The translations under genes and the position numbers were made by a program. 36,831 nt of DNA from Nitrospina sp. (GTDB lineage Bacteria > Nitrospinota > Nitrospinia > Nitrospinales > VA-1): contig JABIXH010000316.1 of the NCBI GenBank assembly GCA_018664975.1, forward strand, positions 1 through 36,831. The letters run 5' to 3'. This document shows, one piece after another, positions 1-36,831 of the stretch. How positions within the stretch are numbered: the first letter of the stretch is position 1; each line of letters starts with the position of its first letter. The notes beneath the pieces are model-generated. The model made no database searches. It was given only the letters and a program-made list of their open reading frames with translations, and was not told where the DNA came from.

Positions 1-1323
1 CGTTTCAGCATTGGCTGCAAAATCATCGGCTTCAAGAACCAACCTGTCTAGGACCTCTTTTTTCATTAACTTAAGGTTGTTAGTGGCATCTCGAAAATGC
101 CTTCCCAGAAGAAGGTTTGCAAGAATATGGAATCCGCGATTTGCAAGAATTTTAGTAAAAGCATAATTTAAAAGGACACTTTCCCGAGAAAATCGGCTAC
201 CGACTGCCACATCAGCACCATTGGCAATGGTATCAAATAAACCGGTAAGCTCAGGGAGTAAATGTTGGAAGTCGCAGTCCATTGTAAGGACATAATCCCC
301 TTTTGTTACTGCATAGCCATCTCTTAATGCCCGGCCGACTCCATTGGGCATACTTCTGCGAATCAATTTTATTCGAGAATCTTCGAGCGCCAAATTTTCT
401 GTTACCTTTGCCGTGTCATCCTTACTATTATCATCGACAATAATGATTTCTTTAATATATTCTCCGTAACAAGCTTTCAGGTTTTGCACCAAGGCAGGAA
501 TATTCAATTCTTCATTTCGACAGGGAACCACCACCGAAAGCCGGCCTTTAAAGCAATCATACTGGACCAAACTGGACATAGGCCTTTTCCAACTTTCTTC
601 AGCCGGGTTTTGTCCCCAGATCAGTAATGACCCGGCAAAATTTCTTATATAAGGAAAGTTTTCCAGAATCAGGCTAAGATTCTGCATCGGCCACAGGAGC
701 ATTTTCGGAATCGGGGGAAATAAAAAGTCATACGGAAGTATTTTAATCTTTATGTAACCAGCCTCTGAAAGCAGAGTAAATAAATCGACTCGATTGAGAG
801 ACTCATTTTTTTCAGTCCGCTTTACAAAGAAAAATAGTTTAGAAACCAAACTCTTAATTTTATAAAAAGGATTCCAAGGATTCGGATCAAAAAACAGGAT
901 TTGTCCTCCCGGGTTTAATAATTTTTTCACCTCAAACAATAATGTTCCGGCATTTTCATCCGTTAACAATTGATACCCGACAATAAAATCAAAACGGCGT
1001 CCACTCAACTTGCCTGGAAATTGGTCCAAGTGGATACGTTCAATGTTTTGCGGGATATCATCCTTCCCACTGTCTTCATACAAATCTTCATTCAATATCG
1101 CTGCACAAATAGGGTTATGGTTGCCATTAGCCTCTGAGATTTCACAAGTCCATTTACAAGAACCAGCTCCTAACTCGAGAATACTATTTTCTGGAAACAG
1201 GTGAAAAAAATGGCGTACCATTTGAGCTCGCCATTTCAAACGAATCGGGAGGAAATAATCAGTGTTTTTCCAATAATTCTCTCTTAACTGTTCTCGTTTT
1301 CTCAGTAACTCAGTAAGATTCAT
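1..1323 (-). CDS. SAM methyltransferase / GT2 glycosyltransferase fusion (3' end cut by window edge)
   Basis: The frame is open from an ATG at 1321-1323 to the window edge (441 codons, no stop), so the C-terminus is missing. Residues ~1-235 look like a class I SAM methyltransferase: ILELGAGSCKW is the glycine-rich motif I, and a later LLNPGGQILFFDPNPWN matches the post-motif strand. From about residue 245 a GT2 domain begins (LSVVVPCRNEELNIPAL, then IIIVDDNSKDDTAKV and the metal-binding TMDCDFQHLLPEL), most like dolichol-phosphate-mannose-synthase-type polyprenyl-phosphate glycosyltransferases. A methyltransferase fused ahead of such a GT2 is unusual and suggests methylation and transfer of one sugar. 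The gene lies 110 bp downstream of the radical SAM gene on the same strand. Family calls are firm; substrate is unknown. Confidence 0.85.
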   Translation of the reverse strand, partial: MNLTELLRKREQLRENYWKNTDYFLPIRLKWRAQMVRHFFHLFPENSILELGAGSCKWTCEISEANGNHNPICAAILNEDLYEDSGKDDIPQNIERIHLDQFPGKLSGRRFDFIVGYQLLTDENAGTLLFEVKKLLNPGGQILFFDPNPWNPFYKIKSLVSKLFFFVKRTEKNESLNRVDLFTLLSEAGYIKIKILPYDFLFPPIPKMLLWPMQNLSLILENFPYIRNFAGSLLIWGQNPAEESWKRPMSSLVQYDCFKGRLSVVVPCRNEELNIPALVQNLKACYGEYIKEIIIVDDNSKDDTAKVTENLALEDSRIKLIRRSMPNGVGRALRDGYAVTKGDYVLTMDCDFQHLLPELTGLFDTIANGADVAVGSRFSRESVLLNYAFTKILANRGFHILANLLLGRHFRDATNNLKLMKKEVLDRLVLEADDFAANAET

Positions 1324-1391
1324 TTCGAGCCAACCTTCACAATCCATCTGAAATGGTTGTTATAGGGTTTTTCCAGGTAACCAGACTTACA

Positions 1392-1433
1392 TTAGAAGAG
1401 ATTTCAAGCAGGTAAAACTCTCTTAGAAGAGAT
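1392..1433. repeat. 11-bp direct repeat pair TTAGAAGAGAT
   Basis: TTAGAAGAGAT occurs at 1392-1402 and again at 1423-1433, 20 bp apart. The second copy touches the stop codon of the radical SAM gene. It sits in the short gap before the fusion gene. No protein or known element explains it; it may be chance or a target-site-like scar. Confidence 0.4.
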
Positions 1434-2965
1434 CAGTTCTTTATCAGCTTGTTTTTCATTATCGTAAATGCATCTTTGAAGAGTGACTTTGCCATTTTTG
1501 TTGACTTATTGCTCGAAGACTTACTTCCCATATCTGCAAACAATTGAATAATTCGATAAGGCTTGCGTAGGAAATAAATCACATAAAATAAAAGCGCCCC
1601 AAAATTAACCATTAAGGATAGTTCCAAGTCCCCAAATCGAGGGTTGTATGAGGTTTTCTTGGCTCCAAAATCCTGAAAAGTAAACAAGCTCATTAGATAT
1701 TTATCATCAAACTCAGTGATAACCCCTGCCCTTTGAAGTTCTTGAAATGATTCAGTATTGGGTTGCGGGGAATAAGCATTAAGGTTTACATTGGTAAAAC
1801 CTATCCAGGCACACTGAATTATAGCCTTATAAGTTCTCAAGACACTCATGTAATCATCTTCAGGAAAACCAATTATAAAAAAACATCCCACATTAATCCC
1901 TGCCTTTAGTGCACTACGTGCGGAATCAAACATTTTCGGTAAACTGACTTTCTTTTTTATTGCATGCAATACACGAGGATCACCAGATTCCGGAGCAAAT
2001 GAAAACTCGTGACAACCTGCCGCCTTTAATTTTTGCGCCACCTCAAAGTCAATGCCTTCACTGCGAGTTCCTGATGGTAGCTGGAAGGTGATTTTCATGC
2101 CACGCTTGATGATTTCGTCACAAAAATCACATATCCAATCCTTTCGCACAATTGCAGTCAAATCTTCAAACTGAAAATCTGAAACACCATAATTATTCTG
2201 ATATTCCTGCATTTCATCCACTACCAGTTTGTAATCTCTGGGAATCCATTCTGTCGTCCACATATTAGGGCTTGTACAGAAGGTGCAAGAGAACGGGCAA
2301 CCACGCGTCGCTAGCATGGGCATAAATTTCCCCTGGGAAGACCCGTGAGGCTGATTAACTTCATTGTATTTCTGAATGTCAAATAAATCCCATGCTGGTT
2401 TGGCAATTGAATCGATTTCTTTCATTCTTTTGCGACGAGAATTTACTCTAATTACTCCCTCAGCATCTTTATAAGCAACGCCCGCGACATCGACCAACGA
2501 CAAACCTTTCTCAACGTGTTCCAACAATTGAACAATGGTTTCTTCTCCTTCCCCCATTACCACACTGTCTAATGGAGCCTGCTCCAGAGAATATTCAGGG
2601 AAGCCGGTAACGTGTTCACCTCCCATCAATAAGTACGAATGAGGAAATAACTTGCGAATTTTCGCGATCAATTCACGCACATATACCCAGTGAGAAGTAA
2701 ACATACATCCCAAACCAATTACCTGAGTATCGGAGGGAATACACTCAATAATTTGTTCTTGAGTCAAACCCCTTACCCGAATTTTATTATTATATAAATG
2801 ATAATTTCTTGGAGCAGAACCGGGTCCATCCACTACAGTGACTTCGTGACCTTCTTCACGTATTGCTGCAGCAATATATGCCAAACCAATCGGTGGCATG
2901 CTGATCGTAGACACGAAGTTTGTCAACGACACAAATTTAGGGGGTTCTATCAGGCAGACTTTCAT
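1433..2965 (-). CDS. B12-binding-domain radical SAM protein
   Basis: The 510-residue protein has the layout of cobalamin-dependent radical SAM enzymes (BchE/Elp3-like). An N-terminal Rossmann-type B12-binding region (~1-145) contains PPIGLAYIAAAIREEGHEV and LLMGGEHVTGFPE. A radical SAM barrel follows, with the cluster-binding CxxxCxxC at C223, C227 and C230 (TRGCPFSCTFC). Start is ATG at 2963-2965. Relatives methylate unactivated carbons or rearrange and oxidise substrates. In a sugar locus a C-methylation or a radical dehydration/epimerisation is plausible, but nothing in the sequence fixes the reaction. The classical DxHxxG B12 ligand motif is not obvious (the equivalent stretch reads GLGCMFTSHW), so cobalamin may be bound base-off without a His ligand, or not at all. 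Confidence 0.88.
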   Translation of the reverse strand: MKVCLIEPPKFVSLTNFVSTISMPPIGLAYIAAAIREEGHEVTVVDGPGSAPRNYHLYNNKIRVRGLTQEQIIECIPSDTQVIGLGCMFTSHWVYVRELIAKIRKLFPHSYLLMGGEHVTGFPEYSLEQAPLDSVVMGEGEETIVQLLEHVEKGLSLVDVAGVAYKDAEGVIRVNSRRKRMKEIDSIAKPAWDLFDIQKYNEVNQPHGSSQGKFMPMLATRGCPFSCTFCTSPNMWTTEWIPRDYKLVVDEMQEYQNNYGVSDFQFEDLTAIVRKDWICDFCDEIIKRGMKITFQLPSGTRSEGIDFEVAQKLKAAGCHEFSFAPESGDPRVLHAIKKKVSLPKMFDSARSALKAGINVGCFFIIGFPEDDYMSVLRTYKAIIQCAWIGFTNVNLNAYSPQPNTESFQELQRAGVITEFDDKYLMSLFTFQDFGAKKTSYNPRFGDLELSLMVNFGALLFYVIYFLRKPYRIIQLFADMGSKSSSNKSTKMAKSLFKDAFTIMKNKLIKN

Positions 2966-3428
2966 ATTTTTCGTGGGGACGTATATTATGATACTTTAAT
3001 ATTCTAAATTTTAGCACAAACTCAACTTTTCAGGTAAGGTTTGGTCAACATTGCTGAAAATAGAAACATTAAAGATACTCATTGTAAGAAAAGCATATTT
3101 TCTTAGTATCATCAGCTTTGATTAGAGCTATGAACAAATTTTAACGGTCTGTTTGTTTATTATCGATGAACTGCACTCCCATAAACGTATTGGCTCTAAA
3201 AGGAAAGCTTTGAATTCAATTTTCCAAACTGGTCTATCAATTTATCATGGCAGTTTTAGAATGAAATTGAGGTGAGATTTTTCTAGATTAAGGAGGGTAG
3301 TGAGTTGCCAACTAGTTGTTTTAGATTAATTACAATTTGTTCTAATTCTTACAATCCGTAATTCATACAACCTAGCCAAAATAATTATTTCTGACCCAAT
3401 TCATCATCATAATTATAAATTACCATCT
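2966..3428. other. Intergenic region, no supported gene
   Basis: 463 bp between the nucleotidyltransferase (ending at 3429) and the radical SAM start at 2965. It is AT-rich. A short plus-strand open stretch around 3160-3270 has no convincing start or motif. It probably carries the promoter of the radical SAM gene, but I see no strong -35/-10 pair or terminator hairpin. Confidence 0.5.
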
Positions 3429-4160
3429 CTAAGAATGCTTAGGAGGAATCCCGTTAGCATAGATAGCTGGGAACTCACTCCGAGCAACCATCAGACTTTC
3501 AACGGTACCAATATCTCTATGGTAAACATTATTGTGAAATATGTTGATACGTCCCATATAATGAGGCAAGACTTCCGTACTAAAGTCTATCACTTCTTTT
3601 CCAAGGCTGACTAGAAAATCCAAAACCGATGGGGACAATATATATACCGCACCATTGGCTAAGTTTCCGGGGGGGTTTTCTAATTTTTCATGAAACGCTG
3701 TAACAATTCCCTGCCCGTCAAGCTCAACAATACCACATGCTTCCGGCTCCGAAGCATTAAAAGTCATCATCGATATTTCAACATTTTTTTCTCTATTTTC
3801 GTATTTATGCATAAATGCATTAACGCTGAACATAGATAAGTTATCTGCATGAATAAGCATTAAGGATTTACGCTGAAAAAACTCTCTATTCTTCAGCAAT
3901 GTTCCTCCCGTTCCCAACAATTTTTCCTCATAGGCTACAGTTATTTTCACAGGATAATTGCTTCTTTCTAAATAGTCTCTAACGATATCTGGAAAGCAAT
4001 GAAGATTAATCAGAATCTCGTTAATACCACCATTACAGAGCAACTCAATCCAATAGTCCAACAGTGGTCTACCATTTATTTCGACAAGGCACTTAGGAAT
4101 TGAATTTGTGATAGGACGCAAACGCGTACCCAAGCCTGCCGCCAGAAGGAGTGCTCGCAT
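3429..4160 (-). CDS. Sugar-1-phosphate nucleotidyltransferase
   Basis: This 243-residue NTP_transferase-family enzyme opens with MRALLLAAGLGTRLRPI, the nucleotide-binding signature with the catalytic Arg. It continues with IPKCLVEINGRPLLDYW (sugar-phosphate Lys) and IHADNL (metal-binding Asp). Length fits the short single-domain mannose- or heptose-1-phosphate guanylyltransferases (HddC-like) or uridylyltransferases; the nucleotide cannot be told from sequence alone. The ATG lies 3 bp after the stop of the HldE-like gene upstream, so the two are probably translationally coupled. The pairing with a heptose-kinase-type enzyme makes an aldose-1-phosphate of heptose type a reasonable guess. A cytoplasmic enzyme. 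Confidence 0.88.
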   Translation of the reverse strand: MRALLLAAGLGTRLRPITNSIPKCLVEINGRPLLDYWIELLCNGGINEILINLHCFPDIVRDYLERSNYPVKITVAYEEKLLGTGGTLLKNREFFQRKSLMLIHADNLSMFSVNAFMHKYENREKNVEISMMTFNASEPEACGIVELDGQGIVTAFHEKLENPPGNLANGAVYILSPSVLDFLVSLGKEVIDFSTEVLPHYMGRINIFHNNVYHRDIGTVESLMVARSEFPAIYANGIPPKHS

Positions 4161-4163
4161 AGT

Positions 4164-5639
4164 TTAGTCAGCCAGTTCCAATTTGACATCCTGAGGTGAT
4201 AAAGGAATGTTTCCGACTCGGCTCACCTGGCAAGCAGCGGCAATAGAACCTAGATACATGCTTTTCCATATATCTGTGCCCACTGCCATCGACATTGAGC
4301 AACAGGCCAGCAAGCTATCTCCTGCACCTGCAGAATCTTTCGGAGCAGTATTAAAGGCTGGCAAGCGGTCAGTAAGCCATGTTCCTGTATTTGCAGAAGT
4401 TGCATGAGCAATCACACCTTCAGATCCCAACGTCAGAATAATATTCTTGGCATTAGTTTTCTCACGAAGCTTTTCGGCAAGAACAACCAGTCCAGAATTA
4501 AAATCACGCACTGCGAGTCGTGCTTCGCGTTCAGTAGGCGTTAACAACAACGCATCTTTAAAACGTGAGACATCCCCCACCTGAGAAGAAGATTGGCTGT
4601 CGGCAACCATAAAAATATTATTTTTCCTGCAAACATCCGAAACTTCATTTACCAAAGGTTGCGGCAAACATCCATAATTAAAATCGGAAAAAATAACAAG
4701 ATCCGATTTCGACAAAGCAACTTTTACTGCGGCTACAAATTTACGCACGATTTGTTGGCTGATATCATGTTGTCGTAAGTGGCTAACACGAAGCAGAGTC
4801 TTGCCGTCTGCACGAAAACGTTGTTTAAGAGTGGTTGGTCGACTATCATCCTCAAACACCTCTGCCACCACCCCCCACTCATTCAATTTTTCCCTCGCAA
4901 ACTCAGCAGAAGAATCTTTGCCTGAAATGGAAAAATAGTTCACATCCGCTCCCAGACTATGGGCATGAGCCGCAACGATAGCAGCCCCACCTAAAAATTT
5001 TTCTTGCTGAATGGGAGTAACGACCAGCGTTGGGTCCTCCTGAGACATACCCAGAGCATCACAGGAAATATATTCATCCACGATTAAATCACCCAAAACG
5101 GTGACACGAAAGCCTTTGAATTTTTCCATTACCTCACGCAGATCGGCCATGGAAAATCCGTGTCGTTCGGTAAATTCTTTTGGCCGAACAATGGATGACA
5201 AATTCGCTTCTAGCATTTCCCGCCTGAGCAGATCAACACACGAAAATCGCATTTCTCCGGAACTGAATAATAATTTACCTCCGTAGCTATCAACCGCATC
5301 TTGCTCAGGGTTACTATGCACCTCATGTTCCTGCCCTTTAACCACGATAGATGGCTCCAACAATTTAATAAGCTGTTCTGGTGGTTCACTCATAGTGAAC
5401 GAGTAATCTACATAGCTGATAGACCTTACCGCTTCAAGTCTCAAGTCAGCGGGAACTAACACGCCAGCAGCATTGTCATCAGTGACACCAACAACAAGAA
5501 AATCACCACACTCATCTGCAAATCTCAGCAAACGAAAATGTCCAGGATGAATGGTATTAAAATTACCCGAAACGAAAACAATTCGCCTCCCTGGCCCCGC
5601 CTTCCTTTTTATCTCCGCAACAATTTCTGGATTCTGCAT
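4164..5639 (-). CDS. HldE-like bifunctional enzyme with reversed domains: cytidylyltransferase then PfkB kinase
   Basis: Residue numbers count from a TTG at 5651. Residues ~22-150 are a cytidylyltransferase domain (GNFNTIHPGHFRLL, HxGH at 35-38). Residues ~178-490 are a PfkB/ribokinase-type kinase (GDLIVDEY, GGAAIVAAHAHSLGAD, TPTEREAR, and the anion-hole/catalytic SAGAGDSLL with D445). Standard HldE/RfaE phosphorylates D-glycero-D-manno-heptose-7-phosphate and later adds AMP, GMP or CMP, with kinase first and nucleotidyltransferase second; here the order is inverted. The kinase segment resembles HldE domain I. I prefer the ATG at 5637-5639; the upstream TTG has no better ribosome site. Likely role: 1-phosphorylation and/or nucleotide activation of a heptose-like sugar. 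Exact substrate unknown. Confidence 0.87.
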   Translation of the reverse strand: MQNPEIVAEIKRKAGPGRRIVFVSGNFNTIHPGHFRLLRFADECGDFLVVGVTDDNAAGVLVPADLRLEAVRSISYVDYSFTMSEPPEQLIKLLEPSIVVKGQEHEVHSNPEQDAVDSYGGKLLFSSGEMRFSCVDLLRREMLEANLSSIVRPKEFTERHGFSMADLREVMEKFKGFRVTVLGDLIVDEYISCDALGMSQEDPTLVVTPIQQEKFLGGAAIVAAHAHSLGADVNYFSISGKDSSAEFAREKLNEWGVVAEVFEDDSRPTTLKQRFRADGKTLLRVSHLRQHDISQQIVRKFVAAVKVALSKSDLVIFSDFNYGCLPQPLVNEVSDVCRKNNIFMVADSQSSSQVGDVSRFKDALLLTPTEREARLAVRDFNSGLVVLAEKLREKTNAKNIILTLGSEGVIAHATSANTGTWLTDRLPAFNTAPKDSAGAGDSLLACCSMSMAVGTDIWKSMYLGSIAAACQVSRVGNIPLSPQDVKLELAD

Positions 5640-5821
5640 GAGGGAATTCAACTAAAAATATTCATGGTGGATTTACAGATTATGCTCAAGAGCTAACAAC
5701 GCAAAAGTTTTTCTAAAAAACTCCGCACCCACATTCTCATCAAGTTCAACGGGTTAGCAAAAGCTCAACATTTGTCCAAGGAGAAAAGAAATCACCATAT
5801 TTTCCTTTTCCAACAGACTTA

Positions 5822-6934
5822 TCAGGACGGGACCTTGTCATATTTCTTGTTAAACCGAACACAAAATTCATCAAAGTGTTTCTTAATATTGTCAAAAGTG
5901 TCAACATCACCATTAAACATCTGAAGATCATTCCCCCAATACGGCCTTAACTTAACAGGATCTATCCAATCGTAATCGGTTACGTTTGATGGAGAAATAC
6001 ATGAGCCCTCCAGCCAAGCTTTCATATAAATATAATTAATATTTGTTGAGTAAATAGCAAATATTCCCGGACCATTGGGAACATAACAATTAACAAATGC
6101 TTTCTGATAAAGATACAATCTGATACTCATATTATAGGTTGCGGCAAGCCCAATGTCAGTAAATCTTGGAGGTAGGCCATCCCTATCGAATGGCTGATCA
6201 GCATCCGGTATTATAATTGGTTTATAACCCAAGCTTTCCACATACTCGGCAAACCGCACCCACTCAGGAACATTACTATTCCTGACCGGGTCAAATTTCG
6301 AATTTCTTATAGTAATCGTAACAATTTTAGTATCTTTAGAGCTGAAAAATTGCCACTTATCCATAAAAGCAGGAATATGTTTTGGCACCGCAAATTCACA
6401 GACAACCCCTTCTTTGAGCAAAATCCTTGTCACTTCTCTGTTATCAAATCCACCCACAGTTGAAAAACCGTAACCTTCAGGAAAAACATTTGCTTTAGAA
6501 GTCAATTTTCTCGCGGCTTTTCGAGTAGCAAAAGAGAGGACACCATTACATCTGGGGCTTAGTGACGCAAGGGAACTCAACAAATTAATGGTTCGGTAAT
6601 TTATTGCATCCTCACCATAAGATTCTGTCAACTCCTTCCATTCCAAAGCAGGGTTTAGCTCCTTTGGCACTATCACCACAGAATAATTCTTGTACCCCTT
6701 TTTAATACAATAATGCTCTGCACATATTAAAAACTGCACCAGATTAAATGAGGGTGACTGAACATTCAGATCATACACAGCAAAGAGTTCGTCAGACTTA
6801 GACTCCTTTTTCTGGAAAACCGCGCACACAAATGCCGTTACTCTGGAACATTTTATCTCAAACAGAATTCTCGAAAACAACCACGTCCACCCCTCTTTTC
6901 CTACTTTTCTTAATATATGTAGTAATCGATCCAT
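5822..6934 (-). CDS. Conserved protein of unknown function, copy 1 of a duplicated gene
   Basis: 370 residues, no motif I can assign. It is a close paralogue of the gene at 13192-14298: roughly residues 51-160 and 206-300 are nearly identical between the copies, while the first 50 residues and ~161-205 have diverged. No clear signal peptide or membrane segment. The core has alternating beta-type strands (YSVVIVP, KIVTITIRNS, KPIIIPDADQ) and a glycine/proline turn (CYVPNGPGIFAIYS), suggestive of a Rossmann-like or GT-B-like fold, so a glycosyltransferase is possible but unproven. ATG at 6932-6934, preceded by a weak GAG. It sits between a methyltransferase (upstream) and the HldE-like gene (170 bp downstream). 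Confidence 0.8.
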   Translation of the reverse strand: MDRLLHILRKVGKEGWTWLFSRILFEIKCSRVTAFVCAVFQKKESKSDELFAVYDLNVQSPSFNLVQFLICAEHYCIKKGYKNYSVVIVPKELNPALEWKELTESYGEDAINYRTINLLSSLASLSPRCNGVLSFATRKAARKLTSKANVFPEGYGFSTVGGFDNREVTRILLKEGVVCEFAVPKHIPAFMDKWQFFSSKDTKIVTITIRNSKFDPVRNSNVPEWVRFAEYVESLGYKPIIIPDADQPFDRDGLPPRFTDIGLAATYNMSIRLYLYQKAFVNCYVPNGPGIFAIYSTNINYIYMKAWLEGSCISPSNVTDYDWIDPVKLRPYWGNDLQMFNGDVDTFDNIKKHFDEFCVRFNKKYDKVPS

Positions 6935-7096
6935 AAGCTCATATCTAATAAGTTAAAGTTACTTAAATCTTCTAGTAATAAGAATAAATTTTTCAGAGGA
7001 ATTGGTTGAATATTAAAAGAAGAAAGACCTAATATTGTAGTAAAGCTATTTTACATAGCTCACCTCACCCCATTTAGCGAACTGCAAAACCTGACC

Positions 7097-7819
7097 TCAC
7101 ACTTCTACCCAATACTTCATAGCACCAAACCTATATTCAGACTCAATAATTTTCAAACCCTGCTTCGCAAATAATTGATACATGTCCTCTCTAACGAATT
7201 CAGAAACATGGTCATCATCCATATAGTTTAATTGGATCCCTAATAAGGTCTTGGCTTGATTGAGGTAGGAGGCATCAAGGTCAGGAACCTCAATATACGC
7301 ATAGGAAAAATACTTTTTCAAATCTTGAATCAAGCCTTCCGGGTCATCCAAATGCTCCAGATTATTTGCACAGACTAATACGTCATATTTCTGCTTGCTT
7401 GACTTTAGAAACTCAACAGCATCATTACAAACAAACTTAACATTTTCAGCCGCAAAATTTTCATTAGCAAAGCGAATTTTATCAGAATCATGGTCAACAC
7501 CTGTAACTGATTTGCATATTTTGGCTAACCGATGCGTGTTATTGCCCGAACCACATCCAAAATCAAGTAAAACATCTTCCTTTGATATTTTATCTTTCAA
7601 AAAATCATACTGTGCCTTTTGCATAGGGTGCAAGTCAGCATCCAAACTTTTCACGGTCAACACCATGCCATATTCATGAGCTAACCTGGTAAAAATCCAG
7701 CTCAGGTCAGAGAAGAATCTAAATTTTATTTTATCTGGAACAAGCGGAATTTTGCTTAATTTATATATCAAAGAATTGAGGTAGTTACGTGGTTTTTTCC
7801 GGTTAAATTTCAAACCCAT
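7097..7819 (-). CDS. Class I SAM-dependent methyltransferase
   Basis: 240 residues. LLDFGCGSGNNTHRLAK is SAM-binding motif I, TGVDHDSDKIRFA the acidic loop, and YDVLVCANNLEHLDDPEG motif IV with the HLDDP signature of Methyltransf_11/12-type enzymes. The ATG at 7817-7819 has a strong ribosome site (AGGAG, 8 bp upstream). An extended -10 about 80 bp upstream (TGCTATAAT on the minus strand) is a candidate promoter. It is probably the first gene of a transcript running on through the unknown gene, the HldE-like gene and the nucleotidyltransferase. Expected to methylate a sugar hydroxyl, amine or lipid-linked glycan; target unknown. Confidence 0.88.
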   Translation of the reverse strand: MGLKFNRKKPRNYLNSLIYKLSKIPLVPDKIKFRFFSDLSWIFTRLAHEYGMVLTVKSLDADLHPMQKAQYDFLKDKISKEDVLLDFGCGSGNNTHRLAKICKSVTGVDHDSDKIRFANENFAAENVKFVCNDAVEFLKSSKQKYDVLVCANNLEHLDDPEGLIQDLKKYFSYAYIEVPDLDASYLNQAKTLLGIQLNYMDDDHVSEFVREDMYQLFAKQGLKIIESEYRFGAMKYWVEV

Positions 7820-7839
7820 AGTTTAACTCCTGTCATTAT

Positions 7840-7934
7840 CAACAAAACCCTGATTTTCCTAGTAGTGTACGGTTAGGAAAGCGCATCAGGCTAGAGATTA
7901 TAGCATAGCAAAAAATTAAAAAAAACTGAGTGCC
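7840..7934 (-). repeat. Imperfect ~95-bp repeat, copy A (promoter-bearing)
   Basis: Copy A aligns with 11728-11818. Shared blocks are CAACAAAA.CCTGATTT at one end and TAGCATAGCAA...AACTGAGTG at the other, with a looser middle. It lies just upstream of the methyltransferase at 7097-7819 and contains its candidate promoter, so it may be a duplicated upstream region. Confidence 0.55.
7897..7905 (-). promoter_or_regulatory. Candidate extended -10 promoter for the 7819 methyltransferase transcript
   Basis: Read on the minus strand: TGCTATAAT, a TG-extended consensus -10. The position 17 bp upstream is a T-run (TTTTTT), a poor -35 that an extended -10 can tolerate. The start codon is about 78 bp downstream. 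Copy B of the repeat has the equivalent TGCTAAAAC at 11781-11789. Confidence 0.5.
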
Positions 7935-8281
7935 TAGAAAGTCAGAGACGTATAAAAGGTTAGCCAATCAGGTTGGAAGGGTAATCAACTTAGAAAAAAG
8001 TAAAAAGAATAGATTTCTATGGTGATTCGGAGTTTGGGAATAAAATTAATACTCAATCGATAGTGCCGAATTATAAGCACGAAGTTACAGAAATCATCGG
8101 ACGATTGAGGGGTGATCATGGTCTTATTATTTCGAAAGCAATATCAAATGATTTATGGACTCCAAATCAGGCAAAAGCTATTAGCATATATAAAAAAAAA
8201 TTATTATCATTCGTAAAACTGAGATCAGAAATGATCAATTATTTGAGGAAAACTTTCTCTTTAATCCTCCAAAAAGCCTAA
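7930..8281 (+). pseudogene. Probable frameshifted gene remnant, family unknown
   Basis: Two plus-strand frames join at an A-rich stretch near 7994-8006. The first runs from GTG 7930 to TGA 8025 (31 residues, containing YKRLANQVGRVI). The second is open from 7994 to TAA 8281 and contains IDFYGDSEFG, HEVTEIIGRLRGDHGLIISK and LWTPNQAKAISIY. The composition looks like real protein, and joining the frames gives about 115 residues. The second frame can only start internally at GTG 8063 (72 residues). I do not recognise the family. No ribosome site is seen. Confidence 0.35.
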
Positions 8282-8660
8282 ATAACTTTTGCAGCTTGGG
8301 GTGGGACTAACCAGCATTAGCACTATTTGAATAAATGGAAATGTATAAAAATTCCATAGGGAATATTTATCGGTTGGGTGAAACATTTATGACACAACTG
8401 TCGTGAATTAGTGTTCTGATAAATGTCGGCAAATATCCCAGTCTCTTTAGCTAATTTTCCAATCGTCACCAAATCCAATTCGGTTTTATAAACATCCTTG
8501 CAAGACTTACTTTCCCTCAAAATATTGGTTGACAACCTTCATAATAAGCGTTCAGGGGCTGAAGAGCCTCCTTCTGTATCTCGTCAGGACCTGCCATTGT
8601 TGCAGGTTCAAGAACTGGGGATTTTGCTCGATGCGGAAATATGATCCTGAATGGCGGTGA
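8282..8660. other. Non-genic stretch with possible fragment of a CxxC protein
   Basis: No intact gene. A minus-strand 70-codon frame (8323-8535, TTG start) has two Cys-X-X-Cys-like positions but no recognisable motif. A plus-strand open stretch ending at TGA 8658-8660 reads GLKSLLLYLVRTCHCCRFKNW, vaguely like small zinc-ribbon proteins, but has no start. This is probably decayed DNA between the remnant and the convergent radical SAM gene. Confidence 0.4.
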
Positions 8661-9884
8661 TTATCTTTCGCTCACCTTATGGGATCGTGGGTTTTGCAGA
8701 GGTTCCTTAATGGGCATGTAATGTAGCGGTTGAGAAGTCTGAATCGCCGCCGGAACCTTCGCTACAGTATAATCACGCCCATTGCAGTAACTGCAGGCCC
8801 CAAGAAATCGAATATTTTTGAGCTCCTTTAGCCTCGCAACTATCTGTGACGTATTCAGCGTACGGATATCGACCGAATCTTTCTTAAACATTGGTATAGC
8901 GTTTAAGTTTTCAGCGTGAGCAGAGAACGGACAACCAAAAATCTTTCCATGAAGGAGAGTAAAGGCATCGTTGACGCAACAATTACTGTAAACAAATTCT
9001 GTCTGCTCCGGTGATCGATTCTTTCTGTCAATTGTCGCGCAATCCTGCCAAGAAAGTACCCTGTCATGAACATATCGGATGTTTTTTTCGCTCAGGGTCT
9101 CAACCAATTTTGATGTATTTTTTGATAAACTCCCATAGTCAGAGATCTGATACCTAAACCTCGGATCAGTGGACACGCTGAGCAAAGATTCTTTCGGGAC
9201 GATGGTTCCATTAGTGTAAATAACGATCTCGCCAAAATTATCGAATGAGCTGAGAAAGAACAGGACTTCATCCAGATTCTTATACAAGAGAGGCTCGCCG
9301 CCAATGAGTCGCACTTCCGATATACGATCAACCGCCGCCAGAACAACCCCGAGCTCTTCAAGCAAGGATACGTGATCTGAATTTTTTGGCGCCGTGTAGT
9401 ACTGCATAAGGTTTGAGCAATCCTTGCATTTTAGGGAACACTTTTCCGTTAGAACAATATCTAGACTGTTCAGACTTACCCCTAAACCATCTCTATCTCC
9501 GTCCTTGACTCGCATCAAAAAATTCTTGATCTCCGAGGTGACACGAGCAGGACTCCAATCTAAATCGATTTCCTCATAAACAAAATCGTCAAATACGAAA
9601 TCACAAAGGTCATAAGTCAGACCAACATTCTTATCTAAAAGCCCATATAAATATTTGATATTATTCCGATTTGATGCAACGATGACATGTCCCTTTAAGA
9701 CCTCCACTAGCGACTTCACATAAATTCCGTCTATGCTTTTACCAACGTTTAAAGGGTTTAAATCAATAAAAGCGTGTGGCTTAAGACCAAGGCGCCGAAG
9801 ACCCTGAAGAACTAGGCGACCAAAATTACCAGTCCCTAAAATATAAATATTCTCAGAGTTTAACGACCTTTTTAACGGAGTCAT
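8661..9884 (-). CDS. Rossmann-domain / radical SAM fusion protein
   Basis: 407 residues. Residues ~12-95 form a small nucleotide-binding-type domain (IYILGTGNFGRLVLQGL, HAFIDLNPLNVG, VIVASNRNN), like the N-terminal domain of PglD and similar sugar-modifying proteins. From ~140 a radical SAM domain begins with CxxxCxxC at C149, C153 and C156 (LTEKCSLKCKDCSN), then RLIGGEPLLYKNL. The C-terminal part is rich in further cysteines (SNCCVND, FGCPFS, GACSYCNG), consistent with a SPASM/twitch-type auxiliary cluster. ATG at 9882-9884 with GGGGAAG upstream. SPASM enzymes modify peptides or oxidise and epimerise sugars and alcohols; here a sugar is the likelier substrate, but that is inference. The neighbouring GT2 gene ends with a similar Rossmann-like module. 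Confidence 0.85.
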   Translation of the reverse strand: MTPLKRSLNSENIYILGTGNFGRLVLQGLRRLGLKPHAFIDLNPLNVGKSIDGIYVKSLVEVLKGHVIVASNRNNIKYLYGLLDKNVGLTYDLCDFVFDDFVYEEIDLDWSPARVTSEIKNFLMRVKDGDRDGLGVSLNSLDIVLTEKCSLKCKDCSNLMQYYTAPKNSDHVSLLEELGVVLAAVDRISEVRLIGGEPLLYKNLDEVLFFLSSFDNFGEIVIYTNGTIVPKESLLSVSTDPRFRYQISDYGSLSKNTSKLVETLSEKNIRYVHDRVLSWQDCATIDRKNRSPEQTEFVYSNCCVNDAFTLLHGKIFGCPFSAHAENLNAIPMFKKDSVDIRTLNTSQIVARLKELKNIRFLGACSYCNGRDYTVAKVPAAIQTSQPLHYMPIKEPLQNPRSHKVSER

Positions 9885-9931
9885 GAGCTTCCCCTGAATT
9901 AGTGGCGAGTTAATTGAGCCACATTCTTTGC

Positions 9932-10124
9932 CTAAAAGTCTACCGGGCTGACATAGCCGAGGCAGGAATAACAGCGTTTCCGATTGTAGAACACTTCAAT
10001 ATATCTAAAAAATACCTAAAAATAGCCGTCCTCGCTTCCAGACTAATATTATAGGCTTTTCATGAATCAATTCCAACTGCGATGTGTGGAAAAAACTTTC
10101 CGTCACGGTCTTATCCCAGCAATC
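9932..10124 (-). pseudogene. Remnant of IS3-family transposase (OrfB C-terminus)
   Basis: Minus-strand conceptual translation gives DCWDKTVTESFFHTSQLELI (the conserved NCWDNAxxESFF block with the catalytic Glu of IS3 DDE transposases). After a frameshift comes EARTAIFRY, then VFYNRKRCYSCLGYVSPVDF, which matches the standard IS3 OrfB C-terminus and ends at a TAG at 9932-9934. Internal stops and shifts and the lack of the N-terminal two-thirds show a dead fragment. It lies between the radical SAM fusion and GT2 genes. Confidence 0.8.
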
Positions 10125-10145
10125 TCACTTTTGATATTTTCCCTT

Positions 10146-10203
10146 AAATAGTGGACACGAGAAAAGTGATGTTTATAATCATTATTGGAGATGCCCACTA
10201 TTT
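10146..10203. repeat. Imperfect inverted repeat beside the IS3 remnant
   Basis: AAATAGTGGACA (10146-10157) and TGCCCACTATTT (10192-10203) are inverted copies matching at 11 of 12 positions, 34 bp apart. A second pair, TCACTTTT (10125-10132) and AAAAGTGA (10162-10169), overlaps it. The TAGTGGACAC-type sequence is common at IS3-family ends, so these are probably terminal sequences of the decayed element. Confidence 0.5.
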
Positions 10204-10243
10204 CGGGGAAAGTTGGGTCATAATGCTATCTCCTTCAAGAAAT

Positions 10244-11536
10244 TTATTTAACGAGGTATGGGCTAGAATTAAAATCAGAAAGAGCAAAAATTTGCTTCGG
10301 GTCAACACCTAACTTATCTCTTAATTTCAAAAATATATTCCTAACTACGCCCTTATTGTAATGGCAAATCAGGACCGTATGATTAGCCTTAAAATCACCC
10401 TTGTCGTAGGAAGATAAGTCCTGCAGTTGTCCACCAAATTTCAAACTTCCTACTTGGGCCTGCTTCACGCGCGCGTCATCAACAATGTTTATCACTGGAA
10501 CCTTCAAACGTTCGCTAATGCAAGCGACGCTCATGGCAATATTTGACAGGCAGTACAAGTCTAGGCCACCTGACTTAGTTTTAATAAAATCAAATATCAA
10601 CTGTCGAAAAGAAACAAGCTCTTTAAGGCTTGTAAATGGAGAAATCTTCTTAAGCTCTAGAACAGAATTTGTATCATTAATAATATTAAAAACCATATTA
10701 ATCTCTTTCCTAGAGTTATCCTTGTAAAATGCAATCGAGAACCAGAAAAATATTTCCAACATCTCACGTAATTTAACGACCAAAAAATCCAAGTTAGATC
10801 CCGATTCCGTGTTGGCTATATTTATAACTATTTGGATAATTTCGCTATAGTCGGAAAGCCCGCGCTTTTCAAAACGGGTAGCTAAGCCACTGCTACTACC
10901 TGTATGAGTATAGCTAAAGAGACGGGTGCGGGCAATAGACCTCAGTTTCAAACGAACTCTAACCATAAAGAGTTGGTCCTCAGCAAGCATAAGACAAGGA
11001 AACACAATTTTATTCACCTTCAAAAAATCAGCAGAAAATATCACCCCCCAGCACTCTTTCGCTGGAAAATTCTCATAGCTTATATTCGATCTTACGTTTG
11101 AGCCTCCGTCCATGTCGCTTATCAGCGGTAGGGTCGATTTCGGATCATTCATTCGAGCGGGGTTATTGCATTCCATGCAGATCACATCGATTGCTTCATG
11201 ATTGTGTAGAGTTAAAAATTCTGGATTTGTGCCTATGTTATCTATAAAATTCAACTCATCATCAGAATCTATAAAGACTATATACTTCCCAAGAGCCATG
11301 GAAAGTCCGATATTCCTAGCATTTCCGGGACCACTATTTGCCGGAGCCCTAAATAACTTAACGTTTTGGCGGCCATTTATCCCTGTTGCTAAAAGTTCAT
11401 AAGTTCCGTCATGCGAGCAGTCGTCAACGATCAAAACCTCGCAGTCTAACTCTTTTGTTAAAGAAGAAATTTTCTCTAGTAGCGAAGTAACTTCTGTTAA
11501 CGAGTTATAAATCGGAATAATAAATGTAAATAACAT
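10244..11536 (-). CDS. GT2 family glycosyltransferase with C-terminal Rossmann-like module
   Basis: From the ATG at 11534-11536 the protein begins MLFTFIIPIYNSLTEVTSLL, a standard GT2 start. An upstream in-frame TTG at 11552-11554 would add six residues without a better ribosome site. LIVDDCSHDGTYELL and YIVFIDSDDELNF are the nucleotide-sugar and metal (DxD) motifs. NSGPGNARNIGLSMA is the usual linker. The middle (~220-330) is helical. The last ~90 residues (PVINIVDDARVKQ, HTVLICHYNKGVVRNIFLKL, KQIFALSDF) resemble the small PglD_N-type module seen at the N-terminus of the adjacent radical SAM gene, though without an obvious glycine loop. Likely a cytoplasmic-face transferase; donor and acceptor unknown. 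Confidence 0.87.
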   Translation of the reverse strand: MLFTFIIPIYNSLTEVTSLLEKISSLTKELDCEVLIVDDCSHDGTYELLATGINGRQNVKLFRAPANSGPGNARNIGLSMALGKYIVFIDSDDELNFIDNIGTNPEFLTLHNHEAIDVICMECNNPARMNDPKSTLPLISDMDGGSNVRSNISYENFPAKECWGVIFSADFLKVNKIVFPCLMLAEDQLFMVRVRLKLRSIARTRLFSYTHTGSSSGLATRFEKRGLSDYSEIIQIVINIANTESGSNLDFLVVKLREMLEIFFWFSIAFYKDNSRKEINMVFNIINDTNSVLELKKISPFTSLKELVSFRQLIFDFIKTKSGGLDLYCLSNIAMSVACISERLKVPVINIVDDARVKQAQVGSLKFGGQLQDLSSYDKGDFKANHTVLICHYNKGVVRNIFLKLRDKLGVDPKQIFALSDFNSSPYLVK

Positions 11537-11557
11537 ATTGTTTAAACCATTCAATAA

Positions 11558-11704
11558 TTATTGGATCATGCCTAGAACAGAAGGCGCTTTAAAGCCGAGT
11601 GTTTTTCCGGGTCGATGATTAAACTGATCCATGAGGAAGTGATACGCCCCTGATTTTTTTAGAAATCTTTCCGCTTCATTTCTTGCGAAGTACGCTGCGG
11701 ATTT
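11558..11704 (-). pseudogene. C-terminal remnant of a DDE transposase (IS30-like)
   Basis: An open minus-strand stretch from 11704 to TAA at 11558-11560 includes AERFLKKSGAYHFLMDQ and FNHRPGKTLGFKAPSVL. The latter closely follows the NNRPRKTLGFxTPxEV signature at the C-terminus of IS30-family (and related) transposases. There is no start codon and a stop lies immediately upstream, so only the tail survives. It ends a few bases from the GT2 start region. The exact IS family is uncertain. Confidence 0.6.
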
Positions 11705-11727
11705 TCAAAAAAATCATGCTACGCATC

Positions 11728-11818
11728 CAACAAAAACCTGATTTATCCACTAAAGGATATAAAAGCATATCAGTTTAAAGGTTTTAGCATAGCAATATCA
11801 TAAAAAGAACTGAGTGTC
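11728..11818 (-). repeat. Imperfect ~91-bp repeat, copy B
   Basis: Partner of the repeat at 7840-7934. It carries TGCTAAAAC on the minus strand at 11781-11789, where copy A has TGCTATAAT. It lies upstream of the GT2 gene, behind the transposase remnant, and may drive it. Confidence 0.5.
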
Positions 11819-12248
11819 GAACCTCATGAGCAGAGAATAAAATCACAGAACTAGATTATCAAACTTTCATCCAATCAAAGCTCACTCCCGAGTCTTTTAC
11901 CATATAGCTTTTTAAGCTATCCCTCAGTTTCATGGCCAAATTATGTTGTGGTCTCAGATTACTGAGGTTACCCTGGAAAAAATTTACATGAACTCAAACC
12001 CAAGTCTACAAAACAAAGCATCTTAAACCGGAAAATCAGAATCCCCCATCAATAAGAGTCTAGTTTCCATTCAATACCATATTAAATGCAAATTCAATTT
12101 ATTATTTGACAGCCCTGGCAACCTAATTTCCAATCATCATATTACTGAATCAGAATAATTTTTAGAGGATAAAATAATATCGTGTTTTTCAACTGTCACA
12201 TCTAGTAAAATAACTGGTAAGGGGTGGCACTTATGGAGAGCATAAATT
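11819..12248. other. Intergenic region upstream of the dioxygenase
   Basis: 430 bp with no supported gene. A TTGACA occurs near 12107, but no good -10 follows at the right spacing. Just before the dioxygenase ATG, GGAGAG (around 12235) gives a reasonable ribosome site. Confidence 0.45.
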
Positions 12249-12983
12249 ATGAAAGAGCACTTTGAAACACACTTCAAATTAGTCGAAGGTGAAGGTGGCT
12301 TCTCTACAGATTCAGTTTCCCAATCTGACTTGGAACTTTTCAGAGAGGTCGTAACCAGGCATTATCAGAAGGTTTTACTCAATTCAGGCTTTAACGATGA
12401 AGCAAACCTCAACCAACCGATAGACACTTACCATCAGTTTTCACAGAAAGTCGACCACTCTAATATTTGGGGAAAGAAAGATAGGATTTTGGCTGAAGAG
12501 GATTTAGAAATATTTCTTTCGTCAGAATTTTTCAAAAGTATGAAAGAGCAAATTGGCGAAATTAATATTTCGGGCGAAGAAGGTGTAGGGTATCCGGAAA
12601 TATATTATCGACTGGTCAGGCCAAAACCTTATGTAGATGTTGGCCCCCTGCATGCAGACAGGTGGTTTTGGGATTTGGGACATGGTTTTACTCCCGAAGG
12701 CTATAAAAGAATAAAGTTTTGGTTTTCACTATGGAATGAGCCGGGGTTATCTGGTTTCAGGTTTGTCAAAGGTTCGCATACTAAAGAATACGATTATGAG
12801 GGTGAAAAGCGAGACGGGCAAATGAAGCCATGCTTTGAGGAGGAAAAATATAATTTTGAAATATCTCCATTTTTAAGCAAGCCTGGAGATTTTATTATTT
12901 TTAATGACTCTCTTTTACACGGCGGGTTAATCGGTGGAGAAAAAACGAGGGTGAGTTTCGAATTCACACTCTTTATCAAGTAA
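12249..12983 (+). CDS. Phytanoyl-CoA dioxygenase (PhyH)-family Fe(II)/2-oxoglutarate oxygenase
   Basis: 244 residues. The iron facial triad is visible as H135 and D137 (VGPLHADRWFWDLG) and distal H224 (NDSLLHGGLIGG), with R234 a likely 2-oxoglutarate ligand. The double-stranded beta-helix strands are recognisable (GFRFVKGSHTKEY, PGDFIIFNDS). PhyH-like enzymes in glycan clusters usually hydroxylate or oxidise a sugar or its acyl substituent. ATG at 12249 with GGAG upstream. It is the only plus-strand gene between 1 and 26 kb, isolated by long gaps on both sides, so it has its own promoter and may be a later insertion. Substrate unknown. Confidence 0.87.
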   Translation: MKEHFETHFKLVEGEGGFSTDSVSQSDLELFREVVTRHYQKVLLNSGFNDEANLNQPIDTYHQFSQKVDHSNIWGKKDRILAEEDLEIFLSSEFFKSMKEQIGEINISGEEGVGYPEIYYRLVRPKPYVDVGPLHADRWFWDLGHGFTPEGYKRIKFWFSLWNEPGLSGFRFVKGSHTKEYDYEGEKRDGQMKPCFEEEKYNFEISPFLSKPGDFIIFNDSLLHGGLIGGEKTRVSFEFTLFIK

Positions 12984-12995
12984 TACCATTAAAGT

Positions 12996-13014
12996 CTCGC
13001 AATATTATTGCGAG
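12996..13014 (+). terminator. Hairpin after the dioxygenase gene
   Basis: CTCGCAAT (12996-13003) and ATTGCGAG (13007-13014) form a perfect 8-bp stem with a 3-nt loop, 12 bp past the stop codon. No T-run follows, so termination may be weak or Rho-aided. Confidence 0.45.
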
Positions 13015-13051
13015 CCTGGGATTATATCTTTATTCCTACAGACACGATTTT

Positions 13052-13088
13052 GGTTCACCTTTAAATCTAACCAGGGTTTTGGTGAACC
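13052..13088. repeat. Inverted repeat GGTTCACC...GGTGAACC
   Basis: Perfect 8-bp arms at 13052-13059 and 13081-13088 with 21 bp between, in the gap between the convergent dioxygenase and copy-2 unknown gene. Could be a hairpin or remnant of a mobile-element end. Confidence 0.45.
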
Positions 13089-13106
13089 GCATTGAGAGGA
13101 AAATAA

Positions 13107-13171
13107 CCGTACACTTATTGACAGTTTAAGTCCTGTAGAAGCTTTTTCGGCTGTGCCGCCAGGGTGTACGG
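13107..13171. repeat. Inverted repeat CCGTACAC...GTGTACGG
   Basis: Perfect 8-bp arms at 13107-13114 and 13164-13171, 49 bp apart. The left arm is within TAACCGTACACT (13104-13115), which reappears inverted at 7864-7875 in repeat copy A. Confidence 0.45.
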
Positions 13172-13200
13172 AAAAAAAAATCGAGACTCGCTTAAGAGTC
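13172..13200 (-). terminator. Intrinsic terminator ending the sugar operon
   Basis: On the minus strand, GACTC-TTAAGC-GAGTC (13185-13200) forms a 5-bp stem whose loop contains the TAA stop of the copy-2 gene, followed by TCGA and nine Ts (13172-13180). Short stem but a strong T-run at the correct place. Confidence 0.6.
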
Positions 13201-14298
13201 GCTTACTCGCTTCTTGTTAAATCGAATACAAAATTCATCAAAGTGTTTCTTAATATTTTCGAAAGTGTCATCGTCACCATTCCAGCTCTGAAGGTCACTT
13301 CCCCAATACGGCCTTAACGCTACAGGATCTATCCAATAGTAACCATCCACAGTAGAAGGAGTTATGCATGCTCCCTCCAGCCAACCTTTCATATAAATAT
13401 AATTTATATTAGTTGAGTAAATAGCAAATATTCCCGGACCATTAGGAACATAACAATTAACAAAAGCTTTCTGATAAAGATGTAGCCTAATACCCATATT
13501 ATAGGTTGCGGCAAGTCCAATGTCAGTAAACCTTGGAGGTAGACCCTCCTCATCGAATGGCTGATCCGAATCTGGTATTATAATTGGTTTATAACCCAAG
13601 CTTTCCACATACTCAGCAAACCGCACCCACTCAGGAACTTTACTATTCCTGACCGGATCGAATTTCGAATTTCGTATAGTGATCGTAACGATTGGAGTAT
13701 CTTTAGAGTGGATTGAATGCCAATGATCCATCACTGCATTAATATGGTTTGGCACCTTAAATTCGCAGAAAATTCCTTCTTTAAATATAATCTCTGTCAG
13801 CGTATCGCCAAACTCTCCCAAAGTTGAAAAACCGTAGCCTTCAGGAAAAACATTTGCCTTAGAAGTAAATTTCCTCGCGGCTTTTCGAGTAGCAAAAGAG
13901 AGAACACCATTACATCTGGGGCTTAGCGACGCAAGGGAACTTAACAAATTAATGGTTCGATAATTTATTGCATCCTCACCATAGGACTCTGTCAACTCCT
14001 TCCACTCCAAAGCAGGATTTAACTCCTTGGGAACTATCACCACTGAATAATTCTGATACCCATTTTTTATACAATAATGCTCTACACATAATAAAAACTG
14101 TACTAGGTTAAATGAAGGAGACTGAACATTCAGGTCATATACTGCAAAAAGATCGTCAGTCTTCGATTTCATTCTCCCAATTACTGCGCACACAGATGCC
14201 GTTATCTTGGAAGCACGTATCCCACTCAAGATTCTCAAAAACAGCCAGACAATTCCCTCTTTTCTAACTTTCCTAAAAATATTTATTAATCGTTCCAC
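13192..14298 (-). CDS. Conserved protein of unknown function, copy 2 of a duplicated gene
   Basis: 368 residues, paralogue of 5822-6934. Long blocks are almost unchanged (for example FAVYDLNVQSPSFNLVQFL, ELNPALEWKELTESYGEDA, VNCYVPNGPGIFAIYSTN). The first ~50 residues, ~161-205 and the C-terminal tail differ. Nucleotide similarity is equally patchy, pointing to recent duplication plus local divergence or recombination. ATG at 14296-14298. It is the last gene of the operon, 60 bp after the GNAT gene and directly before the terminator. Alternating strands and a Pro/Gly turn hint at a nucleotide-binding fold; a glycosyltransferase role is only a guess. The differing segments could set acceptor or donor specificity. 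Confidence 0.8.
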   Translation of the reverse strand: MERLINIFRKVRKEGIVWLFLRILSGIRASKITASVCAVIGRMKSKTDDLFAVYDLNVQSPSFNLVQFLLCVEHYCIKNGYQNYSVVIVPKELNPALEWKELTESYGEDAINYRTINLLSSLASLSPRCNGVLSFATRKAARKFTSKANVFPEGYGFSTLGEFGDTLTEIIFKEGIFCEFKVPNHINAVMDHWHSIHSKDTPIVTITIRNSKFDPVRNSKVPEWVRFAEYVESLGYKPIIIPDSDQPFDEEGLPPRFTDIGLAATYNMGIRLHLYQKAFVNCYVPNGPGIFAIYSTNINYIYMKGWLEGACITPSTVDGYYWIDPVALRPYWGSDLQSWNGDDDTFENIKKHFDEFCIRFNKKRVSDS

Positions 14299-14358
14299 TA
14301 ATTACCTATCAAATAAATTTCTATACTTAAATATCCTATCCATTAATCACGTTTTTGA

Positions 14359-15594
14359 TCAATAGGCGTCCCCTTGAAATAAAAAGGGAAATCGCTGGGG
14401 GAAAATATTTTTCAACAAGGTTTTGCTCTCAAGATCAAGAGTGGCCTCACAAAAGGGAGCCAAATCTTCATACGCGAAATAACCAGTTAATAATGCTGGC
14501 AGAAATTTTTCAGGAATACTGATGCTGTTGGGCATCACATCATCCCCTAACTCAATCACTCCATCAACAACTTTAAAAGATATATTTTTTGACATTGTCT
14601 TTATACAAAATGAACCATCCCTTAAACCTAACCCTTCTAACCCAGTATTTAAATAGGGCACCAAGTCCTGGAACAATTCCAATGAATCAAAAATTTTAAA
14701 CAGCGATCCCCCGTCAGACTGGACAAATGCCAGGAATGTACCTCGCAAATGTTGCTTTAGATAGGTCATTAAAAACGAGCGATATGGAAGCTTAATTTCA
14801 AATTCAGATGCACCTAAATCCATGACATGTTTTTTCAATAAAGACATCGACAAGTTACAACTCTCTATTGAATTATCAACTATTACCTCCCTGAAGTTTA
14901 AAGGGTCCTCTGGGTCTCCTGAAAAATAACCGTGAACTTTACCATCATTCCCCTGAATAACTTTAGGTTGGTAAAAATAATACGATTTTTGGGCTGGGCC
15001 CACCAACCAACTCCAGATTTTATCGTCCCGGTTAGGAGAAAATATTACTTCGCCAGTGGCCCGCTTATATATTCGCTTCAATTCAGGAAGATGAGGCGAC
15101 TCAAAGTCAACTGCCTGACCCTTTTCGGTCAATGCCACATCATCTATATTAACTCTGATTTTTGACTTGGCTATATAAGGGAAAAAACCGTATTTAGAAT
15201 AAAAATTAGGTATCCCCTGCAAATACGCAATTTTCTTATTTGAATTTTTAACATAATTAAGGGCGTAATCCATTAGACCTGAGGATATCCCTCTTCTCTG
15301 ATAATCGGGATGGGTGGCAATGGGACCGATTGTTGCTGCAGAAATCTCCACCGGAGGAAAAGAAACCTTCCTTTCGCCAAGAACGATCACCCCTACAACT
15401 TTACCGTTTATTGTAGCTATTTTTGTGTGTTCACTTTTGAATATACTAGGATGCCAAACGGCCTCCTTCAAGTTCACTCCATGAATTTCTGTCTTAAAGG
15501 CAGAATCCAGAAGATTAACTATCTCGGTGCGCTCCTTTTCAAGGGTTAGATCCTTAAAAATAACACCTGACAGGTACTTGCCATTCTTGATCAT
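14359..15594 (-). CDS. GNAT-family N-acetyltransferase, Eis-like size
   Basis: 411 residues. Residues ~10-150 form a GNAT domain with the acetyl-CoA pyrophosphate loop in THPDYQRRGISSGLMDYAL (R-R-G-I-S/G pattern) and a following YLQGIPNFYSKYGFFPY, typical of the Tyr/Phe end of GNATs. The additional ~250 residues (a second GNAT-like half and a small C-terminal domain) match the size and layout of Eis/YhfB-type acetyltransferases. The ATG directly abuts the stop of the DegT aminotransferase gene (15595), so the pair probably works in sequence: the aminotransferase makes an amino sugar and this enzyme acetylates it. That functional link is inference from context. Confidence 0.82.
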   Translation of the reverse strand: MIKNGKYLSGVIFKDLTLEKERTEIVNLLDSAFKTEIHGVNLKEAVWHPSIFKSEHTKIATINGKVVGVIVLGERKVSFPPVEISAATIGPIATHPDYQRRGISSGLMDYALNYVKNSNKKIAYLQGIPNFYSKYGFFPYIAKSKIRVNIDDVALTEKGQAVDFESPHLPELKRIYKRATGEVIFSPNRDDKIWSWLVGPAQKSYYFYQPKVIQGNDGKVHGYFSGDPEDPLNFREVIVDNSIESCNLSMSLLKKHVMDLGASEFEIKLPYRSFLMTYLKQHLRGTFLAFVQSDGGSLFKIFDSLELFQDLVPYLNTGLEGLGLRDGSFCIKTMSKNISFKVVDGVIELGDDVMPNSISIPEKFLPALLTGYFAYEDLAPFCEATLDLESKTLLKNIFPQRFPFLFQGDAY

Positions 15595-16779
15595 TTATTC
15601 TCCCAAGATATCCAAAATAATTTTTCCGGCTTGATCAATTTCAATACTTCCTACGGGGGGGTTTACCAGTAGTTCAAGGAGTCGATGGTCACACATATTC
15701 TCAATGACAGGCAACTTGAGTGTTCGGTATCCAGATAAGTCCTTATAAAGCCCAGAGTAAAGGGGGTTGCACCAAGGCAAACCTCTAGCAGGAGCTTCTA
15801 TAGGATTAAAATGCGCATGGCGATGAAGAGGTGCCCATGTTCTCTTTAAAGGTAAGCCTCTAGCATTTGCTTTTTCGATTAACTCATCCAAGTTAATTTT
15901 GGCGCAATCTGTTAACTCCATAAGCACACTGTGATAAACCCCCTTTGAATTTTCAATTGGTTTTCTAACCAATATTTGACCTGAATTGCTCAAAATTGTA
16001 GCTAATTGTTCAGCATTGCTAATCCTGATATCATTCTGCGAATCTAACTTAGTTAAACCAACGCGGGCCAGAGCCGCTGAAAACTCTGTCATTCGATAGT
16101 TATAGCTCAACTCTGCATCTCCGAACGATCTCAAACGATATATCTTTGTTGCAAGTTCAGAATCGTTTGTCGAAATCACCCCGCCATCGCCTGAGCTGAT
16201 GGCTTTAGCTTGGTGCAAACTGAACACAGCTACTCTCCCAAAAGTTCCAATTCGCTTTCCTTCAAAAATCCCCCCATGCGCATGAGAGGCGTCTTCTATT
16301 AAATCAAGATCGTATTTTTCTGCAATTCGAACAATTTCATTCATGTTCGCTGGGTACCCAAAAACAGAAACCACGGAAATTGCGCGTGTGTGCTCTGTTA
16401 TATTTTTTTCAATTGATTTGGAACATAAAGCTAATGTTTCCCTTTCGCAATCGGCAAAAATGGGAACGGCATTTTGCATCAAAATAGAAGAAGCCGTTGA
16501 TATATGAGTATAGGGTGTCACGATTACCTCGTGACCAATACCAATTCCCAATGCCGCAAGCACAAGATGTAAACCTTCCGTGGCATTACCAACTCCTAGC
16601 GAATGCTTTACTCCAAGATACTCTGAGAATTCATTTTCAAACTGGCTTACTTCTCCTGCCGGAAAAAGCCCTGACTTATCTCCTGCCGCAAACAGTTGAC
16701 CAGACCTGATTACACGAAGGACGGCCTCCTCTTCTTCATCTCCATAGTTGGGCCATGAGGGCCACTTTAATAATGCCAT
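15595..16779 (-). CDS. DegT/DnrJ/EryC1-family PLP sugar aminotransferase
   Basis: 394 residues, the family length. Visible landmarks are GNATEGLHLVLAALGIG (PLP phosphate pocket), TPYTHISTASSIL, EDASHAHGG with the cofactor-contacting Asp at 163, and the Schiff-base lysine K192 in VFSLHQAKAISSGDGG. These enzymes transfer the glutamate amino group to a keto-sugar nucleotide at C3, C4 or C5. ATG at 16777-16779 preceded by GAGAGG. The keto substrate could come from the alcohol dehydrogenase gene upstream (162-bp gap containing nothing recognisable) or from the SDRs. An aldose/inositol aminotransferase role is the alternative. Confidence 0.9.
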   Translation of the reverse strand: MALLKWPSWPNYGDEEEEAVLRVIRSGQLFAAGDKSGLFPAGEVSQFENEFSEYLGVKHSLGVGNATEGLHLVLAALGIGIGHEVIVTPYTHISTASSILMQNAVPIFADCERETLALCSKSIEKNITEHTRAISVVSVFGYPANMNEIVRIAEKYDLDLIEDASHAHGGIFEGKRIGTFGRVAVFSLHQAKAISSGDGGVISTNDSELATKIYRLRSFGDAELSYNYRMTEFSAALARVGLTKLDSQNDIRISNAEQLATILSNSGQILVRKPIENSKGVYHSVLMELTDCAKINLDELIEKANARGLPLKRTWAPLHRHAHFNPIEAPARGLPWCNPLYSGLYKDLSGYRTLKLPVIENMCDHRLLELLVNPPVGSIEIDQAGKIILDILGE

Positions 16780-16941
16780 TTTTGCCTCTCTTCAGATCTA
16801 AACTAATTTAATTTTAAGATTTCGTCTTCCCATAGGGAAACAATTAAACCTGCATCATTTTTATTGTTTTTTGAATTATTTCTAATGGAAAGATTATAAG
16901 CACGGGATTCTGCAAATACTCGGCCTATCATAATCACAACC

Positions 16942-17997
16942 CTAACTATTCATTGTAATCAAACAACGACCTGAAATTTCACCAGAACGCATTTTTTGAA
17001 TTGCAGTATTAATTTCGTTGAGAAAAAAATGATCTGTGATGAGGGGCTTAAGTTGAATACGGCCCGCATCAAGCAATTTCTGATAACGCGGTATATCTTC
17101 GTGAGGAACGGTTTCACCGCCATGCGAACCACTTATTGTTTTTCCGAAATGGAGCGGTAAAGAATAAATATTTACATTATTTCCTTTCCTTGGAACCCCT
17201 ACCAGGACAACGCGCCCTTTGGGACTCGTCAAGTCATAGCCCATTTCGATAATAGCGGGTTGACCTGTATTATCAACAAAGGCATCGACTCCCTGATCCC
17301 CCAAAACTGTTTTAATCATTGCCTTTGCGTCAGCCTTATTGGAATTGATGGTATGGGTAGCACCTAATGTTTTAGCAAGCTCAAGTCGATCATCATGCAA
17401 ATCCACAGCAATTATAGGATAGGCTGAAAGCAAGTTAGCGGCCTGAACAATGTTAAGCCCTACTCCACCAGCACCAAATACCACAACCGATTCGCCAAGT
17501 TTTACTTTGGCATTGTTTTCAATCACCCCGAAACCCGTAGTCACCGCACAACCAAAGAGCGAGGCGATTTCCATGTCAGTAGTTGCATCAATCCGGGTCA
17601 CTCGATTTTCTGAGACAATTGCATAATCGTTGAACGTTGCAATTAAACCAGCATTCAATGGCTTTCCATTCCAAGTATAACGTGGAGGAAGAGATTCGAT
17701 TCCTTGACTTTTCCGCCAATGAAGAACCACGTGGTTTCCAGGCTCCACATACTTTACTCCTGCTCCCACAGACTGGACAATCCCCGATGCTTCATGACCC
17801 AACAGGTGCGGAAGATATTTATCCTCCCCTTTAGCTCCATCAATTTCTCCAAGCTGGGAGCCACAAATGCCACTACAATGAATTTTAACCAGAACTTGAC
17901 CTACTTCAAGTTTCTGGGGGAGCTCAATCCGATCGACAACCAAAGGCTTGTTCTGTTCGACAAGTATGGCCGCGTTCATGCTTTTAGGATAGCGCAT
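16942..17997 (-). CDS. Zinc-dependent medium-chain alcohol dehydrogenase without structural-zinc lobe
   Basis: Residue numbers count from a TTG at 18001-18003 that abuts the upstream stop; I prefer the ATG two codons on. Catalytic-zinc ligands are C47 (GICGSQ), H70-E71 (LLGHEASG) and C152 (LFGCAVTTGFG). The NAD(P) loop is VVFGAGGVGLN, followed by the acidic VDLHDDR, which suggests NAD. The four-cysteine structural-zinc lobe of classical ADHs is absent: the segment after HVVLHWRK has no cysteines. It is most like the ADH classes that keep the GCxxxTG catalytic loop. Likely oxidises a hydroxyl of the sugar to a ketone for the aminotransferase downstream, an inference from order. Confidence 0.88.
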   Translation of the reverse strand: MRYPKSMNAAILVEQNKPLVVDRIELPQKLEVGQVLVKIHCSGICGSQLGEIDGAKGEDKYLPHLLGHEASGIVQSVGAGVKYVEPGNHVVLHWRKSQGIESLPPRYTWNGKPLNAGLIATFNDYAIVSENRVTRIDATTDMEIASLFGCAVTTGFGVIENNAKVKLGESVVVFGAGGVGLNIVQAANLLSAYPIIAVDLHDDRLELAKTLGATHTINSNKADAKAMIKTVLGDQGVDAFVDNTGQPAIIEMGYDLTSPKGRVVLVGVPRKGNNVNIYSLPLHFGKTISGSHGGETVPHEDIPRYQKLLDAGRIQLKPLITDHFFLNEINTAIQKMRSGEISGRCLITMNS

Positions 17998-18003
17998 TTT
18001 CAA

Positions 18004-18675
18004 TCACTCAAAATAGATGAAAGAATGGTCCCCGGTATACCCCGCCTGCCTGAACCACCAGTCCCACTCTTCCGGGTTGCAAAAAGCTTCGCAGGTTACC
18101 TGCCAGTAAAGCAGGTTCGCCTTTTCGACTTCGTTGCGATATGACTCCACACATAAATATTTATTTTGCTTTCCTACACGTTCCATTTCCCGTAGTGCTT
18201 TATCCAAGTCATAGTTGTGCAGGTTGTGAAGGGTAGTGATCGAATAAACCAGGTCAAAGTGATTATCGGGGAATGGTAATTGATTTGCATTTCCAATCTG
18301 CAAACGATCCTTGATTTCTTCCTTGGAGTTGGCAATCGCGTAATCCGAAATATCTATTCCATAAATTTCGATTCCGGGAACCAGCAGAGATATTTCATAA
18401 AGCAAAAATCCTTTTCCACAACCTATATCAAGGACTTTGTCACCGGCCTTAAGACCGTAATGATCGGTCATGGCTTTTGCGACCGGCATCCAACGCCCCG
18501 CCATATAACGATAACCTCCATAACATATCCTGCGATCGCCATCCCAATAATCAAATCCCCACTTCTTAGCCAACTCAGCGGCTTTCTCTTTAGGGTATTC
18601 AGGGTCATTCACCCGCGCAAGGTAATCACGTACGGTGCTTTTATGTACTGAGGAAAGAAAGTCTAAGTATGCCAA
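18004..18675 (-). CDS. Class I SAM-dependent methyltransferase
   Basis: 223 residues with VLDIGCGKGFLLYEISLL (motif I), YGIDISDYAIANS (acidic end of strand 2) and LVYSITTLHNLHNYDLDKAL (motif IV). The conserved RRICYGGYRYMAGRW stretch before motif I is a feature of a sub-family found in polysaccharide clusters. The start appears to be TTG at 18673-18675: it has a good ribosome site (AAGAGG about 8 bp upstream) and lies just after the APH-kinase stop at 18678. Its stop abuts the next gene's start region, so the operon is tightly coupled. Target probably a sugar hydroxyl or amino group. Confidence 0.86.
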   Translation of the reverse strand: MAYLDFLSSVHKSTVRDYLARVNDPEYPKEKAAELAKKWGFDYWDGDRRICYGGYRYMAGRWMPVAKAMTDHYGLKAGDKVLDIGCGKGFLLYEISLLVPGIEIYGIDISDYAIANSKEEIKDRLQIGNANQLPFPDNHFDLVYSITTLHNLHNYDLDKALREMERVGKQNKYLCVESYRNEVEKANLLYWQVTCEAFCNPEEWDWWFRQAGYTGDHSFIYFE

Positions 18676-18677
18676 TG

Positions 18678-19679
18678 TCAGGCCTCTTTTGAAATGAAAA
18701 ATGTTTGTGCTTTATTTAACTGCAATAATTTACTTTGTTCAGGATCCAGTGTCGGGTTGGCAAAGCGGCGTCTTTTTGCCGCATCCGGCAAAAACTCGTT
18801 CAGCATAAGACAGCACCACTTTATCTTAAAAACAGGGAAAAGCAAGCGCGCCCGTTTGGCCAACTCAGCTTTATTTTTCGAATAGTCCAATGCCTCTGAA
18901 ATAAAAATATCTAAATATTTTAGCGAAACAGGAACTGCCGGTTGCAAAAAAAAATCTCCAACCATTTTTGCGGGATCATCCCAACCTGCATATTCAAAGT
19001 CAATAAAGCAAATATCTTCAGAGCCTTTTAGTAAAGCATTATGAAAACCAAAATCTGATGGAGAAATACACCGATCCTCGGCATCAAGTTCTCTGGAAAT
19101 CGATCCGTCACTGCTGGTAATTTTATTTTTTATTGACTTCCAGGCATTTTCAATTTCATCTACAAAAGAAATCACTTTACGGTCTAGCTCGGACACCACA
19201 GGTAGATTCCTCAAGCGATTTAGGCGTTCATTGATGATAAAAAAATGCCGCTCTATGCTAAAGCAACCTTCGGATGCAACTGGGAGAGTTTGATCTCGAT
19301 CCTGCCGGGCATTGAGTCCTTTAATGAAGCTGGCCGCCGCCATGATATGCTTTTGGGTCAATTCTAAACTTTCCAGCTTTCTCCCTTCGACAAACTCATA
19401 TAAACCTATATTATTTTTTTGATCGCAAAAAATCGGCTTCGGAACACATTCTAGTCTGATCTTACAGGCATACGAAAGAAAAGCATATTCAGCGGCAAGA
19501 CGATTGCGCGTATCAGAAGGATGACTGTAATAGGTTTTAGCAAGATATTTTCCAGCATTGGTTTGAACTGAGACTACTCTATTGTTGCCCCCTCCATATA
19601 TAGGGTTAATCTCTATTCCACCAGCATCGATACCGGCACCCACTAACATATCTGTGATGAATGAATTCAGGTTTTCCAT
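18678..19679 (-). CDS. APH/choline-kinase-family phosphotransferase (putative sugar kinase)
   Basis: 333 residues. The protein-kinase-like fold of aminoglycoside/choline kinases is indicated by the nucleotide Lys (K48 in GKYLAKTYY), helix-C Glu (~64), a Brenner-type loop in SPSDFGFHNALL with D209 and N214, and the metal Asp D227 in ICFIDFEYAGWDDPAK. The usual HxD is here SxSD, a variation seen in other sugar and choline kinases of the family. It overlaps the HAD gene's 3' end by 13 bp. In this context phosphorylation of a free sugar, perhaps at the anomeric carbon, is more likely than antibiotic resistance. Inference only. Confidence 0.82.
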   Translation of the reverse strand: MENLNSFITDMLVGAGIDAGGIEINPIYGGGNNRVVSVQTNAGKYLAKTYYSHPSDTRNRLAAEYAFLSYACKIRLECVPKPIFCDQKNNIGLYEFVEGRKLESLELTQKHIMAAASFIKGLNARQDRDQTLPVASEGCFSIERHFFIINERLNRLRNLPVVSELDRKVISFVDEIENAWKSIKNKITSSDGSISRELDAEDRCISPSDFGFHNALLKGSEDICFIDFEYAGWDDPAKMVGDFFLQPAVPVSLKYLDIFISEALDYSKNKAELAKRARLLFPVFKIKWCCLMLNEFLPDAAKRRRFANPTLDPEQSKLLQLNKAQTFFISKEA

Positions 19680-20281
19680 TTCATCTCAAAATAATTTCTG
19701 ATTTCCTTCCAGGATTCGAGTCTCGCCCCCATCCCCTCCACACCGTGGTTATTTTCCGGATCGAACAAGATGCGTTCTGTCTTTTGAGGGAACTCAGGCA
19801 TCAATAATATTTCAGGCAGGTCATCAATGAAAAAATCGCATTCGCACTGGGCAATACGTGCCAACTTATCCTTCTTCGTCACTTCAAAAAAAACCTGATC
19901 CGGCTCGATCAGGTTTTCAATACCATCCACTAAAAAACTTTCTACCCACCCTCTGGCGGCCTGGTGAAGGTCGTATTTCGGACCCCTAAAAGGATAGTTG
20001 GTCTTGTGGCTAACGATGACCATAGCAATCCCTCTATTACGGGCAAGCCGCATAAACTCAATTGCCCCAGGGTACGCTAGTGCATCACCCATCCTTGTTC
20101 CATAGACGTAACCCTGCATTTCCGTCCAGGTATCTTCATTATCGGCCTTTCTCAAAAAATCACGGACTGCCAGTTTAGACTTAGGCAGATCGGCTGGAAT
20201 CAGCTGTTTCTCAATGGCCACTCTGTAGAACAGTTCGTCATAGCTGACAATGGTATTGTCAAAATCAAATCCGATGCGCAT
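19667..20281 (-). CDS. HAD-superfamily phosphatase
   Basis: 204 residues. HAD motif I is DFDNT with nucleophile D6 and acid/base D8. Motif II is S91 in VIVSHKTNYP, motif III a Lys in the TKKDKL stretch, and motif IV the FFIDDLPEIL acidic pair D153/D154. The insert of ~65 residues after motif I suggests a small cap. Similar HAD proteins are found with kinases in sugar-activation pathways, where they remove the terminal phosphate in the manner of GmhB. The ATG lies next to the transketolase C-subunit stop (20283), and the gene overlaps the kinase gene, so the two probably act together: one removes, the other adds a phosphate. Confidence 0.86.
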   Translation of the reverse strand: MRIGFDFDNTIVSYDELFYRVAIEKQLIPADLPKSKLAVRDFLRKADNEDTWTEMQGYVYGTRMGDALAYPGAIEFMRLARNRGIAMVIVSHKTNYPFRGPKYDLHQAARGWVESFLVDGIENLIEPDQVFFEVTKKDKLARIAQCECDFFIDDLPEILLMPEFPQKTERILFDPENNHGVEGMGARLESWKEIRNYFEMKWKT

Positions 20282-20282
20282 T

Positions 20283-21215
20283 CTAAATTGATATGTGTTT
20301 GTATGCGTCTAACACCTGGCGGGAAATATTTTCTTCAGTTAAACCATATTTTTTTCTAGCATAACTCTGAGAGCCGACTTCGTGCATGAATTCGTCATCC
20401 GTGCCAAATGAGATCAGTCTACCTTTCATGGGAGGTTGTCTGGCCAGCCATTCTGCAATACTGCCCGCAAGCCCTCCAATTTTATTATGCTCTTCCACAA
20501 CAGCGACAACAGGGTAATCGGCAAACACATTCTTTATCGTCTCTTCATCCAACGGTTTAACCGTATGGAAACTTTCAACCCGGGCATTCACACCCTGCGA
20601 GGAAAGCATCTCAGCCGCCTTCACTACTATAGGCAATAAGATTCCGGTACTGATAAGACATACATCCGAGCCTTCCTGGACAGTAATAGACCGACCTATT
20701 TCAAAATGATCATCTTTTTTAGGAGTAACTGCCTCCCCCTTTTTACCAATACGAATATACACAGGTCCCTTCTGCTGGAGAGCGGCCCGAAGACACTGGC
20801 GAAGCTCCACTTCATCTGCTGGCGCAAGAACCGTCATGTTTGGCAACACTCTCATAATGGCCAGGTCTTCACAGGAGTGATGGGTCGGCCCAAGGTCGGC
20901 ATAGGACAACCCGGAACCGGTTCCAACAATGGTGACCGGAACATTTTGATAACATGCATCCACCCTTATTTGCTCATAGCATCGCGTGGTCGTGAAGGGG
21001 GTGATCGTGTAAATAATCGGCCGTAATCCAGAAAGAGCCATTCCAGCAGCTACCCCCATCATATTCGCTTCGGCCACACCGCAATTGAAGAATCGCCTTC
21101 CGTTTTGTCCTTTGAATTTATCAAATAACTTATTACCTATATCCCCCGACAAAAGTACTATGCGGGAATCTTCGGAACTCAGTTTTGTAGCTTCGTCAGC
21201 AAAAGCATTTCTCAT
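20283..21215 (-). CDS. Transketolase C-terminal subunit
   Basis: 310 residues covering the pyrimidine-binding and C-terminal domains of transketolase. The ThDP-activating Glu is E49 in FFNCGVAEANMMGVAAGMA. SGLSYADLGPTHHSCEDLAIMR matches the TK Pyr domain loop (shown here in part), and VVAVVEEHNKIGGL the C-terminal domain. The ATG overlaps the TGA of the N subunit (ATGA, 4 bp), a coupling typical of split transketolases. With its partner it should move a two-carbon ketol unit between a ketose and an aldose phosphate. As it is embedded in a sugar cluster, it is likely a specialised enzyme rather than the pentose-phosphate one. Confidence 0.92.
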   Translation of the reverse strand: MRNAFADEATKLSSEDSRIVLLSGDIGNKLFDKFKGQNGRRFFNCGVAEANMMGVAAGMALSGLRPIIYTITPFTTTRCYEQIRVDACYQNVPVTIVGTGSGLSYADLGPTHHSCEDLAIMRVLPNMTVLAPADEVELRQCLRAALQQKGPVYIRIGKKGEAVTPKKDDHFEIGRSITVQEGSDVCLISTGILLPIVVKAAEMLSSQGVNARVESFHTVKPLDEETIKNVFADYPVVAVVEEHNKIGGLAGSIAEWLARQPPMKGRLISFGTDDEFMHEVGSQSYARKKYGLTEENISRQVLDAYKHISI

Positions 21216-22033
21216 TTAACGAGTCCTAATTCTTTATGTGCAGAAACAAGTTCTTCTTCTGAGGGAATTCTGTAATGCCAGTTGTTGTCATCCTCCATAA
21301 AAGATACACCTTTACCTTTTACAGTATGCGCAATGACTGCAACTGGTTTTCCCTCGCTATTTTTTTCTTTGGTTAATACCTCTACAAGCTGGCCCATATC
21401 GTGGCCATTAATTTCGCAGGCATCCCAACCGAATGCACGCCATTTATCTACCAGCGGAGCCAACGCCAAAATTTCTTCACTTCGGCCTGTAGCCTGCCAT
21501 TTATTGAAGTCAACAACCACCATAAGATTATCAACCTTCTGAGCCGCCGCCATCATGGCCGCCTCCCACACCGACCCCTCATTGCACTCGCCGTCACTAA
21601 GAAGCGCAATCACCTTGTAACTTTGTTTCTGAATCCGAGCAGATAATGCCATGCCCAATCCAATCGGCAAACCATGCCCAAGGGAACCCGTAGCCGCCTC
21701 AATTCCAGCCAAGTGATCCGGGGTAGGAGGATGTTCTGCAAAAATTCCACCATCTTCTCCATAAGAATCCAGCATTGACTCAGGGTAGAAGCCTCTCATT
21801 GCCAGAACCTGAAATAAAGCCGCCGCACCATGTCCTTTGCTCAATATGAAACGGTCCCGGTCAGGATCTCGAGGTTTTTTCGGGTCGATCCGCAAACTGT
21901 GAAAATATACCGCCACCAGAATATCAACACAGGAAAGACAAGAACCCAGATGCGGAGTTTTTGTCTTGTGTGAAGTGGAGATGATTCGCCCACGAATCTC
22001 GCTGGCAATTTCCTGTAATTTTTCCAATTCCAT
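21212..22033 (-). CDS. Transketolase N-terminal (ThDP pyrophosphate-binding) subunit
   Basis: 273 residues. TPHLGSCLSCVDILVA, FILSKGHGAAAL and ATGSLGHGLPIGLGMAL are the conserved His-bearing loops of transketolase. The ThDP-metal motif is SDGECNEGS (D147-E149) to VDFN (N177). The PHLGSCLS loop varies the usual HLGGSLS, and substrate-loop residues may therefore differ from housekeeping transketolase. ATG at 22031-22033, 14 bp after the SDR stop; overlaps the C subunit by 4 bp. A split, two-gene transketolase is common in archaea and some bacteria, and inside glycan loci it implies a pathway that builds its own ketose. Confidence 0.92.
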   Translation of the reverse strand: MELEKLQEIASEIRGRIISTSHKTKTPHLGSCLSCVDILVAVYFHSLRIDPKKPRDPDRDRFILSKGHGAAALFQVLAMRGFYPESMLDSYGEDGGIFAEHPPTPDHLAGIEAATGSLGHGLPIGLGMALSARIQKQSYKVIALLSDGECNEGSVWEAAMMAAAQKVDNLMVVVDFNKWQATGRSEEILALAPLVDKWRAFGWDACEINGHDMGQLVEVLTKEKNSEGKPVAVIAHTVKGKGVSFMEDDNNWHYRIPSEEELVSAHKELGLVK

Positions 22034-22047
22034 TGCAGAATTTCTAT

Positions 22048-23040
22048 TTAAGGTTTATGAACATAATCCCAATGCATATCACGGAGATCGCCTAAATTGG
22101 ATTGCACCCATTCAATACAATCCTCCAATCCCTCATCCAAAGAAACCTCGTCCTTCCAGCCGAGACTTTGTCGAATCTTTGAGCTATCCAGCATGTATGC
22201 GGCATCCTTACCAAGACGCTCTCCAACAACTTCAACGCAATTATCAAAATCGGCATCCAGTTTAAGACAAATTTTTTCTACCAACTCACGCACCGTCACA
22301 ATCTCGTTGGTTGAGATGTGGTAGGTTTCACCCGGGGTTCCCTGTGTAGCTATTTTATGAGTCGCACTTGCAACATCGCGAAAATGAATGAAAGATCTTT
22401 TAGAGTGCCCGCCCCCATGAAGCTGAAGCTTTTTGCCAGTCAGTATCGATAGAATTGTCCTCGGAATGATCCGATAAAGTTGTTGCCCCGGACCATAGAC
22501 ATTGGCAGCACGCGTAAAAACCACAGGAAATTTATAGGCATCAAAAAAAGTTTTCAGGCTCATGTCTGCGGCGGCACGCGAAACCGCATAGGGAGTGCTT
22601 GGATTAAAGGGTATATCTTCCTTAATAAAGCCATCCGTGCTTCCATAAACCTCAGGGGTCGTCACATGAACATATTTATTTAAAAAATCAAAATGTCTCA
22701 AGCGGTCATGCAAACGAATGGTCGACACCACATTTGTCATGAACCAGTGGTCCGGGTATTCCCAACTTTGAGCAACCATACCCTGGGCGGCAAAATTGAC
22801 CACAAATGAAGGCTTTTCGTTTTTTACCAGAGATACGATTTCTTCAAGGTTCTTGTTAAGATCGTACTTATAAAATCTGAAACCCGTATCCTTCCCATTC
22901 CAGCGATAGGGCAAAAATGCTCTATGCAGTTCATCGGATCGGCTAGCGCCCATGACTGAATGCCCCTGTTTCAGCAAAAAATCTACGAAACTTGCTCCAG
23001 AAAACGAGTTACTCCCAATAATAAAATATTTTTCCGACAT
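22048..23040 (-). CDS. Extended SDR, NDP-sugar 4,6-dehydratase/epimerase-like, with YxxxR in place of YxxxK
   Basis: Residue numbers count from a GTG at 23044-23046; the ATG two codons later (23040) is the better start. The nucleotide loop is FIIGSNSFSGASF, a variant of GxxGxxG. HVTTPEVYGS holds the conserved Thr and Glu of RmlB-like dehydratases (TPEVYG). The active-site pair is Y153 and R157 (TPYAVSRAAADM), Arg replacing the normal Lys. TRAANVYGPGQQLYRIIPR and HGGGHSKRSFIHFRDV are the sugar-nucleotide binding loops. It overlaps the SIS stop. Probable role: dehydration or epimerisation of an NDP sugar. The Glu in TPEV argues for a dehydratase, the SDR family being otherwise ambiguous. Confidence 0.85.
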   Translation of the reverse strand: MSEKYFIIGSNSFSGASFVDFLLKQGHSVMGASRSDELHRAFLPYRWNGKDTGFRFYKYDLNKNLEEIVSLVKNEKPSFVVNFAAQGMVAQSWEYPDHWFMTNVVSTIRLHDRLRHFDFLNKYVHVTTPEVYGSTDGFIKEDIPFNPSTPYAVSRAAADMSLKTFFDAYKFPVVFTRAANVYGPGQQLYRIIPRTILSILTGKKLQLHGGGHSKRSFIHFRDVASATHKIATQGTPGETYHISTNEIVTVRELVEKICLKLDADFDNCVEVVGERLGKDAAYMLDSSKIRQSLGWKDEVSLDEGLEDCIEWVQSNLGDLRDMHWDYVHKP

Positions 23041-23042
23041 AA

Positions 23043-23630
23043 TCACTCGGCCAAAGGATTGTTATCATAAAGCCACTGCATGACCATGTGACCCACTACT
23101 AATTGCATATCCTCTGCAATCTGCATATCATCTATAGGGAAGTGAATCGCAACATCCGCCAGAGATTTACACTGCCCCCCTGAATAGCCCAAAATAGCAA
23201 AAGACTTTATATCCATAGTCTTGGAATGTTCGAGGACTTTGACTATATTGGGAGAGTTCCCACTACCAGAAAGAACAATGAGCAGATCTCCCGTCTCCCC
23301 CTGTACAGCAAGTTGTTCAGAAAAAATACTCTCATAACCCACATCGTTAGCAAGACAAGTTATCACTGCGGGGTTGGCAGAGAGAGCCAGAGCTTTTATG
23401 CCACCACCAGTACGCCGGGCAACTCCATACAAAAAGTCGTTGACCAGATGACTCGCATTGCCCGCACTGCCACCGTTCCCACAAAAAAACACCTGTCGTC
23501 CTGTTTCCCAGCAATTACGCATGTCTCGAGCTAATTCCGATACCCCAGACCATTCGGTTGACGCCAGAATAGATTGCAGACGCATCGCGTATCCCGCAAA
23601 AAACTCTTCCTGAGATTTATTTGAATCCAT
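23043..23630 (-). CDS. SIS-domain sugar-phosphate isomerase (GmhA-like)
   Basis: 195 residues, the size of GmhA (sedoheptulose-7-phosphate isomerase). FFCGNGGSAGNASHLVND is the phosphate-binding start of the SIS fold, and LLIVLSGSGNSPNIVKVLE the SGSGNS loop. By my recollection of E. coli GmhA, the catalytic base Glu65 corresponds to D65 here, while the acid His180 corresponds to the retained H181 (VVGHMVMQ). That is a conservative change, so it should be active but perhaps on a different ketose. It is flanked by two SDRs and lies in the transketolase operon, which could supply its ketose-phosphate substrate. The family also includes LmbN-type octulose isomerases. Confidence 0.86.
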   Translation of the reverse strand: MDSNKSQEEFFAGYAMRLQSILASTEWSGVSELARDMRNCWETGRQVFFCGNGGSAGNASHLVNDFLYGVARRTGGGIKALALSANPAVITCLANDVGYESIFSEQLAVQGETGDLLIVLSGSGNSPNIVKVLEHSKTMDIKSFAILGYSGGQCKSLADVAIHFPIDDMQIAEDMQLVVGHMVMQWLYDNNPLAE

Positions 23631-23632
23631 AA

Positions 23633-24577
23633 TTAACTATTAGCAAATAATGTTTTTTGCATCCATTTGAGGTTATAACAAAGTTCTTCGTCCTTAACCG
23701 CACCGTTACGGTATTTCTCAATGATTTCCACCACAGCATGTTCCACTGTTTTTTTCGGCTTGAATCCAGTTGCCAGGAGCTTATCAGAATTTACTCGATA
23801 CGAGCGTGGATCATTCGATTCGGTCACCTCAATTTCTACAGGAATGTGCTTAGCCGCCAGTTTAGCAATATCAAGAATCGAAATATTTTCAAAACCCGCA
23901 TTGTATATACCACAAACCTTCGGGTGATCAATCAAATGAAGATAAACATCGGTAATATCATCAATATGAATATTGGGCCGAATCTGTTTGCCACCGAACA
24001 CAGTAATTCTACCTTTTGAAAGTGCTTGCATGGTGAGCATATTCACTGACACATCTAAACGCATGCGAGGTGAATAGCCACAAACCGTTGCGGGACGAAT
24101 AATCTGGGCCCTCATTTTATCCTTGTAACTTAAGAGCACACGTTCAGAAACCATTTTAGTTTTGTTGTATTCAGAAATCGGCTTTAACTCAAGATCCTCG
24201 GTAACCTGCTCCTCCTCCTTAATGCCATAGACACTTCCAGATGAAGCAAAGATGAACTGCTTGACGCCGACCCGTGCCGCCTTATCAGCAAGTTGCATGG
24301 TGGCTAGCGCACTGATCTCCCAAGTCAACTTGGGGTCAAGGTCACTGCAAGGATCGTTAGCCACAGAAGATAAATGAATGATCACATCAATATCATCCAA
24401 AGAAATTTGATCGATATCACAGACATCTCCTTGAATTATTTCTAAGTTCGGGTGAGGTTCAAGAAAGTTACCAAACCACATGATGTCAAGCACTCGCACT
24501 TTATAATCTCGGGCAAGTAATTTTGGAACCAGCACACTCCCTTTATATCCGCATCCCCCAGTCACTAAAATATTCAT
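23633..24577 (-). CDS. Extended SDR, NAD-dependent epimerase/dehydratase
   Basis: 314 residues. MNILVTGGCGYKGSVLVPKL carries the GxxGxxG loop; IIHLSSVANDP, ASSGSVYGI (Ser) and Y137-x-x-x-K141 (EYNKTK) make an intact SDR active site. Later AQIIRPATVCGYSPRMRLDV and RPNIHIDDITDVY are the sugar-binding loops of GalE/4,6-dehydratase-like enzymes. ATG at 24575-24577 with GGGAAG upstream. Stop and SIS start are 2 bp apart. Probably an NDP-sugar epimerase or reductase in the same pathway; the precise reaction is not visible. Two SDRs in one operon suggest successive modification. Confidence 0.85.
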   Translation of the reverse strand: MNILVTGGCGYKGSVLVPKLLARDYKVRVLDIMWFGNFLEPHPNLEIIQGDVCDIDQISLDDIDVIIHLSSVANDPCSDLDPKLTWEISALATMQLADKAARVGVKQFIFASSGSVYGIKEEEQVTEDLELKPISEYNKTKMVSERVLLSYKDKMRAQIIRPATVCGYSPRMRLDVSVNMLTMQALSKGRITVFGGKQIRPNIHIDDITDVYLHLIDHPKVCGIYNAGFENISILDIAKLAAKHIPVEIEVTESNDPRSYRVNSDKLLATGFKPKKTVEHAVVEIIEKYRNGAVKDEELCYNLKWMQKTLFANS

Positions 24578-24594
24578 TCAGACTTCCCTTTTTA

Positions 24595-24825
24595 TCAAAA
24601 ACAGATGTTTAAATATGAATTAGCATGAAATCCAGAACCGTAAAGTTGATCTGCTTCAAGCAGACCACAAAATTTCAACAGATAAAATGGACTAATTGGA
24701 TGCAATAATTTTCTTTGCAAAAACAGGGCGGGCAAGGACCATATAGATTTAGCAAGTTTGCGGAGGAAGGGGTTACACATAACAAAAAAAATGATGCGCA
24801 CAACGAGGCGTAAGAACCAGCTCAA
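24595..24825 (-). CDS. Small hypothetical ORF or truncated fragment
   Basis: A 76-codon frame with TTG start and an in-frame stop just upstream. It fills the gap between the TylF-type methyltransferase and the SDR, where the operon is otherwise tight. It begins with a hydrophobic run (LRLVVRIIFFVMCNPFL) and ends LYGSGFHANSYLNICF. I recognise no domain. It may be the tail of a broken gene or a real small membrane-associated protein. AGG about 10 bp upstream is a weak ribosome site. Confidence 0.35.
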   Translation of the reverse strand: MSWFLRLVVRIIFFVMCNPFLRKLAKSIWSLPALFLQRKLLHPISPFYLLKFCGLLEADQLYGSGFHANSYLNICF

Positions 24826-24872
24826 CTTTACCTAAGAATGGGATTAACCCCGAACTTGATCTACATTGCAAA

Positions 24873-25595
24873 CTAGCTCTTCAGCCCTGCAATACAAGAA
24901 TAGTTAATATGATGCATCAATGGGTTTATATTGTTGCTTGCAATAAACTCATCAAAAGCATCTCTCGCCCCGGAATGATGCCCATAATCATCAATAATAA
25001 TAACTCCATTTTTCGAAAGCCTGTCATAAAACTCATTTAAAGCTAACAGCGTTGGTTCGTACCAATCCATATCTAAGCGGAGAATGGATATCTTATCTAT
25101 TTGCCTCAACTCTTTAACTTTATCCTGAATTTTTCCCTTAATTAAGGTAAACCTACCCCATTCTCCGTAAATTTCTTGTAAAAAATCAGTTGTCTCATGG
25201 TGACATGCTTTAGCCCAACTGCCATTTTTACTGACTTCAATTTCATATCTTTCTTTCATATTATTACCCCACACATCAACCTCATTTTGTGCGGGGGCAG
25301 GATGTCCCTCAAACGTATCAACACCTATCACATTTCTTTGGGATTGACTTTTCTCTAGACATAAACCAACCAGGCCCAGACTTCCGCCTTTCCAAACTCC
25401 CAATTCTAAAATGGATCCTTCTATATTGTTTTTTTCTACATACTCAACCGAGCGCCAAAAATCATAAAGCACCTCAACTGACAACATCGTTCTATGACGA
25501 ATCTTTTCATAAGATGCCAAAAATTCCACATCCACAATACTGTTAAACGCATTGGTGTGGTTTAGTGCTTGTTTTTTTTGAAAATTAATTTCCAC
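24873..25595 (-). CDS. TylF/MycF-family O-methyltransferase
   Basis: 240 residues. SILELGVWKGGSLGLVG is motif I as in TylF-type macrocin O-methyltransferases; GVDTFEGHPAP follows. The magnesium-binding acidic residues appear in SILRLDMDWYEPT and VIIIDDYGHHSGARDAF. These enzymes methylate sugar hydroxyls. The start is GTG at 25593-25595 with a good AAGGA about 9 bp upstream. It is the first gene of the operon on this strand, so its upstream region (to 25.7 kb) should hold the operon promoter. Methylation of the product sugar, or of a linked residue, is the likely role. Confidence 0.87.
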   Translation of the reverse strand: MEINFQKKQALNHTNAFNSIVDVEFLASYEKIRHRTMLSVEVLYDFWRSVEYVEKNNIEGSILELGVWKGGSLGLVGLCLEKSQSQRNVIGVDTFEGHPAPAQNEVDVWGNNMKERYEIEVSKNGSWAKACHHETTDFLQEIYGEWGRFTLIKGKIQDKVKELRQIDKISILRLDMDWYEPTLLALNEFYDRLSKNGVIIIDDYGHHSGARDAFDEFIASNNINPLMHHINYSCIAGLKS

Positions 25596-26214
25596 TCAAC
25601 ATCATCCTTTCTAATGTTAAGGATGCAAACATTCAGACTTCCTTTAATATCCGCAACTAAAATCACACGCTATATATGTTTCTTATCGACAAGTAATAAT
25701 CTAAACTTAACTGCATACAAAAATCAGGGCGAAAGAGGTCCAAATTAGGGGTGGCAAGCATTTCGGCAAAGTTTAATTAAAAAAGAAGTAGCAAACTAGT
25801 TGGAATTATAACATGACCCCACATGAGTTCAAATGGTTTTGATTTAAAACTCCCTATGCGGTAAAATGGTCTCGCTTTAAAAGCTGTGGAAGCAATCAAA
25901 GATTCGGGATATTTTCACACCATACCTATTCCATTGATTCTATAACTTAATGTGATTTGGGAGCTCGCTTTACTCCTGGCATTGGGATAGCAAATAATGA
26001 ATCATACAGGCTATTACAATTTCCAGATTGATCAAAGGATAAATAGGCCAATCAGAGGTATTACCAAACAAAAATTAGGAGGAGAGTAAAGAGTTTATTA
26101 TTGCCATAAATTCTTCAACAGTCATTACCCCCATTTCATACAGCCGGGGACCTAATTAATCCCAATAATAAGTGTCCCCCTCCCATCAAAATTTATTTAG
26201 CCCTCGCATATACC
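25596..26214. other. Divergent intergenic region between the sugar operon and the acyltransferase
   Basis: 619 bp separating genes transcribed outward on both sides, so it should contain both promoters. I see no consensus pair strong enough to name. A minus-strand open stretch at 26075-26155 (MGVMTVEEFMAII...) may be the tail of a decayed protein. The region next to 26180 has a GTGTCCCCC run of the kind seen near transposon ends; evidence is slight. Confidence 0.45.
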
Positions 26215-28140
26215 ATGGACCCAATAAACCTATCCTATAAGCCCCACATTGACGGATTAAGAACGGTTGCTGTCGTCCTGGTTATTCTCTTCCATCTGAA
26301 TTCCAATATTTTTTCTGGAGGGTATTTAGGCGTTGATATGTTTTTTGTAATATCAGGGTTTGTGATTACCCAAAGCCTGCACAAAGACTATCTGGAAAAC
26401 GGCAGGATTAGTCTTACTCAATTTTACATCAGAAGGTTTAAGCGAATCTATCCTGTACTCATTGCAGTGATTATTCCCACACTGATTTTTTATTTTTTAT
26501 TCGGCAATCTGGAACAAACAAACCGGGTCATTAAAAGTAGCCTTCTCGCCTTAGTAGGCCTTTCTAATTTATACTTTACAAATGCCACTGATGAGTATTT
26601 TTTGCCAGATGTGTGGAATCCTTTTCTTCACACTTGGTCATTGGGGGTCGAAGAACAATTTTATTTTATTTATCCCATATTGCTAATCATTGGATTATGG
26701 GTAGTCCGCAAATTTAAATTCAATCCAAACATCATTCCAGTTGCAATATTAGCCGTTTGTTTATTTCTATATATCACCTTTTGCCTAAACAAAGGCTCTT
26801 TAATCGGAGGATTTTATTTCCCCACTGCACGCTTTTGGGAGCTAGGAGTAGGCTGTGCCCTATTCTATTTTTCAAGCACATCACTTGACATACCCACAAG
26901 AACCTTATGCATAATTTCCACTGCAACCTTTTTCTACCTACAAGCTTTCCATTCAACAATAGACAATTTACACATCGAAACCCTCTTGACCGTACTGGCA
27001 ACTGCAATAGCCATTCACACTAAGGGAGATTTTGCGAAAAACTTCCTTCAGCATAAAACAATCGTCTACCTAGGAAAAACCTCTTACTCATTATATCTTT
27101 GGCACCTTCCCATCGCTTACCTATTCGGTTTGTATCTCAGTGAAATTAAATATTTGATTTTTACGCCCTTAGCTACATTTGGATGCGCTTTACTCTCATA
27201 CAATTTAATTGAAAAACCTTTTCGCCAATCAAACATATTAAATAATAATCCAATAAAGTTCTTCAGCACCCTAATAGTAATTTTCTTGGGAGTTTCGGCT
27301 TTATTTTTTACCAAATTTCATACATTGAGCGCCCTACAAATTAAACAAGAAATCAATTATTCGATTTTCATGTTTGACAATAAATTAAAAAATATTAACT
27401 TCTCGCAATTTACAAACAAACTCACGTATGAATACACTCTTAAACCTGATGAGCTATGTGAAATTTCAAAAAAAATGGGTGTCGTAATCTTTTTTAAGTG
27501 CAAACCCGACTCAAATACTAATGTTTTTTTATTAACAGGCGATAGTCACGCTGAGCATTTACTACCCACCCTTGACAACTCCTCCACAATAAAAAATTTT
27601 TTTTATTATCGAACGCCAATATGCATTTATAGTAGCAATCCATGCTTGGCATTCCAGGATTTAAGCAAAAACCTAATTGAAGATATAAAAGGAAAGTATG
27701 AAAACATTTTTTTCATCCTTTCCTTTCGCTATGGACATGCTGACGAGACGTTTGAGGCAAATGCTACAAAATTCATTCAATCAATGAATAAAAAGGTAAA
27801 AATCATACTAAATGCCCCAACGCCTGCCTTTGACAAGGGTCCTAAAAAATGCAACGCGGATGGCTCGGATTGCACCATAAACAGAGAAAAAGAGTTACAA
27901 CGCCGATCTGAAATTTTCAGGATTTTAAAAAGGTTGGAAAATCAATTTGATAATGTTTATGTCTATGATTCTTTTTACCAGATATGCCCTGATAAAATTT
28001 GCACCCTATATGACACAAAAAAAGATTTATTATTTTTTCGCGACACCGACCATTTAACTATTGAGGGAGCAAAATTTCTAACTCCGCATTTTGATAATTG
28101 GTTGCGTCAAAGTTTCAATTTAAGTGATTCTACTTTGTAG
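26215..28140 (+). CDS. Acyltransferase-3 / SGNH-domain O-acyltransferase (OafA-like)
   Basis: 641 residues. N-terminal PHIDGLRTVAVVLVILFH and GGYLGVDMFFVISGFVIT are the acyltransferase-3 signature, followed by about ten transmembrane helices to ~residue 365. LHTWSLGVEEQFYFIYP is another family hallmark. The C-terminal periplasmic domain is SGNH/GDSL-like: GDSH at 442-445 holds the nucleophile S444, and DTDHLTIEGA (to H613) gives the catalytic Asp/His. Such proteins O-acetylate LPS, peptidoglycan or capsule on the periplasmic face. ATG at 26215; no obvious ribosome site. It lies alone on its strand between two minus-strand blocks and may be a separate transcript. Confidence 0.92.
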   Translation: MDPINLSYKPHIDGLRTVAVVLVILFHLNSNIFSGGYLGVDMFFVISGFVITQSLHKDYLENGRISLTQFYIRRFKRIYPVLIAVIIPTLIFYFLFGNLEQTNRVIKSSLLALVGLSNLYFTNATDEYFLPDVWNPFLHTWSLGVEEQFYFIYPILLIIGLWVVRKFKFNPNIIPVAILAVCLFLYITFCLNKGSLIGGFYFPTARFWELGVGCALFYFSSTSLDIPTRTLCIISTATFFYLQAFHSTIDNLHIETLLTVLATAIAIHTKGDFAKNFLQHKTIVYLGKTSYSLYLWHLPIAYLFGLYLSEIKYLIFTPLATFGCALLSYNLIEKPFRQSNILNNNPIKFFSTLIVIFLGVSALFFTKFHTLSALQIKQEINYSIFMFDNKLKNINFSQFTNKLTYEYTLKPDELCEISKKMGVVIFFKCKPDSNTNVFLLTGDSHAEHLLPTLDNSSTIKNFFYYRTPICIYSSNPCLAFQDLSKNLIEDIKGKYENIFFILSFRYGHADETFEANATKFIQSMNKKVKIILNAPTPAFDKGPKKCNADGSDCTINREKELQRRSEIFRILKRLENQFDNVYVYDSFYQICPDKICTLYDTKKDLLFFRDTDHLTIEGAKFLTPHFDNWLRQSFNLSDSTL

Positions 28141-28305
28141 GCCTGGCAAGTTACTAAGTTTTTTCTTGAACCTTCACCCATAAATCACCCTGTCTCAGCG
28201 TTTATTATCCAGCAATTCCAACACCAACATTTGACAAGCTTTTACTTTCAGGTAGATTGTAAAGGTCGAACATACAGTTAACGGGGATAACTCTATATTT
28301 CAGTT

Positions 28306-30147
28306 TTATTCTTCTTCCATCATTTTAGCCATTTCTCTAAACGATGGACTACCATCTAGCAACTGCTCGTAGGTTCCCTGCATCCCTACCCGACCACCTT
28401 CGAATTCCACAATCATATCGCAATTCCTGACTGTGGATATTCGGTGAGCGATGATCAGGACGGTGAGATTACGCTGAAGCTCTTCAATAGATTTCATCAC
28501 GGCATTTTCGGTAGTATTATCCAAAGCACTGGTAGCTTCATCAAACACCAGCACACTGGCCTTTTTATAAAGTGCTCGGGCAATACCAATGCGTTGGCGT
28601 TGACCGCCTGAGAGACGAATGCCCCTTTCCCCCACGAGAGCCTTATAGCCTTCGGCCCTGCTTTCGATAAAGTCAGCAATTTGTGCCTTTTGTGCGGCCA
28701 GTTGCACCCTACCCATATCAATATCTTCAGGGGGAATACCAAAGGCAATATTCTCCGCAAGAGAATTATCTGACAGATAAATACTTTGCGGCACATGGGC
28801 AATGGTTCTTTGCCAAGCCTTGATCTGATGTCCCTCTATAGGTTTATCATCTATCAATACTTCCCCTTCAGTAGGATTCAAAAGCCCCATCAATATATCC
28901 AAGGCGGTGCTCTTACCACTACCGGTCCTTCCAACAAAACCAACCCGTGCGCCTTTAGGGATTCTGAGATCTAGGCCTTCTAGGACCCAAGGCCCCTCTT
29001 GAGAATATTGAAAGCTAACTCCCTTGAATTGGATAGAATCTTTAAAATTCAGCGGTACAATATCAGATTTAAGCGATTCTTCCGACAGGGGCTGATCGAG
29101 AAGTTTCAGGGTATCAACGATTGAAGCATACGAACCCGCAATTCTCGTCCAGCTTCCATACCACTGTTGTAGAGCAGGCAGAACTCGTTGGGCTCCAATT
29201 GCTAAGGCTCCGAGCACTGGCATGGCTTCTGCAAGCCCCCCAGACTTAAGGCTAAGAAAATAAGCCAGAACAGCAATCAATATCATTCCCAGCGATTCCA
29301 AAGCATAACGAGGGCTTTGGGAAACAAAAATATTATTACCCTGAGCCCACCGCAACGAATGATCGGCTTTCCGGTAAACATCGCAGTAAATGGATTGCGC
29401 CCCCTCAAGTAGCACATCACGAATTCCACCCAAACCTTCCTGTAATGCTTTTACGACCTGAGTCTGCTCGCGAGCAATGCGCTGACTGTTGAGATTCACC
29501 CTTTGACGGGTAAACCATGTGATCAGTCCATAGCTGGTCCCAAAAATAATTATTGAAGCTGAAGCCACCTTTGTATCAATAACGAATAAGGCCCCCATTA
29601 TGGCAACTGATACAATAAACGAGCTTATCATCAACAACAATGTCAGCAAAACTTCGAACACAACACCATTGACCTTATAAGTAATGCTACTGATCACCTC
29701 GCTACTGTTGCGGGCCACATGCACTCGATAGGGCTGATAGAGGGTTCTACGATATACTTCGATACTCAGGTCCGCACCAACGGCAAATGCCATTCGGGTA
29801 CTAACCCACAAAAGTAGCATACGAAAAATACCTGCTACTAGCGCGGCTACTCCAAACAGGACTGTCAGTGGCAATACCAATTGATCGGCAGAGGTAATGC
29901 CAAAAGTCGGTGCCAGATCTTGAACAATTGGGTGGGTAAAAACTTTTTCCGGAACAATCAGTATACCCAGAAAGGGCAATACGGCTCCCAAACTAATCAT
30001 TTCTATGAATGCGCTGACAAGCATCAAGCCCAATAAAAGCCAAAATTGAAATTGACGACGCGGACTGAGATGATGCCACAGGCGAAACAATAAAGGTGAT
30101 AAGGCAGTAGAATGGGTAGAAGAGTTCACTGTATTTTGCTTCCCCAA
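28306..30147 (-). CDS. ABC exporter (TMD-NBD), PglK/MsbA-like lipid-linked glycan flippase candidate
   Basis: 613 residues. The N-terminal half has about six transmembrane helices with the FIEMISLGAVLPFLGIL segment seen near the start of PglK-type flippases. The C-terminal ATPase domain has Walker A GRTGSGKST, signature LSGGQRQRIGIARAL, Walker B VLVFDEATSALD and the H-loop IIAHR. A half-transporter that dimerises and probably flips a lipid-linked oligosaccharide or lipid A-like lipid. The longest frame starts at TTG 30145-30147; a GTG at 30127-30129 has a better GGGGAAG ribosome site about 9 bp upstream, so the N-terminus may be six residues shorter. It is the only export candidate in the window. 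Confidence 0.88.
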   Translation of the reverse strand: MGKQNTVNSSTHSTALSPLLFRLWHHLSPRRQFQFWLLLGLMLVSAFIEMISLGAVLPFLGILIVPEKVFTHPIVQDLAPTFGITSADQLVLPLTVLFGVAALVAGIFRMLLLWVSTRMAFAVGADLSIEVYRRTLYQPYRVHVARNSSEVISSITYKVNGVVFEVLLTLLLMISSFIVSVAIMGALFVIDTKVASASIIIFGTSYGLITWFTRQRVNLNSQRIAREQTQVVKALQEGLGGIRDVLLEGAQSIYCDVYRKADHSLRWAQGNNIFVSQSPRYALESLGMILIAVLAYFLSLKSGGLAEAMPVLGALAIGAQRVLPALQQWYGSWTRIAGSYASIVDTLKLLDQPLSEESLKSDIVPLNFKDSIQFKGVSFQYSQEGPWVLEGLDLRIPKGARVGFVGRTGSGKSTALDILMGLLNPTEGEVLIDDKPIEGHQIKAWQRTIAHVPQSIYLSDNSLAENIAFGIPPEDIDMGRVQLAAQKAQIADFIESRAEGYKALVGERGIRLSGGQRQRIGIARALYKKASVLVFDEATSALDNTTENAVMKSIEELQRNLTVLIIAHRISTVRNCDMIVEFEGGRVGMQGTYEQLLDGSPSFREMAKMMEEE

Positions 30148-30323
30148 AAAACAATTTTTCTCACAAATTCAACCTCCAGGCACAATCTTTCGTTGAGTCC
30201 TCCTAAAAGTCTGTACTAACTTAGCAATGTAATGCAGTTAACAAATATCTACAAGCAGATAGAAAAAGAACCTGCGAGGAAAGAGAATCGCGTCTCCCTT
30301 ACACCAAAATAATCCGCTAGTTC

Positions 30324-31319
30324 TTAAATACTCCTGCCTCGTTGGCCTACCACATTCAAACCGGGATTATTCAAACGCCGTATTTGGCAAAGCCCAGCTC
30401 TCTGAAGAACATCAACAACATAGGACTCTTTTTGCGGTTGGTCGTAACGCGGCGCAAGCATATCAAAGGTATCAAGCACAGCCCATTGATAACGTTGCTT
30501 CCAAGATAGTTCAGGTTCCTCAACATAGTTTGCAATTGGAATCAAAAAACGAAATAGGCGGCCTAAAATGGGAATCCGGAAAAGCACTTCTGTCAGGGGC
30601 CACAGAAATGGCATCATCCCATGTATCAAGACTAGTAAAATTTTTGAATTTAGCCATCGAGTGAAAAATCTCAATGGATACTTACTATTGAGCAAAGTAA
30701 ATTTGTTGCGCTCATATATAGTCACAGCAAACTTCCCTCCGGCTTTCAGGACACGAGGTATCACGCTCAGGGCTAATCCTGGGTCAGGGGTGTGTTGAAT
30801 TACGCCTATACAATAGCACGCGTCCAGAACCCCATCGCGAAAAGGAAGCTCAAAAATACTTCCCTGAACTAAATGAACATTATCCCTGCTCCCCAGCATT
30901 TCAGCTGCAGCATCCACCGCATTACTGATGTCCACACCAACAACCTGACATTTATCGCGTGAAGCAACTTCAAGAAAACGACCCGCTCCACACCCAACAT
31001 CTAATACCCACTCCCCACTAGTCCAATTTTTTTCCCACTCGCTCTCCGTATACAATCGTCTCTCCGATTGCGCAATTCCATTTATAGAATCAATCTGAAC
31101 CCTTTTAAACCGGTTCCATTGGTATCCAAAAGATGATGCATAGTTTTCGCTGGGAACAAAACGAGGAATCCCGGATTTAATAGGCCAATTAATACCACAC
31201 CTAAGACACCCCAACGAACCAGTAATAATCTCTTCTTTTTCCACAGTCTCTTTCGCTAACAATTCCAAAGCCCCATGGCATTTGGGACAACCCAGTATCT
31301 GCAACAGTTTTTGCTTCAT
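30324..31319 (-). CDS. SAM methyltransferase with N-terminal zinc ribbon (Trm112-like)
   Basis: 331 residues. The first ~50 contain two CxxC pairs (C11/C14 and C38/C41), with NWPIKSGIPRFVP, as in Trm112-like domains. Then a class I methyltransferase: WVLDVGCGAGRFLEVA (motif I), VGVDISNAVDAA and DACYCIGVIQHTPDPG (motif IV). Related proteins of this architecture are frequent in LPS and polysaccharide clusters. ATG at 31317-31319. It is 176 bp upstream of the ABC exporter on the same strand, perhaps one transcript. Substrate unknown. Confidence 0.87.
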   Translation of the reverse strand: MKQKLLQILGCPKCHGALELLAKETVEKEEIITGSLGCLRCGINWPIKSGIPRFVPSENYASSFGYQWNRFKRVQIDSINGIAQSERRLYTESEWEKNWTSGEWVLDVGCGAGRFLEVASRDKCQVVGVDISNAVDAAAEMLGSRDNVHLVQGSIFELPFRDGVLDACYCIGVIQHTPDPGLALSVIPRVLKAGGKFAVTIYERNKFTLLNSKYPLRFFTRWLNSKILLVLIHGMMPFLWPLTEVLFRIPILGRLFRFLIPIANYVEEPELSWKQRYQWAVLDTFDMLAPRYDQPQKESYVVDVLQRAGLCQIRRLNNPGLNVVGQRGRSI

Positions 31320-32051
31320 TTATATATTTGTGTGGATATTAGAATATTGAAAGCGACCAGATCGGTTGATGAGAAGGGCTGGTCGTGATGAGTTTACCGA
31401 AATAAGGAAAGAGCAATTGACCGAATGCAAATAAAACAGGTTTCGTTTTAATTCCCAAGCTTAACCATGTCGATATATTGACTTTAAAAAAATCTCTCAC
31501 TGGCTCATTATATACCAAGATGACACTTCAGTTCGAGGTAAAATTATGGGAATCCTGTACGTCTATGATAAAGATCCGCTCCTCATATAAAAACTCTCTT
31601 ATCTCCGGCACAGATCCCTAATATTACTCAAGAGGATATAAATAGTTTGCCCACTTGTCCATAAAGAGTTCTCCAAATCAGTCAAGAGGGCCGGTGAGTC
31701 TAGCAGTTTGATTCCAGAAAAACGCATTGAAAGTAATCGCAGATTAAACACCTCTCTAAAGGCCACATTGATTGACAGGGTGATTTGGAAATGGTAAAAA
31801 AATATGCGGTGAATCACCTTATAATCCAATATTTCCTTACATTCCAAAAGTAGAAATAGCTTGGGAGGGTTATTCAACAATCCTGAAAAAATATGACTCC
31901 ACAATATTTAATTGTGCCACTACAAACGGTCAACCAAACCCTATTTCCTTTGGCGACTTCATTTACTTTCATAAATGGCCTTAAGCCTATATCAAAAATA
32001 TAGCAGGTTTAATCAGGCCAACTAAAAACAAACAAATAAGTTCTGACTAAT
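31320..32051. other. AT-rich intergenic region, possible gene debris
   Basis: 732 bp between divergent genes. A minus-strand 101-codon frame (31599-31904) has no recognisable motif and is probably fortuitous. A plus-strand open stretch near 31784-31984 looks more protein-like (listed separately). No clear hairpin or promoter is seen. Confidence 0.45.
31784..31984 (+). pseudogene. Possible 3' remnant of an unknown protein
   Basis: 66 open codons after an in-frame TGA and before TAA at 31982-31984. There is no usable start. The translation contains NPIFPYIPKVEIAWEGY and FNCATTNGQPNPISFGDF, with Pro/aromatic content typical of a real glycan-related protein. I cannot name the family. Confidence 0.25.
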
Positions 32052-33284
32052 ATGAGAATAAAAAAATGCAGAATATGCAACGCTAGTAAAGAACATATAA
32101 TTGATGTTTTAGACTATAAACGAGTTGCGCTTGCGGGAAATCTTTTAAAAAAGAACCAATTAAAGGCAGAAAAAAAATACCCCCTAAAATTGGTACTGTG
32201 CAAGAAATGCAAACATCTCCAAATCAATTTCCTCCCCAAGCAGGATTTAATGTTTAAAAAATACCTTTGGGAAACAGGGGTTTCCTCACACAATATTAGC
32301 TTAATCACTAAATTATCAAATACCATCCAACATAAAAAAACTATAACTCAAAAAACAAAAATCATAGAAATTGCCAGCAACGATGGCTCATTATTGAAAG
32401 TTTTTTCAAAAAAATTTAAGTGCGAGGTTCTAGGTGTTGATCCCGCCAAAAATTTCAGCAATAAACTTAAAGATAAAAAAATTAACCAAATTACTGATTA
32501 TTTTTCGCACAAACTATCTAAAAACATTAATCACAAACATGGTCTCTTTGATGTCTGCATTGCCCGAAATGTAATTGCCCACCTAAAAAATCCCAATGAT
32601 ATTTTCAGAGGGGTTAAAAATTTATTAGCTAAGGATGGTTTATTTATTATTGAAGTTCCACATTTACTCAATATTTTCAAATATTATCAGTATGACAATG
32701 TATTTCATGAGCATGTAGGGTTTCACTCTCTGAAGTCAATCAACGACCTATCAAAACTCCATGGTTTGCACTTATTTGATGTCGAAGAAATTGACTCACA
32801 AGGAGGCTCCATAAGGTGCTACATATCCAATAGCAAAAAAACTGTTAAAAGCAATGTAAAAAAAATTCTCGACCGTGAAATGAGAAGCAAGCTCTTTAGG
32901 AAACAATCCTGGTTAAAGTTCGCAAAAGATGTAAATAATCATAATCTGAAACTCAAAGAGCTATTAGTTGGCCTTAAATCCAAAGGAAATAGAATTTCAG
33001 TATATGGAGCATCGGGGAAAGGCCAATCATTACTACAATTTCTCGAATTAAAAAATGATTTTTTTGATCATATTTTTGACAAAAGCAAAATCAAACAAAA
33101 TCTATACTCTCCAGGCACCCACATTAAAATAATGGACCCAAAATTTATTTCCAAAACGAAACCTAATTACATTCTGGTTTGCTCATGGAATATCATTAAC
33201 GAAATCGCCAAAGAACAAAAAAAATATTTAATTAACGGCGGAAAATTTATTACGCCATTTCCCGAGCCTTTAATAATTTCATAA
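32052..33284 (+). CDS. NovU/TylCIII-type sugar C-methyltransferase
   Basis: 410 residues in the three-part layout of sugar C-methyltransferases. The N-terminal zinc-binding domain has C6, C9, C50 and C53 (KKCRICNAS, LCKKCKH). A SAM domain follows with IIEIASNDGSLL (the EIxSNDG hallmark) and RNVIAHLKNP. The C-terminal domain carries RISVYGASGKGQSLLQF. Relatives methylate C3 or C5 of a 4-keto NDP sugar. The coding sequence is markedly AT-rich with much AAA lysine, unlike the genes at 15-24 kb, suggesting a separate origin. It is followed 4 bp later by an SDR in the same style, and an rfbG-type dehydratase (which makes 4-keto sugars) lies 2.3 kb downstream. Confidence 0.9.
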   Translation: MRIKKCRICNASKEHIIDVLDYKRVALAGNLLKKNQLKAEKKYPLKLVLCKKCKHLQINFLPKQDLMFKKYLWETGVSSHNISLITKLSNTIQHKKTITQKTKIIEIASNDGSLLKVFSKKFKCEVLGVDPAKNFSNKLKDKKINQITDYFSHKLSKNINHKHGLFDVCIARNVIAHLKNPNDIFRGVKNLLAKDGLFIIEVPHLLNIFKYYQYDNVFHEHVGFHSLKSINDLSKLHGLHLFDVEEIDSQGGSIRCYISNSKKTVKSNVKKILDREMRSKLFRKQSWLKFAKDVNNHNLKLKELLVGLKSKGNRISVYGASGKGQSLLQFLELKNDFFDHIFDKSKIKQNLYSPGTHIKIMDPKFISKTKPNYILVCSWNIINEIAKEQKKYLINGGKFITPFPEPLIIS

Positions 33285-33287
33285 TCC

Positions 33288-34229
33288 ATGCAAAAAACAC
33301 GAGTTTTAGCGTTGGGTTGTAATGGTCTGCTTGGATTTAATTTTGCAAAAGAAGTTTTAAAAAACAAGACCTTTGTATTCCGGGGAACCTACAACAAAAA
33401 TTCATACAGAATTGAATCTGATCAATCAACACGAGAGCAGAAAAATTTTCTACAGTACAACCCAAACGTACATAGCAGAAAATTAATTACGGAACTAAAT
33501 GATTTCCAACCAAATGTAGTTGTGAATTTTATTGGGAATTCTAATTTATTTGAAAAGTCTAAAAAAAAACATGAGGTCCAAAATCTTAAAAGCTTAAAAA
33601 ATATACTTCTATCAATTGAATCCTCAAAATCAAATATTGAGCATTTCTTCAATATTGGCTCGGCGCAAGAATACAAACATAGCTTGCATCCCTTAAAAGA
33701 GTCTGATCCCTTAGCTCCCAAATCGGAATATGCCAAATCCAAGGTAAAATGCCATAAGTATGGCTTGAAATGGGCCTCCCAAAACGATATCAAATTTACA
33801 ACGCTGAGAGTTTTCAACGTAATTGGAAATGATCAATTTAAGGAAAATGTTATTTTAAAATTGATGCGACTGAAGTCAGATGAAAAATTGGTCTTTCAGC
33901 AATTTAACGCAATAAGAGATTTCGTCTATATTGGAGATTTTATTTCAATATTGATGGATATTATTTCAAATCATAAAAAAATCAAACATGATGCTATCAA
34001 TATAGGAACAGGCGTTCCTATAAAAATTCCTGACCTGATAGGTTTGATATCTCAGTCTCTAAAAAGAGATTTAACCAACAATATAAGCGTAAAAGCCAAA
34101 GGCAAGCTTAATTCTAACTACGCAAATATTAGCAGGCTAAAAAAGATTATCCGCATTAAAAAGCTTAAATCTATTGATGAAATTTTAAGAATATTGATAA
34201 AAGAAAATACTAATATAAATATAGGTTGA
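33288..34229 (+). CDS. Extended SDR NDP-sugar reductase/epimerase
   Basis: 313 residues. RVLALGCNGLLGFNFAKEV has the GxxGxxG loop; HFFNIGSAQEYKH and the EYAKSKVKCHKYG stretch (YxxxK) complete the SDR catalytic pattern. The last part (NIGTGVPIKIPDLIGLI) is the sugar-binding domain. Same AT-rich, lysine-rich style as the C-methyltransferase, which ends 3 bp upstream, so the two form a pair. By analogy with CDP-sugar pathways (yersiniose type) it may reduce the C4 ketone after C-methylation, or epimerise. That assignment is inference. Confidence 0.85.
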   Translation: MQKTRVLALGCNGLLGFNFAKEVLKNKTFVFRGTYNKNSYRIESDQSTREQKNFLQYNPNVHSRKLITELNDFQPNVVVNFIGNSNLFEKSKKKHEVQNLKSLKNILLSIESSKSNIEHFFNIGSAQEYKHSLHPLKESDPLAPKSEYAKSKVKCHKYGLKWASQNDIKFTTLRVFNVIGNDQFKENVILKLMRLKSDEKLVFQQFNAIRDFVYIGDFISILMDIISNHKKIKHDAINIGTGVPIKIPDLIGLISQSLKRDLTNNISVKAKGKLNSNYANISRLKKIIRIKKLKSIDEILRILIKENTNINIG

Positions 34230-34326
34230 GACCTGTTTCTTCTCTTCTGGATAGCTCGCCAAGCATTCGGACAATTGCTCCGCACAATAAAATTCATTTA
34301 GCATGCAATATTAATCCTGCGGAATC

Positions 34327-35217
34327 TCAGGAAAATATTTTTTTAAAGATTCTTTTCCTGAAGGAATGAGAAACAATCATTAGTTTTGGAAATACTCGAA
34401 TCAAATATTTAATGGCAGGAGCGGGCCTCTTTTGGTTTTTCTTCAAAAGAAAAAAAAGCCTTAAAAAATGATATTCATCTATGTGGCTTTGCTTAATAAT
34501 CGAGCCAAGCAAGTCACGGCCTATGTTAACAAACGGCTTGTAGCAACAGACGCCACTAATGTGTGACCGGTTGTTCTCGTGCCTTCTGGCCCCGACCAGT
34601 GGTTCATTTATCCATAGGATGGGGCCTCGGTCCACTACTTCCATGAGAAAATACGTGTCGAAATTATCTCTCATAGAAAAATTCGGCATCACACCTTTAA
34701 TCAATTCAGTGTTAAACGCATAGGAGCAAAAGGGAACAATACCCCCAAAGTCACTTGCTAAATATTGCCGCAATAAAACTTTCCTACAAGATATGACCTT
34801 TATTTCTTCTGGACCAACATAAGTTGTCTGGTTCAGATTCTTATTTCCATTACCATCAATCACCCACGCATTCGTTCCAATAGCACTTGCCAAAGGCTCT
34901 TTTTTGAATTCCTCAAGGATTCTGCCCACAAAATCTGGCTCCAAGGAATCATCATCGTGGAACATCACAAAGTACTGGGTGTCCACAAATGAGATAACCT
35001 CTTTGAAGTGTTCCAAAAAGGGTATTCCCGGAAAACGTGAAATGTACTCAACTTTTGGGTAGCGAGCCTTCATGACTTCTTGCAACTCCCGATTCGAAGA
35101 GTTGTCAGACACAACAAACCTAAAGTTTTTCTCCGTTTGATTCAGAATAGATTTGATCGCGTTCTCTGCAAAAGCCGGGCGATTGTGGCACAATAGTACT
35201 ATGGTTATGGGACTCAT
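34327..35217 (-). CDS. GT2 family glycosyltransferase
   Basis: 296 residues. TIVLLCHNRPAFAENAIKSIL and FVVSDNSSNRELQEV are the N-terminal nucleotide-sugar motifs, and YFVMFHDDDSLEPDFVGRIL the metal-binding acidic cluster. It is convergent with the AT-rich SDR (34229) and divergent from rfbG. ATG at 35215-35217; the ribosome site is weak (GAGCGAC). Probably adds one sugar of the repeat unit at the inner membrane; donor and linkage unknown. Confidence 0.87.
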   Translation of the reverse strand: MSPITIVLLCHNRPAFAENAIKSILNQTEKNFRFVVSDNSSNRELQEVMKARYPKVEYISRFPGIPFLEHFKEVISFVDTQYFVMFHDDDSLEPDFVGRILEEFKKEPLASAIGTNAWVIDGNGNKNLNQTTYVGPEEIKVISCRKVLLRQYLASDFGGIVPFCSYAFNTELIKGVMPNFSMRDNFDTYFLMEVVDRGPILWINEPLVGARRHENNRSHISGVCCYKPFVNIGRDLLGSIIKQSHIDEYHFLRLFFLLKKNQKRPAPAIKYLIRVFPKLMIVSHSFRKRIFKKIFS

Positions 35218-35561
35218 TGTCGCTCGTATTGAAGCTGGAGTTATTTTTATTTCTGGTGTAAAGTCCGATTGAGGTGACGGTGCATGCTTTGTAGTTTAGT
35301 CAATTCCGGGGGAGAAGCAATCCGACAAAGCAGGACACTACATAAAGAACAATAATGACAATTTGCTGAAAAAGCCAGCAAATTATGTGAATTTTTTGAC
35401 CTATATGCCAAGATAGAAAGCTTAATATCCCGAACACTAGAGAACAAAATTATAAGATGTGGTCGGGAGTAATTTTCTAGGGTTTCTCCTCAGAGAAAAT
35501 TATTTTTGGTTGGCATTCTTTTTGAGTCGCAAATTTTCTATTTTAATAAATTCAATTTCTA
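35218..35561. other. Divergent intergenic region with a hairpin
   Basis: 344 bp between the GT2 gene (minus) and rfbG (plus), so both promoters should lie here. At 35360-35384, AATTTGCTG and CAGCAAATT form perfect 9-bp arms around a 7-nt loop, a possible operator or RNA hairpin. A TTGACC occurs shortly after (about 35395), but no good -10 at 17 bp. No gene supported. Confidence 0.45.
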
Positions 35562-36677
35562 ATGAATACTTTGTTCCATACAATATATAAAAACAAAACT
35601 GTCCTAATTACAGGGCACACAGGCTTTAAGGGGAGCTGGCTTTCTGTATGGTTATCATCCATTGGAGCTAATGTAGTCGGGTTGTCGCTTAATATCCCAA
35701 CCACTCCGTCAAACTTTGAAGCCTCTGAGGTTAATAAGGTTTTAGTTGACCATCGAGTAGATGTGCGGGATAGCATAAAATTAAGAGAAGTTATTCAGGA
35801 GAGTCAGCCAGACTTTGTCTTTCATTTAGCCGCTCAGGCACTTGTTCGACCATCTTATGAGTCTCCCCTGGAGACTATTGCCACCAATGCTTTAGGTTCA
35901 GCTAACTTACTGGATGCCCTGCGAATTTTAAGCAAACCCGTAGTAGCCGTAATGATTACCAGTGACAAGGCCTATGACAATATTGAGTGGGTCTGGGGAT
36001 ATCGTGAGACGGATCGTTTAGGCGGCAAGGATCCATACAGTGCTTCCAAAGGAATGGCTGAGTTGGCTATACATACCTTTGTCGAATCTTTTTTTAAAGT
36101 TCCTGAGTCAACAGTACGAGTTGGAATAACACGCGCAGGCAATGTGATAGGTGGCGGAGACTGGGCCGTTGACCGAGTCGTCCCAGATTGCATGACAGCA
36201 TGGTCGCAAAATGAGGTTGTTGACATTCGTAGCCCTGATTCTACCCGGCCTTGGCAACATGTACTGGAACCACTCAGTGGATATCTGACTCTAGGTGCTG
36301 AATTAACAAAAAAGACTGAGATACACGGAGAAGCGTATAATTTTGGACCACCTGCCCATCAAAATCATTCGGTGCGTGAATTGATAAATGAAATGACAAA
36401 ATACTGGGATAATATTCGATGGAATGATATATCAAAAAATCGTGAGCACCTTCATGAAGCGGGGTTACTCAAGCTAAATTGCGACAAAGCTTTGTTCGAC
36501 CTGAATTGGCAACCAACTTTGCATTTTTCAGAAACCGTTCGCATGACAGTAGAGTGGTACAAAAATTATTACCAAAATATTGACTCTTCAATGTTCAATT
36601 TTACGGCAGAACAAATCAATGAATATACCTTATTTGCAAAAGCACGCCACATGAAATGGGCAACGAACGATTTATGA
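35562..36677 (+). CDS. rfbG: CDP-glucose 4,6-dehydratase
   Basis: 371 residues, close to the family length. VLITGHTGFKGSWLSVWLSS is the diagnostic RfbG N-terminus, FHLAAQALVRPSYESP the next conserved block, and Y159-x-x-x-K163 (DPYSASKGMAE) the active site. RAGNVIGGGDWAVDRVVPD and STRPWQHVLEPLSGYL are RfbG landmarks. It converts CDP-glucose to CDP-4-keto-6-deoxyglucose, the start of the 3,6-dideoxy and yersiniose-type sugars. ATG at 35562. The next gene downstream starts like rfbF, the cytidylyltransferase that supplies its substrate, so order and pathway agree. Confidence 0.95.
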   Translation: MNTLFHTIYKNKTVLITGHTGFKGSWLSVWLSSIGANVVGLSLNIPTTPSNFEASEVNKVLVDHRVDVRDSIKLREVIQESQPDFVFHLAAQALVRPSYESPLETIATNALGSANLLDALRILSKPVVAVMITSDKAYDNIEWVWGYRETDRLGGKDPYSASKGMAELAIHTFVESFFKVPESTVRVGITRAGNVIGGGDWAVDRVVPDCMTAWSQNEVVDIRSPDSTRPWQHVLEPLSGYLTLGAELTKKTEIHGEAYNFGPPAHQNHSVRELINEMTKYWDNIRWNDISKNREHLHEAGLLKLNCDKALFDLNWQPTLHFSETVRMTVEWYKNYYQNIDSSMFNFTAEQINEYTLFAKARHMKWATNDL

Positions 36678-36811
36678 TGGATTGGAAATACAACTGGAAA
36701 TTTTTAACGAGCTTTGTGGTGAAGCGATCCATGCCTTGATCCAAGCATCTTCCATAATCTAAAATAGATGAAAAACAATGATGGAATTGAATCTAATTGG
36801 AGTCTAATTTG

Positions 36812-36831
36812 ATGAAAGTAGTAATACTTGC
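36812..36831 (+). CDS. Start of a nucleotidyltransferase, probably glucose-1-phosphate cytidylyltransferase (rfbF), cut by the window edge
   Basis: Only seven codons are present: ATG then MKVVILA, exactly how RfbF-type sugar-1-phosphate cytidylyltransferases begin (MKxVILAGGxGTR). It follows rfbG by 134 bp. rfbF and rfbG are normally adjacent, which supports the call, but the diagnostic part lies outside the window and other nucleotidyltransferases start the same way. Confidence 0.55.

Follow-up and report, generated by a model that had tools for sequence, protein, structure and literature searches.

Regarding the layout of the locus, the window, i.e., the whole 36,831-nucleotide stretch of Nitrospina sp. 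DNA that was analysed, contains all eleven genes of a conserved core according to Pfam and NCBIfam profiles (Table 1). The core consists of SDR1-SIS-SDR2-TkN-TkC-HAD-APH-MT-ADH (24577-16942) together with an HldE-like fusion gene and a sugar-1-phosphate nucleotidyltransferase (NTP-transferase) gene (5651-3429), the latter two being cut off from the rest by a block of approximately 11 kb. In the sibling genome, in L041 and in Bradyrhizobium, the HldE-like gene is cassette-linked, and in all of these as well as in the window, the NTP-transferase gene lies directly 3' of it.

Table 1. Genes of the cassette locus and their assignments (positions in the window)
Feature	Position	Strand	Profile or model	Remark
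TylF-type methyltransferase	24873..25595	-	PF05711	non-core, not conserved with the cassette
SDR1	23633..24577	-	Pfam Epimerase	sugar-nucleotide dehydrogenase, proposed C4 oxidation of NDP-heptose
SIS sugar-phosphate isomerase	23043..23630	-	SIS_2, TIGR00441 gmhA	divergent GmhA relative
SDR2	22048..23046	-	TIGR01181	RmlB-like sugar-nucleotide enzyme, orthologue of ORS285 'gdh', TPE/YxxxR subfamily
TkN	21212..22033	-	Transketolase_N	thiamine-diphosphate-binding subunit of split transketolase
TkC	20283..21215	-	Transket_pyr, Transketolase_C	pyrimidine and C-terminal subunit of split transketolase
HAD-type phosphatase	19667..20281	-	PF12710 (E 4e-4)	
APH-fold kinase	18678..19679	-	PF01636	
SAM-dependent methyltransferase (MT)	18004..18675	-	Methyltransf_31	
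Zinc alcohol dehydrogenase (Zn-ADH)	16942..18003	-	ADH_zinc_N, ADH_N	
DegT aminotransferase and GNAT	14359..16779	-	Pfam	local additions, non-core
Unknown gene, probable GT-B glycosyltransferase	13192..14298	-	AlphaFold model and Foldseek	
HldE-like fusion	4164..5651	-	TIGR02198, TIGR02199	nucleotidyltransferase, then PfkB kinase
NTP-transferase	3429..4160	-	PF00483	

A first-pass annotation of this DNA had described an operon at 13192-25595. Its gene order and strand were correct, including the ATGA at 21212-21215, the 13-bp overlap at 19667-19679 and the abutments at 15594/15595 and 18003/18004, and Pfam and NCBIfam agree with its calls of TylF, SDR, SIS, SDR, TkN, TkC, APH, MT, Zn-ADH, DegT and GNAT. 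The HAD call has a weak profile score, under the curated cut-off, yet the DxD and DD motifs are conserved in 56 homologues, in which D6, D8, D153 and D154 are invariant. The annotation was titled as 12 genes and listed 14 ORFs, of which the 76-aa "small ORF" is probably no gene, having neither a Pfam or NCBIfam match nor a tblastn match in the other approximately 100 loci. The extent of the operon needs revision as well, since TylF, DegT, GNAT and the last gene are outside the conserved unit and two genes of that unit at 3429-5651 were missed. DegT, separated from ADH by a 162-bp gap, and GNAT lack close homologues at a fixed position in the other cassettes; they were rejected as core genes and regarded as local additions, and the core does not imply the amino, N-acetylated product that had been envisaged. 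A terminator-like hairpin pattern does exist at 13200-13185 and is a putative terminator, but patterns of this kind are not enriched at the locus (9 versus 11.8 ± 3.3 in shuffles). The last gene is 81% identical to 5822-6934. Its AlphaFold model (pLDDT 70.6) matches GT9/heptosyltransferases in Foldseek (best E 1.2e-4), and it probably encodes a GT-B glycosyltransferase.

The gene order is far beyond chance, as it is repeated in dozens of genomes from several phyla; the cluster is distributed over Proteobacteria, Nitrospinota, Verrucomicrobia, Chlorobi and other groups. The gene set, which had not been recognised in the first pass, matches an 11-gene cluster genetically linked to bradyrhizose, a ten-carbon, two-ring surface sugar that gdh mutants lack (PMC4743980). 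The gdh gene belongs to a cluster about 44 kb from rfaL that is syntenic in six photosynthetic strains; its authors noted that the gdh mutation could be polar, and in 2016 they described the bradyrhizose synthesis genes as unknown while proposing one candidate cluster (PMC4743980). In Bradyrhizobium ORS285 (G333), an isolated operon comprises precisely this set of 11 genes, and its SDR2 lies 44.0 kb from the Wzy_C ligase gene (rfaL), which is located beside HldE/GmhA. Within Bradyrhizobium, SDR2 is found in 10 of 27 genomes with a reaction centre and in 6 of 245 without one (Fisher p 9e-8, kinship ignored). The window and the clusters of ORS285, ORS278 and BTAi1 (PMC4743980) share the same eleven protein families at 40-75% identity, the order tkN-tkC and the order SDR1-SIS-SDR2, and differ in that ADH follows MT in the window and that the HldE-like and NTP-transferase genes stand apart. 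All eleven genes of the bradyrhizose cluster are present in a marine Nitrospina-like bacterium.

The enzymes for the sugar-nucleotide part resemble those of the ADP-heptose (GmhA/HldE/GmhB) and GDP-heptose (GmhA/HddA/HddC) pathways in the presence of an isomerase, a PfkB kinase and a nucleotidyltransferase, but the cassette has altered GmhA metal ligands and reversed HldE-like domains, and the genome keeps separate housekeeping copies of GmhA and HldE on C2. SIS shares 28% identity with the housekeeping GmhA and scores 115 bits on TIGR00441, below the cut-off of 209. Among its metal ligands, H61 is kept, E65 is replaced by D and Q172 by E in 63/63 sequences, and H180 is kept in 62/63. Similarly, SDR2 scores 206 bits on TIGR01181 (RmlB dTDP-glucose 4,6-dehydratase; cut-off 365), and the RmlB motifs are changed from TDE to TPE (D134 to P, 94/94) and from YxxxK to YxxxR (K171 to R, 93/94). 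As the active sites of both SIS and SDR2 are altered, "heptose" and "4-keto-6-deoxy" are guesses. The HldE-like fusion scores 192 bits on TIGR02198 and 66 bits on TIGR02199, its nearest solved kinase being HldA 4e84, and NTP-transferase scores 89 bits on the HddC model, under the cut-off. The best solved relative of SDR1 is 6vo6 (E 8.7e-38, residues 2-290), presumably Cj1427, the GDP-heptose C4-dehydrogenase of Campylobacter jejuni. In the Campylobacter modification of GDP-heptose, a Cj1427-type C4-dehydrogenase is followed by epimerisation and reduction, whereas a thiamine diphosphate (ThDP) enzyme comes next in the cassette.

This ThDP enzyme is a split transketolase, and the nearest solved structure of TkN is the split transketolase 6yak. 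In E. coli TktA numbering, the ThDP, metal and catalytic residues (H26, H66, G114, D155, N185 and E411) are kept in all 55 cassette transketolases, as is R358 in the cassette enzyme. The residues that bind the sugar phosphate and substrate hydroxyls are replaced in the same 55/55 (H461 by G, D469 by L and R520 by K), while the genome's own housekeeping transketolase retains H, D and R at these positions. The latter is a second split transketolase encoded on C203, which rules out the operon pair as the only pentose-phosphate transketolase of the genome.

Transketolase (TK) pairs alternate with pairs resembling pyruvate dehydrogenase E1. Among 80 further cassettes, 45 contain a TK pair, 25 contain an E1-like pair and none contains both. 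SIS, SDR1 and SDR2 occur with either ThDP enzyme type, Zn-ADH is present in most cassettes of both types, and MT orthologues are 57-95% identical in TK cassettes and about 40% in E1 cassettes. In the SDR1+SDR2 tree, the supported branches show at least 9 switches of cassette type. SDR1, SIS, SDR2 and ADH of L041 are 85-90% identical to those of the window, yet an E1 pair is in place. In contrast to the shared genes, HAD and APH (with D209, N214 and D227 invariant in the latter) occur only with the transketolase module: HAD is found in 37/38 TK loci and 0/22 E1 loci, APH in 36/38 and 0/22, and both track TK in about 9/9 independent pairs (p 0.004). In Rhodopseudomonas, the E1 form is present in 10 of 16 genomes. 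Strain CGA009, whose O-antigen contains a C4-branched sugar, is not among them, and a ChemBioChem review supposes that another sugar of R. palustris is made with a YerE-type enzyme.

Based on these gene comparisons, the eleven core genes are probably bradyrhizose-cluster orthologues whose product is a C4-branched higher sugar, activated as a nucleotide derivative and destined for a surface polysaccharide; this agrees with the earlier view that the pathway is dedicated to an unusual activated sugar with more carbons than a hexose. In the proposed route, the GmhA-like SIS, the HldE-like kinase/nucleotidyltransferase and NTP-transferase would supply an NDP-heptose, as expected from their families, and SDR1, which resembles the heptose C4-dehydrogenase, would oxidise and reshape it, probably with SDR2, to an NDP-4-keto sugar. 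The split transketolase would then add two carbons, as a hydroxyacetyl unit, to the ketone at C4, which would become a tertiary alcohol. A hydroxyacetyl branch on NDP-4-keto-heptose is proposed because of the TK/E1 swap, the coupling of HAD and APH to TK, and the lost sugar-phosphate binders. The APH kinase and HAD phosphatase, given their strict co-occurrence with TK, may act on the extra hydroxyl unique to the transketolase-made branch, and Zn-ADH and MT would complete the sugar. MT may be the source of the tenth carbon or instead of an O-methyl group; some loci have other C-methyltransferases close by. The carbon count would be 7 + 2 + 1 = 10, matching bradyrhizose. Since the hemiacetal of bradyrhizose closes on O4, O5 or O9 (PMC9912281), its C4 is a branch point, and a bond between C7 of the heptose and the tip of the branch would complete the six-membered ring C4-C9. 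It is possible, though we hold it with less than even confidence, that the transketolase-made branch closes onto C7, so that a cyclitol ring on a sugar nucleotide would be the biosynthetic logic of bradyrhizose, and that exchange of hydroxyacetyl (TK) and acetyl (E1-like) modules on the same base pathway diversifies O-antigens in many phyla. No cyclase for the carbocycle is evident.

The first-pass annotation had instead placed the transketolase at the start of the pathway, where it would build a ketose phosphate (sedoheptulose-7- or octulose-8-phosphate) for isomerisation by SIS and activation by the remaining enzymes. The transketolase and the GmhA relative do share one operon, sedoheptulose-7-phosphate is a known GmhA substrate, and R358 is retained; however, the SIS, HldE-like, NTP-transferase and SDR genes are found equally well with the E1-like pair, where there is no transketolase, arguing against the transketolase as the maker of the ketose phosphate for SIS. 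On chemical grounds, an E1-like enzyme would yield 1-deoxy-ketoses, which should be unusable by an aldose-ketose isomerase. In addition, H461 and R520, which bind phosphate, are replaced throughout, and the housekeeping transketolase already supplies sedoheptulose-7-phosphate. Owing to the module swap and the lost phosphate residues, a cassette transketolase that supplies this substrate was rejected as the main model, and we consider it highly improbable. The comparison of approximately 100 cassettes suggests that the heptose is already complete when the split transketolase acts, and that this enzyme attaches a two-carbon branch to it instead of assembling it.

Another reading, in which one locus makes two products, is also quite improbable. 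SIS, the HldE-like enzyme, NTP-transferase and SDR would provide an NDP-heptose, and TK-HAD-APH a small substituent, a hydroxyacyl group or a sugar alcohol, for attachment at a later stage; TK, HAD and APH indeed travel as a unit, and a kinase plus a phosphatase would be in keeping with a small phosphorylated precursor. The module is not accompanied by any dedicated transferase, though, TK and E1 replace each other exactly, and the bradyrhizose-bearing clade, whose O-antigen is reported to be a homopolymer of a single sugar (PMC4743980), includes 10 genomes with just these 11 genes. It is less improbable, but still unlikely, that the product in Nitrospina is another higher sugar, branched or unbranched, whose synthesis shares only the early steps with that in Bradyrhizobium, and that the gdh effect was polar. 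The moderate identity (40-75%) to the Bradyrhizobium orthologues, the additional DegT, GNAT and TylF genes, and a gdh mutation that could be polar (PMC4743980) would fit such a difference, whereas the retention of all 11 genes, including the TK-specific HAD and APH, speaks against it.

Known ThDP sugar-branching enzymes include YerE and the alpha-keto-acid-dehydrogenase-2 pairs of aldgamycin and kibdelomycin; E1-like pairs are known in this role, while split transketolases have it by proposal, for miharamycin and amipurimycin, and are listed from Streptomyces only (PMC12247030). The cassette resembles these systems in having a two-subunit ThDP enzyme beside keto-sugar-nucleotide genes and exchanged with known branching types (PMC12247030), and a C2 donor fits the type; it differs in its surface-polysaccharide context, its heptose-type activation genes and its distribution over many phyla. 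Unlike the lincosamide octose pathway (LmbR/LmbN), no transaldolase domain was found among the window proteins scanned. The cluster is already known genetically, and neither a published pathway, distribution or module swap for it nor direct work on split transketolases with O-antigens or branched sugars was found in the searchable literature. The present comparison names eleven enzymes, assigns each a testable role, and places the cluster in several phyla rather than in plant symbionts specially. The repeated exchange of two ThDP enzyme types on one base pathway is a natural experiment, from which it can be predicted whether a given bacterium makes a branched sugar derived from a hydroxyacetyl or from an acetyl unit. 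Split transketolases that accept ketones are sought as biocatalysts for the synthesis of tertiary alcohols, none having been demonstrated in vitro (PMC12247030). As to the origin of the cassette, no close SDR2 was found on plasmids and phage matches of TkN are below 50% identity, and both sources were rejected. The same cassette is present in a cultured bacterium, Herbaspirillum huttiense (L044).

The fourteen open reading frames listed on the minus strand by the first-pass annotation are present in the window, with their junctions and domain assignments borne out; the 76-aa small ORF is unsupported as a gene, and the hairpin-like pattern taken for a terminator is no commoner than in shuffled sequences. 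The sibling genome keeps only SDR1-SIS-SDR2-TkN-TkC-HAD-APH-MT-ADH (87–98% identical); a different block comes next, ahead of HldE-like and NTP-transferase genes (76–82%). From this conservation pattern, the latter two genes are part of the unit, and TylF, DegT, GNAT and the unknown gene, previously counted as pathway members, are additions. The ADH to HldE-like interval is a variable slot, closed up in L041, a locus of a Nitrosomonadaceae MAG, and filled differently in the sibling genome and the window. The GC content of the core is 42–47% over most of its length, and that of most flanks is 36–40%. A pair of 81% identical genes, whose family is not known, lies on either side of the block splitting the cassette; they appear to have arisen by insertion or recombination, and an AlphaFold model of the protein weakly resembles a GT-B/GT9 fold.

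Positions of the cassette and of neighboring or related features
Feature	Sequence	Positions	Remark
SDR1 to ADH	window	24577-16942	
HldE-like, NTP-transferase	window	5651-3429	
Paired genes	window	5822-6934; 13192-14298	
B12-binding radical SAM protein	window	1433-2965	adjoins NTP-transferase
C-methyltransferase	window	32052-33284	
CDP-glucose 4,6-dehydratase	window	35562-36677	472 bits; curated cut-off 278
Radical SAM protein	L034	15247-17088	23% identical to window protein; inside E1-type cassette
C-methyltransferase/cupin/SDR block	L030 (sibling genome)	7861-12830	
C-methyltransferase/cupin/SDR block	L135 (Bradyrhizobium)	14818-18675	

When an SDR2 alignment was scanned against genome contigs, 350 relatives were found, the best 80 of which were read with 10-kb flanks. 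The cassette order, for which a search had been proposed, turns up again in Beta-, Alpha- and Gammaproteobacteria, Verrucomicrobiota, Chlorobiota and other groups. A TkN/TkC pair is found in 45 of the 80 loci (at least one TK subunit in 48) and a pyruvate-dehydrogenase-E1-like alpha/beta pair (Pfam E1_dh; Transket_pyr + Transketolase_C) in 25; no locus of the 80 contains both, and seven, most of them truncated, contain neither. SDR1, SIS, HldE-like, NTP-transferase, MT and ADH accompany both types alike. In loci of at least 12 kb, HAD and APH occur in 37 and 36 of 38 TK loci, respectively, and each in 0 of 22 E1 loci. On an SDR1+SDR2 tree, built by a quick method with SH-aLRT support only, the ThDP type requires 13–15 changes, with at least 9–10 falling on branches of good support. 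When independent pairs are compared, the presence of HAD and APH, but not that of SIS, tracks TK in about 9/9 (p 0.004). L041 is sister to the window (SDR1 90%, SIS 87%, SDR2 85%, ADH 85–86% identical) and, despite this position, carries MT-E1a-E1b instead of TK. In another Nitrospina (L032/L082), SDR1, SDR2, an HldE-like fusion and Zn-ADH are present, and no ThDP pair was found nearby.

The first-pass annotation had placed the transketolase upstream, supplying the SIS isomerase. E1-like enzymes take an acetyl unit from pyruvate, and its transfer ahead of the isomerase would yield a 1-deoxy-ketose, a compound that cannot be converted to an aldose. Because of this dead end, the function common to both ThDP enzymes fits best downstream of the shared steps, where it would be carboligation to a ketone; the swap thus argues for a later step, and the upstream role is unlikely. 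Alpha-KADH2 pairs are known to perform such a carboligation, and the split transketolases of miharamycin and amipurimycin have been proposed to do so (PMC12247030). The transketolase is therefore likely to be the branching enzyme. With this enzyme, the branch would carry an additional hydroxyl, on which the TK-only kinase (APH) and phosphatase (HAD) could act.

The window's genome, a 2.9-Mb MAG that is 78% complete, holds a second split transketolase on contig C203, so that the cassette transketolase is not its sole copy, a second GmhA beside an HldE on C2, and a GmhB-like gene, scoring under its cut-off, on C169. As these housekeeping genes lie elsewhere, the cassette transketolase and GmhA/HldE relatives are additional copies. 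All 55 cassette transketolases retain the ThDP, metal and catalytic residues (E. coli TktA numbering; H100 is Q in six) and carry G, L and K at H461, D469 and R520; the housekeeping copy retains H, D and R. Two E1-type loci (L064, L078) contain an extra, more distant split transketolase (33–38% identical), likewise without phosphate-binding residues. Judged from their sequences, SIS (E65D and Q172E in 63/63) and SDR2 (TPE for TDE in 94/94, YxxxR for YxxxK in 93/94) each form a subfamily of their own. The nearest solved relative of SDR1 is 6vo6, which we take to be Cj1427, a GDP-heptose C4-dehydrogenase; that of the HldE-like kinase domain is HldA.

SDR2 occurs in 16 of 272 Bradyrhizobium genomes, and ten of these belong to the 27 genomes that encode a photosynthetic reaction centre (Fisher p 9e-8, kinship ignored). 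All ten contain HldE-like, NTP-transferase, SDR1, SIS, SDR2, TkN, TkC, ADH, HAD, APH and MT in a single run of eleven genes. By simple ORF calling, the run of Bradyrhizobium ORS285 is isolated by >500 bp upstream and several hundred bp downstream; the distance from its SDR2 to a Wzy_C gene that adjoins HldE and GmhA is 44.0 kb. The gene gdh has been described as part of a cluster of eleven genes some 44 kb away from rfaL, with synteny across six photosynthetic strains (PMC4743980). Insertion mutants of gdh, which is taken to be SDR2, are without O-antigen and bradyrhizose, polarity not being excluded (PMC4743980). Bradyrhizose has ten carbons, and its ring closes from C1 to O4, O5 or O9 (PMC9912281); from these positions, C4 is a branching carbon that bears a tertiary hydroxyl and, given the inositol ring, C4-C9 form the carbocycle. 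A heptose (C1-C7) carrying a two-carbon branch at C4 that is connected to C7 would give a nine-carbon frame, to which a SAM methyl would add the tenth carbon. With strong orthology, the window holds the bradyrhizose cluster's gene set plus local additions, and a bicyclic product in Nitrospina is possible.

The E1 form is found in 10 of the 16 Rhodopseudomonas genomes covered; in strain CGA009, outside this set, the O-antigen contains a sugar branched at C4. In loci L174-L181 of this genus, the E1-type cassette comprises nine genes with a more divergent SIS (about 30% identical). In the window, the CDP-glucose 4,6-dehydratase and C-methyltransferase represent a further deoxysugar pathway that shares the polysaccharide locus with the cassette. 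In the sibling genome and one Bradyrhizobium genome, two C-methyltransferases, a cupin protein and a FabG-like SDR adjoin the cassette (30–51% identical between the two), and the cupin and second methyltransferase of this block were found in TK-type loci only (9/9).
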